A program made the translations under genes and the position numbers. Below are positions 1 to 64,000 of a stretch of DNA of 64,000 nt, in pieces. Numbering within the stretch: position 1 is the stretch's first letter; every line of letters begins with the position of its first letter. Source of the DNA: Flectonema sp. DT1601 (taxonomy: Eukaryota > Euglenozoa > Diplonemea > Diplonemida > Diplonemidae); NCBI GenBank assembly GCA_964019425.1, contig OZ025820.1:744001-808000 (forward strand). Direction: 5' to 3'. The notes below the pieces were generated by a model. That model was not told the origin of the DNA and searched no databases. It saw only the letters and a program-made list of their open reading frames with translations.

Positions 1-1553
1 ATAAATTTTTCTGAAACTCCTAATTTCCTTTAAAAAAAATTGCGCGAATTTTTTTTTTTTTTTTTTTTTTTTCCCCTCTTTCCCCAGTTTTTTAAGGACT
101 GTTTAAGCAATAACATGACATTGGAATTAAGCTCAGGTTGTCTCTGTTTTGTTTCGTACACGCAAATTAGGCTTCTCGTAGTCTCACGATGCGGGTACTG
201 CATAATTAGTATCTCCATAAGCTTTTTTTTAGATGTCTGACGCCCCTGATTTTAAAATACAAAGATAAATAAAATACGGGAACTGTTGGATTACTTCAGG
301 GGGGTTTTTTGCGGAACTTCGATTAAGGAGAATTCTTTTCCGCAATAACATCATTTTTTTTTTAATATTTATAATCCACACCTTCAAAAGTTATTTACTT
401 GTGGTACATCTAGTAATTATGTCTTATTTATGTTTTGTCTTGTGCGTCTCTGTACTTTTTATTCTCTCTTTTATTCTATTTTAAATTGATGGAGGACGTT
501 GTCAAGCGGAGATAGTATAAAGATAACTTATAAAAAGCCTTTTGTTATCGAGGTGTATTGCATTTTTCAATTTTCAATTTTTTTTTTTTTTTGTTTTTTT
601 TCTGTTCTTCGCAAGCAAATATCGAAATATATTTTTTGGTCCGTCGCAGTTATGACCCATAAACTAACTGTGATTACCTGAACCTTTTGTTTTCATTTCT
701 TGGAGTGATATGGCTATGTGCTGCCCAAATTTTGCAGTACTTTTGTATTGTAAAGCTTTTAGTATTGTCTTGTCTTTCGTGGTATGTGGGCATACAACAC
801 AATATGGTCGTATTAAATGGAATAAAAAAAACTTTTTATTTTTTTCACCTTCCCTTCCACTCCCAGATCATTTCTGTTTTATTTTCTTTAGTTGTTTTCA
901 CCTGTTAGCCTCTGGGTGGGAGTTGGGAGTCGATCACTTCTAGCCAAAGCTATAGAACTATAATTGTTCGCAATTGGATCCTTACTGGTGCGGGCTACCC
1001 AGACCCCTCGTAGCCATCGGTTCTGTATTTTGCTAACTAACAGTGAGTTGCATATCCGGTTTCGCTCAGTGTTCTACTACCTTGCAAGCAAAAAAATATC
1101 CAAAAAGCAAAAGTATTATATTAGTGTCGCTCAGACGAATTATTCGCTTGCCTCATGAATACCCCCAAGCTGACGTGTTTTTTCAAGACAATAAGAAAAA
1201 AACAAACAAACAACCGTATTGGTGATTTGCACGTCAACACCGCAACGGATCCTCACACAGGTTTTTAAAAATTTAAAAACCTGCAGTTCATTCACTTTAT
1301 TCCATTGTTTTATTTTGCATCAAAAATCAACGTAAGAATATTTTACCCGACTTACTATTGTTCTACTCCTCCTTTCCTGTTTGGCTATTTTTTATTATTA
1401 TTCTTCTTATTTCGTCGTTACTCAGGTGATGGCTTTCTTGCGGTTACTGTTTCTTTTTTGTTGGTCAACTTGACACTTGACAACCAACATTAAATAATTT
1501 GTTTAAAACAGCCTCAAACATAACCTGATTATCGGGCTATGTAATCAGAACAA

Positions 1554-1587
<34 letters not shown>

Positions 1588-1685
1588 GTTCAACATAATA
1601 TTATGTTTTTTTTTATAGAAATGTAGTGACTTTATTATTTCATTATTTCAAAAAAAAAATACAAAAAAAAAGGTATTAACAAAAA
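1..1685. other. Non-coding leader of the window
   Basis: No convincing gene. The stretch is A+T-rich with T runs near 50-72, 582-600 and 1556-1585 and only short ORFs without family features. It probably includes the 3' UTR of a gene to the left and the 5' UTR of the helicase at 1686. A possible trans-splice acceptor is the T-rich tract ending in ATAG at 1615-1618. It is followed at once by a minimal upstream ORF (ATG TAG, 1621-1626), so the true acceptor could instead be further downstream. A short segment near 310-337 resembles the last bases of the window (63973-63999). Confidence 0.5.
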
Positions 1686-3593
1686 ATGGAAGAAACAGTC
1701 TCGAAGTGGATAACTCGTCAACTAGGATTGCTTGCAGCTGAAGCAAAAGAAGAAGACAAACGAGAAATATCAGCAGCAAAGAAAAGTTGGAGAGGACAAC
1801 TCACCGAATCTGATAGAGGTTATGGCGGGAATACGACTTTAACCGTTTCTGGTAAAGCAGTAGGAATGGCAGCTAAGGACATTTTAAGTAAAGGACAGAC
1901 AATACGACTGCAAGCGAAGGGTTTTGATGAAAAAATAAGAGGAATCGTATCCAATATTAAGGAATCTACCGTACAAGTCAGCATCGACTCAGATGACTTC
2001 CAACATGAATGGATCGATACTCTGTTAACAATCCTTCCAGTCACAACTGATGTAACATACAAAGCTATGAAATACGCCTTAGTAGGTGGCGGCATGGGTT
2101 TTGGAAAAGCCGATGATGATCTACCTCCTCTCTCTCAGTGGTTCGAACGTTCACCTGAACAGCAAACTATTGCTAATCTGGTTTTCAATAAGTCTTTTGA
2201 ATACACGAGACCTCAATCACCTAATCCCATTACTTGGTTTAATAAAAATTTAAATTCTTCTCAGCAGACAGCAGTTACACAATCTCTCACTGGACCAACA
2301 CTAATATTAGGTCCTCCCGGAACAGGAAAAACAGCAACTGTGTGTGAGATTATCTTGCAACTGGTAGCATCTAACAAAAGAGTCTTAGCTGTCACTCCTT
2401 CAAATGTTGCTGCTGACAATATTGTTGAGAGGCTAGCGAAGTCAGCTCACGAAGAGCCTCAACGTGACTCAAAGCTTCGAATTGTTAGGGTCGGTCACAG
2501 TGGAAGGCTATCAGAAGAAGTAGCTAAATATTCCTTAGATGCGAGAATGGCACAAACTGATGCTGCAAAAATCATTCGTGAAGTAAAAACTGAGACACAA
2601 AAATTACAACGAGCGATAAAACGCTCAAAGAAGGGCGGTGAAAGGCGTGAAATGTACTACGAAATCAGATCTCTAAACAGAGACATCAGAGATCAAGAGC
2701 GTAAGCGAAGTAAAGAAGTCTTATCAAGAGCGAATGTCGTAGTGGGAACGCTCGTAAATTCTGCTTCTTACACTGTGCGCTCACAGTTGTTTGATTATGT
2801 TATTATTGATGAGGCTTGTCAAGCCTTGGAGTCATCCTGCTGGATAGCATTACCACGCGCGCCTGTTTTTATTCTCGCGGGGGATCCATTTCAACTTCCT
2901 CCAACTGTGATGACGGATTCTAAGGAACTTTCTAGAACTCTGTTTGAACGTATTTATGAAAATACTTCTCTTCGAAAAGAGATTTGCTGCACCTTAACAA
3001 CTCAGTACAGAATGAATGAAGTTATATCTGACTGGTCAAGTAAAGAGTTTTATGATGACCTAGTGCTACCGGATGACACTGTCGCTGAGCACCTACTGTG
3101 TGAGCTTCCTGGTGTGGAAGAGACAGAAACATCAACAATTCCTTTCTTACTACTAGACACATCACTGGCAGGTTATGAAGAAGAAGAAGACTCAAGAGGT
3201 TCTAAGAGAAATCCTGGTGAAGTCCGAGTCTGTTCTGAGCATGTCAATAGTCTTCTTGATTGCGGTATTGCTTTATCACAAATTGCTGTTATCACACCGT
3301 ATTCTGCACAAGTAGCATGTCTTCGTGAGAATCTTCCTGACACGATAGAAGTTGGAACCGTTGATGGTTTTCAAGGTCGTGAAAAAGAAGTCATTATTCT
3401 ATCTCTTGTCCGAAGCAATTCTTCTGGAGAGATAGGGTTTCTCAGAGACTACCGCAGGATTAACGTGGCAATTACTCGTGCTAGGAGACAGATTGCTATT
3501 GTGGGAGACACTTCTTTAATGAGACAAGATAAGTTCCTAAACAGATTATCGAAGTACGCCGAAGACAACGGCGTAGTACTACCTGTCGACTAA
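1686..3593 (+). CDS. UPF1/IGHMBP2-type superfamily 1 helicase
   Basis: Predicted 635-residue nucleic-acid helicase of the SF1B UPF1-like group, closest in architecture to IGHMBP2 (SMUBP-2): an N-terminal beta-barrel-like region followed by two RecA domains. Visible motifs are the P-loop GPPGTGKT (residues 209-216), the motif II DEAC box (375-378) followed by QALES, a QYRMN motif III/IV region, VDGFQGREKE (559-568, motif V) and RRINVAITRAR (motif VI, about 591-601). Family members move 5' to 3' on RNA or DNA using ATP and serve in translation, decay or replication-linked processes; which one applies here cannot be told. No R3H or AN1 zinc finger is visible after the helicase core, so it is shorter than animal IGHMBP2. 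The first in-frame ATG is used, in an A-rich context. Family call secure, exact orthology not. Confidence 0.9.
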   Translation: MEETVSKWITRQLGLLAAEAKEEDKREISAAKKSWRGQLTESDRGYGGNTTLTVSGKAVGMAAKDILSKGQTIRLQAKGFDEKIRGIVSNIKESTVQVSIDSDDFQHEWIDTLLTILPVTTDVTYKAMKYALVGGGMGFGKADDDLPPLSQWFERSPEQQTIANLVFNKSFEYTRPQSPNPITWFNKNLNSSQQTAVTQSLTGPTLILGPPGTGKTATVCEIILQLVASNKRVLAVTPSNVAADNIVERLAKSAHEEPQRDSKLRIVRVGHSGRLSEEVAKYSLDARMAQTDAAKIIREVKTETQKLQRAIKRSKKGGERREMYYEIRSLNRDIRDQERKRSKEVLSRANVVVGTLVNSASYTVRSQLFDYVIIDEACQALESSCWIALPRAPVFILAGDPFQLPPTVMTDSKELSRTLFERIYENTSLRKEICCTLTTQYRMNEVISDWSSKEFYDDLVLPDDTVAEHLLCELPGVEETETSTIPFLLLDTSLAGYEEEEDSRGSKRNPGEVRVCSEHVNSLLDCGIALSQIAVITPYSAQVACLRENLPDTIEVGTVDGFQGREKEVIILSLVRSNSSGEIGFLRDYRRINVAITRARRQIAIVGDTSLMRQDKFLNRLSKYAEDNGVVLPVD

Positions 3594-3746
3594 AAGCAGT
3601 ACGATAGCTGCTTACAATTAGAATTATAATATTATCCCTAATTAGGGTACCCATACTATCCTACGGTACCATTCAAAGGTTGTTATTTATTGTCCTGACA
3701 TTCATTTTGAATATTGACTACTTAATTCAACCAGTTATCAGTTTTT
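3594..3746. other. Short intergenic spacer
   Basis: A 153-nt gap without coding potential. An acceptor-like CAG lies near 3730 after a mixed pyrimidine segment, weaker than at most other genes here. Confidence 0.4.
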
Positions 3747-5396
3747 ATGAAACAGTCACAATTATGTTTGAGGTTGTGGCAGAGCACTCAACCCTATCCT
3801 GGAGATCCGCAGAAAAAACTTCGTGAACATGTTCTATTTAAGAAGATTATTGAAGATGATAGACTAAGAGGCAACAGAGGAGAACCTATTTTACTAAATA
3901 GAACTAAACGAGAACTACAAGCCGGACTGAGAGAAGCAGGCATCCGATTAAAAAAAGACACCACTGATAAACGAATAAGAAAAGGAAGAGAAGTCAGAGG
4001 ACCGCCTGTTGATTTACTCGGTCTCGATGAGGAAGGACTATCTCCTATTCTCTGTCGTAAACTTATCAGAAAAGGAATTACAGCTTTGACAGAAACTCAA
4101 CAGTTACTAATTAGAAACGTCGTCAGTAACAGCAGTGATATGTTTCTTTCTTCTTATACGGGTTCTGGGAAATCATTTGGAGCATGTCTCGCTCTATGCC
4201 AACGTATGATTGATTACCCACCCACTGAAGGGTTTACCTATTTAATATTATTACCAACAGTTGAACTGTGTTATCAATTTAAACAATGGTTAATTCAGCT
4301 GAATGGTTCTCAAGAAAAATTATTGTATGTGGCAAAGCCTGAAACTGATATTAAAAAAACACTTAAAGCTCTTGATGAATTAGATCCCTACACTCTAATA
4401 ACAGTCCCTGATGAATTACAAAGGGTTATCCAGTCTTCTAGTGCGTCAGTAAAAAAAAGTATGGGTCGATTTTTTAAAACAAACACGAAGACTGTTTTGA
4501 GTAAGATCCGAGATAATTCACAGCTAGTCATACTCGATGAAGTTGATTCTTTATTTCCAACTGACAATATCAAATTACTTAAAAATAGAAAGATGATTTT
4601 ATCGCAAATTCTCAGAATTGAAGGTGGAAAAGTATCAACCGCGCATTCAATATCACAGCAACAAGTTCTTTTTATATCAGCGACCTTGTCACACTCTGCG
4701 AGATCTACTTTAAGTTCATTTGTGAATACCAGTTTATTTTCAGAGAAAGGAGCTCCTGGTAGGTCTGAACAGAAAGAGGGGCTTACTTTAAAACAAGGAG
4801 GTGATTTTCCAGAGGGGTTGTATCACGGATTTATTTCAGTGGCAGACATGAATGAAGTTTTCGAATCACTTCGAATTGCTGTTCAAATAGCATCGACTCG
4901 TCAGTGGGGATGTATTCTGAAGAACTCTGAGGGACAACAGTATAACGAATCGAATTTCATTGGAAAAATGAAAATAATTGTGTTTGTGAAAGATGACGTT
5001 GTTGATTTTGTTAATAAAAAACTAAATGAGATACTGCCTCAATTTAAAATTGCGTCGTTAGTGGGAAATGAAACCAACATAACTGAGACAACGAAGATGT
5101 TTGAGGAATCATTGCTGGGGACAAATCAAGAAATGATCTTAGTGGTACCAAAGTCATCAGTTCGAGGATTAGACTTTGTATCTGTAACACATGTTTTCAT
5201 TATAGGATTACCTCCGACTACTGCTGACTACATTCATTTATCTGGACGAACTGCCCGAAACGGTTCTGAAGGATGCTGCACAACCATCATAACAACAAAG
5301 GAACTTCCACGATTGAGATTCATCCTTGAGAGATGCTTTGTTCCAACTGTACAGAGATTTGAACATCTTCTGTTGTCAAAAGCTAAAGTCACATGA
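3747..5396 (+). CDS. DEAD-like (DEVD) box RNA helicase
   Basis: Predicted 549-residue superfamily 2 RNA helicase. The two RecA domains carry motif I SYTGSGKSF (136-144), motif Ia LLPTVELCYQ (about 168-177), motif II DEVD (264-267), motif III SAT (311-313), a motif IV-like IIVFVKD, motif V with SSVRGLDF and motif VI HLSGRTARNG (about 496-505). The Walker B box reads DEVD instead of DEAD and the P-loop ends in S instead of T; both occur in divergent members. The N-terminus (MKQSQLCLRLWQSTQPY) is basic, lacks acidic residues and could be a mitochondrial targeting sequence; that is inference. The gene follows the other helicase by only 153 nt on the same strand, as in a polycistronic unit. Substrate unknown. 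Confidence 0.85.
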   Translation: MKQSQLCLRLWQSTQPYPGDPQKKLREHVLFKKIIEDDRLRGNRGEPILLNRTKRELQAGLREAGIRLKKDTTDKRIRKGREVRGPPVDLLGLDEEGLSPILCRKLIRKGITALTETQQLLIRNVVSNSSDMFLSSYTGSGKSFGACLALCQRMIDYPPTEGFTYLILLPTVELCYQFKQWLIQLNGSQEKLLYVAKPETDIKKTLKALDELDPYTLITVPDELQRVIQSSSASVKKSMGRFFKTNTKTVLSKIRDNSQLVILDEVDSLFPTDNIKLLKNRKMILSQILRIEGGKVSTAHSISQQQVLFISATLSHSARSTLSSFVNTSLFSEKGAPGRSEQKEGLTLKQGGDFPEGLYHGFISVADMNEVFESLRIAVQIASTRQWGCILKNSEGQQYNESNFIGKMKIIVFVKDDVVDFVNKKLNEILPQFKIASLVGNETNITETTKMFEESLLGTNQEMILVVPKSSVRGLDFVSVTHVFIIGLPPTTADYIHLSGRTARNGSEGCCTTIITTKELPRLRFILERCFVPTVQRFEHLLLSKAKVT

Positions 5397-5587
5397 TGAC
5401 TTGTTCTTTTATTGTATTGGATCACTTTACTTAATATAAACATTATCGTATCGTATCAGATTAATATTATAATCTGATCAAGTCTACTCAACTAGAATGA
5501 TGGACTGCAGGGTTACGCTAGTTGAGAATTAGCGATTCACGATTGCTTCACTTCCTTTACAACAGCTATCAACAGCAAATAAAAAAA
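5397..5587. promoter_or_regulatory. Intergenic spacer with putative trans-splice acceptor
   Basis: A short non-coding gap. A pyrimidine-rich stretch ends in ACAACAG at 5559-5565, 22 nt before the ATG at 5588, and would serve as a spliced-leader acceptor. Confidence 0.4.
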
Positions 5588-6721
5588 ATGGCCTATCGGG
5601 GAGAAGTCGTTACCTGGCATGAGTCACGAGGTTTTGGGTTCATCAGATCACGTGATTTCGAACATGATGTGTATGTACACTTCACAGCTTTTGGAGGAGG
5701 AAGTTTAAGAACAGGAGAGTATGTAACATTTGATATTGAAAGAGATGACAGGGGAAAAAAGGCTGCAAATGTAAGAGGCCGAGCAGTCATGCCTGACAGA
5801 TCCGTCAGCAGAGATCGTAGAAGAAGAAGGTCTCCTGTAAGAAGAAGAAGCAGAGATAGAGGTGGAAGGAGAATGTACGTCGTCAAACTAAAGGAAAGTG
5901 ACAACCTAACAGTCGATGACGTCGCTGATTTCTTCTACCACCACAAAGTTGATATCGATGAAGATAAAGTTATAGCCGACAGAAGAACAAATTCTATTTT
6001 AGTCGTCCTCCGCGATCAAGAAGACTTTGAATTTGTTGTAAACAAACTCGACGGTAAGAAAATCGGAGTCCGAGACAGGGCGCGTATTTGCAAGTCAGGG
6101 GACCGCGACTACGACTACGCAGTTCGTAGAAATCGCAATGCTGCTAAAAGGGGAGGAGCACGTGACCGCTCTCGTGACCGCTCCCGTGACCGCTCTCGAT
6201 CCTTCTCACGGACACCATCATCCGCCTACTCGAGATCATTATCTCGTGAAAAAGATAAGCGTAGACGATCAGTTACACCAGAACGCAGCAAGCGATTGAA
6301 AAGGGAAAAGAAAACCAAGAGAGCACCAAAACGTGAGAAGAAAGAAAGGAGAAGAGAGCGAAGCATGTCATCTATCTCCGCAGGAAGCTCGAGAAGTCCG
6401 TCGAGAAGTCTTTCGGGATCTTACTCAAGAACTCCATCTGCTTCTAGATCACCAAGTAGGACGCCATCAAAGAGTCCAGTGAAGAGTAAGAGTGATAAGA
6501 AGCGTTCTGAATCACCTCGTAAACCTTCTCCATCTCCTACCAGATCCAACAATGATAAGGCTTCTGTCCGCTCCCGCAGCCCTTCACGTTCCCGCACACC
6601 TTCTCGTTCTCGTTCGAGAACCCCGTCTGCAGGATCTCCACAAAGAAGCAAATCACCTGATAGGTCGCCATCTAAGAGGAGTCAGAGCCCACGAGACTTC
6701 AGCGACAAGGGCAGCAACTAA
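5588..6721 (+). CDS. Cold-shock domain / RRM-like / RS-rich RNA-binding protein
   Basis: Predicted 377-residue RNA-binding protein. Residues about 3-68 form a cold-shock domain with RNP1-like GFGFI (15-19) and RNP2-like VYVHFTA (28-34). Residues about 96-168 (MYVVKLKE to ARICK) look like an RRM or other small alpha-beta fold. From about 180 to the end the chain is dominated by RS, SR, SP and KR dipeptides, including three tandem DRSR repeats, as in SR splicing factors. The start is set at the ATG at 5588, where the cold-shock domain begins; the reading frame runs 22 codons further upstream but only to a TTG. An RS tail suggests a nuclear role in mRNA processing and SR-kinase regulation (family knowledge). 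CSD plus RS tail is an unusual pairing. Confidence 0.85.
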   Translation: MAYRGEVVTWHESRGFGFIRSRDFEHDVYVHFTAFGGGSLRTGEYVTFDIERDDRGKKAANVRGRAVMPDRSVSRDRRRRRSPVRRRSRDRGGRRMYVVKLKESDNLTVDDVADFFYHHKVDIDEDKVIADRRTNSILVVLRDQEDFEFVVNKLDGKKIGVRDRARICKSGDRDYDYAVRRNRNAAKRGGARDRSRDRSRDRSRSFSRTPSSAYSRSLSREKDKRRRSVTPERSKRLKREKKTKRAPKREKKERRRERSMSSISAGSSRSPSRSLSGSYSRTPSASRSPSRTPSKSPVKSKSDKKRSESPRKPSPSPTRSNNDKASVRSRSPSRSRTPSRSRSRTPSAGSPQRSKSPDRSPSKRSQSPRDFSDKGSN

Positions 6722-7879
6722 GACGTGCTGAAGAATTTTTCCCTGAAGGTATTTTATCGTTCTGCCTCAGCATTTTCTTTTTCGCTCATACGGCTACTTC
6801 AGCCGACATCATTCACTAGTTCTTTCTAATACCCCTGAGTGTGATTTATAATTTTTGTGGAAGAAAGAAGAAAAGGGAACAAAAAAAAAAAAAAAAAAAA
6901 AGATTGTTTTCAAGGGGAAGTACTAAGCCAAACAGATTACCGATGAAGCCTAGCCGGGCAGTACCTTCTGTTAATTACAGATGAGGATGCTCGTTTCGCT
7001 GACCTCTGCGATGATCTTGTAAGCAGATTAGATTTGAGCTGTTTCTCATTTTTGTTTTGTTCTTACATACCAAATCAAACAGATACCTGGAGCCTTAGAC
7101 ATGTCAATTTAAAAACTGAAAGTATGGCAGCGCGAACTCGATTCCCAACTCAAGGCAAGACATTCGTTTATAAGGCTGCCTTTGTGGTTGTCCTTCTCGA
7201 TCGAATTCAGTACCGCAGTTTTTTTTTTCTTCTGTTTGTTTTTAAATTTTTTTTTTTTCTTTTTTTTCCTTTGAAAAAAACTGTCACTGATTTAACAAAA
7301 TTTATATTCCTACTGCATTTTTCACCCCCCTGATTTTAACTAGATTTTCTAGGTGGTTTATGTTTAATTACATTATCAAGTCATCACCCTCTTGTATGTG
7401 AATGGGTCTTCCAATTATGGAAGGCTTGACAAGATTTTGTTGCAATGCCGTGATTCGCATCTCTACCTCTGCTAGCGGCAAACAGTTTGTGAGAAGAATA
7501 AGGGTGAATCCAATGGAAAAGAAAGAACGAAAAAAAAAAAATACAAAAAAAAAAAATTAATACAAAGTAAAAAAATTTAAAAAAAAAAAGAAGCCACGGA
7601 GCTACTAACCGTAGCTCAACAGTTGAATTTTTTTTTTAAATTTTTTTAGAATAAGTCGACATCAAAATCAGATGTTAGTGTTTGGTAACTGATCTCCTTT
7701 TTTTTTTATTTTAATTTATCTGTCGTTTTCCTATCATTCAATACCTTACAGGTTGGCTTTAACCATTATGAGTGTGAAGGGAAACTTTGAAAGCTCTCTA
7801 CCAAACAAAATTCAACACACTTTTTAAATATTTTTGTTTTCAGGGTTGGGGTGGGGGGGCCTAAAATAAGGGTCAGAAG
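6722..7879. other. Intergenic region before the giant gene
   Basis: Mostly A+T-rich with A and T runs (6882-6901, 7243-7268, 7537-7555, 7580-7590). A 99-codon ORF at 7034-7333 is low-complexity Phe-rich and is not believed. No RNA gene recognised. Confidence 0.5.
7821..7843 (+). promoter_or_regulatory. Putative spliced-leader acceptor, giant gene
   Basis: A T-rich tract ending in TTTTCAG, 36 nt before the ATG at 7880. No ATG intervenes. Confidence 0.6.
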
Positions 7880-10800
7880 ATGTTCGGAGGTGAACAACGA
7901 AGAGCGGTGAGTGGGAGGTCAACAACAACAACCCCATTTTGGGATATTCCTCCCTACATGATAGGAGGAAGTGATGATTTCCCTTTAGTTGAAGTAGCCA
8001 TGAGATGGGAGAGTTTACTCGGAGGACTCCTCGAAGGAATGGAAATAATCGATGGATTGAATTTTATAATAAATGAATTCCCAAACATAATAAGAAATAA
8101 AGGAATAAAACAAGTCTTACTGGCATCTGGAGGACTCTCCATGGGAAGACGTGAAATGAACAGTTTGTACTACCCATGTCTAATACAAGTAGCTCAATGT
8201 ACACTTGAAAAGCTAACGCAGTATGAAAATAGTGATTCTCACGTCGTATTGTTGATACTTATGTCTGCGTATGTTTCCCTTCAGAAATGTGTTCGACCAA
8301 CACAAACTCTTCTAAGTGAACAGTTACAGCTTCAGCAATTAAGACAACGAATAGCTGAAGCTGTTACTAAATCAATCATACGAATGGCTACCAAATCTAT
8401 TGAAAACACGAGCGCGTTTCTTTCAGACGTCGAATCACAATTATCATGTCTGGTCTCGTCACTTCAGAGCCTGTCTGGAGAAGGCATAATAAACTTTCAA
8501 CATATCATCAAAGAAGTAATGGCTTCACTTCCATACGGAAAGATAGGAACTTATTCATACGTCATGCTGTTGGAGTATTGCAACGTCTTACCTGATCCTG
8601 ATTTTGTTGATTTCAAAACGAATTCATATCTGATTTCATGGAGAAACATTGTGACTGACTTAGTGATAAACGATCCTAAAGACTTGAGAAGGGCTGCAGA
8701 ACTGTTACTTTATCACATTAAACCCAGAGACGGATCTGATAGGAGTGGAGGAAAAATTGAAAAAATGTCATCATTCGACTTCGACAGATTTATGCACCAC
8801 GCAGCTGAGGGAATCCCACCAGAAGAGACGTGGTCATTATTAGGAAGTAAACAAGATGGAGAAGTATTAGCTGTTGGTCGGGGTACTGAATATGATGAGG
8901 GAGAAGATGATGAAAACAACCACAACATCACCTCAACTGGTCAAGATACACAAGATCGTACAACACGACCTGCTCTTGGTCGTGGTTTACAACTTATGTT
9001 TGGAAGATATTTTAGTTGTCATACAAGTCAATCTGAAGCTCCATCAAGCACTTCAACTTATCCACCTCAATCTCGCTCATCCCAACCTTGGAGAATATCA
9101 GCAGACATGGTTGGTATTTGGTATTATGGAACTCTGAACTTCGAAATCACTTCTTCTGGTATGTTTTCTATTGAAGTAGTCTTGGTTATATTATCTTCAA
9201 AAACCCTAATATTTATAAAACAGGTATATTTATAGAAAGAGTTGGAAGACAACAAGTCGAAGGATCAATTCGTTGGGTTAGCGATGCGACAGACTTACCT
9301 CGATACCCAGGACAGAGATTCCATCCGAGTTATGTTTGTAAATTATCTGATGGAGGAGTACTATGGATGAGATTGTTTAATCCAACTAATCAGAGAGGAG
9401 AGGAATTGAGAGTATTGGAAGTCGCTTATCACAACAATTGCAGGGAGATAATTCTCCTACAAGAATCAGCAGTTGGAGTCCCTGAACATATAATACACGA
9501 ACTCACTGCATCGAGAGTCTTGGCTACTAAAGAAGATTTTATTGTTGGTGTGGAGTGCAGTGTTCTGTTCACTGCGAGACTGATACTTTCTAACCTGAGA
9601 AGTTCACCAATTCCCGGACATGAAAATACTTTCAAAGAAGCGTTAGAGTGTGCTCTAAGAGCACTCGGTCCGAGTACGACCACAGTCCTCGCAAAGTTAG
9701 AGATGTACGACTTTAGTGACTTTCATCCTTACTCAATGCTGACAGTAGTAAAATGTCTTATTAGTATCGGTCCTACAAATCACGAACGTATCTTTGCAGC
9801 TGATGGATGGTTTCTCGAACAATCAAAAAAGAATCCTTGCATTAACTTAGTAACATGTTTAGGACTTGCACTTCACAACGACTTAAACGTTCTACCAGCT
9901 CACTGTGTTTCTATATTGAAATCTGTTGCTGCGAGGAAAGCCACAGACGGTTCTATAGGCGATCCGATCTCGGTAATCTACTGTTTGAACTTGGTGACAA
10001 GACATGATTTTGACGGTATTTGGACCTGGGTAAATGGATACAAAGGACGTGCATACAACAGTGCGTTCAGAATCCATGGTCATTTTGTTGAACTCTTAGA
10101 TCCTTTATTTACTTCAGGAGAGGTAACGATGATTCACTATTCTGAAGTTTCAGTTAAAATAGAAATATCAACCCAGAATAGTCAAAGCGGATCGGGTGAC
10201 TCCGCAGACGCAAATCAGAAGATAGGAATTGAAGGTCATCAGGTTGAGGACTTAGATGGTGAGGGTAAACCTAACACGGTGATAACAATTGTAATGGCAC
10301 ATGAAATATCATCGGAAGGTGAAATTATAAATCCGAAAAGAAAATGTGGCTACTGGCTTCGATACTGTAAACTAGTCATGTCTGACGACGACTTCGAACG
10401 ACCGAGTGAATTCGTTCGCGAAGATCCAGTTCAAGACTCTCCAAACGATCACAGAGACGAGTGGTCTTCAAAAGCTATAAATGTCTGTCTCAAACAACTC
10501 GAAGACAGCACTACTGGTTGGCCTGCTCAAAGATTTAATCAAGGAGCTGGAGCATACGATTTACTAACTCACACATTCCCTGATCATCGAGTAGTAAATA
10601 CTTCATCAGAGTTTGATGACTTCAGTCTTCGTTTATGGGACCTCGCAACACAACAGATTGTTAAGAGTGGAAGGTTTACGTTACCAATGAAACATCATGA
10701 CTTAGATTTATGGGTTTTAACTACTGCAGCTGATTTGTTATCAGACGATTCTCATGGACCTGTCTCCAGGACGACGGGTGACTTATCGAAGTTATGTGGA

Positions 10801-13800
10801 ATCAGAAGAAGAGCTGCATGGACGCTTCTCACTAATTATTTCCAAATAAGAACAGTTGACTGGGTTGCTGTACCTGTCCAGCTAGCACATGTCAATGCTA
10901 TTAAAGACGTTTATCCTGCGGCTGAGCAATTCGCTGACAGGATTCAAACAGCTATGAAAACACTTCAACAACGAGTCGAGTCTCACAGAGTCTCAAAGAT
11001 TCAGTTGAAAAGCATAGAACGGTACGTCTCTATATTATCGAGTAACGGTGTTGATTGTAGTTGGCAAAAGTGTAATCAAGAGTTCAGTAATGTTAACCAA
11101 GGGATTTATAGAAATGCCAGAATTCTGAGAGAATTAGTTGAAAAATGGAACGTTTCTGACGCCGATGATCTTCTCTCTCGACTCGAAACCCTCATCAGAT
11201 CAAAAGAAGCAGTTGAGCTCTGCGACTTAGAACTCTGTCATGAAGAGAGTACTAAAGTACTGCAGCCGGTAATTGATTTAGCAAATACAACAAGTCCTTT
11301 GTTGAAAGCTCACTTTCTAAAGTTAGCGGGTGGGGTTCCCACCCCGCTAATCAACTTCGCAGACGCATTTAAGAAAACTTGTAAAAAAGTTGCTTCCCTA
11401 ACTGTGAACACAACTGTTTCAGAAGCTGTCGCATCGCTGCATCCTCCAAATGGAAATTTCACCGAAGGAAAGAGGGAACAAGAACAAAGATTACTACGAA
11501 CTCTCGGATGCAGTGAAGAAGTTGTTGAAGCGTTACTTGAGGGAGCTCTTCCTCTTCGGTTTATGTTACATGACTTGGAATGTTTTCGAGTACTCGCTAC
11601 CAACCCACCCGATGATCTAAAATTACATTCCAACTTCTTCAACGGTGAGACCATCCTACTCTGGAACAACAGTGATTCCGTTCTATTAGTTGACAGCATT
11701 GCGAAGGTTCAGGAAGTTCGAGCTGCGTCTGCTGGTTGTACTCATCGAGTTCTTCAAATAATGAAAACAGTTCTTCTTTGTTCTAATCTTGTCAGGTTTA
11801 CTCGTGAGAATCCAGAAGCACAAGATGCGGGTCTGTCATCAGTCTTATCGAATAGTAGGGATTTACAACATGCGTCTTTTCAAACATTCTTAGACTGTTG
11901 CAACTACGTCAATCCCTTTGTCGCAGCCTCCGCCAAACACGTTGAAAACTATCAAAAACAACAACAAAAGATAGCCAGAGGTGAGGAACCAGGTGTTATC
12001 TTACGGACTCCTATCAACTGCAATAGTTCTTGGGATGGAGGACCAGGTTTTTGGGAAAGTCTGAAGTCAAGCTTTGGTGACACTGGGTATGAAAATATCA
12101 TTGCTGTCCAAGAAATGTTGCTCAAAACTACAGAGGACCAGAAAGTCCAACAGCTGGAGAAGATGATTAGAGAACAAAATGGTACCACCGATAAACTAAT
12201 TGAAGTCTGCCGTGATATTAGCGGACTACATGAGAATATAGACGCAGCTCTTGTGGTAATACACCTCCCAGCTACTGGTCAGCCTAGTCTTCAATGTATC
12301 TTCTCAACTATCTCATGGACTGATGCAGAGTATCAAGACTTAGTGTATAGAGCAACTCTTCAAAGAGACCTTTCGGATCATTTGAGGACTTTTGTTTCTC
12401 AAGCGAGAGAAGTCTTACGAGCTTACAATGCTGCTTGTAGAGTCTTTTCAGAAGGTCATTTGGAATTTCGCTCTCGAAAGCTAACCTTTAAGCATAACGA
12501 TGCTTCTAGAATAACAACTATCTTACAAGGACTGCTAGGACAGTGGGTTGGTGGTGAGACAACATCTGTGTTTTATGAAGCGTGTAAAAACTATCCAGAG
12601 CTTGCATGTGTTGCACCTGCTGAGCTTGTCCGCATGGCTGAGCTTATGAGGGGAGTCTCTTCAATCGGATCTCTTACTGTTGATGAGAGTAAGAAGTATT
12701 GTAAACCTTGGAGACAGGGTCGGAGAAGAACAATAAAAAAAGATTCCGTGAAATCAATCGATGAGAGAGTAGAGCACACTGATGAATCTCCTCCTTCAAA
12801 AATAAAACCGACACCACTCTCAGCTATTCCTCCCTCAGTCGCTAAATTCTACAAACCATCCGAAGCTAAACTACCTAAACATTCAAAATCGAGTGTTACA
12901 TTGGAAGGTGCGGGTGAAGCTGACGGTGTTTTCATTCAGTCACTGTATACCTATCAGAAATCACCATCAGGAATACCTGGAGAAGGATCAAAGATGGAAT
13001 CTCACAACACAAAACAAGATTCAAAATCAACAGAAAATCCGAAATCAAAACCGACTGGTGTAGACAGCGACAATGGAGATTCATATGTAATGACACCAGT
13101 AAATGGAGGATGGGCTGTCTACAGAAACAGATCGTATGATTCAGAAAGACTAATGAAATCTGTTGCAACTCATGGAGGACATCTTCAACCATGGGAAATG
13201 GGTGATTGGACTTTAGGAGACACCTGCCTATCTGCTGTAAGAGCCACACCAGACGATGGTAATTCAGCTATAACTATTTGGTCACAACCAAGTAACTACT
13301 CTGATAGAGATAAACACATCTCAATAGTAGGAATTCAAAGTATTGATGGACTGTTAACTCATGTAGATAATAATTCATTATATATTAAAGCTGTTGAGAG
13401 ATACACTCTTTGGGAATCCTTTGGATTTGAGAAAGGAATGAGAATAATCTCAGTCAACAACGAAAAAGGCAGCGCTTCAGAACTAAATAATTCACTTGAA
13501 AAAGCAGCAAAATCCGGAACTAGATTTAACGTCACGCTAGTACCAGCTTGGATATGGTCGGTGGTTGCTTCAGACTTAGAGAAGTCTCAATCATCAAGGT
13601 TAGTTTCAAAGGTAGAAAGTAACAGTGTTCCTAGCTTAGCACTCAGCCCAGCAGCAGGATCACAATGGAGAATAAAAGTCGGGGGTAATGTTTCAGGTAT
13701 GAGAATAGGTCTATGCACACCAAACATCAACATCTCTTTACGGAAAGTCGACAGCGGAGAAAACAGTCCAGTTTCTTGGTGGCTACTTCGTTGTGGACTT

Positions 13801-16800
13801 CTTCGTCACAATGGAACTGACTACGACGTGACTCGACCATTCAAAGCAGGTGACATTATAACAGTCTGTCATGATCCTATCAATAAAAGGATTACATTCT
13901 TATTAAATAATGAAACAATTAGAGCTTCTTTTGAAGATGTCTCAACCACTGAGAACTTAAGACCCGTAGTCTACCTTCTTCACGAAACAGCATCTGCAGA
14001 GATTAGCCTTGGTGCTCCTGTAACTAATGTTATGAAATGGGACAAAGAACACAAGTCGGATTTAATTGAAATATCTCCTGAAGGGTTTACTGCTTCTATC
14101 AAGCAAGATGATTCGGCTCGTGGTGCAGTTATTGGTGATCAGATATTTAGGGGACCTGGACCTCACTCTTTTGAATTTTTGGTAACAGGTTCTGGTGTTG
14201 CTGAATGCTATTTCGGTGTAGCTCCTCCGGGAGTTTACTTAGACATGTGTAGGAATAAAGGAACTGATTTATTCGGACTTACGATACGACCAGACGGAGG
14301 CATCTTCAGTCTGGAGAACAAAATAATTCATACCATTCAAAAACCAAAAACAACCGGTATGCTTGTAGCTGGAGATCGAATAACATTCGTAATGGATCTT
14401 GGAGCTGGTTCTATTGAAATCAGCAGAGGAGGAGAACGACTGGTCCACACTTGTGAAATAAAAAACCTCCCCACAATAGAAGGACCTCTCGTACCGTATT
14501 GTGTCTTTATGGGTAAATGTCAATATAAATGTACTCTCGTAGACGTAACACCTCAAACCTACATATCACCTGTTGGAGAGCCAAGTGTAGTTGTAAAGGG
14601 AAGTAGCTCTAGTGTTGATGGTGTCTATGAGCAGAGTTTACCAACTTATATTCGTGAAGATGGGTTGTTTACGATTCAATCATGGAATGGTCGGTGGTGT
14701 GTTGCTGATGCAGCAGATGTTCCTGTTGCTTGGTCAGATGAAGTACCTCCGCTTCCATTGGGAAGCCACCCGCTTCAATGGAGCGTCGTTAGTAATTTTA
14801 AAAGTACTCCATCGACTTTAAGAATTATAACACCATACAAGATTGGTAGTCGGGATTCTCAATTAAAACAACTACTCTATTTGGATAATGAATCAGTTAG
14901 TCCTTATCCTCACAGCACTACTTATTCAAGTAGCGTACTCCACTTGGCATATTGCAGTGAAGGGTGTTGGATTGTTACAGAAAAAGGAAATAATAAAAAC
15001 AATGTTGTCTTAGCAGCAATGGAAGAAGTACTACTACCGCACCATTGCATGACATGGGCATTTGGTGATGGAGAAAAGTTTTACATTGATGATAGAATCT
15101 CTATTGTTTCAACTAATGATGAAGTAGTAAGAATAGATCCTATCACAAGTACTCCATGGATATCATCGGAATGTGACAGTAAGTGGAATACTCTTATCGA
15201 TTATGAAGTTACTCTGCCAACAAATGGTCTCAGTCTCTATCCAGAGTGTAATCTCGGTACTGCTGTTAGAACTACTTCAGATCAGTGTTTAGATTCTATG
15301 ACTTATCAAGAGTTATCAGGTTGGCATATAGTTGAAAACACTACTCACAGACGATGCACTGCACCAGAACTCAGATTAGCACTTAGTGAAGCGGCTAAAG
15401 GTAGTCCTTGTGGAGTGGAGTTAACGATGAATTGGAAATCAGTACAAGAAGCAGTGGAATCTGTTAGGAAATCAGCTGAAGGTCAACTCCACCGAATTGG
15501 TTCTTTTCTAAAGCAACTGCGTCAAAGAAACATCCAAGAAGGGAATACTTCTCTTGGATATGAGAGTTCAATTTCAATTCAAAATTTCAATCTCAACGAA
15601 GCGAAATTCGGTCAAATGCAATCAAAAACTATCGAAGGTAATTTAATCGATGCGAGTCGTCTTCCGTCAGCTGACAGACGAATCTTTGGATTATCTTTAT
15701 TCAACGAGAATGTACAGCATTTTCATATACTTGATTGCAGTCAACAAACACCTCCTGAGGACATCAGAGCATTCATCGTATTTTATAAATTACTAACAGT
15801 TGGTAGATTAGTACTACTAAACTTACAGGTATTGCCGCCTGATATTCAGAATGAAGTTCGTAAGGCTGCTGAAGAAGAACATCTCCACAAACAGTTGATC
15901 GCAATTATTACGGAAGGTATAGGAACTGACGAAAGTATTTCATATGTTGACGCTCAGTCGTGTGATGTTCGATGGAGAAAATACGCTCATGAACGAGTTG
16001 CTAAGTTAAAGAAGTTCGAATCGATTACATATTTTGATCAACCAGCTGGAACTGGAAAATCATACACGATCGAAAAATTGACACGGAATCGAACTGTAAC
16101 AAAATTAGACTTAGACAGTACTAAGATCACAATGGAGTCGGTGTGTTCTAAACTGATGGCTCCACTAAGAGGTAAGCAAGGTTTACTTGTTATAAATGTG
16201 GGTCATGACACTGATCCAGCATTCGTTAACAGATGTTTGGATGGCTTAGCACTTTTCGGTAAACTAACTTCTGCATCAGGTCTGACAGTCTCAACACCAA
16301 AGACAGGTTGGAAACTGATCGTCGAATTCCAACAAATCTGGAGACGTCCAGACGGTACAAGTGACATCACACTGTTAGCATGTAGAGGTCTAGCAGAACT
16401 TGGTACCCTCGCTCCTTATGATATTGAAGCTATTCCTGGTGCGTTAGCAGGGTTAGAATTCTTACATAATACCCTCGACTTCTTACCAAAGAATGACACC
16501 GACACTTCAATAAGAATGCTCGCTCTTGGATTACGAGATAATCCTGAAGAAAGTCTTCATGATGTTGGACAACAACAAACATCTCAACAAGAACAACAGG
16601 AACCTGTACCAGAAGATCCAGTAGCTACTGAGGAACTCCGACAGGAGATTATTCTGTTCCGAAAGAAACTTCAAACAGCGTCTGCGAGAATCATCACCCG
16701 GTCTTTGAAGTTTCTTTCAAACGGACATGCGATCTTTGCTGCAGCAAAGAATGCAGTCCTCTCCTCTCCGTGTATAAGAGAGACTAGGAAGTTAGTAGCT

Positions 16801-19800
16801 TTGAGTTTAGTTCATGAGATGCGTCATTTTGTTAATCCATCAGATGAGAATCACTTTCATCTTCACCCATCGTACATTGCGTCAATGACTCAATTTAGTG
16901 GCGACACTCCTCCAGATATTCTTGAAGCAGTTAAAAACTGGGACGAAGAACGACAAACTTCACAAAATCGAAACGCTGCACATGGAGACCGAACTGGGTC
17001 TTCAACAACTGAAGCACCAGACTTACATAATAAACCATTAGCAAAACATGTAATGTTGCTTGCTGAGGAATTAGGATTAAAAATTGGAGCTTGTGCGCAC
17101 CGTCTATCAGAAAAGAATTATGTCCTCATACCTGACTTTTTACAAAAACTACTACAAGTAGCTAGCCACGTAAGACTTTGTGATCCAGCTGTCTTACAAG
17201 GACCATCTGGAACAGGAAAAAGTTGTGCTGTTGATATTATTACTGAACTCATGCAACTACCTCTTCAAGGAAGGGCAAAAGGTGGTTGTAGGGACATTGC
17301 ATTTGAATTAGAAAAGTTTCTTCGAACTGACAGGACACTTAAAAAACAGTTTCCTAACAACATAAGCGATCAAGTCGGTGACCGAATGAAGATGCTCTGG
17401 TTTATAACTTGCAGTAAGTCATATCAGCAATGCATTGATTGTTTCGATATTCTAGTTGAGAGAAAGTGTTTTTCTGGTCTTCATTTTATATGCAAAGCTA
17501 CCAAGTACCGATTTGGACCAATGGTATGTGACACAAAGACTAATAAAAGCCTTCGTCTCTACATTGAGACTGATGCGAATTTTCGAAATGCTATCGATTT
17601 AGTAATTAGAACCGACGACATTGACAACTTAGATCCGAAATGTGATGCCAGTCTCAAGATACTAAGAGATGCTTTGTATCATGTAATATACGGATTCTCA
17701 AAGCAAGATGGTGGATTGTTTACGGAACAGCAGAGATGGTTTTTTTCAGGGATTTTAAAATCCTCTGAGATGGAAGAATTAGTTGGTTCCAGTCATGATG
17801 TTGTTATTCAAATACTTAACAAAAACCCTCGTTTAGAAGCTAAACTAGAATGGGCAAGAGATGCTGTTAGGAGGGCAGGTGCAAACGGAGCAGCTGTATG
17901 CCAATTAGTTAGAGAGCACATGAGATCAGAGATTCGTGCTTCTCCTCTTCTGAAACCGTCACCAGAACTCCTCAGAGCTTTAGCTGGCGGAGATGACATC
18001 ACTGGTCCAAGTGGTGAAGACTTGGCAAGAACTATTAAATTATATCAACAGATGCCAAGTGAACCAGCGACAATTACAATCCTCATGCGTTATGGGATGA
18101 CTCCTGACTTACTTTTTGATCTCTGTCGTCCAACTCTTGAGCGAGCTCTTCTATGTCCAGCAATGCAATTCTTAGTAATGATCGATGAAATGAACGCCAC
18201 GAATATGTTGGGACTCGTAAAGAGAATAGTCATTGATAAACAATGGGATACTTGGGGTGATGCACATCCAGAAACAGAAGGAAAACTACCAGAGAATGTA
18301 GCTTTTGTAGGAGCTGTTAACCCTGCAAAGAAAGATCAGTATTTAGAAGGAGTGGGTAACATCGACATTAGTATTAATGAAGACCTTGATTTTGATGTGA
18401 CACCAATGCCGTCTTCTTTGATGGAACATATTGTTCCATGGAAACAGTTAGCAGAAGGGCAACGAGAACTTTTCATAACGAGACTAATCTCAAGCAACAG
18501 AAACTTATTCGCATCTAATGTCAATTCTGATCAAATAAATTTACTTGGAACAGTCTTACTGCATGCTCATCGATTTGTACAATCTGTTTATATAAACAAA
18601 AGAGCTACCGTATCACAACGTGATATCCATCGTGCAATGAAAGTCTTTGATTTCTTTTTTGGAAGACGATACGACTATATAAACTTTAAAGGTGAATTAA
18701 CGAATGACGCATGGGTGTGTGCTCTGTCATCTATGTTATTGGGAATTGCTGTTAGCTATTATTACAGATTGTCTACTGAGAACAGAGAAGCCTTATCAGT
18801 AAGGTTAACATCAGTAGTCACTTCTGCAACCTCTATAAGATCACTTCCCGAAGGTGTCACTTTTGCGAAAGTTGCTAGAAATGCGGTTTCACATTTTTGC
18901 AGTCCTCAACACTTGACACTTCCTGATGCTGTATACGCTCATCAAGCTTTATTAGAAAATTTATTCGTTCAGATGGTTTGCTTTGAGAATCGATTGGCTG
19001 TAATATTACACGGTCCTCCTGGAACTTCAAAGACTCTTTCTAATAACATCATAAGAGATAATATGACAGGACGCGGTGAGTTCTGGAATACTTTGTGTTA
19101 CATTTCTGAGGTATGTTTTTTTTTTTTTGTTTTTTTTTTTGGTAGTCGTGATGATAAAAAAGAATATTCGCTACTTACTACACCAGTTCGGCTGGTGGAT
19201 GCAAAAATACATTCTACATGAAACCCTCTGATATCTGTTTGCATCGCAATCTGTCCGACTCTCTTCGTATTCTCATTACTTGTTAGCTGATGTGATGATA
19301 ACAAATATGAATATTCGCTAAGACACCTGTAGGGTGAATGTAATTACTATTTAGTCTGATGTCTGTTGCAAACTTCTTGACCAGCCTCACTACTTGATCA
19401 ACGTGATGATAAAAAAGAATATTCGCTACTTACTACACCGGTTCGGCCGGTGGATGCAAAAATACATTCTACATGAAATACCCTGATGAGAAACTTGTTC
19501 CTCTTGTTTGTCCAACTTCAGGGACATAAGTACTTGAAGAGCCTTAATAGATCTCCCAACCTGTCGTGATGATAAAAAAGAATATTCGCTACTTACTACA
19601 CCAGTTCGGCTGGTGGATGCAAAAATACATTCTACATGAAACCCTCTGATATCTGTTTGCACCGCAATCAGTCCGACTCTCTTCGTATTCTCATTACTTG
19701 TTAGCTGATGTGATGATAACAAATATGAATATTCGCTAAGACACCTGTAGGGTGAATGTAATTACTATTTAGTCTGATGTCTGTTGCAAACTTCTTGACC

Positions 19801-22800
19801 AGCCTCACTACTTGATCGACGTGATGATAAAAAAGAATATTCGCTACTTACTACACCGGTTCGGCTGGTGGATGCAAAAATACATTCTACATGAAATACC
19901 CTGATGAGAAACTTGTTCCTCTTGTTTGTCCAACTTCAGGGACATAAATACTTGAAGAGCCCTAATAGATCTCCCAACCTGTCGTGATGATAAAAAAGAA
20001 TATTCGCTACTTACTACACCAGTTCGGCTGGTGGATGCAAAAATACATTCTACATGAAACCCTCTGATATCTGTTTGCACCGCAATCTGTCCGACTCTCT
20101 TCGTATTCTCATTACTTGTTAGCTGATGTGATGATAACAAATATGAATATTCGCTAAGACACCTGTAGGGTGAATGTAATTACTATTTAGTCTGATGCCT
20201 GTTGCAAACTTCTTGACCAGCCTCACTACTTGATCAACGTGATGATAAAAAAGAATATTCGCTACTTACTACACCGGTTCGGCCGGTGGATGCAAAAATA
20301 CATTCTACATGAAACCCTCTGATATCTGTTTGCACCGCAATCTGTCCGACTCTCTTCGTATTCTCATTACTTGTTAGCTGATGTGATGATAACAAATATG
20401 AATATTCGCTAAGACACCTGTAGGGTGAATGTAATTACTATTTAGTCTGATGCCTGTTGCAAACTTCTTGACCAGCCTCACTACTTGATCGACGTGATGA
20501 TAAAAAAGAATATTCGCTACTTACTACACCGGTTCGGCCGGTGGATGCAAAAATACATTCTACATGAAATACCCTGATGAGAAACTTGTTCCTCTTGTTT
20601 GTTCAACTTCCTGGACATAAGTACTTGAAGAGCCCTAATAGATCTCCCCAACCTGTCGTGATGATAAAAAAGAATATTCGCTACTTACTACACCGGTTCG
20701 GCTGGTGGATGCAAAAATACATTCTACATGAAATACCCTGATGAGAAACTTGTTCCTCTTGTTTGTTCAACTTCCTGGACATAAGTACTTGAAGAGCCTT
20801 AATAGATCTCCCAACCTGTCGTGATGATAAAAAAGAATATTCGCTACTTACTACACCAGTTCGGCTGGTGGATGCAAAAATACATTCTACATGAAATACC
20901 CTGATGAGAAACTTGTTCTTCTTGTTTGTCCAACCTCCTGGGCATAAGTACTTGAAGAGCCCTAATAGATCTCCCCAACCTGTCGTGATGATAAAAAAGA
21001 ATATTCGCTACTTACTACACCAGTTCGGCTGGTGGATGCAAAAATACATTCTACATGAAATACCCTGATGAGAAACTTGTTCTTCTTGTTTGTCCAACCT
21101 CCTGGGCATAAGTACTTGAAGAGCCCTAATAGATCTCCCCAACCTGTCGTGATGATAAAAAAGAATATTCGCTACTTACTACACCAGTTCGGCTGGTGGA
21201 TGCAAAAATACATTCTACATGAAACCCTCTGATATCTGTTTGCACCGCAATCTGTCCGACTCTCTTCGTATTCTCATTACTTGTTAGCTGATGTGATGAT
21301 AACAAATATGAATATTCGCTAAGACACCTGTAGGGTGAATGTAATTACTATTTAGTCTGATGTCTGTTGCAAACTTCTTGACCAGCCTCACTACTTGATC
21401 AACGTGATGATAAAAAAGAATATTCGCTACTTACTACACCAGTTCGGCTGGTGGATGCAAAAATACATTCTACATGAAACCCTCTGATATCTGTTTGCAC
21501 CGCAATCAGTCCGACTCTCTTCGTATTCTCATTACTTGTTAGCTGATGTGATGATAACAAATATGAATATTCGCTAAGACACCTGTAGGGTGAATGTAAT
21601 TACTATTTAGTCTGATGTCTGTTGCAAACTTCTTGACCAGCCTCACTACTTGATCAACGTGATGATAAAAAAGAATATTCGCTACTTACTACACCGGTTC
21701 GGCCGGTGGATGCAAAAATACATTCTACATGAAACCCTCTGATATCTGTTTGCACCGCAATCTGTCCGACTCTCTTCGTATTCTCATTACTTGTTAGCTG
21801 ATGTGATGATAACAAATATGAATATTCGCTAAGACACCTGTAGGGTGAATGTAATTACTATTTAGTCTGATGTCTGTTGCAAACTTCTTGACCAGCCTCA
21901 CTACTTGATCGACGTGATGATAAAAAAGAATATTCGCTACTTACTACACCGGTTCGGCCGGTGGATGCAAAAATACATTCTACATGAAATACCCTGATGA
22001 GAAACTTGTTCCTCTTGTTTGTTCAACTTCCTGGACATAAGTACTTGAAGAGCCTTAATAGATCTCCCAACCTGTCGTGATGATAAAAAAGAATATTCGC
22101 TACTTACTACACCAGTTCGGCTCGTGGATGCAAAAATACATTCTACATGAAATACCCTGATGAGAAACTTGTTCTTCTTGTTTGTCCAACCTCCTGGGCA
22201 TAAGTACTTGAAGAGCCCTAATAGATCTCCCCAACCTGTCGTGATGATAAAAAAGAATATTCGCTACTTACTACACCAGTTCGGCTGGTGGATGCAAAAA
22301 TACATTCTACATGAAATACCCTGATGAGAAACTTGTTCTTCTTGTTTGTCCAACCTCCTGGGCATAAGTACTTGAAGAGCCCTAATAGATCTCCCCAACC
22401 TGTCGTGATGATAAAAAAGAATATTCGCTACTTACTACACCAGTTCGGCTGGTGGATGCAAAAATACATTCTACATGAAACCCTCTGATATCTGTTTGCA
22501 CCGCAATCTGTCCGACTCTCTTCGTATTCTCATTACTTGTTAGCTGATGTGATGATAACAAATATGAATATTCGCTAAGACACCTGTAGGGTGAATGTAA
22601 TTACTATTTAGTCTGATGCCTGTTGCAAACTTCTTGACCAGCCTCACTACTTGATCAACGTGATGATAAAAAAGAATATTCGCTACTTACTACACCGGTT
22701 CGGCCGGTGGATGCAAAAATACATTCTACATGAAACCCTCTGATATCTGTTTGCACCGCAATCAGTCCGACTCTCTTCGTATTCTCATTACTTGTTAGCT

Positions 22801-25800
22801 GATGTGATGATAACAAATATGAATATTCGCTAAGACACCTGTAGGGTGAATGTAATTACTATTTAGTCTGATGTCTGTTGCAAACTTCTTGACCAGCCTC
22901 ACTACTTGATCAACGTGATGATAAAAAAGAATATTCGCTACTTACTACACCGGTTCGGCCGGTGGATGCAAAAATACATTCTACATGAAATATCCTGATG
23001 AGAAACTTGTTCCTCTTGTTTGTTCAACTTCCTGGACATAAGTACTTGAAGAGCCCTAATAGATCTCCCCAACCTGTCGTGATGATAAAAAAGAATATTC
23101 GCTACTTACTACACCAGTTCGGCTGGTGGATGCAAAAATACATTCTACATGAAACCCTCTGATATCTGTTTGCACCGCAATCAGTCCGACTCTCTTCGTA
23201 TTCTCATTACTTGTTAGCTGATGTGATGATAACAAATATGAATATTCGCTAAGACACCTGTAGGGTGAATGTAATTACTATTTAGTCTGATGTCTGTTGC
23301 AAACTTCTTGACCAGCCTCACTACTTGATCAACGTGATGATAAAAAAGAATATTCGCTACTTACTACACCGGTTCGGCCGGTGGATGCAAAAATACATTC
23401 TACATGAAATATCCTGATGAGAAACTTGTTCCTCTTGTTTGTTCAACTTCCTGGACATAAGTACTTGAAGAGCCCTAATAGATCTCCCCAACCTGTCGTG
23501 ATGATAAAAAAGAATATTCGCTACTTACTACACCGGTTCGGCCGGTGGATGCAAAAATACATTCTACATGAAACCCTCTGATATCTGTTTGCACCGCAAT
23601 CTGTCCGACTCTCTTCGTATTCTCATTACTTGTTAGCTGATGTGATGATAACAAATATGAATATTCGCTAAGACACCTGTAGGGTGAATGTAATTACTAT
23701 TTAGTCTGATGTCTGTTGCAAACTTCTTGACCAGCCTCACTACTTGATCGACGTGATGATAAAAAAGAATATTCGCTACTTACTACACCAGTTCGGCTGG
23801 TGGATGCAAAAATACATTCTACATGAAATACCCTGATGAGAAACTTGTTCCTCTTGTTTGTCCAACTTCAGGGACATAAGTACTTGAAGAGCCCTAATAG
23901 ATCTCCCCAACCTGTCGTGATGATAAAAAAGAATATTCGCTACTTACTACACCAGTTCGGCTGGTGGATGCAAAAATACATTCTACATGAAACCCTCTGA
24001 TATCTGTTTGCACCGCAATCTGTCCGACTCTCTTACTTATTCACTCTGTGCATCAGTAACCCTGGTGTGATCACTTCCGATGGGTCGGTACAGTGTCTGC
24101 GAGGTGGTGAAAGACGTTTCGTTTTGCTGTTTTGGGATAGTGGTTGCTTTCATTTATATTACCAAAGAAAGTGATCTATCCTGTTCTGGATGTAACCTTT
24201 TGGTTGATCACAGCAGGGAACCTAGCTGGGATTTGTCAATAGTCATTACAGAGAAATCAACAGTCTTTCTTTTGATTATTTCTGTTTCGTCACCGACGTG
24301 ATGATAAAAAAGAATATTCGCTACTTACAACACCGGTTCGGCTGGTGGATGCAAAAATACATTCTACAATGAAAAAATCTGATTGTATCTGTCTCTGTTA
24401 TTATATTTACTTTACAATTAAAAGGGAATGAATTACTAATACAACATACTATTCACCACACACAGGTTTGTCGGTACCAAGGTTCATCTCAAAGCAGTGC
24501 CGAAGAAATAAGAAAGAAATGTCAAGAAGCTTATAATATTCAGAAGAGTCATGATGCTCATGGTCATCGTAATAAAAGATGTTTGCTATTTGTGGATGAG
24601 GCTGGACTTGTTAAGGGAGAAGGTAATCAAAGAAAATGGGCATTAAAAGTTCTCCACTACTACTTAGAAGGAGCGAATATTGCTTCTGTTTTAATGACTA
24701 ACCAACCACTAGATCCAGCGATAAGTAACAGGTGTATTGAAGTGTACATGGATAAACCCCGTCCTGAGGAACTATCTTCAATGTGTGCTGGAATTCTTCA
24801 TAGAGATGGAATGCATGGATTAACTGATTTAGCGAGATCTGTTGTTCCTGCCTGTTGCTCTGCATTCCACTCGTTATTATCAATAGTAGATAGTGAAGAA
24901 ACGACAGTAGGAACTGATAAACATGATTTAGGAACTCTTCCTGAAGACTATCAATGGTGGTTTGGTCTCCGTGATTTATTTCACATGATGAGATACATAA
25001 GAAGATATCAACCGACTACATCATCTCCATCACTAATTGACGTTACTCCATCAATTATTACTCGGGCGTTAGAAAGAAACTTTAACGGACCAAATAAAAT
25101 GTTTGATCGAGTGCTATCAGTATTTGGTAACGCTTTAGGAAACGTCGATGAGAACTTCTCTGCTGATAAATTAGGAGAGAGTTTACGTTGCAAATTAGAC
25201 ATAATTATCGACAGCATCCACGATAACAACAGAGCATCAGAACATTGTTCTGGTAAGAATCTGAATGACATGTGGGTACGTTTTAAACTCCTTGTTGACG
25301 ACACGGATGATGGTTCTGCTCTTCAACTTCTACGACAAACCGGAATTGAAGAATTTCAAGATGCTAAAGTATTATCACTTTCAGCTGTAAGTCAGGGAGA
25401 TGATTTAATGCCTGTCACAGTTGTTAGTCAAATCACTGCTGCTATGGAGACTGGGAAGACTGTTTGGCTTACAAACACTAGAGAAATAGATGCATGTTTA
25501 TTTGATGTATTTAATCAGTCCTATGTCGTAGCAAGTAATGGAAGAGGTGAAATTCTACACTTTGTAGCAGTAGCAGTTGGGGCAGCACTGGAGTATAAGA
25601 AAGTTCATCGAGACTTTCAATGTATTGTTCAAGTTACTAAACGAGAGTTGCAAGGAAGGGAAAAAGTACTTCCATCTCCATTCCTAAATAGATTAGAGAA
25701 GTTTACGATATCTGTTTCTGATGTAGTTCAGCATGCGATCAATAGACTGTCACCAGAAGAACAACAAACATGTCATATGTTACGTAACAAACTTCAACAC

Positions 25801-28800
25801 TTCGAAAACACTCTCACAGTGTCTAGATACAATTGCTTATTCTCTGACTGTAAATCCGACACATTCGATTCACTCTTATTGGAAGCTCTTCAAAGCAGTT
25901 CTCTTATCCCAATCCGATACAGCAACAGACTTAAGAATGACAGCGCCTTATGTAGATTCTTATACCCAACTGACAATGTTGTTGCTATTTGGAGATCTCT
26001 TTCTACTCGATTGCTACAACTAATGCATCCAGAGGGAATGTTATTAGCACAACGAGTATTAAAAGAACACAGTCCTTGTTATCTAAGAGCGTTCTTTAGA
26101 GACTTAGAGCCATGGTCGCTGACTAATTATTTTGTGTTCTTATCAAATCAAGAGGAAGGCTGGTTGAAATCGGTGGTGTACTCCCCTGCTAATGTAGACT
26201 TTCCATCATTATTAAAGAACATTCCCCGTTGTAAGTACGTATCTGTCGATACGTTGTTAGAGAGTGAGAGAGGTCAAGAGTTTCTTAAAGAATCGCTTTA
26301 CTCATTTTGCAGTGATACCAGCGAGGATTCAGATTCTATTTTCGCGGTCATTATTAGTCCTGAATCGATAGGTCAGCCAGAATATCACGAAATGCAGCAC
26401 ATTCTGGACACCCCTCCTGATGAAATGAAAGACGACCACCTAAACAAGGCTGTCGTACTTTTACAAGTCGTTCCCGCGGGTTGGGAAGAAGCAGGAGATT
26501 ACTTACAGAAAGTAACTCCTTTATTTGGAACTGGTTGGGACAATGTATACATAGATGCAGCTGCAGAGAATGTTGGCGCTAATATAATGCAATACATTGA
26601 TCTGAGTATCGCTGGTAAAATACCACCACAACCACAACCAGAATGGAGAGACATGGAAGGAGTTGTTGACCAAGCTCTGAACTCACTATTCCAAGCTCAG
26701 GCTGAGTCTAAAACTCTTTGGGTTGAAGTTCCTTCTGAGGATCCGGCTGCGGCGCTGTATGATTTGAAACGTCCTTTTGGTGAACAGGTTTCAGTCGCAA
26801 AGAAACTTCTAGAAGTGTGTCCCATCGTACGCAAGACACTCTTAAAGCTGTACAGACAGAGACTACCAACTCCCGAGGAACTGATTGCTATGGCAGTTGA
26901 GGTCGCTTCTCATGATAAACCAACTCATTCATTAGTTCAAAGACTTCTCGATGAGGAGTTAAAAGCACCGACAGCACTTGTGACTCTGGCGCTTCGTCTT
27001 TTATGTGATGATAGAAATGCTTCAGTTTTGCTTTCGTTTTCTAAAAATAAAACTCCTGAAGAGATTTCTCTTCACAAAACATGTGATGACGTAATTGGAA
27101 GAGTCCTCCATCGACAGGCAACTCACACTACTTTCGATCAGCTTCGTAGAATGAGAACTGTTGACCAGCCTTCATTGTTTGTAGGAGCTTCATCACCTAG
27201 CCTCCCAGGATCATTCGCAATCCGTGAGTATCTTCAATCAGGTATCACAGCCATACAATGGAAATCTAATCCTGTAACTGAATCGGCTAAGCTTGAAAAA
27301 TTATACAGCGACTTTGATGTTATAGAAATCATACATTCAAACAGTAGATATATGCATTTATTCTTTCAAGATTGTATTAAGAGTCTTGTTAAACACAATT
27401 CATGTGAAGTTTGCACGATAACAGCTAAATGGGTATACAAGTTAGTTTGTTGTTTGCATTGGTCAGTCTTTAAAAAACCAGCTACAGTCTGGTCAGCAGT
27501 AACCCTCTGCACCACTCACAGTGACGTCATTAAAGGCTATATATTAGCAATGTTACCATTGGCTGCTACATCAGTACTTCAGCATTTGGAGGGTGAGAAA
27601 TGTGAATATTTTTTTAACACGGTTTTGGATGAAAAGGCATCATCGAGCAGGTCTGTATCATGGGTAGCAAACACACTGTCTCCGATGTTATTGAAGACTG
27701 TACTTCCTGTGATGGTTAATAAATTAGATCAACTTTTAGTGGCATTATCGTGTGTGTTAAGTAGAGTAGAACAGACTGTCGAAGGGAAGAAACATCTTTC
27801 AAGTTGGTTTATAGCTTCGGAGATGTTGCGGAGAGAGGATCGATCAGTTCCTGAGATTCGAACTTTCATCGAATCTTGTGACGATTTGAAATTATTTATT
27901 GACCTTCCGACTTTAGCACTTGCTCTTGATAAGAACAAAGCAGCTATCCCAGGTGTAACAATTCAACTCGCTGAATACGCAATCGCATTATCGCAATCAG
28001 GTCAGAATGACTCTCTCGTCTCAAAGGTTACTAACATCGTCTTGAAAAATATTTCATCTGTTGATGTGTCTCGTGGATTCTGTTGTAGAGCTTTAGAAGT
28101 AATTCTTCGTTTATTAAAACCTCAAGACATCCTCAATGCTGCTCAAGAGCAGTTTTCAATTCGCAAACCAGGTCTTGTTGACAACGCTGACATCCCTCCA
28201 GTTCTTAGCATCTTAGAATTTCCTATTGTCTTAACAGATGTGTACATCGCTTTGTTTGACGTGTCTTATGACGCCGCCTTGGGATTGAATGGTGAAAGGT
28301 TAGATGAAGTTGGTTTATTAGCAAAGGAAATGATAACGCTATTTGAATCACCGAAATCATCAAACACTGCTGAAGATTTATTTCACAAAGTACGCACGTG
28401 TGCGATTGAACAGGCTTTTGTTAGTGCTCTTGCGAGGGCTTTTATACGAACAGCTGATGATATATCATGGGAACCTCAATTTATGAGTGATCCAGAAATA
28501 ACGAAATGCATAAGCAAAGTAGCAAAGGTTCTGTTTGAAGAACCTGGATTTGTGTGTCCAGAACGTGGAAGTGAACAGGACACAGATCTCATCTCAAATC
28601 CAACTAACGCAGCGATTGAATCGAATCAACTTACTTTTATAAAAGGTCTCGAACAAGGAACTGGTGCAATCAGAGGAATGGGTACCAAGGCTATGTTAGA
28701 ATATTTACGTGATCAGGTTTCACAGGAAAATGATCAACCAGGATCGATAATCAAAGTTTGTGGAGAAGGAATGCGTCATAAATGTCAAAACGCTGAATCC

Positions 28801-31800
28801 TTAGCAACGAGACCAGGTGATTTACCTTTTGTTTATAAACTTGACGACCCTCTTCATGACTCGTATGTTTCTCTTCAGAGACAGTTAACACTTTGCGCTG
28901 ACGAGGTAAACGTTCAATCACTTGGCTTATCAAAAGTATTGTCAAAAATAGAAATCATGCTTTCGAAGCATAAGATTGAGGAAGTTCGTCTTCTCGTATT
29001 TTATGTAGGACTGAGATGCTTCTTTGGTGAGGGTGCTATTCATCCTTTGGCAAAAGAAATTTCAATTGATCCGTACCTCCAAAAGGAATTATCCCTTTCT
29101 GAAAGACAACAACGAATCCTACACATCGCTTATGACAAGAGTCAGTTGGATGTTATCAGCCAACGTGAGAATAGCAAGGCAGGTGTTTTTGCTTCTCTTC
29201 AAAAAGGATTCTCCGTCGACTGGACTGAAACAATTTGCGCTGCATGGGCTGTAGCTGCATCTCTTCCAGACACATTCTTTGGATCTTTATTGTTATCGGT
29301 TGAAGATCAAAAAGATTATTTCATACCTGGGGATCGAACTGGAGGCTCCATGACTGCTGGCGGCAACTACAAATTTGACTGTGTGACTCAGCTAGATGAG
29401 TCGGGTAACTTAGACTCTTACGCAAATAAACAACCAGTTCTATCAACTGGAGCATGTTACTTACTATGGGGATTAGAGTTTGGGTTGTTGGCGTTACAAT
29501 TGGCAATCTTTCCTGAAGCGTTAGACACTTTGTGGCATTACATGTTCAGTAATACACTGCACTCAAGGACTTATGGGTATCAACAAAACTTAAGTAATTA
29601 TGTTCACATGTTAAATCAAGTAACTGAGAGATCAATGGCATACCATTTACACATGGGTACTCACACTGGGTTAACAGTTGATGAAGCACAGCGTATGTTT
29701 GCGTTCTTCTGCTACCATCTAGTGGTAGGAGATCCTGTAGAGATTGCTGCTTCTAAAAGAATGAACAGTCAAACGAGAGATGATGCTCTTGCAGTTGAAA
29801 AGATTGTTGAACGATTCTGGAAGGAACACACAACAACACAAAAAGCAACCCTATCAAGACCACAATCAGATATGTGTCATACCTTAAGAGCTTTAACACA
29901 GTGGATTGATAAAGGTGAAAGTAATTGTTTAGTTCGTTCAGGAGTTGTTTTGCTACGACTTGACTGTCTCGGAGGTGGTGAAAAATCAATGCTGCTCGAT
30001 CTGCACCTCCATGAAAGGGAAAAACTTCGAATCACAGCACCACTCATAATAAAAATATTAAATTTTTGCTGGTCAGTTTTTGAAGGACTGAGTGGTAAGC
30101 TGCTGTTTACGACTCAAGATGACACTCCGAATGCCTATCGAGGAGTTATGGAACTTCTACGTGAACATGTTCAACCAGCACAGTACGAAAGAACTGTGAA
30201 GCTTTTCTCTGATATAAAACGGCTTTGGAATTCCTTCCGAAAGAATGTTGGACCCATCGACTTTGAATGCCAAGAAGGAGGAATAAACATCGACATGGAT
30301 CAACACAGTTCTATGACAGGTGCTGTTGGTTTACCCGATACGTTAGACTTTTGGATAACAGAATCAGATAGTGAAGACCCTTCTCATAAGAATCTAATTA
30401 AGGCGGCACTCATATCTCTAATTGATAAATATAATCACACTCTTGACGTACTAACTCCATTTGGAATATCTACTGACGATGTTGATCCGATGCTACTCGA
30501 TGCTTGTAAACCAGATTTGCTTCATCAATGTCATGATTCTATCCTCACAGTCTCTCGCAGTTTTGTCCCAAGAAATGGAACACCTCAATGGAAAGATATC
30601 GAAAGTGAAGTGTCATTTTCTTCTGGTCTTTTCGCACCGAAATTCTTACCAGCTCATTTACCATCATTCGTATACACTTCAGAGACCACTCCTATCAAGT
30701 CTGCTGAGGTTGAACAGATGGCCACCGCTTTGGTATGACTTTAGATGAAATATCTTTTTTTTTTTTTTTTTTTTGAAAAAAAATAACAAAATAATAATAA
30801 ACAGCTTGCTCTACAACCTGACAGACACTTAACACCCCTACCGGTGGGTTTTGAGGAACAGTTGAGAAAATGTTGCAACAACTTCACAGAAGCCCAAGTA
30901 TGTACATACGCAATTCATCAGCCTAATCTGAACAATTGTCTTCTTACAATGAAAATTATAAATTTAATAAAAAAAAACAGGTAACTACTATGGTGTTAGG
31001 GCTCATGGCTGCTTTCAAAGCTAGAAACACATCTCCTGAAATGTCTCTTTATAGCGCACTTGGTACTCGATGGGAAGGTGCTGTTAGCTCATTTTCTTCA
31101 AAGTCTACACTACCTCTGTGTGAAAGACAGATGAAGGGATTTGTATGTAACAGTTTTTTGAGTTTTATTATTTATTTTCATAACGTATGTAGAAGGATGA
31201 TATAAAAAAGAAAACACTAAATACAGTTGGTTTGTCATTTAAGAGAAACACTCATACTGTTCGTTGATAAGATGGAACGAACCGACTGGTTGACAACAGA
31301 TGTGAGCAGTGCTTATAAGGTTAAAATGTCTGAAGAAACAATAGCGGAAATTGAAAGGAATTTGGAAGCTTATCAAAACACTATTCCGTTAGACGTTGTG
31401 ATAGAAGAGTTGACTGTTTTATTGACAGCTTTGAGAAATTCAGCATCACACACGGAATACCTCCAACCTGATATCGAACTCGGTACTTTCCTTGAGGACG
31501 TATTGATGTGGACTGTCGATGGAACTGCTTGCTCTGTTTTGAAATCTATTCCGATGTCTTGTCTCGTTGATCTGACGCTTCAAATCAAACGATCTCTTGC
31601 TCGTATTCGTAGACAGCAACAGTCAACAACATGGTCAGAAGAAGGTTCTGATCTTAACGAAAAACCACATTTCATAGCCCCCAATCTAGACTACATATCT
31701 GGTGATGGAATCGGGTTAACCCTCAACGATGAGTTGATTGTTATAGATGTTCAAAAAGGATCACCTGCAGACCAATCTGGTTTGAAAAAAGGCATTCAAA

Positions 31801-32258
31801 TAGCCAGCATCAACAATGTGGTATTACAGCCTTCAGCTGAAGGTAGACGAGCAGCAGAGGTTTTTCTATCAGAACTCGATCAAGACTTCGATACAGCGAT
31901 TGAATTATCAGTGAGGAATGAACCTTTAGAAAGTCAAACAGTGTTGAATTCTTTAGATCGAATTAGACAACTTTCTGATGATTATTCAAAAGTTAGAGCA
32001 GAGTGTAAGTCTCAACAGAAAGACTTACACAGTCAGGCTATTCAATTCAAACAGACTGTTTCTCATCTTCAGGAACGACTAGAAACAGCAGAGTCTCAAC
32101 TCAGGTCTGAACGTTCAACGAGGAGACAACAAGAAAAGACAATCAGAACTTTGACTCGTCAAAATTCAAAACCTAGTTTAACTGATGGAGGTAACAATTT
32201 TGTTGCGTCACCTCTAGGATCATCTGGTGTACTACCTCCGGTTGATGAGGATTGTTGA
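7880..32258 (+). CDS. Giant RNF213-like AAA+ protein with SPRY-like and PDZ domains, six exons
   Basis: Exons 7880-9158, 9224-19110, 24466-30732, 30805-30897, 30981-31142 and 31227-32258 join into one frame of 6,240 codons including the stop. Three P-loops are visible: AGTGKS (about 2701, with a degenerate Walker B), GPSGTGKS (3086-3093, Walker B MIDEMN about 3412, sensor-like AVNPAKKDQY) and HGPPGTSKT (3689-3697, Walker B LLFVDEAGL about 3762, then MTNQPLD). The stretch PSPFLNRLEKF (about 4125-4135) and the YQGSSQSSAEEI segment at the exon 2/3 joint are hallmarks of RNF213 (mysterin). Residues about 1791-1870 look PDZ-like, 1906-2022 and 2036-2206 SPRY-like, and 6055-6130 is a good PDZ (GIGLTLND, GSPADQSGLKKG) followed by a coiled coil. 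Human RNF213 is a giant ubiquitin ligase (5,207 residues) involved in lipid and pathogen handling. No RING or RZ finger is visible here, so ligase activity is doubtful. Confidence 0.85.
9159..9223 (+). other. Cis-intron 1 of the giant gene (65 nt)
   Basis: GTATG donor and AACAG acceptor. Removing it joins two frames so that the protein reads SSGIFIERVG across the joint. It is the only phase-1 intron in the window. Confidence 0.85.
19148..19231 (+). ncRNA. Box C/D snoRNA-like gene, family A (first copy, A2 3' end)
   Basis: 84 nt from C box GTGATGA to D box CTGA (19228-19231). Internally it has a guide-like GAATATTCGCTA, a stem CACCAG/CTGGTG closing a TTCGG loop and a C'-like GTGGATG. Copies come in two 3' versions that share the first ~75 nt. 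A2 (GAAACCCT before the D box) always precedes a B element or the truncated follower. A1 (GAAATACC or GAAATATC) always precedes a C element. Both would be 2'-O-methylation guides with fibrillarin/NOP56/NOP58/15.5K if functional (family knowledge). Terminal stems are weak. The call rests on box motifs, size, tandem repetition and compensatory changes. Confidence 0.75.
19292..19359 (+). ncRNA. Box C/D snoRNA-like gene, family B (first of 11 copies)
   Basis: 68 nt from C box GTGATGA to D box CTGA (19356-19359). The other copies start at 19710, 20128, 20383, 21293, 21548, 21803, 22549, 22804, 23223 and 23642, each exactly 144 nt after the start of its A2 partner. B is a paralogue of A: both share GTGATGATAA, GAATATTCGCTA, a CACC/GGTG stem and a GGTGnATG C'-like box. 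The segment before the D box, TTACTATTTAGT, is complementary to ACTAAATAGTAA, which resembles a conserved SSU rRNA segment. All copies lie on the sense strand of the host intron. Confidence 0.75.
19403..19486 (+). ncRNA. Box C/D snoRNA-like gene, family A (first A1 copy)
   Basis: Same body as the copy at 19148, but the internal stem reads CACCGG/CCGGTG, a compensatory double change, and the 3' guide ends in GAAATACC before the D box CTGA at 19483-19486. A1 copies start at 19403, 19821, 20494, 20658, 20821, 20985, 21914, 22077, 22241, 22915, 23334 and 23753; each is followed by a C element. Confidence 0.75.
19487..19554 (+). ncRNA. Hairpin element C (candidate single-hairpin H/ACA RNA), first of 12 copies
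   Basis: Lies between the D box of an A1 copy and the next A. It can fold with a lower stem CTCTT/AAGAG, an internal loop and an apical stem TGTCC/GGACA, followed by an AGA triplet (19549-19551) with three more bases. Single-hairpin guides with an AGA box are typical of trypanosomes and Euglena (family knowledge). Three sequence versions occur: TGTCC/GGACA, TGTTC/GGACA and TGTCC/GGGCA. All keep five pairs using G.U, and CTCTT changes to TTCTT, also still pairing. The left side of the pocket is short, so the H/ACA call is tentative; the element could also be spacer. Confidence 0.4.
22077..22160 (+). ncRNA. Family A copy with a disrupted internal stem
   Basis: The only A copy whose internal stem carries a mismatch (CACCAG facing CTCGTG). 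Otherwise like its neighbours. Possibly a decaying copy or a sequencing error. Confidence 0.6.
23917..24000 (+). ncRNA. Last regular family A copy, follower truncated
   Basis: A2-type copy. The usual spacer leading to a B element continues for about 35 nt and then diverges near 24035, so no B follows. This marks the right edge of the regular array. Confidence 0.65.
24001..24297. other. Unique spacer at the right end of the array
   Basis: About 260 nt with no match to units A, B or C. It can form a hairpin around AACC-TTTT-GGTT (about 24196-24209) flanked by CCTG/CAGG, but no AGA or ACA box sits at the right distance. A 73-codon ORF (24080-24301) has no recognisable features. It may hold another small RNA that cannot be typed by eye. 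Confidence 0.35.
24298..24382 (+). ncRNA. Diverged final family A copy
   Basis: 85 nt from GTGATGA to CTGA (24379-24382). It keeps the C box, GAATATTCGCTA and the stem (as CACCGG/CTGGTG with a G.U pair). It differs in the D' region (TTACAACACC) and the 3' guide (TTCTACAATGAAAAAAT). It could be the oldest copy or one with a new target. Confidence 0.65.
30733..30804 (+). other. Cis-intron 3 of the giant gene (72 nt)
   Basis: Phase 0, GTATGA donor, long T run, AACAG acceptor. The frame would otherwise stop at 30738. Confidence 0.85.
30898..30980 (+). other. Cis-intron 4 of the giant gene (83 nt)
   Basis: Phase 0, GTATGT donor, AAACAG acceptor. It links the 31-codon exon 30805-30897 to exon 30981-31142. 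Confidence 0.85.
31143..31226 (+). other. Cis-intron 5 of the giant gene (84 nt)
   Basis: Phase 0, GTATGT donor, ATACAG acceptor. It joins MKGF to LVCHLRETL, leading into the C-terminal PDZ/coiled-coil exon. An earlier AG at 31191-31192 is a possible alternative acceptor but would break the frame. Confidence 0.8.
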
Positions 32259-33097
32259 TATTTGCGTACCCAATTCTTTTTTTTTTTCGTATTTTTAAAT
32301 GCGATTTACGTTATTTCAGAGTCCTGGTTACCTTCTTTCTTTTGTTGTATATTTTTTTTCTCGGTTCCCTAACTTTACGTTAAAAAAAAAAAAAATAACT
32401 TTTTTTCTGCCAAAAAAAAAAAAAAAAAAAAAAATTATATTAACGGCCGATTTTCAGGCATGCAGCCTGAGACTTTGTTTTCTTATTTTTTCATCTTCGT
32501 TTTTTTTTTACACTTTTTTTTGTTCCGTCTGCTAGTGATCACCTTAACCAGTGTCTTTTTTTCTCTTTTTACAATCTCTTCTACCTTTCCATTGCTTGAA
32601 CTGACCCTGCTGTTCGTCTTTTTTTTTCGGTGGTAGTTTGTAAGCCAGATGCTGTGGTCTCAAATGACCCAATCGTTTGTATTATAGGAAACAAAAAAAA
32701 AAAAAAAAAGGAATAAAATTTTAATATTACATTACGCAAAGAAGTTGTGGCAGAAAAAGAAGGGGGAAAAAAAAAAAATGTACACCAAAAAAAAAAATAA
32801 AATAAAATAAAGGATTGCAATTTGTGCAACCCACTTTCTCAAGATGCCCCCCACCTTAACATTCTTATGATATTTTAACTTGTTGTGCGATTGCGCGGCA
32901 TTTCGTTCATTGACGTGGTGTTTTTTTTAATGGCAATGGATTATAATTCTTTTCAATCAGGTTTATTATAGGTAACAACACACATATGAAAAAAAAAAAT
33001 ATTCAAACTAATAAAAACAACCAAATTCACTTTAGCACAAAAAAAAAATATTTATTTTTTTATAAAAAAAAAAAAAACAGTTTTATATCCAATCAGA
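32259..33097. other. Intergenic region after the giant gene
   Basis: Non-coding with many A and T runs (32384-32394, 32414-32433, 32694-32709, 32769-32778, 33066-33077). The ORFs here are homopolymer translations. An AACAG at 33076-33080 is a weak acceptor for the next ORF. Confidence 0.5.
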
Positions 33098-33337
33098 ATG
33101 ATTGATAGCGCTGGTGGTGGGATGCCAAAAGTTTTTGAAATCATGGCCCGCGATGATATTCTAAGTAAAGGAATATTAAGACACGCTGCGGCTATTGAAG
33201 AGCAGCTTGAAGAGGCAGAGGAAGTAACGGAAGTGATTTCTCCACCAATTCCTGCGGTTGAAACGATGGCAAATTGTGTCACTAGCAGTGCACGAAACTT
33301 TATTCATGCTTGTGAACTGTTTTGTTTTATATGTTAG
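33098..33337 (+). CDS. Small hypothetical protein (79 residues)
   Basis: Not recognised. The ORF starts 17 nt after an acceptor-like AACAG and has balanced composition unlike the homopolymer ORFs around it. Residues about 14-45 (FEIMARDD to AEEVTEV) look like an amphipathic, acidic helix. The C-terminus is Cys/Phe-rich (CELFCFIC). A gene here would fit the regular spacing of the unit. Whether it is translated cannot be decided from sequence alone. Confidence 0.5.
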   Translation: MIDSAGGGMPKVFEIMARDDILSKGILRHAAAIEEQLEEAEEVTEVISPPIPAVETMANCVTSSARNFIHACELFCFIC

Positions 33338-33673
33338 TCTACTCTATATTTCATCGACCGATCGATTTCGATATTAGTTTCGTATCCAACTGCTACTGTT
33401 CCATAATTATTGTTTATTATTATTTAGCTGAGTGTACTCCTTTTTTTTTCTCTCTTCTGTTAGTTAAATAAATTAAACTGACTATTGACGTACATCAGAT
33501 TACAATTCCTTCGGCACACGTACTTGTTGAAAGTGTCGGCTTGGGAATCTTATTGTTTTTCATTATTCTTTTTTTCTCTTTTTGTTTGTTTCTTGCCTAC
33601 ACGATGACACAGAACTACTGTTGTGGTTTAAATTATCAAACAAGTATTCTTTAGCAGTCTGAGAGTAACAAAT
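33338..33673. other. Intergenic spacer
   Basis: A 336-nt gap. T-rich segments near 33440-33458 and 33551-33597. Candidate acceptor CAG at 33655-33657, 17 nt before the ATG at 33674. Confidence 0.4.
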
Positions 33674-34862
33674 ATGTCATCCGAACTAGAAGAGAACCTG
33701 TTGAAGCATGAAGAAATCTTGAGGTACCACAAGGAAAGAGTTGAAAGAGACCAACGTGTATGTGGATTACTACCACCAGAGCCAGCGTTGCAGGAGCTAC
33801 CAAAGGAGCCGAGAATGGTACCAGACACAGGAGGTTACTTTGATCAATACAGAGGACCAGCAGACTTCGGTACTCCAGGTGGAGCCAACAGTAGTAGCGG
33901 GATGATGGGAGGTTATCAAGGAGGGTATCAACACAACACAAGTACTGCAACTCCAACAGTAGCTACTCCAGGAAAGGGTGCTCGGGCTACAACTGCTACC
34001 AGCTTAGTATCAACACCAGCAATGAGATCAAAAGATGAACCGTCAAAGACGAGATTCCTTCGACAAACTCCAAAAGCCACAGACCCTCTCAGAGTGTATG
34101 ATCGAGTCTCTCAGTGGCAACGTAGAAAGCAACAAAAGCTGATGGAAGAACGTCGCAAGCATCAGGACGAGGAAATTGCAAATTGCCCTTTCGCCCCTAT
34201 CACTAGGGCTGACAAAGGACCAGCCTGGGAGCAGAAGTCCGGTTCCATTTATGGAGGTAACGGTCGTGCATGGGGATACGATGAGTTCGTTGAGAGACAG
34301 CGTGAAGCACGTCGCAGGACAGCCGAGAAGAATGAGACGGGTAAATATACTGGTAAGAGGTGGAAAAATGAGGTAACCGTACCGGTTGAGTTCCAACTGG
34401 GTAGACGAGACAAGAGTATTAAGGCTCTGCAGAAACCATTATCACCTCCAACATTTGTACCAACTGTGTCAGAACATCACCATCTGGCTAAGGAAATGAC
34501 TGCTTTGTCTTCTGATTCTCCTCTTGCGTTGTTTGGTGAGATAACAGGACTGCCACAGAGAGGATTATTTTCAGAAAGAATATCAACAGCCATCATTGAC
34601 AGAACAATGCTTCATCCTGCCGAAGATATTCCACCACATCAGCAAGAAGAACATTATCAAAGCTACTCACCAGCCACTCATCATGATCTTGACGAACCAG
34701 CTACTGATTGGATGAAGAGAAGTACAGAGAAACAGGTATTCTATTGCAATTTTTCTAATCTTTAAAAACAATAAAAATAAAATCTCAAAACATAAACACG
34801 ACAAACAGATGCTTGAACCTCAACTACACGCATATGCTAACAGACCTTGGCATGATGAGTAG
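33674..34862 (+). CDS. Hypothetical 371-residue protein, possibly cytoskeletal
   Basis: Two exons, 33674-34735 and 34809-34862, give 371 residues ending in NRPWHDE. Residues about 1-30 are a charged helix. The Gly/Ser/Thr/Pro-rich middle (50-135) looks disordered. Residues about 138-185 (VYDRVSQWQRRKQQK to CPFAPI) have the pattern 'charged helix, then C-x-F-x-P' common in ciliary and basal-body proteins of protists, which is a hint and not an identification. The last exon has only 18 codons; without splicing the frame stops at 34765. No enzyme motif seen. Confidence 0.75.
34736..34808 (+). other. Cis-intron (73 nt) in the 371-residue protein gene
   Basis: Phase 0, GTATTC donor and AAACAG acceptor, A+T-rich. 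It joins STEKQ to MLEPQLHAY. Confidence 0.75.
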
Positions 34863-35777
34863 GACCCTTTCTGACCAGCTCTCGACTCGAACAGACGTTG
34901 TTAAGTCCTAGCAAAAGGATACCTGGAGGAATTTAGTTTCCTTTCAGTCGTAAAACAGAAACACACTCCCATTTAGATTTCCAGTTGTTTTTTTTTCCCC
35001 CCCCCCTCCTTTTTCCCCTTCTCTACTGTTATTTCTTGTTTTCCCTCAACAAGAATTGTATTTTCTCCGAATCCTTTTTTGTCCTGTGACAGTCCCTTTT
35101 GTTATTATTGTGTTGTTGTGCAGCTTAACAGATACTACATCGAAAACAGATGAGACACTTTTGCAGTTTATTTATACTTTTACTGTTGTTATTAATTGAG
35201 AGAATAATTCTCTATTAAAGTTTGTTAGTTAGCAGTAACTCTACAGGCTGTAAGCATTCCCTGTAATGAGTTGCAGGTGAACATTTCTCCAAAATGAGAA
35301 GTGATCCGATGCCACAGCTTTCGTAGTCATTTGTGTCTACCAGTTGTGTGTGTGTTGTGTGTGTGTGTGTTCTCCCACTTTTAGAAAAAGTTTTTTTTTT
35401 TTTAATGCAAAAAACGTACTTCGTCGTCGTTGTGCGTTGTTTTCTTGTTTCTTATATCCCGTTGTTATATTATTGTTTCTCCCCAATTTTTTCTTTTTCT
35501 GTTTTTTTTTTTCTTTTTTTTCTTTGTTGTTAAATTATTAGGTCCTCGGAAGCAGTACAGCGACAGACACACACTAACAAAAGTAGTTTTCTGTTTTACG
35601 CTTTTTTGTTCAAAGTTAAAAGTTCTTTAGTAAAGTGGTATTCAATTTGTTTGTCTGTTGATTTTCTCACCAAAAAAATAAAATAAAGAAACAACGAGGA
35701 AGACGCGTATTAAATAATGCTTAAGTAGAAATACGTTAAAACAAATATTTTACAGATCAAAACACAACTTGTAAAAA
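34863..35777. other. Intergenic region
   Basis: No gene seen. It holds a (GT)n-like microsatellite at 35345-35370, a C-rich/T-rich tract at 34987-35020 and T runs at 35391-35404 and 35501-35523. A weak acceptor TTTTACAG at 35748-35755 lies 22 nt before the next ATG. Confidence 0.5.
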
Positions 35778-36803
35778 ATGGCCAGAATGATGTTCCTGGT
35801 GGGAAGTGCTAGTGCCAGCACTATCGGTTCAGCAGCTTACTTCACAGAGTATGTTGTTTACCCTTCGTGGATGTCACAAAAAAGAGATGGCACTCTTCCA
35901 GCAGTACGATCATCCCGTGCAAGTAATTTCTTTATGGGAAAATGCAACAACCCAAAGGATGACTGGGGTAAAGACTACGAAGAGGTTCATTTATTCGACG
36001 GAGAGGAGGACTTAGGATGGTACATTCCAACAAAAAATGGAACATCTTGCATAGTCGCTGTTCACGGTGCTGGTAATGATCGAAGAGAACTACTTCGACA
36101 TGTTGAAAAGATTCAATCAGCTACCAAAGCCAACATGTTACTCGTTGACTGCAGCAACCACGGTAAGCACTCTGGCAGTAGTGGAATTACTATGGGTGTT
36201 CAAGAGCATAAACATGTTTTAAAAGCAGCTGAACTTGCGAAAGAGAGAGGTAACGATAAAGTTGTTATCATGGGAACATCTCAAGGGGCTTCCAGTGCCA
36301 TCATTGCAGCTGCTAAAGACTCTCGTCATATTGATGGGTTGATCTTAGAAAATCCTTTTGCTTGTGCGAATGACATCATTCAAAATAGTTTGATGAAAGC
36401 TTTTGGACGTTCACAGATCGAGAAAGACGAAATAATCGCGAAAAGCAGCGACAGAGCAACCAAATCGGACCCTTTAGTAAGAGCAGTGATGTCTGTAAAG
36501 CAATACGTTCCTCAGAGTTATCTTGACTTGGTTCGTAACTTAGCACTATTACGAATGGGTGTCAACTCAGACTTCACTCCTGAAAAACTAATTTCAAATG
36601 TTTCTGTTCCGATGCTGTTAATGCACGGAACAGAAGATCGATTAGTACCACTTGACCACACTCTCCGGTTGAAAACTGCTTCAACGTCAACCAACGTTCA
36701 TGAGTGGTACCCAGCAGCTGGTCACAGCATGTTATTTAATAGACACCCTGAGGAGTTTACTTCTCAGGTTGCGAACTTCTTTAAGACTGTACACGCTGTA
36801 TAA
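35778..36803 (+). CDS. Alpha/beta hydrolase (serine hydrolase)
   Basis: Predicted 341-residue hydrolase with a complete triad: oxyanion motif HGAG (96-99), nucleophile elbow GTSQG with Ser168, Asp287 in HGTEDRLVP and His316 in AAGHSML. This arrangement fits the ABHD/BAAT-like or peptidase S9-like 'serine aminopeptidase' group (acyl hydrolases, thioesterases or lipases). Residues about 4-30 (MMFLVGSASASTIGSAAYF) are hydrophobic and small-residue rich, suggesting a signal anchor or organelle targeting. Substrate unknown. It lies next to a short-chain dehydrogenase on the same strand; a shared lipid-related role is possible but not shown. Confidence 0.85.
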   Translation: MARMMFLVGSASASTIGSAAYFTEYVVYPSWMSQKRDGTLPAVRSSRASNFFMGKCNNPKDDWGKDYEEVHLFDGEEDLGWYIPTKNGTSCIVAVHGAGNDRRELLRHVEKIQSATKANMLLVDCSNHGKHSGSSGITMGVQEHKHVLKAAELAKERGNDKVVIMGTSQGASSAIIAAAKDSRHIDGLILENPFACANDIIQNSLMKAFGRSQIEKDEIIAKSSDRATKSDPLVRAVMSVKQYVPQSYLDLVRNLALLRMGVNSDFTPEKLISNVSVPMLLMHGTEDRLVPLDHTLRLKTASTSTNVHEWYPAAGHSMLFNRHPEEFTSQVANFFKTVHAV

Positions 36804-37434
36804 AGGTACTTGCTGTAAGGACTTCAGAAGGTTTTGTTTCTTATCCAAAAGTTCTATCTATTTTATAAGTTTGTGTTTCTCTCTCATTAAAACCTGTTTC
36901 ACACATTTGTTAGATCACTTTTTCTCATTGAGGTCAAGATTCCATCCTGCAGCCTCTGTTGCAGCGTCTTTGGAATCATTATTCTGTTTTGTAATCGGCG
37001 CTTAGTGGCGTCTTGTTCTTGCGTAATGCCGAACTGATTTCATACACAGAGGGAATCAGGTCTTTTCTATCTCGTTTTTTCAGTTATTGTCTTTACTCTA
37101 ACGTTACTAATTATTAACGCAAGGTAGTAGAGATACGGTACTGTTTTAGTTTCTTTGTGTAAACGTAACCCAGTCCCTAACCACGGGGATGGTGAAGTTG
37201 TATTCTCTTTATAGCTTTCTAACGGCTGTGGAAGGAAAGGCAATTATCGTTGAGTGCCTCCGTGCCCAACGAGTAGTTTTGTTTCGTTGCTTGTTTTACT
37301 CCAAATTCGCAGAAGTGAGCTGCGTAAAAGATCAAGTCAGTAGCATTCTGGTTGCTTCTGATTGAAAAGTTTCATATTTTAATAAAAAAATAAACATCAC
37401 AAAATTTCTTCTTCAGAACTAATCTCAAACAACA
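36804..37434. other. Intergenic region
   Basis: About 630 nt with no ORF of interest; less homopolymeric than other gaps. No snoRNA or tRNA pattern recognised. Confidence 0.4.
37404..37416 (+). promoter_or_regulatory. Putative spliced-leader acceptor, SDR gene
   Basis: TTTCTTCTTCAG, 18 nt before the ATG at 37435. Confidence 0.55.
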
Positions 37435-38442
37435 ATGGGTAACAAGCAGGCAGGTAAGAACTACTACTACGACGACGTAGCTAAAAGTTATACGACGCTT
37501 GAAGGAAAGAGAATTGCGATCACGGGAACGACATCCGGTACCGGATTCGCTGCAGCAGACACCATTGCTGGACTTGGTGGTGAGTTAGTTTTGTTTAATA
37601 GAAAATCAACCAGAGCTGATTCAGCGCTTGCAAGATTAAAAGAGAAGCATCCAAAAGCTGTAATTACACCTATTGACTGTGACTTAATGAGCTTTAGCAG
37701 TGTCAGACAAGCTGCAGAAACATACCTGTCAAAGTTTGGAGGTGAAGGTCTTGATGTTCTCGCTAACAACGCTGGCATCATGGCGTTTGATAATTTGGTG
37801 ACGGAGGATGGATTTGATGTTCAAATTCAAACTAATCATTTGTCGCATTATCTACTCACTCACTTACTGTTTCCTGAGCTTGAAATCGCTGCGAATAGAA
37901 CTGGTGAGGCTCGTATTGTCAACCACTCTAGTTTAGCCAGATGGCTTTTTCCAATTAGTATCGACCGAGTTTATTTTCAAAAGAATACTGACAATTCAAA
38001 ACTAGGAGGAAACTGGAGCTATCCTCGTTACAAACGTTACCAACAGTCAAAGTTAGCGAATGCTGTCTACTCAGCAGCGCTATTTGATAAGATTGTCGCT
38101 AAGAATTCAAACGTAAAGGTAGTCACAGCTCATCCAGGAATGGCTGACACTGAACTTGTTAGCAACACGTCTTCACAAGATGGATTAACAGGATACGGTA
38201 TGAAAATAATGGATAGCATTGTAACCCTAAAGCAGTCTTCATATGATGGTGCCCTCCCTCTTCTTGCATGTATCATGTCTAAAGAAGTTTCTAATGGAGA
38301 CTTCTGGGGACCAAATGGTGATGCCACATGTGGTAAACCATCAAAATTTCAAGTTGAAAGCCGTTGCAATAATGAAACTGCGAAAAGGATCCTCATCGAA
38401 GAAAGCGATGCCGCTACTGGAATTGAATTTTCAAAGTTATAA
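37435..38442 (+). CDS. Short-chain dehydrogenase/reductase (retinol-dehydrogenase-like)
   Basis: Predicted 335-residue NAD(P)-dependent oxidoreductase of the classical SDR fold. It shows the cofactor motif TGTTSGTG (30-37), Arg/Lys after beta-2 (NRKS, favouring NADP), NNAG (111-114), the catalytic Ser in NHSS (165/166) and YQQSK (Tyr202, Lys206). The overall pattern resembles WWOX/retinol dehydrogenase 11-14-like enzymes acting on lipophilic alcohols or ketones. The N-terminus MGNKQAGK is a plausible N-myristoylation signal, which would tether the enzyme to membranes; unusual for the family and inferred only from the motif. It follows the alpha/beta hydrolase gene. Confidence 0.88.
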   Translation: MGNKQAGKNYYYDDVAKSYTTLEGKRIAITGTTSGTGFAAADTIAGLGGELVLFNRKSTRADSALARLKEKHPKAVITPIDCDLMSFSSVRQAAETYLSKFGGEGLDVLANNAGIMAFDNLVTEDGFDVQIQTNHLSHYLLTHLLFPELEIAANRTGEARIVNHSSLARWLFPISIDRVYFQKNTDNSKLGGNWSYPRYKRYQQSKLANAVYSAALFDKIVAKNSNVKVVTAHPGMADTELVSNTSSQDGLTGYGMKIMDSIVTLKQSSYDGALPLLACIMSKEVSNGDFWGPNGDATCGKPSKFQVESRCNNETAKRILIEESDAATGIEFSKL

Positions 38443-39257
38443 TTTCTCTTTTTTTTTTTTTTTTTTTTTCCCTTTCGGCTAAACCTCCCGAAGGAATTTA
38501 ACATGTCTTCGCAATAGAGTCATAGTATTTATTTATTTTATTTTATAATTTTTTTTTTTTGTACCGAACACTTCAACATCCTTTCTAACAATTAACAATC
38601 CAACAGGCAAGCCTGTCTTGTTGCATGATAAAAAAAAGAATAGTCGAGGTTATATTCCCTCACGGCCCTATCAGCGCAGAGTAATAGGGAAAAAAAGTAA
38701 AAAAAAAAAAACTGTACATCGTGCAAGCAACAAATTTAAACATAAGTAATTGCTCTGTACAATCACGTCGGATGTTTCTATTTGTTTTCGCTGTCTGTTT
38801 TTCTTATTCTGTTAGATGATACGTGGCTAATCTCGGATACCCTTTTCCTTCGCTTGTGATATCTTTTATGTGCCTTGTATCAAAAATCTTTTTTTGGGGT
38901 TCATTACGAGTGATGAACATGTTTTTTTTTTTTTTTTTTTTTTTTGTGTTTTCTTGATTCTGACGCAATACTGTTGAGGTGCCATTTTAAGGCTTTTCAA
39001 GAATTTTATTAGATTTCATTTTATTTTATTTTATTTTTCCCCTTCGACGACGTTAACTTTTTAATGTTTCCATTGATTGTTGAAAAGGAAAAATAAATAA
39101 ATAAAACAAATAAAAATCTATTTATTTTATTGTTTGTTTGTTATCGAATGAAGCACATGTAATTCTTTCTAGCTCTCACAGACTATGCGGATTATGATAT
39201 CAGTGCGCAACCACTGAAATTATGCAGTAAGCTAATTTGCTTTCTAACTTTTTTCTG

Positions 39258-39640
39258 TTACCGACGTATTCAATATTGAAAGCCGACATTTCTTCTGGTA
39301 TAACTTATACCCCCTTGAGACTTAATCTGCTGTCATGTACTCAGTTTAACCATGTTACTTATTATGGACTGTCAGGAACTGGATATTAATTTGTTAATGT
39401 TTTTTTTTTTACATTGTCAAAGTTTCACTTCCGTGCGTTCAGCGAAATAAAAAAAGGCTTATTTGAATGGGGGATTTTTTCTTTCTTTTTTTTTTTTTTT
39501 TTTGTTGTACCGACGTAGTCGGAGAAGAAACTATTCAGATTGAAAGCCGTTATTTCTTATGGTCATGATTTATTTTCCCCGTGTGACAGGATTTTGTCTG
39601 CGTTCAACGAAATATAAGGCTAATCTGAATGGTTTTTCTT
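39258..39640. repeat. Two related non-coding repeat copies
   Basis: Copy 1 spans about 39258-39470 and copy 2 about 39508-39640. In copy 2 the start CCGAC-GTA-GTCGG is a perfect 5-bp hairpin. The relatives in copy 1 and at 52389 keep CCGAC but pair less well. Function unknown; could be a degenerate small repeat or an RNA family. Confidence 0.5.
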
Positions 39641-39874
39641 TTTTTCTTTTTTTTCTTGTTGTGTGGCCAGCGATGTGCAGTATACTTGTCGTCGAACTTA
39701 TTGTGATTCAATCAGCCCAGCTTTGAGCTCAACTGATTTAATTATAAAACTCTTCGTAGATGATTAAATAGTCGTCTTGCTCAGTGTAATTATATCCCTT
39801 TGAAGTCATAACAAATATGAGGTGGTGAATGTTGATTGTTAATAAAATTGAATAGTTTTGTGATTATCTTCTCA

Positions 39875-39897
39875 TTTATTACTTCTCTCCCCTTTAG
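39875..39897 (+). promoter_or_regulatory. Putative spliced-leader acceptor, 510-residue protein gene
   Basis: The best pyrimidine tract of the window (TTACTTCTCTCCCCTTTAG), 27 nt before the ATG at 39925. Confidence 0.65.
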
Positions 39898-39924
39898 GTA
39901 TTGTTGCTTCCTCCCCACCCGAAG

Positions 39925-41786
39925 ATGACTAAGATTACCATCGAGCCTCTCAACCAGAAGAAGTACACGAAGACCCTCGAAGTAGATGTCGACAGACAGG
40001 AGGCCGCCGCCAACTTGCAGGGTATGAAGAAGCAGTTGGGACTCTCGGAATTCAACGAGAAGATTACCGTCCTTAACGAGAAGCTTGTCGCTATTAACTT
40101 GACCCCAAGTGGTATTGGAAGTGCTAACAAGTTTTATTACCAAGTAAACACTCGTGACGACGCCGAGGTTGCAGCTTGCGACGAAAAGTGGGTAGCATAC
40201 GTACCTGGTGAGGCAGATGAAGTCTGCCCAGAAATCTGCAGAAAATACTCAGACATTGAAGAACTAAAAAACATTGCTCTACACGCTTACGGTGATACCG
40301 CTGGTGTTCCATTAGAGAAGAAGTTCCCTGACTACAACGCTACCATCAGAGATTCCTTTATCGGAGGTGTTGCATCACAAACACCTGTAAGACTTCTCGA
40401 AGTTGACAACAATGATGCTCGTGTTGGAGGTCTTCCATTCGAGCCAACTGAGGGAGAATGTAACAACTTCAAAACTCAACAGCTCCTCGCTGCATTCAGG
40501 ACTGGTGTTGCTCACGGAAAAGCCAACATTGAAAGTTCCTTCCCAACAACCCGTGAAGCTCGTGAAGCACACAGAAGAGGTAAGGAAGTCGTTTTGATCA
40601 ACTTGGCTGACAAGTTCTCATCCGTCACCCTAGACACCGTAAAGATCTCAGCCATCCCAACTGAATACGCTGAGTACGTTGGAGGAGTTTCAAAGTTGAA
40701 GGAAGACGAGGCTGGCAAAAGATCCGTCTTGAGAGGCATCTTTATTCAGGGAATTGAGGACGCTGTATGTTATTATTATTCTATTAGTTGAAACAATGTT
40801 TCTTTTTTATCAAAACACTAAAACACAACACAACACAATACAGTGGAACGCACGTTCCCAGAACTGCGTCACTGCCGTCACCGCTGACCACAGAGTAAGT
40901 GAGAAGCCATCTCTCATGGAAATGTACGAGCAGGGAACCAGAGCCGCCAAGAGGGTGTGTTATATTATTAATTAGTTTTTTCTTACAGGAACATTACTTA
41001 TCATTAATACTAACATAACTAAAACAGGCCGAACAGTCATGTGGAAAGTGTGTGTTGTCTTTCGATGATAACCAGCTTATCGTAACTCCAAATGATGACA
41101 GCGTATGTCTTTTACTTTTAATTAACTATTCTATGACTACATGTTACGAAGCAACATTTGAATCTTAACACTAACAGGACACCAGAGCAAAGGGTCAGCT
41201 TACCGCATTCCAGAAAGGTTTGAGACGTCAGTGGAAGAGAGTGACTATCGATGCTACAAAGGTTTGTTGTGTTCTCTTTAATTTAGTAAGACTAAGACTT
41301 TCGATTCCAAGTAATGATTACCCAGTTTATGAAAATATTCGTTAATTCTTTAAATCAATACAGAAAGACAAGATTGAGAAGTGGTACCCAAACGTCGCTT
41401 CTGAGCAAAGAGCCGCCTACGCTGAAGGTCCAAAGGCCAAGCAGATTAACTCCAAGAGAGAAGAAGATGTTAAGAGACACGAGGAAGACCAGGCTAAGAA
41501 AGATTATACGAAGCAGTTGGCCTCGAGAACCTTTAAGGACGTCGTAGTTGACGAAGTTCTTGAGTTGGGAGGTAACTTGAAAGATATTTGCAACTTCTTC
41601 TGCTGCGAACTTTGCCTCTCATGCAAATACAACGAAGACGAAAAGCTTGTTTGCATGGACACCTCATGTGGTGATTGGTTCTTGATCCTTCTGTGCTTCT
41701 TGATTTACTACTGCTACTTGGGTATGTGGTACTGGGCCTTTATTGAGATCCTTATGGTTGTTGCCGAACCACAGCGCCCTTGGTAA
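39925..41786 (+). CDS. Hypothetical membrane protein, 510 residues, five exons
   Basis: Exons 39925-40764, 40844-40954, 41028-41102, 41178-41261 and 41364-41786, all joined in phase 0. The family is not recognised. The first ~430 residues are soluble and charged. A Cys-rich segment (CNFFCCELCLSCKYNEDEKLVC) precedes a hydrophobic stretch (WFLILLCFLIYYCYLG, then WAFIEILMVV) near the C-terminus, probably one or two membrane passes or a reentrant hairpin. Codons favour C- or G-ending forms (AAG, GTC, TTC, AAC) much more than the neighbours, suggesting high expression. The ATG at 39925 is chosen because the frame upstream extends only through TTG codons to the acceptor. Confidence 0.8.
40765..40843 (+). 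other. Cis-intron 1 (79 nt) of the 510-residue protein gene
   Basis: GTATGT donor, ATACAG acceptor, phase 0. The frame would otherwise stop within it. Confidence 0.85.
40955..41027 (+). other. Cis-intron 2 (73 nt) of the 510-residue protein gene
   Basis: GTGTGT donor, AAACAG acceptor with TAACAT/ATAACT branch-like motifs. An internal TTACAG at 40983-40988 is an alternative acceptor but adds out-of-frame sequence. Confidence 0.8.
41103..41177 (+). other. Cis-intron 3 (75 nt) of the 510-residue protein gene
   Basis: GTATGT donor, CTAACAG acceptor, phase 0; joins PNDDS to DTRAKG. Confidence 0.82.
41262..41363 (+). other. Cis-intron 4 (102 nt) of the 510-residue protein gene
   Basis: GTTTGT donor, ATACAG acceptor, phase 0; joins IDATK to KDKIEKW. 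It is the longest of the short introns here. Confidence 0.82.
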
Positions 41787-43718
41787 GTATCTTCGGGACT
41801 TAAAGGAGCTCCCGCCTTGTAGTGTTATCTTTGTATCCCCTGCTGAATAGAAATTTCTTATACCGAATGCCCTGCAATCTACACGTTGCATCCCCCTGTT
41901 GTGAAAGAATAATAGTAAAGGTTCCCGCGGGAAAAAGTGGGTTAACGGAAAAAAAAACAAAAAAAAAAAAAAAAAAAAAAGTGTGTGTATGGTTTTTTTC
42001 TCTTATATATTTTTCTTTCTATTAAATTCCTTTTTGGTGTTCCTCACCCTTTCCCCCTTATTTTTCATCCACTTCCAGTACTCTCTGTAACTACTGCAAC
42101 CACACGGTTGTTAAAGTCTGACGCATGCATGACTGTTGATTATCGCTGTACCTCACGCGACCCCCCTTCCCCCTTTTCAGTCTTGAGTGAAGTGACTTTA
42201 GCACTTGCCTGGTGTAGCAGACACCCATCCGTCCCCTCTGGTCTCTCCAATTGCCAAACTTACTTTCTACATCGTCATGTCCAGATTTCTGTTGTGCAGC
42301 CGACTTCTGCAAATGCGGCTGCTTTGTTTTTTTGATGTTTTCTTTTGTTTTTTTGGCGGTCATTTTTGTGCCGATGTCTGCCGGGGTAGCCTGCTTTGAA
42401 CATGGCTAATTCTCTTTGATAAAGGACGCTACGTCCGGAGGAATTGCTGATTGAAGAAGAGAACTTTTGTTTCCTCCTCTTATGTATATTTCCTAACTGG
42501 CTTCCGTGTTCAAGTGTGATTACAGTTTTCCGCGGTTCTGCGTACACGTAGCCCCGACACTGCACTGCCTGGCAAGAATAAAAATTATACGAGAACCGAG
42601 AACCACAGAAGAACGAAAAAAAAGAAAAAAAGAAGAAAAAAAAAAAGAAAAAAAAAAAAAAAGAAAAATTTCTTTTCCCATATCCTTGTATTTTCTCCTA
42701 CCAATGGCGCTCCCGGCTGTACTGCAGATGCACAGTTCTCACCTAAATAGAAAATGTACATGACAGTGGTAGACTGCCGCTTGATTACTGGCCTAAGAAA
42801 GGAAGGTGCGTAAACGATGAAAGAATAGAAAAAAAAAAAACAAGAAGAAAAAAAAAGGTTTAAAAAAAAAAAAAAAAAAAAAGCGCAGCATAGCAAAAAC
42901 AAACAAAAAAAAATACAACGGTAAAAGTATATAAAAGAATAAAAAGTTTAGCACTTGTACATCAGCTGTATTCCGAAAAAAAAAAAAAAAAATCAATGAC
43001 GTTTCTATGTTACTACTTGCGTCACAAACCAGCGGGAACCTGTCGTTCGCAGAAGAGCAGCCACCGCGTACCTAGATTATCCATCCCCTCCCCACCCCCA
43101 TTCATCCAGACAGAAGAGACATTTTATGTTATACCCAACCCCTGTATAAATTATTGCACCCTCCCCCTGCCCCCCTTGCTGATACTTTATTACTCCCTCT
43201 GCGGATGATATTGCTTGAATAAAAAAAAAAAAAAACAAAAAACAAAAACAAAAATGACGATAAAGGAGGACAAACAAAAAATAACAGAAAAATGGAGAGA
43301 CCAAAATACATGAAGAGAAAAAAGAAAGAAAAAAAAAAGTCCAAAAAAAAAAAAAAAAAAAAAAGTGTGAAATTTCCCAACCCAAAAAAAAAAAAAAAAA
43401 AAAAGATGCATTTTTATTTTCCCGACCCTTCGATGGCAGCTTCAAGTTTCATTTCGTGCGAGTTGATGTGGTGTCTGTTTTGATGTCCACGTAGACACCA
43501 GCCATGTCGTTCTTTGAGTTGTAGCACTGCCGTCTCCCATCATCCTTATCCCCTTGTGAGTGACGATTTCATGTTTTCAACTTGGTATTTTAAGGAATTT
43601 ATTTTATTTCAAACAGGCAAAAACACACTCTAAGTAAGCAACCTACGTCTCTTATTGTTTAGACAGTGAAGTTTCTCAGTGACAACTACAGTAGTTCTTT
43701 CTTGTATTCAGTGGGTAC
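41787..43718. other. Intergenic region, homopolymer-rich
   Basis: No gene. Long A runs at 41961-41980, 42618-42665, 42829-42882, 42975-42992 and 43220-43404 generate spurious Lys-rich (+) and Phe-rich (-) ORFs. Pyrimidine-rich sections at 42020-42075 and 43078-43180 are not followed by convincing ORFs. Confidence 0.5.
43694..43711 (+). promoter_or_regulatory. Putative spliced-leader acceptor, 127-residue protein gene
   Basis: TTCTTTCTTGTATTCAG ends 7 nt before the ATG at 43719, the shortest leader in the window. Confidence 0.55.
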
Positions 43719-44102
43719 ATGGATAAGTTATCGTACACTAATCATCACGACCTTGACAGCGCTGCAGAGGGTAGGAGGTTAGCAGCTCGTCTGTTGAAGG
43801 TTACAAATGAACGGTGTCAGTATTTAAATAAGGTAGGAATACCTGATGTAGGTGAAGTTATGATTCCACTATCTCATAAAGTGAGTGAATGTGTTGAACT
43901 CGTCGGGAATCAAATTCAAAATCATGAAATTAAAATCATAACAAGACCAACCATCGCAGAACAATATAAAGTGTCAACCAACCCCACTGACTCAAAGTCA
44001 AATTCAACTCTACGGCCATCCCTCGCAAAAAGAAACTCTAAAGACCGTTCTTCTCCATGTCCAAGTGGATCGTATTTTAAGTCAATCTCCGCTACGACAT
44101 AG
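43719..44102 (+). CDS. Hypothetical protein (127 residues)
   Basis: Not recognised. Residues 1-75 look helical and well mixed (EGRRLAARLLKVTNERCQYL, then VSECVELVGNQIQNHEIKI); the rest is Ser/Thr/Lys-rich and probably disordered. A close acceptor site and non-repetitive composition support a real gene. It stands directly upstream of the vault-protein gene with 93 nt between them, but no functional link can be seen. Confidence 0.65.
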   Translation: MDKLSYTNHHDLDSAAEGRRLAARLLKVTNERCQYLNKVGIPDVGEVMIPLSHKVSECVELVGNQIQNHEIKIITRPTIAEQYKVSTNPTDSKSNSTLRPSLAKRNSKDRSSPCPSGSYFKSISATT

Positions 44103-44150
44103 GAATTTATTGTATCTACTACTGAATTCCAAAGTAATCGTTTTTATGGT

Positions 44151-44179
44151 TCTTTAATCCCCTCTTTTTATCACCACAG
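44151..44179 (+). promoter_or_regulatory. Putative spliced-leader acceptor, vault protein gene
   Basis: Pyrimidine tract TCCCCTCTTTTTATCACCACAG ends 16 nt before the ATG at 44196. Confidence 0.6.
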
Positions 44180-44195
44180 TTATACTTACACTACT

Positions 44196-46454
44196 ATGGG
44201 ATGTGGTCTAACATCTTTGGGAGAATCGGAGCAACTTGTAGTAACAACAACTGAAGGTTTAAGGGAGGTAATTAACGGACCAGGTCGTCAATGGATCGGT
44301 ACAAAAGTTATTCAAGCACGCAGATCAGCACTCGTATTACGAGACAGAGAATATGTCAGGATAAAGGATATACAAGATGGAACACAGAGACTCGAACTTG
44401 GGCCTGCAAAACTATTTTTGGGAAAATATGATGAAGTTGATGGTAGTGTTCTTACCAGACCTGTCTTAGAGATTGGTGAGTTTATAAAAATCAGAAAACC
44501 TGATGGAACAACTCGAATCGTTCACGGACCAGCAGTCGTGGCGTTAGAGGACCCTCTTGAAAAACTTGGAGAAGTTGAAGTAACCCCTTCACTCACAGAC
44601 CAACAATACTGTATTCTAATTAACAACACAACAAAAGTTCGTCAAGTTAAATACGGTCCTGCTGTAGTCCTCCTTGAAGCAGAAGAAGAAGTTGTTGGAA
44701 CATACAAACTCCCGATACTTGCAACAGGAGAGTACGTAATAATTCGAGACATCATTACTGGAAAGAAGATATCAGTAATTGGACCAACTGTCCATCGTCC
44801 TTCTCCTTCTGAAAAGGTCGGTGGAATAAACAAACTACCAGTTCTGCAACAAGTCGAATACTGCAAAATAAGAAACGAAGAGACCGGAATAGTTAGAGTA
44901 GCAACCGGTCCTTGTGTATGTGAGTTAGGACCGTATGATTCAGTTATCTTGGAGCCACAGTCTCTTCCGATATTACAAAAAGATGAGTATTGTAAAATAG
45001 CTGACGATCGCGAAGGAACCATCCGCTGTGCTTACGGTCCAACAGTTCCAGAAATAGGACCATATGAACAGCTTTCAGATGGAGGTGTGCAAAAATGTCC
45101 TGACCTCTCTGCTGATGAATTTCTAGTGATTCGCAATGAAGAAGATGGTATCTTAAGAAATGTTGTTGGACCAATGCTGTACCGACCTTCTGAGTTCGAT
45201 ACATTTTCAAAACCAGAAAAGATTGTAAACCTTCGTAAAAATGAATACATCCGCTACAGAGATGACAAAGGTCATATTCGTGTCGAAAGAGGAGAGCAGA
45301 GAGTCATACCAGATCCTTTAGAAACTTCAATTGATGAAGGTGTCTGTGAAGCAATAAACATTGACAGTCATCACGCAGTCATGGTCAGGAATACTGATGA
45401 TGGGTCGTTAGAACTTATTACTAAGAGTGGATTGTTCTTTCCAAAAGCATATCAGGAAATAATCGAAGTTCAATCAAAGATTATTTTGGAAAAGTATCAA
45501 ACTGTCGTATGCAGAGCTGAGACAGGGAGATTTTACTACGCATCTGGAGACACTGAACTATCGGATGAAGAGCGTGGACCAGGACCAGATTTCTTCCTTC
45601 CTCCTTATCATGAAATCGTTAAGCATTCTTGGTCAACTGATTTAAAAAAGGAACACTTAACATCAGAACTTGTCTGGAAGTTCGATTCCCGCCCATCATA
45701 CATGAATTATGAATTTTGCTGCAGGACTCTTGACAATGTCGCTCTGGTTATAGACGTTACCTTTTTTTGGAGAATTATTGATGTTCGTTCAATGGTTGAC
45801 AGTACAGCAGATGCACCAGGAGATACATGCACACACGCAAGGTCAATGATAATGCAAGAGATAAGTAAAATAAAACTGATGGACTTCCTGGAGTGCTTCA
45901 ACGACGTTATCCGTCGCAGCTGTTTGAAAGATGATTTCTATAACAAGCGTGGAGTGGAATTACTCAGCGTTGAGGTTCTAAAGTTTGAATGCCAATCAGA
46001 AGAAACCAATCGCATTTTACAAGAAATCATCAAAGAAACATGTGACAGATTGAAATTCAAAGAGAGACAACGTGGTGAAAATGAGGTATCCATGGCCCGT
46101 CTTGAAGGCGAAATCGAAGAAGAAAAACGCAAAGAAGAACTTGTAGAAGTAAAAAAGAGCCATCTCAAAACCGAAGCTCGTATCGAAGGAGAAGCTGAGG
46201 GTACAAGAATAGCAGCGTTTATTGGTAAACTTGCTGAACAAGATGGAATGGGATTTGATAAAGCCATGAAAATATTTGAGATGCTGAAAGATAACGAGTT
46301 TAAAGTTCAGTCTGTGGCTGCTTTGTCACAGGGGAATGCTCAATTGTACGTTACCCCTGATAATGTTAACCTAAACCTTGGAACTTTACACAACCCAACA
46401 ACAACCAGTAGGGCATCGGCCAAAATACCAACACCAAAGGCAGCTGTTTCTTAA
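44196..46454 (+). CDS. Major vault protein family member with MGC N-terminus
   Basis: Predicted 752-residue vault-shell protein. About eight repeats of 50-60 residues follow the MVP pattern 'GPxxxxxxPxE-LPVLxxxEYCxIRxxxTGxxRVxxGP' from residue 30 to about 400. The SPFH-like shoulder follows (HSWSTDLKKEHLTSELVWKF, then LDNVALVIDVTFFWRI, DFLECFNDVIRRS), and then a charged cap helix (EGEIEEEKRKEELVEVKKSH) about residues 625-680. In vaults, 78 copies build a ribonucleoprotein barrel; trypanosomatids also carry several MVP genes (family knowledge). It is shorter than typical MVP (850-900), with a reduced cap/C-terminus. MGCGLTS at the start is a classical dual myristoylation and palmitoylation signal, not expected for a cytosolic vault subunit. 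Could be a membrane-tethered paralogue. Confidence 0.88.
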   Translation: MGCGLTSLGESEQLVVTTTEGLREVINGPGRQWIGTKVIQARRSALVLRDREYVRIKDIQDGTQRLELGPAKLFLGKYDEVDGSVLTRPVLEIGEFIKIRKPDGTTRIVHGPAVVALEDPLEKLGEVEVTPSLTDQQYCILINNTTKVRQVKYGPAVVLLEAEEEVVGTYKLPILATGEYVIIRDIITGKKISVIGPTVHRPSPSEKVGGINKLPVLQQVEYCKIRNEETGIVRVATGPCVCELGPYDSVILEPQSLPILQKDEYCKIADDREGTIRCAYGPTVPEIGPYEQLSDGGVQKCPDLSADEFLVIRNEEDGILRNVVGPMLYRPSEFDTFSKPEKIVNLRKNEYIRYRDDKGHIRVERGEQRVIPDPLETSIDEGVCEAINIDSHHAVMVRNTDDGSLELITKSGLFFPKAYQEIIEVQSKIILEKYQTVVCRAETGRFYYASGDTELSDEERGPGPDFFLPPYHEIVKHSWSTDLKKEHLTSELVWKFDSRPSYMNYEFCCRTLDNVALVIDVTFFWRIIDVRSMVDSTADAPGDTCTHARSMIMQEISKIKLMDFLECFNDVIRRSCLKDDFYNKRGVELLSVEVLKFECQSEETNRILQEIIKETCDRLKFKERQRGENEVSMARLEGEIEEEKRKEELVEVKKSHLKTEARIEGEAEGTRIAAFIGKLAEQDGMGFDKAMKIFEMLKDNEFKVQSVAALSQGNAQLYVTPDNVNLNLGTLHNPTTTSRASAKIPTPKAAVS

Positions 46455-47144
46455 AAACAGCTATCGTTTTTTCTGTTATTTTAATATTTCTTTTTTTTTT
46501 TTTTTGAAAAAATTTCGCTTGCTCGAAGCAAAGCAGAAAGTACTAAAAAAGTGCTTATTTCTTCCATGTTCTCCACGTTCTCAAAAACTGACTCGTCACT
46601 CCCGTAGATAATTGGTTATTGCAATCCGTAACTTGATTGCGAGTTATTGATTGATCATTCATTTACAGAAATTATTGTTGTTTGATCTGCTTGGGATGAT
46701 GTCCCAAAGCTATGAGTTTTTTCCATTTTGAAGATGAATTTTCTTCAAAATTTCAAAATCTTTTTTTTGTACTCACATTTTTCATTCTGTGTATTCGCCG
46801 AGTACCTTTTTTCTCCTATTTGTGTTCTCGTTTTTTAAAATGAGGCACTTTTTTTTTTTTAATTTTAAATACAAAAACAAAAAAGAATGAAAATTTATGC
46901 ATTTTTTTTTTGATTCCTTTTTTCACTCATTAGCAAGTCGCAGTCTATTCACCCATCAGCATTTACCGTTTGCGTCTTGTGAATTACAAGTCTCTTCCTC
47001 TCCGATTTAACACAAAAAAAAAAAGAAAAAAAAAAGAAAAACACTGTTTTACAAAAGTAGTCCAAAGGTAAAGTTATTATTATATTTTTTCATTTATTTC
47101 CTTTTTTTACAGAAAAAAAAAAGGCTTCCCTCACAAAAATCACT
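46455..47144. other. Intergenic region
   Basis: No gene; T and A runs at 46491-46505, 46849-46860 and 47013-47040. Confidence 0.45.
47091..47112 (+). promoter_or_regulatory. Putative spliced-leader acceptor, 189-residue protein gene
   Basis: CATTTATTTCCTTTTTTTACAG, 32 nt before the ATG at 47145. Confidence 0.6.
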
Positions 47145-47714
47145 ATGGGAGGTGAAATGAGACCGAGGGCCCCATGTCCTCCGAAAGCTACCAGTAAAAG
47201 AGCAAAACAATCACGTCCTGTACGTCCTATGGGTGCTCTTAGAGACGAAGGGAGAATGGAGTTGGCGGACTTGAAGCATCCGATTGTCGCAAGTCCAAAG
47301 GAATTGAGGAGACGTAGAGCAAGAAGTGTTAAAAAGGTAAACAACTGGTCAGTAATATTCACATCTGAAGACAGACTGGTAGAACCACAAATGCCAAAAA
47401 TGACATTTCAAAACAAGCCTCCTGTTGACTTGTGGGCTACTCCTTACGATGAGATTCAGAAGTTACCATCGCAGTCTGGTAACTCTTTCGATATTGTTTC
47501 ATTACCATCATCGAACGATGATGTTGATGATGCTCCAACCAGTTATGATGATACTTTATCAAATGGAATATGCAGTTGGGATATTCCAGCACCCCCTTCA
47601 TACACAATGCTTGACATATTAAAGGATTTTTTCAACGAAGAAGACCTTCGAATTTTAGAAGAGAGTGATTCCGATGAGTTATCAGTGACATTCAATCAAT
47701 CGATATACCAGTAA
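47145..47714 (+). CDS. Hypothetical protein (189 residues)
   Basis: Not recognised. Residues 1-70 are basic (RPRAPCPPKATSKRAKQSRP, KELRRRRARSVKK), possibly nucleic-acid or tubulin binding. Residues 110-189 are acidic and Ser-rich and end in a helix-forming segment (MLDILKDFFNEEDLRILEES). Such a basic-to-acidic polarity suggests an adaptor or intrinsically disordered protein. Start chosen at the first ATG after a strong acceptor. It is the last gene before a 7-kb gene-poor stretch. Confidence 0.65.
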   Translation: MGGEMRPRAPCPPKATSKRAKQSRPVRPMGALRDEGRMELADLKHPIVASPKELRRRRARSVKKVNNWSVIFTSEDRLVEPQMPKMTFQNKPPVDLWATPYDEIQKLPSQSGNSFDIVSLPSSNDDVDDAPTSYDDTLSNGICSWDIPAPPSYTMLDILKDFFNEEDLRILEESDSDELSVTFNQSIYQ

Positions 47715-50700
47715 TTCGTAACCATTACAATCTTGTTAACGACCACGAGGCTGTATAATGAATTAAGCTTAAAAAACAAACACAACCAACTAATCAACTT
47801 GCCTCATACTTGTTAAGGAGATAGTCGAATTCATTCATTCTCTGACAAAGGCTCCTCACACACTGTGGATAGCCAAAAAAAAAGAAACACCTTGTTTTAT
47901 TATTTATTTCTTGTAACAGACAAGGTACTCATTGAACCCCGTTTTTATCTTTCCTTTTTTGTTTCTGTAAAAAGGAAGTACTCTTTATTTAGTCTCGTTG
48001 TCGTGTCCAGTTACTTATACAAAAAAAAAAGCGTCACGAGAATAGTACGTACTTTTATCAATTTATGCTTATCTGTATTAGTAACTTGATTCTTCTACGA
48101 ATACGACACAATTCTTGTTCGCAGCATAACCGTTTATTATGTTGAAGTTCTTGGTTTCAGCATGTCAATTGTGTGTTTTTTTGCATACACGTTTTTTTTT
48201 TTTAAATTTTTTTTTTTTTTCCCCCTTTCACTTCTCACTCCCTCAGTTACGGTACTCTTGCCCTGCTACTGCTGGGTGATTAGTTGTTTTTTTTTTACTA
48301 AGATATACTTTTTGAGTCTTAGAAAACAACTACGGATTGGGTCCTCTGTCGGCGTGAGATACCCTCCATGGAATCAAGCCTTGTAGTGCACTATTTTATA
48401 AAAAACTCATATTCTCTGGCTTGAGCCTATTTATCTTTTTTTTCTCCCCGATTCTACATTTATATTATATTCTCAGTCAAGTTCTTCATTTGTCATCGTT
48501 TTTTTTTTTTTTTTTTTTTTTTCGTTCTTTTTTTTTTAAATTTGAAAAAAAAAAGAAAAAAGGAAACCCCGTTGTGTTGAAACTTCTGTTGACCAATTCT
48601 CTCGACGCACGTGATGAGTAAAACGGATAGGAACACATGTGGGATACCTCATGGTAGTATTTACGATTCTTTTGTGAATTGGAAAGAAGGTTAGCGCGTT
48701 GAATCTGCAGTTTTTTTAGCAAAAAAAAAAAAACTCCCCTTTGACCAAATAAACCTTTCCTCTTCTACTAACTAAACTAAACTAAACTTCTATCATCAAT
48801 TGGTTTTTAAAAAAAGTAATCTTTTGTTGTAAAATCTCTGGATAAACATGGAAGCGTACAGATAACATGCATAAAAAAACAACAAAAAAAAGTATCCTGC
48901 GAAATCAAAAGTTAGTCGACACACACACCATTTGTTGTTTTTTTTATTTTTATTTATTTCTTTTTTACTCGTGGCTTCCGATGTTGTAAACGATTTTTTT
49001 TTTTTTTTTGAGATTTAAAAACCTATCTTTTCTTTGCTTTGTCGCGACGCCGGTCTTGTTAATAGATCGTTAGCATCGTACAAGGTGATTTTAGGGGGAA
49101 CAAAAAAAAAAAAAAATTCTTTTCATGTGTTCTAGTATATAACCAACCATAGTATGATGATGATCTGCTACGGTATTCTTCATTAAAGAATGTGGAAACT
49201 GTGGCAGTGTTTATTTATCATATCTGTTTTTTAATTCAAAACATCATCATCATTTTTTTTTTTTTTTTTTTTAAAAGTAATTTTACTGTAGTATTCTGTT
49301 TGAGTAACCCTTTGCTACGAATCGGGGTTTTCATAACAGGACTGATGAAACGCGGTTTTTTTTTTTTTTTTTTTTTTTATTTACCCCTCTTCCTCCTCCC
49401 TACCCAATTTCTTATTTCCTCCTCCCCACATATCTTTTTTTTTAATAAGGGCCACATTAAGCTTACTGCTTTTATTCTGTTCGACAAAAAAAAATATTGA
49501 AGGATTTTTTTTTTTTTTTTTTTTCTTTTTTTTTTAAAAAAAGAGATCTTTTTTCTTCACAGTTATTGTGGTGTGTGAGCCGTCACTTGCGCATAGTAAC
49601 AATCAACTGAATTGTTTCTTATGGTAATTTATTAATTTGTCCGTTCCCTTCCTTCTTTTCCTACTTGCGCTACATACAGTAGGATGGAATCCTCAATTAT
49701 GTTCAACTACTCTATATGTCTTGCTTGTTGTGTCTTTCTACTTATGAAGCTAGGGGAACTGAGGCAAATATAGTCTGTCTCAGTTTGGTTTGTTTCAATT
49801 AATTTTGCTGCAATTTTTTTTAGATTTCCATTTCTTTTATTTTTTTTATGTTTTGCTGTTGTTTTTCTGAATGTTGTTTTAATAAAGACCTGTGAGTGTA
49901 GCCTCAGCCTAGATAACACGTCACGTTAAGGATTCGATTCGCTGGATCGATATAGTTCTACAATGCAAACCTTTTTAATACTTCGTCTCTTGTCTCACTG
50001 TTATCTGAACCTTGACTGTGTACATGTCAAGATTCCTTCTTATGTTTCGATTAGTTAGATCGATGAGGCGTAAAAACTATTATTTTCTGTATTCTCAATG
50101 ATTATGACTAACATAACAACATTCATTACCACCTTTATGTCATATATATTTTTAAATTGTATCGGTATAACAAATGAATTATCAGGAGTTACAGATGCTT
50201 CCATTGGGTGACGCAGATAAAACGTTTTTTTTTCTTCTTCTTCTTTTTTTTTTTTTTTTTTTTTTTTCCCGTCCCCGGACAACACATTCTATTTACAAGT
50301 AATCGTTTTCAAAAAAAAAAAAAACAGACACTAGGACATTATAACCTTTATTAGTGTTTTAATTTATATGGTGATAAAACTTATGAATTTCTTTTTACAA
50401 GTACTTTTTGTATTTTTTCTCGTTTCTTTCCGCAATCGGACAAACTGAAGCAGATTACCCTGTGAAAGTACTTCAAAATTTGGACTTTACAAACAATTCT
50501 CTCGGTATCATCAGAATTTTGTGTTTTCACTGACCTCTTCTTCGTGAGGGTATTTCACTAATTTCGTAACTACAGTCTTCTGTTGGCGATGGTTTTTGTT
50601 TTCTTTCTTACTCAGGTTATGTGATGAAAAATTCTGACCTGACAGCTTCTTGCGTCAAGCAATACAAGCATACAGCTTCTTTCCCTCGAAGTCTTTTGGT

Positions 50701-50927
50701 TTATATTTTGAGCCAATTGAAACACTACAAACAATTCCAATCAGCTCAGTGCAATGCATCGGGTGAATTTTGCGCAGCAAGCGTACAGTTTTATTTATTT
50801 TTAGGCAGCAGATTCTTATCGGTTGTTGTAATATTGTTTCTTGTTGGATTTATATTATTATCGGTTTGTCGAATTTTCCTTTTTTTTTTTTTTTTTTTTC
50901 TTTTCTTACTGTGAGCTTTGCAGGTTT

Positions 50928-51325
50928 TGTGTGCTCACACGAAACGTTGGAATTGGTTCGTTTTCGTATAATAAGGATTGCGCTACTCTTTCACACTAAA
51001 GCAGAAACCCCCAAGTACCAATTCATTAGTAACAAAACAAGCAGCTGCTTTACACCAAAGCTGCTGCTGTTGTGAATGCGATTGCGTAGTGGGTTTCTGA
51101 TTTCAGAGCAGCACCAATGTACTTACACCGAACGAGATCAATGACACAATTATAGGCCGTTACAAACTATTTTGTTTGTGTGCCTATGAACTTTGATTAT
51201 GAATTACGCACGTTGAACAGCGGGCTTTTTGTGCTCGCACGAAACGTTGGATTTATTTTTGCTGTGTGTAATAAGCAAGTCATAAAACAAGCAGCTGCTT
51301 TATACCAAAACTGCTGCTGTTGAGA
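50928..51325. repeat. Duplicated non-coding segment with a conserved hairpin
   Basis: Copy 1 (about 50928-51075) and copy 2 (about 51222-51325) share a GTGC(T/C)-type inverted repeat before ACGAAACGTTGGA, a purine-rich ATAA-AAG middle and a long hairpin near the end. The hairpin arms AGCAGCTGCTTT and AAAGCTGCTGCT (51040-51068) close a five-base ACACC loop with one mismatch; in copy 2 (51290-51318) there are two mismatches. Both copies continue with GCTGTTG. Function unknown. Confidence 0.6.
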
Positions 51326-52354
51326 TTTTTTTAATTTTTTTTTTTTTTTGTTGGATGAGTTGAGACGAGTGGATTTTTATTTTGTTGTGACTTTTTTTAT
51401 TTTTTTAGAAAAAAAAACTATATTTTATTTATCATCAGTTACGTTTTTATTTTTATTTTATTTCTTTGATGATGTTTACTCTAGGCGCCATCTATGAATA
51501 TCTGTACGCGTCTTTTTATTTTAATGCTGCTCTCCTCTCCCTATGTTTCTCAACCTGTTCTTTACATAGTTGAACACTGATTTTACCCCTTTATATTATT
51601 TTTTGTTTATTTTGTTATGTTGGTTTGTTCCTATCTAAACTATCGAAAATATTATTATTATTATTTTTTTTTTTTTTTGTTACTATTCTTTTGCCTCTAT
51701 CAAAATTCAAAACCAACTCACTTCTATCAAGCAACTCTGTCTCTTTTATGAAAGTGAAAAGATAGTTGCAGCACATAGCAGTCGACGTGTTCTTTCTGCA
51801 ATTGGTCTTTTAGCCTTTTTAAGGCAGCCAAAATATTCTTTTTTTTTTTTTGAAAAAAAAATTTTTCAGCTGGTTGGTTCGCACAATTAAAAAAAGTGGA
51901 CTTATTTAGAGAATCAGCTGTTTTCTTTTTTACTCCCCAACTCACCATTATTTCTTTCCTTACAATTCATTTAGCCGAATCTTGCACTACGAAGCAGCAG
52001 AAGATACTAGGCGATACACAGCTGAGATGACACAAAGTCGGTTGAAGTCTCTAGCCTACTTCTAAGTAGTTGTGCAAGAACCATAAAATGATATGGGAAA
52101 GGGCACTAAGCAGTTTTTTAAATCTCTAAGAAAAGTAGGTCATTGTAACATACAATTATTGCCCTTGTCATTACACACAGTTATCACGTTTTAACATTAT
52201 TTTTTGATGTTTTTTTTTTTTTTATTTATTTTTTTTAAAAACAAAATAAATTATTCAAAGAGTTGGGTCGGTTTTACACCTGCCATTCAGAATTCCGCCA
52301 CATCTATGGCTGTCTGATTTGTTATCTATTTGCCGTTATCTATTAATTTTTTTC

Positions 52355-52388
<34 letters not shown>

Positions 52389-52391
<3 letters not shown>

Positions 52392-52500
52392 GACGCGGTC
52401 AGAGAAGAAACTATTCAGATTAAAGAGCCTTTATGTTACGATGGCATGTTATCTATTTGCCAGTCAGTACTACTGTCTGCGATCAACAAACACGATGGTT
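52389..52500. repeat. Partial relative of the repeats at 39.3-39.6 kb
   Basis: ACCGACGCGGTCAGAGAAG followed by AAACTATTCAGATTAAAG matches the copy at 39508 closely; downstream only TGCGATCAACAAA resembles the end of that copy. Confidence 0.5.
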
Positions 52501-53077
52501 TTTTTTTTTTCTTCTGAATAGGATTTTCTTAATTGCGACAATACCTAAGAAATACATTATTAGGTTATTTGTGTTTTTTTTTTTACATAGTTTTTATGAT
52601 CCATTTGCAAAGTAAAAAAAAAAACATCCTTTTTTATCGGGATTTGCTTTGCATTGTTACGGGCTGAAAGCTATAAACACATGATCTCCGTGATTGGGTT
52701 CTCTACTGACCTCTGACGTTAACAATTGTGAGTAGTATTGGTACATTTTATATGGTGGTTGCGACATTTAATAATCTATCTGCCTGTGGTATCATCGTTC
52801 TCTACACAGCTTGCCTCATGTTCAGGTTTGTTAACCTATGGCTCTCTGGATTCAATTTGGAGAAGTCAAAAAGAACAGATAAAATACTAACCTTTTCGAG
52901 GAAAAAAAAAAAAAAAAAAAAAAAAAACATCATTAAAACTTAACCCGTGCGACAAAAATACTGCATCTCTTCGTTGTTTTTTTTTCCCCCCCTCTTTTTT
53001 TTGGTCATCTGCTACAAGTATGGTATTGTGTAGATTTATTAACTACCTATTGCTGATGTTTTTTATTTTTCTTTCTT

Positions 53078-53111
<34 letters not shown>

Positions 53112-53235
53112 ATTTGTCTAAGTAGCTCAATGTTGGCCTCAATTGTAAGTTAGTGAAGATAAGAAAAAATAATAATTTTTTTTTTTTTTTTTTTAAAGAA
53201 AAGATATTTCGTTCCCTCAAATCACTATCACTGCT

Positions 53236-53700
53236 GTCATACGAAACTGATCAAAAAAAAAAAAAAAAAAAAAAAATGTATTCACATCTACTTAGTTTGT
53301 ATGTCATTTTGTAACTCTTTGAGTAGGTAGTACTTAGCTAACTAGCTACGCTCTTTCGTGATCCGTTTGCTGGGAAAGGCAAACGCGTGAATGAATTGCA
53401 GGCCTGGTTCTGCGGTATCCCTTACTTTCTTCTCTGAAGAGGGCTGGGTAAGGAGTAGTTTGGTCCGGAATTTTTTTTTTTAAAATTTTATCCGCAAGCC
53501 AACCCATTACTTGTTTGATATCCCATATGATTTATTAATATTCATATTCGAGGTAACCTCCTCGCTAGTATTTAATTACTGATCTACCGTCATACGAAAC
53601 GAATCAAAAAAAAAAAAGTTATTCACATCCACTTGGTTTGTATATAATCTCGTAACTATTTGAGTAGGTAGTACTTAGCTGGCTGTGGCTACTCTCTTTT
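53236..53700. repeat. Duplicated non-coding segment about 350 nt apart
   Basis: Copies at about 53236-53358 and 53589-53700 share GTCATACGAAAC, an A run, ATTCACATC-ACTT-GTTTGTAT and GAGTAGGTAGTACTTAGCT. No ORF is conserved, so the duplication is non-coding. Confidence 0.6.
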
Positions 53701-54675
53701 CTTTGGTCTTCAATTTTGTCTTGAGGATGTGATATATGTGTCAGCGGTCTTTCCAAAGTATTATTTCAACTATCGCCTGAAGACCCACTTGTTTTCCCTT
53801 ATCAACTTATTTAAGGTAAAAGCCTTATTCTTTTATGGTGTTTTGTATGGTTCTTTATTTCTTTTTTATTTCTTATTTTCTTTTTTATTTATCTTTCCTG
53901 CTCAGGTCTATATGTATATTTACGCTTCAGCTGTATAATGATTTCCTATAGTGGAAGCGGGAATAGTTTAAGTAAGTTTCTTTTGTGGAGGTGATTCCCT
54001 CTTTTGAAAAGTGAAGAGGCGTTCCTTTCAAAAAAAAAAATACCTTTGAAAAAAATATGTAGCTTGTGGCCCTTTTTACCTCTTTATTCGTTTTATTAGG
54101 TTTTTTCGTTGCTCTTTTTTCTTTAAAGCAGAAAATTTTCCTTTTTCATGATAGCGAATCTTGTCTACCTGAAGGCATCGAGCCAAAGGATTCAAAGAAA
54201 GCTGTCGTTAGGTTATTTTCAATGTCTATATGAAGAAGGTAACTTGTCGCTCGACACATCGTTCCGATAGACCGTCGTTTGTCAGAAATCTTTTCCCCCT
54301 CTTTTCTTGAATGCTTTATGCTACGCTCTCTTTGCTGGTTTCCTTATGCAACGATCGACTTAATGTGCCCCACCGCAAAAAAAAAAAAACAAAAACATTT
54401 TTTCGCTATTTCTTTTATTTAGTGGAAGATTTTCCTTTTTTTTTCTTTTTCGTTAGCGAAAACAAAAAAAAGGTAAAATACAACAACAACAACAACGACA
54501 ACAAAACTACATGAAGGACAGTCATTGTAAGGGTCATCCCGCTATATTATTAGTAGTCCAGGTCTCTTGTAGTGTGAGTGTTTATATGTGTCTGCGTCTT
54601 TAAAGCAATTCTGTCAGGCAATTAATAACATGATGAAAAGTGTTGTGTGTATTGGAAATATTTATGCATGGCTAT

Positions 54676-54698
54676 TCTTAATCTTTTCTTTTTTTCAG
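54676..54698 (+). promoter_or_regulatory. Putative spliced-leader acceptor, PH-like protein gene
   Basis: TCTTTTCTTTTTTTCAG, 21 nt before the ATG at 54720. Between them lies a minimal upstream ORF, ATG CCC TGA (54709-54717). Confidence 0.65.
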
Positions 54699-54719
54699 TA
54701 GGTAGCATATGCCCTGACA

Positions 54720-55682
54720 ATGGATCCCGCACTTCTGTCTAGCAAGTATGCGAAGCTAAAATCACCAGTCACACAGTACCTTCGGGTGGTTGACCAACAA
54801 GACAGTAAAGGAGCAAGGCATAGACGGGTCATCATATTGTCACCTCAGTTCTTACTAACTGTTAATTTAAAGGGTCTTGTTAAGAGATTTATGCCTTATC
54901 AAAAAATAACAGAAATTATCGTTGCGCCACTTGATGAACGAGAAGGACCATATCAACTGTTAGTTAAAATGATAAAACCAGACCCTGATAGTTATGTTGT
55001 GTTTTCTCCTGATCCCATGAATGCAGCGACAGCCAAGGAACCAGAACTTCTAAAGTTTATGAAGCTACTTGAGCACAACAGGGATGGACTTGGTCTTAAC
55101 TTTCCTATTGTGATGAAGGAAGCAATGGATATTCAGGGTTTGGCAAAATTAAAAAAGGAAGCTGGATACGTCGATCCGCTTCAATTAAAGAAGTCTGGGA
55201 GGTTAATGAGCGAGATGCCAAATACGAGACCTGTTCCTGAGAAGGCTGCTTCACCAACTCCGGCTGCTTCACCAACTCCGACTGCTTCACCTCCATCTTC
55301 ACCCAGACCTATCCTGACACGAAATGACCCCATAGTCAACCAATCGGAAAGTAGTGAGGAAGATGCTCTTGCTGGTGGCCTTGTCATGTCTCCTTCAGAT
55401 ACACATAAATTCGCTCCTTCTTATCGTAAGAAGCGCAGGACACTCTCAATAGTAAACCCGAATGGTGAAATTGCTCCAATGGGCCAGCAAACATACGCTC
55501 GTCCTGATAACTCTTTCTGGGCATCTGAACATTTCAAGCCAACTGCTTATCGCGCTGCTCCTCTCCCTGCTCAATCACCTTCGAAACCGTCACCACTACA
55601 AACGGACTCTGATATTGATTATTGGACTCGATTCGTCGAGAGATGGGAAGCCCAAGGAATTAATCTTATAGAGCGGCTGTGA
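54720..55682 (+). CDS. Protein with a PH-like N-terminal domain (320 residues)
   Basis: Not assigned to a named family. Residues about 18-120 (YLRVVDQQ, RRVIILSPQFLLTVNLKGLVKRFMPYQKITEIIV, YQLLVKMIKPDPDSYVVFS) have the strand pattern of a PH-like domain ending in a helix (PELLKFMKLLEHNR). Similar PH-like domains are frequent in cytoskeletal and flagellar proteins of euglenozoans, which is family-level knowledge and only suggestive. Residues 170-300 are Pro/Ser-rich, with three imperfect repeats of ASPTP(A/T)(A/S), and are probably disordered. The C-terminus (DIDYWTRFVERWEAQGINLIERL) is a helix. Confidence 0.7.
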   Translation: MDPALLSSKYAKLKSPVTQYLRVVDQQDSKGARHRRVIILSPQFLLTVNLKGLVKRFMPYQKITEIIVAPLDEREGPYQLLVKMIKPDPDSYVVFSPDPMNAATAKEPELLKFMKLLEHNRDGLGLNFPIVMKEAMDIQGLAKLKKEAGYVDPLQLKKSGRLMSEMPNTRPVPEKAASPTPAASPTPTASPPSSPRPILTRNDPIVNQSESSEEDALAGGLVMSPSDTHKFAPSYRKKRRTLSIVNPNGEIAPMGQQTYARPDNSFWASEHFKPTAYRAAPLPAQSPSKPSPLQTDSDIDYWTRFVERWEAQGINLIERL

Positions 55683-56055
55683 GTGATATGCGAGGAAGTA
55701 TTCCGTTGTAGTATTCTTATTAGTATCAGTTGGTAGCTATCGGTTTGATTTACTGTTTTAGTAGTAAACAGGCTTTGTTCTCATACTGCCACATCGAAAA
55801 TACCCCTTTTATTTTTTTTATTCGAATCGACAGTATCACTTTTAATTACAACAATTATGTTTATCAATTCAAAGCTTTGTCTTTTCCTTAATGGCATTTT
55901 TTTTCTTCTTTTTTTTTTTTTTCTTTTTTTTTCTTGCATCTTAAAATCCATTGTTAACTTGTGGCTGTGTGAGTCAAGCTTTTGTCTGGTTGCGCAGCCA
56001 AAAAGCAACAATGCTGAGGGGAAAAGGTAAGAGAGAACGAAAAATAAGATAAAAG

Positions 56056-56088
<33 letters not shown>

Positions 56089-56853
56089 TTACGTTCTTTC
56101 CTTTTTTTTTCTTCCAAATTAGGTAACTTTTTCCTCCGAGTTTTTTTTTCTTCTACCCCATCATCAGACGCATTTGCCATTCGTGACTGATTTCTCTATT
56201 TTCTTCGTTTTAACAGAATCCTCTGTTCTCTCCTGTACTTGTATGTTTTTTTTTTTCCTCTTTTTTTCTTTTTTCATTCATGTCAAATATTTTTCACAAA
56301 CTGAGCTGTTTTTAAAAGTAAACCCCCGTCAGCCAAAGCTATACTATAACCATCTTAATAAGGTTGGGTCTAATTACGTTGTGTATAACCCTGTGCTGCT
56401 AAGTTTGCAATGTAGTGGACTTTATCTAAATAAGTTATCCTCCCTTGGTTTGTTTGTTGGGTAATATTAAAAGCAGCTCAAAATCCCTTTGTAGCAGCGA
56501 ATGATAAAGGAAACTCTTTTTTTTTCAAAAAAAAAAAGAAAAAAGGAAAAAAAAAAGAATAAACCTTTTTTGTTTAGCACTCTTTTTTGCGTGTTCAAGT
56601 AAGTTTTCTTTTTTTTTTTGTCCTTTTCTGTGTCTTGTACGCTGTTTTATAGCCTTTTTTTTTGATCTTCTTTGTCTTAATTCGAAAGCACGAGGACCCC
56701 GATGAAAAACCATAAACAGAACCCTTTTATTGCAGTCGTAATAAAATTATGAATTATAATCTTTTGAATGAATGAAGAACCTTTTTAAGATAAACAAAAA
56801 AAGGCATCATCTTGGATTACTAGCAATTTCAACAGAGCACACACGAAGTTAAA
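55683..56853. other. Intergenic region
   Basis: No gene; T runs at 55908-55932 and 56058-56087. ORFs at 55781-56180 (-) are Lys-rich homopolymer artefacts. A candidate acceptor CAACAG ends at 56835, 18 nt before the next ATG. Confidence 0.45.
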
Positions 56854-57717
56854 ATGGGTAAAAAGTTTGACCCAGCAGCTCTCCTTAAAAAGCAAGGATG
56901 GTCTGAAGGTGAAGGACTTGGTAAAGACCATCAGGGCATGAGAAGTTATGTTAAAGTATCAATGAAAGCAGGCAACTACGGAATCGGAGCCGACAGAAGC
57001 GTTTTCGTAGAAGAAGAACGAGCTCAATTCTCAAGCATACTAGACACTACTTTGGCAAACGTTAGAAAGGAGAACAAACGGCGTAAAAAGATGGAAAAAG
57101 CCGGATTAACCAAAGAAGAAATTGATGAAAAACACTTAAAGAAGAAGCAAAAGGAATCGGAAAAAGAAGCAGCCAAGGAACAACCAAGTTCTTCAACCGC
57201 CGGGTTTGTTGCATCAGGAAAGGTTGTAAATGGAGTACTACAGAAGGCTGAAAAAACAAAGGAAAAGAGAGCCGCCGAGTCAGACTCGGAAAGCAGTTGC
57301 AGCGACTCGTCTTCTGATGCAGGTCCGTGTAGACCGATTGAGCAAATGTCAGACGCGGAGTTATTTGCAGCTTGTGGAGGAGCGCGTATGGGTAAAAGAG
57401 GTGCATGTCATAATAATAAAAAAATAGAACGCATCAGACAACATGAAGCTGATGTTGGAGCAAAACTTGTTGCAAAAGCCCGTGCACGTTGGCAACTTCA
57501 GCGCGGCTCTCGCTCACCACACCGCTCTCCTGTCTCTGCTCCGTTGCGCAGCCCGGCGCTTCCAAAACGTTCAACTCCTGTTCTCAAAGCAAAAAAATCT
57601 CCAGCGAAGGCAGCATCTCCAATCAAGAAGGTAAAGAAGGAGAAGAAGGAAAAGAAAAAGAAGTCCGAAAAGAAAGAGAAGAAGGCGAAGAAAGACAAAC
57701 GTCTAAAGACTGAATAG
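56854..57717 (+). CDS. GPATCH4: G-patch protein, GPATCH4 homologue
   Basis: Predicted 287-residue nuclear/nucleolar protein. The G-patch at residues 9-46 has LLKKQGWSEGEGLGKDHQGM and then VKVSMKAGNYGIGA. A FSSILDTTLANV segment follows at about 60-71, where GPATCH4 has its conserved post-patch helix. A second GPATCH4 signature lies at about 168-205: ELFAACGGARMGKRGACHNNKKIERIRQHE corresponds to the 'CGGRTAHKxARxG...RLxxxE' block of the family. The tail is Lys-rich (KKEKKEKKKKSEKKEKK), as expected for a nucleolar factor. G-patch proteins activate DEAH helicases; GPATCH4 works with DHX15 on rRNA and snRNA 2'-O-methylation (family knowledge). That is notable next to an array of C/D guide-like RNAs. 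Confidence 0.82.
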   Translation: MGKKFDPAALLKKQGWSEGEGLGKDHQGMRSYVKVSMKAGNYGIGADRSVFVEEERAQFSSILDTTLANVRKENKRRKKMEKAGLTKEEIDEKHLKKKQKESEKEAAKEQPSSSTAGFVASGKVVNGVLQKAEKTKEKRAAESDSESSCSDSSSDAGPCRPIEQMSDAELFAACGGARMGKRGACHNNKKIERIRQHEADVGAKLVAKARARWQLQRGSRSPHRSPVSAPLRSPALPKRSTPVLKAKKSPAKAASPIKKVKKEKKEKKKKSEKKEKKAKKDKRLKTE

Positions 57718-57918
57718 TCATATCTATCCTATCATATGCCTCTCTGATTAGTTCCACAATTACGTTATCAATTTGTGTTATGAGTTCTTAGCTGAAGTCT
57801 GGTTCTACTCTCCAAGTAAATTATTTATTACTAACACAGGTAGCATATGAGATGATGGGTTTTAGTTTAGTAAGTTGGGAATCAATTAAAAATTATTTTC
57901 ACTACTTCAGGGTCCACA
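57718..57918. promoter_or_regulatory. Short spacer with putative trans-splice acceptor
   Basis: ATTATTTTCACTACTTCAG ends at 57910, 8 nt before the ATG at 57919. Confidence 0.55.
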
Positions 57919-59139
57919 ATGGACAGTCCAGAACTCAGCATTTATGAAGTAGGTAATAGAGATGTTGCACCGATTAGTAGGAGAGACTTGTTTACACTTC
58001 ACAGAGAAGTTCGCTCCTTGCGACTACAGTGTGACGAGGAGTCTAAAATCGCCGAAGGTGTGTTCGTGGCGTTCGAAGATTACTTTGCGGAGACCGCTGG
58101 AAAAATTATCGAACGAGTCAGTGCGGAAACGAAAAAATCAGTTTTGAGGGGAAGACAGCCATCACCACCCCCACCAAGATGCACATTAAATGGACTACGA
58201 CATAGGAAATCAGAAAAATTATGGGCGTCTACATTAAATAGAAGTTCACAAGCTGATACTTCGTTAAACTCACAGGTAGATCCCCTTCGAAGTAGTACCG
58301 TTACTGTAGTCGGTATCGTTAATTGTAGTTCACCAATAGCGAAGTTGGTACCACCTGCTGGATGTGTACAAATAGAACGTGGGCGTGAGATACGAGAATT
58401 TCAACTCGACCATGCGATACCACTCGATCAATCATACGATCATGAAATGGCAATGCTGAGACAGAAGTTACAACAAAACAACGATCTCTGCATCACAACA
58501 GCATCTGATTGCGTTCCTAAAGGACAGCAATATGGAATTGGAATCTTATCGAAGTTAGTATCACTTTTAGTAAGCACTCGAACACTAACTCTACGAGCCT
58601 TCATTACAGATGGTGATCGATATATTGATATTGTAGAGGGAGGTTCTAAGCTTCGTAATCGACCTGTCTGTTGGAAACATTTTGATCTTAAGAAAAGCAG
58701 CAGATCTCTTGACGGTATAACTCAGGTACCTCTACAGGATGTCTGTAGTGCAAGTCAAAGAATTAATCTACTAAGTGGTGTAAGACAAAAACAGAATTCA
58801 GGAATAATGGTTGTTCTACTACAGACCTCAAGTATGTTAATATCTCTTATTGATCTGAACTGTCAGTCTGATTCTGGTGGACGTAATTCACAACAACGTC
58901 AGTCATACCAATCAGTGTTTGATATTCTCACAGCAATTCGAGCGGGATCCGATCACTTACCAACACGCAATAGTAAATTAACAGCTCAGTTGTCAGATAT
59001 TTCATTCGCTCAGAGTACACAACATCTTCTTTTACTTGGTATTTGTTATCTACCTGATTGTCCAACATCAGAGTCACACGCCGTTAGAATCCTTCATCTT
59101 GGATCTCGAGTGTGTAAAAATCAATACTTACTAAAGTAA
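57919..59139 (+). CDS. Degenerate kinesin-like protein (406 residues)
   Basis: The C-terminal 270 residues follow the kinesin motor pattern. REFQLDHAIPLDQSYDHE (158-175) sits where kinesins have 'F.FD.VF...Q..V'. SMLISLIDLNCQSD (305-318) replaces the switch II strand 'LVDLAGSE'. HLPTRNSKLTAQLSD (346-360) matches the hallmark 'PYRNSKLTrLLqD', and the last strand LLLGICYLPDCPTSES with VRILHLGSRV matches 'mi..isP...n..ET..tL.fA.rv'. The P-loop GQTGSGKT is absent (ITTASDCVPKGQQYG aligns there) and switch I NxxSSRSH is lost, so ATPase activity is unlikely. Motor at the C-terminus recalls kinesin-14 and its nucleotide-free partners such as Vik1. Residues 1-75 look like a coiled coil. Confidence 0.6.
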   Translation: MDSPELSIYEVGNRDVAPISRRDLFTLHREVRSLRLQCDEESKIAEGVFVAFEDYFAETAGKIIERVSAETKKSVLRGRQPSPPPPRCTLNGLRHRKSEKLWASTLNRSSQADTSLNSQVDPLRSSTVTVVGIVNCSSPIAKLVPPAGCVQIERGREIREFQLDHAIPLDQSYDHEMAMLRQKLQQNNDLCITTASDCVPKGQQYGIGILSKLVSLLVSTRTLTLRAFITDGDRYIDIVEGGSKLRNRPVCWKHFDLKKSSRSLDGITQVPLQDVCSASQRINLLSGVRQKQNSGIMVVLLQTSSMLISLIDLNCQSDSGGRNSQQRQSYQSVFDILTAIRAGSDHLPTRNSKLTAQLSDISFAQSTQHLLLLGICYLPDCPTSESHAVRILHLGSRVCKNQYLLK

Positions 59140-59439
59140 CTCTTCTTCATCTTGTTCGTCTTTGTCTTATGAATTTCTTTAATCCTTAGATATACGTTAT
59201 TCGTTATTTTTTTTTTTTTTTTTTTTAATTTGATATAAAATATCTATTGCCGTTGATCATTGTTCTCCTCTTTTTTTTTTTTTTTAAAGAAACAGGTTTT
59301 GTATCAATATGATGGACCACCGATGAAACAGATAAAAATAAACAAAAAAAATACTGTTAGAATGGTTATTATTTTTATATTTTGACTTTTTTTTTTTCAG
59401 TAAAAAATAAAAAAAATAAATTGATATGTCAACTTCACG
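59140..59439. promoter_or_regulatory. Spacer with putative trans-splice acceptor and overlapping uORF
   Basis: The T-rich tract ends in TTTTTTTTTCAG at 59400, 39 nt before the main ATG. An upstream ATG at 59426 opens an eight-codon ORF that ends at a TAG (59450-59452), overlapping the main start in another frame; it could reduce translation. Confidence 0.6.
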
Positions 59440-62400
59440 ATGCAATACTTAGAGTTGGAACTGATAAGAGCTTGGGATTTGGTTGCGGCAGAAAGTTTTG
59501 CAAAGTCTGATCCTTACGTTGTAATATCTGGTGGAGGTAGGGTTCCTAGTGACTACACATTATCAAGCACTTGGAAAACAAAAACAAAAGAACCGATATG
59601 GAACGAACATTTCACCCTTCCCCTAATCGGAAAATCAACCAAAGACGCAAAAATCACTCTTACTATTAAAAACCATGATGTTAAAAACGATGACTTCATG
59701 GGCTACACTGAGGTATCCCTCACTACGAAAGAACTTTCAAGCATAGTAACAGAGGCGAGATACTTCACGGTTCCGTTAACATCTCGTAAGGGTAAAGAAA
59801 AAGATAAAAAATTATTTTTAGAAAATAAAAAAAATCTTGGAACAATTCACCTTTCCCTCAGAATGCATCGACGATCATATAAACTAAATGAAGATCACGT
59901 GATGTCTTCATTTGTAGTAACTATTTTAAAAAATGATAATTTAAAACCCGGGAGTGAACCCTACTGTGAGCTTCAGATTCCAGGTTCTAAGCAGGCAATT
60001 GATGAACCTTATCAGACAAAAACACTAAAGCCTGTTAAAAAGAAATCGGTATTACCGCCTGAGTGGCTTGATCGGTTCAGATTTTTTCCAACTGATCAAG
60101 AAAAATATATTCTTGTGACGACTGTATTCAATGAGGGTAAGAAACCCAAAGCTTTTATGGGATACGCTGAGTTTTTATTAACAGCTGAGGCGTTGGCTTC
60201 TTCTATTGTGTTTCCTATAAAGAAAATGGTCAAGATGGTTCCTCGACCTGGAAATGATGCCGATCAAAAGATTCTTAAAAAGCATAAACAAGGTTTTGGA
60301 GGACTCTACGTCGAAATACGAGCCTCAACTGAAACAATAGACATGTACGACTCAAGACAAGAAGAGATAGAAAGATTAATATCTGAATCAAAATTGAATG
60401 TAAATATTGATGAAGAAAGACTTGACACATCAGATGGAGAGTTCTACAACAAACAAAGTTTTATTGACCTCTACAAAAGAACACTTGAATGGGACAGTGC
60501 TTTAGTTAAAGGAACACCAGAAGCAACTTACTTAGCGAATCAAATTAAATCAAAACATAAACAGCAAGGGGGAGAACAAGTCACAGTGACTAAGGAAGTA
60601 ATTAAAGAAATATCAACTCCAACCGTTGTTGTTAAATCTGTACCACAACAAGAAGTAGTAAATCAGATTGTAGAAGTTCATAAGACAGAACAATCTAAAC
60701 CAGAAGTTGTAATAAGGAACATCAACCAGTCTACTCCTGTGGAAGTAGAAGTGGAAGTTCCGACACCAGCTCCTTTGAAAGTTGAAATCCCCGCACCAGA
60801 TCCTGTGAAGGTTGAAATTGAGATCAAAAAAGAATCGTCTCCGTCACCTGAAGTAGTCGACAGTGTTAAGTTACAACGCGGTGAGTCGTTGATGAGTAAT
60901 TCTACCTCCGCATCTTCTGTTTGTATATTAAACTCATCAATAAGCTCTGTCATAAGTGATGGAGATGAAACAATTGAAAAACCTTCAAAGTCTCCAACCA
61001 TCCCTCCAAAATTTTCCGAAACCCCAAAATTACATCCCAAGGAACATCCTCAACACAGTGAAAGCCCTCCACTGAATACTATCAACTACCCTTCACCTTA
61101 TTATATGCCTCATGGGTATCCTACTGGGTTTATGGGAGGTTATTCATACCCTCCGTTGAGTCCTTTTCCTTTAATGTCACCAGCCTCCCCGAACCTGAGC
61201 GAGGCTGGTGGTGTTAAACAAATCAATCAACCATCAGGTGAGTCTGAAGTAAAGAAGGAGGTGCCTAAATATAAACCTCTGAGACCACAAGCTGAGTTGA
61301 GTAGATTTGATGAAGCTTCCGCAGCGCCAGCTGTGTCTCCGAGCACTGCTCTGCTTCGACCTGAGGCGGACTTTTCAAGTTCCACACTCAGATCTCATAT
61401 GAACAAGTCTCCGTCGAATACGATGTCGTTAAGACCTGAAGCTGAGTTATCAAATTCACGGCCTTTGCTCAGTGGGTTTCAGAATCCAACTCAGGATAGT
61501 TCAATTATAGCATCTCGCACACCATCAGCAACAGTGTTGTCAACTGCTACTACTCCACTTAGACCTCATGCAGATCTTAGTAGTTTCAATAGCTCAAGTC
61601 ATAGTAGTGTCAGTACACTTCTTCGTCCTCAGGCTGAGCCAAGTAAAATCAGTCTCGATTCCTCTTCGATCTCTCCCAGAATTTCAAATTTGCAGCCTGG
61701 CCTTAGATCTTCACTAAATCAGGAAACAGAGTTAGGCAGGTCTACAGAAACAATGAGCTCGTTTGGTGGAACGACAAAATCACTCCAGTCGGATGCACGT
61801 CGCAGTGGTAACTTTTCAATACCCGATTTGATTAGTCTGCCTACAGATCAAAGTATTAGATCTCCCCTGAGACCAGACGCGGAATTTAGTCGTTCTTCTG
61901 CTGTTGAGTCACCTGGAGACCAACCGTCTCCTGCAACAAAAAGACCTCCTCCCTTGAGTGGTTTCCAAAACTCTAATCTTAGATTCGTGAGGGGAGAGCA
62001 GGATTTAGCCAGCCCTGCAACACTAGCTGACAGCAGTCATTCTTCTTCAGTAGCAAGTCCTGTACAGTTGCAGGCACACATCCTGCAGCTTGGTTTACAA
62101 GTAGTGGCGGCAAATGCGAAGACTCCCCAAAGGAGGAATTCTAAACACAAACATGTAGTTGGGAGACATAATAACATCACTAACTCATCCTTAACGGTCA
62201 ACTCAATTCAGCAAACGGTTCCAAAAACCAGCGATGATCCCGGAGCGATTAAGAAAGTATTTAATGCTCTCGACACGATACTCACACGTGTTGCGAAGTC
62301 AAAGGAACCGTCGTCTAAGAATAAGCAAGTTGAAACATTACGATCTGCATTCTCAACAGGAACATCACAAAGAGTGAGAAGGATTAATAAAGAAGAAGAT

Positions 62401-62775
62401 ACCAACAACACTCGTTTTGCTTTTGGTAGTCGAAAACCTGCTGAAGCTAATCAAATGCTCTCTCAAAGACGCGCCTCAACTGGTGATGTCCTTCGTCTTG
62501 GAACTACTAATTTAGTGGCGCTTACATCCCGACAGAAAAACCAGCAATCAAAAAGTGTTCAAAGGAGTTTCTTGAAACCAACAGTACGCAGTCCTACACA
62601 TAGCAACCAAGGAAGCCGTCAAAGTACGGTTGATAACGTGCCGAAAGGAATCGGACAACGAAAGATATCAAAAGCTAAATTAACGACAACTGAGAGTTCG
62701 ATCATTCAAAGAAGACAATCTGCTCCAAATGTAAATCGAAAACTTTCTTTTCTCGTAAATAATAAGCTAACTCGC

Positions 62776-62807
<32 letters not shown>

Positions 62808-62931
62808 CGAACAACTAAAGAGGCGAATGTCTAGTACTGCAGCACAGCCAAGATTATCAAAAGACACGCTTCATGGGATGTTGTCAAAAGTAAAAAAGGA
62901 AAAAGCTCAACAAATGACTAGAAAGAGTTAA
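59440..62931 (+). CDS. C2-domain protein with repeated LRPxA motifs (1,163 residues)
   Basis: Residues 1-105 form a C2 domain (LELELIRAWDLVAAESFAKS DPYV, then TKEPIWNEHFTLPL and DDFMGYTEVSL). Asp residues at the calcium-loop positions are partly kept (SDPYV, NHDVKNDDF), so calcium or phospholipid binding is plausible. A second divergent C2-like unit lies at about 145-270 (VVTILKNDNLKPGSEPYCEL, FMGYAEFLL). The rest is long, Ser/Pro-rich and presumably disordered, with six copies of LRP(Q/E/H/D)A(E/D)(L/F/P)S and two of LSGFQN. An 11-residue Asn run, encoded by pure AAC repeats (62776-62808), sits near the basic C-terminus. Likely a membrane- or cytoskeleton-linked scaffold; family not identified beyond C2. 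Confidence 0.8.
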
Positions 62932-64000
62932 CGATGTGGGTATCTCTACATCAAAACTACCGTCTGGTATGAATTACTGTCTATTTCTATTAATAAATGG
63001 TATCAAACATACAAACAAACAAATATACAGACAGACGATGATATCTAAGTAATTAGTATCCACAGTGTTGGATTTCACGCTCTCCATCATTTATTGGAAG
63101 ATTGATTTTTTAAACAGTATAAAACTATATTATTAGGGGATCATTTCCCTTTGTCTTTTTTTTTTTTTTTTTTTTTTTTTTTCCTATTCAACTGTTTTTG
63201 ATGTTTTGGTTTTGTTTTTACTGTGGTTAGTTTTTATTTCGTTCGAATATTTCTTTCTTCTCTTTTATTGCATTTAACGGCTAACAAAAAAAAAAAAAAA
63301 ACGTTGGCAACGACACGTGAACCTCTTTTAGCTTTATCAGTCTAAGTCAAGTTCACGGGGTTTCGTTTACAAACAAAACATCAACAAAAAGTGCTATATT
63401 AAGCCAATTATTTTTTTTTTCTATTTTGTCGGTCATAGTCAGTGGTAGGTACCTATAAGACACTCAATTCTTGTATTACCCATGGCGATTACCTTCGGAG
63501 TCAATTAACATCGAGTGCTCAGCTCCTTTGTTTTGATGTTAAGGTGTTAAAGCTTCAGTGCTAGCCGTGTATCAACTTTTGAGTATGGAAGTGTTTTTAT
63601 GCTTCCGTTGACTTGAGATTTCTCGTCGTTGAAGTTTTTTTTTTTTTGGAATTTTTTTTTTTTTTTTTGAGTAAAAATTTTTACTACTGAAGACCAAAGA
63701 GGGACAGGTAGTATTCGATTAAAGGCTTGAACCTACTGTATTCCACAGTGTCTTATAGTATGGAACAGCAGAACAATCGTGTTTTTATAACTTTTTTTTT
63801 ATATTTTTGATTTTTTTTTTTGATTCACTTTTTCTTTTTTTATAATAAACTCATATTCCAACTGAAAAAGCTAATCCAAGCTAACTAAAGGCCTGGTTCT
63901 GTTATTTTGTTTTTTTTTCTCTTGAGACAAGTAGTCCTTGATGAGAAATGGTAAGGGGTTCTATTCGTGTATTGCGGAAGTTTGATTAAGAATTCTTAGT
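62932..64000. other. Non-coding right end
   Basis: No gene. T runs at 63157-63182, 63635-63669 and 63790-63820. Right-end bases 63973-63999 resemble 310-337 near the left end, and GCCTGGTTCTG at about 63891 also occurs near 53401. These are probably pieces of dispersed repeats. Confidence 0.45.

Follow-up and report, generated by a model that had tools for sequence, protein, structure and literature searches.

We analysed a window of 64,000 nucleotides from the diplonemid Flectonema sp. DT1601, in which a giant gene resembling RNF213 is interrupted by one long cis-intron, and this intron is occupied by a tandem array of short units that lie on the sense strand of the host gene and look like box C/D RNA genes. 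The features of the locus, in positions of the window, were as follows.

9175..19110, + strand: RNF213-like host open reading frame before the intron, with a SPRY domain and homologs; the start given is that of the stop-to-stop frame, and the true exon start may lie slightly downstream
19111..24465, + strand: cis-spliced intron of 5,355 nt, GAG/GTATGT ... CAG/G, across which the frame joins stop-free and relatives match
19148..24382, + strand: 36 C/D-like units in tandem within the intron, 25 of type A and 11 of type B
19148..19231, + strand: first A unit, 84 nt, with box C GTGATGA, antisense element GAATATTCGCTA, hairpin CACCAG/CTGGTG and box D CTGA
19292..19359, + strand: first B unit, 68 nt, identical in all 11 B copies
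19487..19565, + strand: first of 12 "C" stretches (A-to-A gap, 79-80 nt), taken as spacer
24001..24297, + strand: stretch of 297 nt ahead of the last A unit, mostly single-copy and without an Rfam match at the gathering threshold
24298..24382, + strand: last A unit, diverged, 85 nt, with the CTGA end kept
24434..24440, + strand: branch-point-like TACTAAT
24466..30738, + strand: host coding sequence after the intron, up to the stop codon, without a Pfam family

The host had originally been described as an RNF213-like AAA+ gene with a cis-intron, and this description was borne out by homology over the AAA+ core and by the joined reading frame, which comprises 5,402 codons with 0 internal stops. 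Identity to an rnf213-alpha-like protein (P0047) was 23% (E 4.1e-5), the weakest among the matches listed, and the alignment ran through the core from Walker A to Walker B; at this level of similarity the host gene resembles RNF213. Pfam placed SPRY in the first part of the host and no family in the second, and found a RING finger in neither of the two pieces scanned. Elsewhere in the window, a helicase gene gave a 44% match to a Diplonema papillatum protein (P0053), was 82% identical to an anonymous transcriptome protein, and also matched entries with the label prefixes Sspe_ and EG_, which we take to stand for Sulcionema and Euglena; another gene matched entries labelled Hpha, presumably Hemistasia. 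Taken together, the named matches place the DNA with the diplonemids.

The intron ends predicted at 19110/24466 proved correct to the base, as judged from the splice motifs, the TACTAAT and the homologs that continue across the junction. GT-AG ends, a branch motif and conserved protein on both sides are what is expected of a U2-type spliceosomal intron, and in three diplonemids the 5' splice site usually reads G/GTATG (PMC12621601). Among the 30 homologs listed for the pre-intron region, the 16 proteins that were at least 45% identical over the tested stretch (P0019 and P0021-P0035) crossed the junction without a gap, and 12 more distant ones likewise aligned across it; P0020 stopped short of the junction, and P0018, a protein from the same contig, entered the intron and then terminated. 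Because four related genomic proteins of 5,516-5,792 aa (P0022 and P0026-P0028) are uninterrupted at the intron site, with P0018, of the same source type, ending inside the intron, the comparison suggests, but does not prove, that this intron is absent from the relatives and was gained recently. As for other introns, a loose GTATGT...YAG pattern yielded 11 candidates of 65-157 nt in the window, one of which (9159-9223, 65 nt) lies upstream in the host gene.

Recounting the array confirmed the 25 A, 11 B and 12 C elements that had been reported on the sense strand of intron 19111-24465. Exact GTGATGA starts numbered 36 between 19148 and 24298, all on the + strand, 25 of them opening A units and 11 opening B units, and the units follow one another in the order ABAABAABABAAAAABABABAAAABABAABAABAAA. 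The fixed lengths from GTGATGA to CTGA claimed for both types held without exception for B (68 nt, with CTGA at offset 64, in 11/11) and for 24 of the 25 A copies (84 nt, CTGA at offset 80), while the last A copy departs from the rule with 85 nt and CTGA at offset 81. Gaps measured 60 nt from A to B (n = 11) and 43 nt from B to A (n = 11), the 12 C stretches between two A units measured 79 nt (n = 4) or 80 nt (n = 8), and one further gap measured 297 nt. The 12-mer GAATATTCGCTA, common to A and B, matched 36 times with at most one mismatch in the 64-kb window, every time within the array, against an expectation of 0.26. Array copies were 96-100% alike and their order was mosaic. These copies are recent duplicates, and for this reason the 36 occurrences of box C should not be counted as independent of one another; the independent material consists of two diverged paralogs, A and B, together with a few flank contexts. 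Beyond the locus, the pattern of C box plus 12-mer gave 0 matches in a viral contig collection, and a 19-mer searched in a genome contig collection gave 3 bacterial matches, about chance level by our own arithmetic.

The C/D-like character originally assigned to A and B agreed with the sequence of the units: in 36/36, a box C (RUGAUGA) lies close to the 5' end and a box D (CUGA) close to the 3' end, with 50-100 nt separating the two. The two types are unequal in length and have dissimilar 3' halves, and they have box C, GAATATTCGCTA, the position of the internal hairpin and box D in common. Furthermore, the three types of A flank diverge just before box D, and CTGA is retained in each of them. 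The boxes, the array, the intron and the paralogy of A and B can all be read directly from the DNA, and we regard A and B as probably a pair of paralogous genes for box C/D guide RNAs that were tandem-amplified in one cis-intron of the RNF213-like gene of this diplonemid.

In the A hairpin, one pair occurs in three forms among the 25 copies, A-U (13), G-U (3) and G-C (9), and one further copy breaks the neighbouring pair; over 9 chosen copies (8 distinct), pairing was kept in 97.9% of cells versus at most 58.3% when slid, a value equalled by 99 of 500 column shuffles. All 11 B copies are identical and the spacers are variable. Counted by site, A and B together varied at 3/148 positions versus 13/183 in the spacers (p = 0.039), a contrast that also depends on setting aside the last A copy and four sites ahead of box D in A, and that falls to p = 0.45 without C. 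No terminal stem was found in any of the 36 units, whose ends form at best 1-3 pairs, no more than shuffled flanks do; a 5'-3' terminal stem is present in 25 of 47 Dictyostelium snoRNAs (PMC8817022), and intron-encoded C/D RNAs lacking terminal stems are known, according to a reference title in the same source. A degenerate C'-like GGATG/GAATG stands 3' of the hairpin, no D' box was clear by eye, and the array units folded no better than their shuffles.

A covariance-model search, which had been put forward as a check of the original prediction, went against it when run with Rfam, yielding 0 matches at the gathering threshold; with the whole array in one run there were also 0 matches at E up to 10. 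Over a single A, B, A, C stretch, 7 of the 10 weak matches obtained at E up to 10 were to C/D families, in + orientation and lying on A and B, versus 2/13, 0/1 and 1/5 in three control stretches of equal length, the one C/D match in the last of these sitting on the last A copy. The best weak match scored 20.8 bits versus a family cut-off of 45, and none reached a cut-off. Readings of the units as U14 or U3 were rejected, having found no support in the Rfam runs.

The C elements had been counted among the RNA genes as well, and this part of the original prediction was not supported. We applied the rules for H/ACA-like RNA of Euglenozoa, as published for trypanosomatids, i.e., a single hairpin with a stem I of 5-8 bp, 0-3 nt before the AGA box and a pseudouridine 13-16 nt before the box (PMC2613932), and obtained 0 solutions in three C variants, with 62-77 of 300 shuffles having one. 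C is also the most variable part of the array (9/80 sites). One C hairpin keeps all 9 pairs in 6 distinct rows, its changes being one-sided and indistinguishable by the shuffle control; some rows disrupt the alternative of lowest energy. Since the H/ACA-like rules failed and variation was highest here, C is read as spacer. A trypanosome-type H/ACA RNA in the 297-nt stretch was rejected too: 36 solutions were found there, but 263 of 300 shuffles also gave one.

Candidate rRNA targets were sought by pairing the units with yeast 25S and 18S sequences. On the 25S, the A element pairs at 13 of 14 positions with 1446-1459, leaving one mismatch, and the B element pairs over 1448-1463. This mismatch is real for a fetched eukaryotic 28S contig as well, because TAGCAAATATTC was confirmed in it; the predicted 28S site suiting the A/B element would read TAGCGAATATTC where yeast reads TAGCAAATATTC. 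In yeast, U24 guides Am1449 and Gm1450 (PMC5199042, PMC9045821), and both sites also occur in human, Arabidopsis and Dictyostelium (PMC8817022). B's D guide, flush with box D, forms 10 bp with the yeast 18S at 1341-1350 (13 counting G-U), a fit reached by 3 of 300 target shuffles, and 9 bp with both a fetched 18S and the Rfam consensus, where at least 10 bp beside box D or D' are expected of a box C/D guide; the predicted 18S site is ACTAAATAGT. By the box D+5 rule the predicted position would be the yeast-equivalent A1345, and the ribose methylations of yeast 18S given in the covered part of PMC5199042 do not include it. For A's D guide no rRNA target was found, and because the four bases before A's box D differ between isoforms, this guide has no conserved target. 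When the guides themselves were shuffled, the rRNA fits were matched by 77 (A), 133 (B), 59 (12-mer) and 21 (B's D guide) per 1000. The 43-nt spacer fits rRNA as well as A does (61 of 1000 shuffles on the + strand and 69 on the - strand), so we claim no significance for A's fit alone. Together, these pairings make the 28S and 18S target assignments only suggestive.

Several of these results would also suit a tandem satellite without function, that is, a repeat with a chance GTGATGA and CTGA that expanded by unequal exchange in the intron: the copies are 96-100% alike in mosaic order, folding equals that of shuffles, the terminal stem is absent and the rRNA fits are statistically weak. We nevertheless consider such a satellite unlikely, as two diverged paralogs retain the same boxes and the same antisense element, CTGA is retained across three different A contexts, and the weak Rfam matches are enriched in sense-strand C/D families. 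Far less probable is that the units are C/D-like RNAs kept as scaffolds or decoys of the sno-lncRNA kind, for example binding fibrillarin, and not methylation guides; several snoRNAs in one intron can leave intervening intron RNA in the form of sno-lncRNAs (PMC11028025), and A's D guide is not conserved, but the D guide of B shows no variation and fits rRNA best. A tandem-amplified nuclear copy of mitochondrial DNA, as known for the constant regions of diplonemid minicircles, has a precedent in the Diplonema papillatum array with 164 copies of a 68-bp mitochondrial stretch and in the ~20% of such insertions that lie in introns and UTRs (PMC10161547), but is similarly improbable here and would leave the shared boxes of A and B unexplained.

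Compared with known systems, what is unusual about the putative guide RNA genes is the combination, namely two C/D types in 25 + 11 copies within one cis-intron in this lineage. Intronic clusters of plants and green algae mix several different snoRNAs at low copy, and the mammalian SNORD113/114 and SNORD115/116 repeats have one copy per intron. The plant and green algal clusters are similar in placing several snoRNA genes in an intron of a protein gene (PMC7671301, which also cites Chlamydomonas work on intronic gene clusters), but here there are two types only, in 25 and 11 copies. SNORD113/114 and SNORD115/116 are likewise large arrays in which a few C/D types recur in tandem as homogenised copies (PMC11028025), but differ in their non-coding hosts, imprinted domains and orphan guides. 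In view of such intronic snoRNA clusters (PMC7671301, PMC11028025), the original statement that no arrangement of this kind was known went too far. Closer in lineage, trypanosomatid snoRNAs are found in polycistronic clusters and are released from precursors that have been trans-spliced and polyadenylated (PMC6562600). Trypanosomatid and Euglena clusters share with the array multi-copy box C/D units placed head-to-tail (PMC6562600, PMC2784804, PMC2613932), whereas the units described here lie in a cis-intron of a protein gene and no H/ACA-like partner was found with them. U24 (SNORD24; U24 in yeast, CD16/CD19 in Dictyostelium) has the predicted 28S region in common with A and B (yeast Cm1437, Am1449 and Gm1450; PMC5199042, PMC9045821, PMC8817022), although only one of its two target stretches is matched and the Rfam runs gave no match to the U24 family. 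No description of diplonemid snoRNAs was found among the titles and abstract openings of the papers that contain both words, and the word snoRNA is absent from the main text of both the D. papillatum genome paper and the diplonemid intron paper.

In the course of events that we infer, covering transcription, trimming, protein binding, targets and methylation, the host pre-mRNA would most likely be cis-spliced and the intron then excised. The excised intron would be cut and trimmed around the units bound by C/D proteins, giving many copies of two small RNAs of ~84 and ~68 nt. The 12-nt element of A and B could then pair with 28S at the conserved U24 methylation region, and B's D guide with 18S rRNA. 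More tentatively, as a scenario that we consider possible and would not yet favour, a reiterated C/D cluster, of the sort that this lineage normally keeps in intergenic trans-spliced polycistrons, may have entered a cis-intron that a giant AAA+ gene had newly acquired. A single cis-splicing event would then free as many as 36 guide RNAs belonging to two types, and the intron would act as a dosage amplifier through which the supply of guides for a conserved 28S methylation region would depend on how the host mRNA is spliced. This would raise the puzzle of why there are so many copies of two guides, given that, if they serve rRNA alone, only the total should count. If the arrangement is as proposed, it would provide a natural test of how 36 snoRNAs in one intron become separated, and it would mean that snoRNA genes of Euglenozoa can also be freed by cis-splicing.

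An ORF scan of the window placed 17 of the 18 ORFs of at least 150 aa on the forward strand (1680-38442 and 44103-62931), and this near-uniform orientation resembled the unidirectional gene clusters of Euglenozoa. When both strands were scanned, no ORF of 150 aa was detected within 47715-54701, a long, AT-rich stretch. The following gene carries a Band 7 domain, and its product shared 48 to 61% identity with several transcriptome proteins:

44103-46451, major-vault-protein-like gene

The array-bearing intron of the RNF213-like gene (19111-24465) begins with GTATG, followed by an almost pure T tract ahead of the first C/D-like unit (19111-19142). Among the relatives of the RNF213-like host, four genomic proteins continue unbroken across the position of the exon-exon junction 19110/24466, and this comparison of sequences suggests that the intron may have been gained recently.
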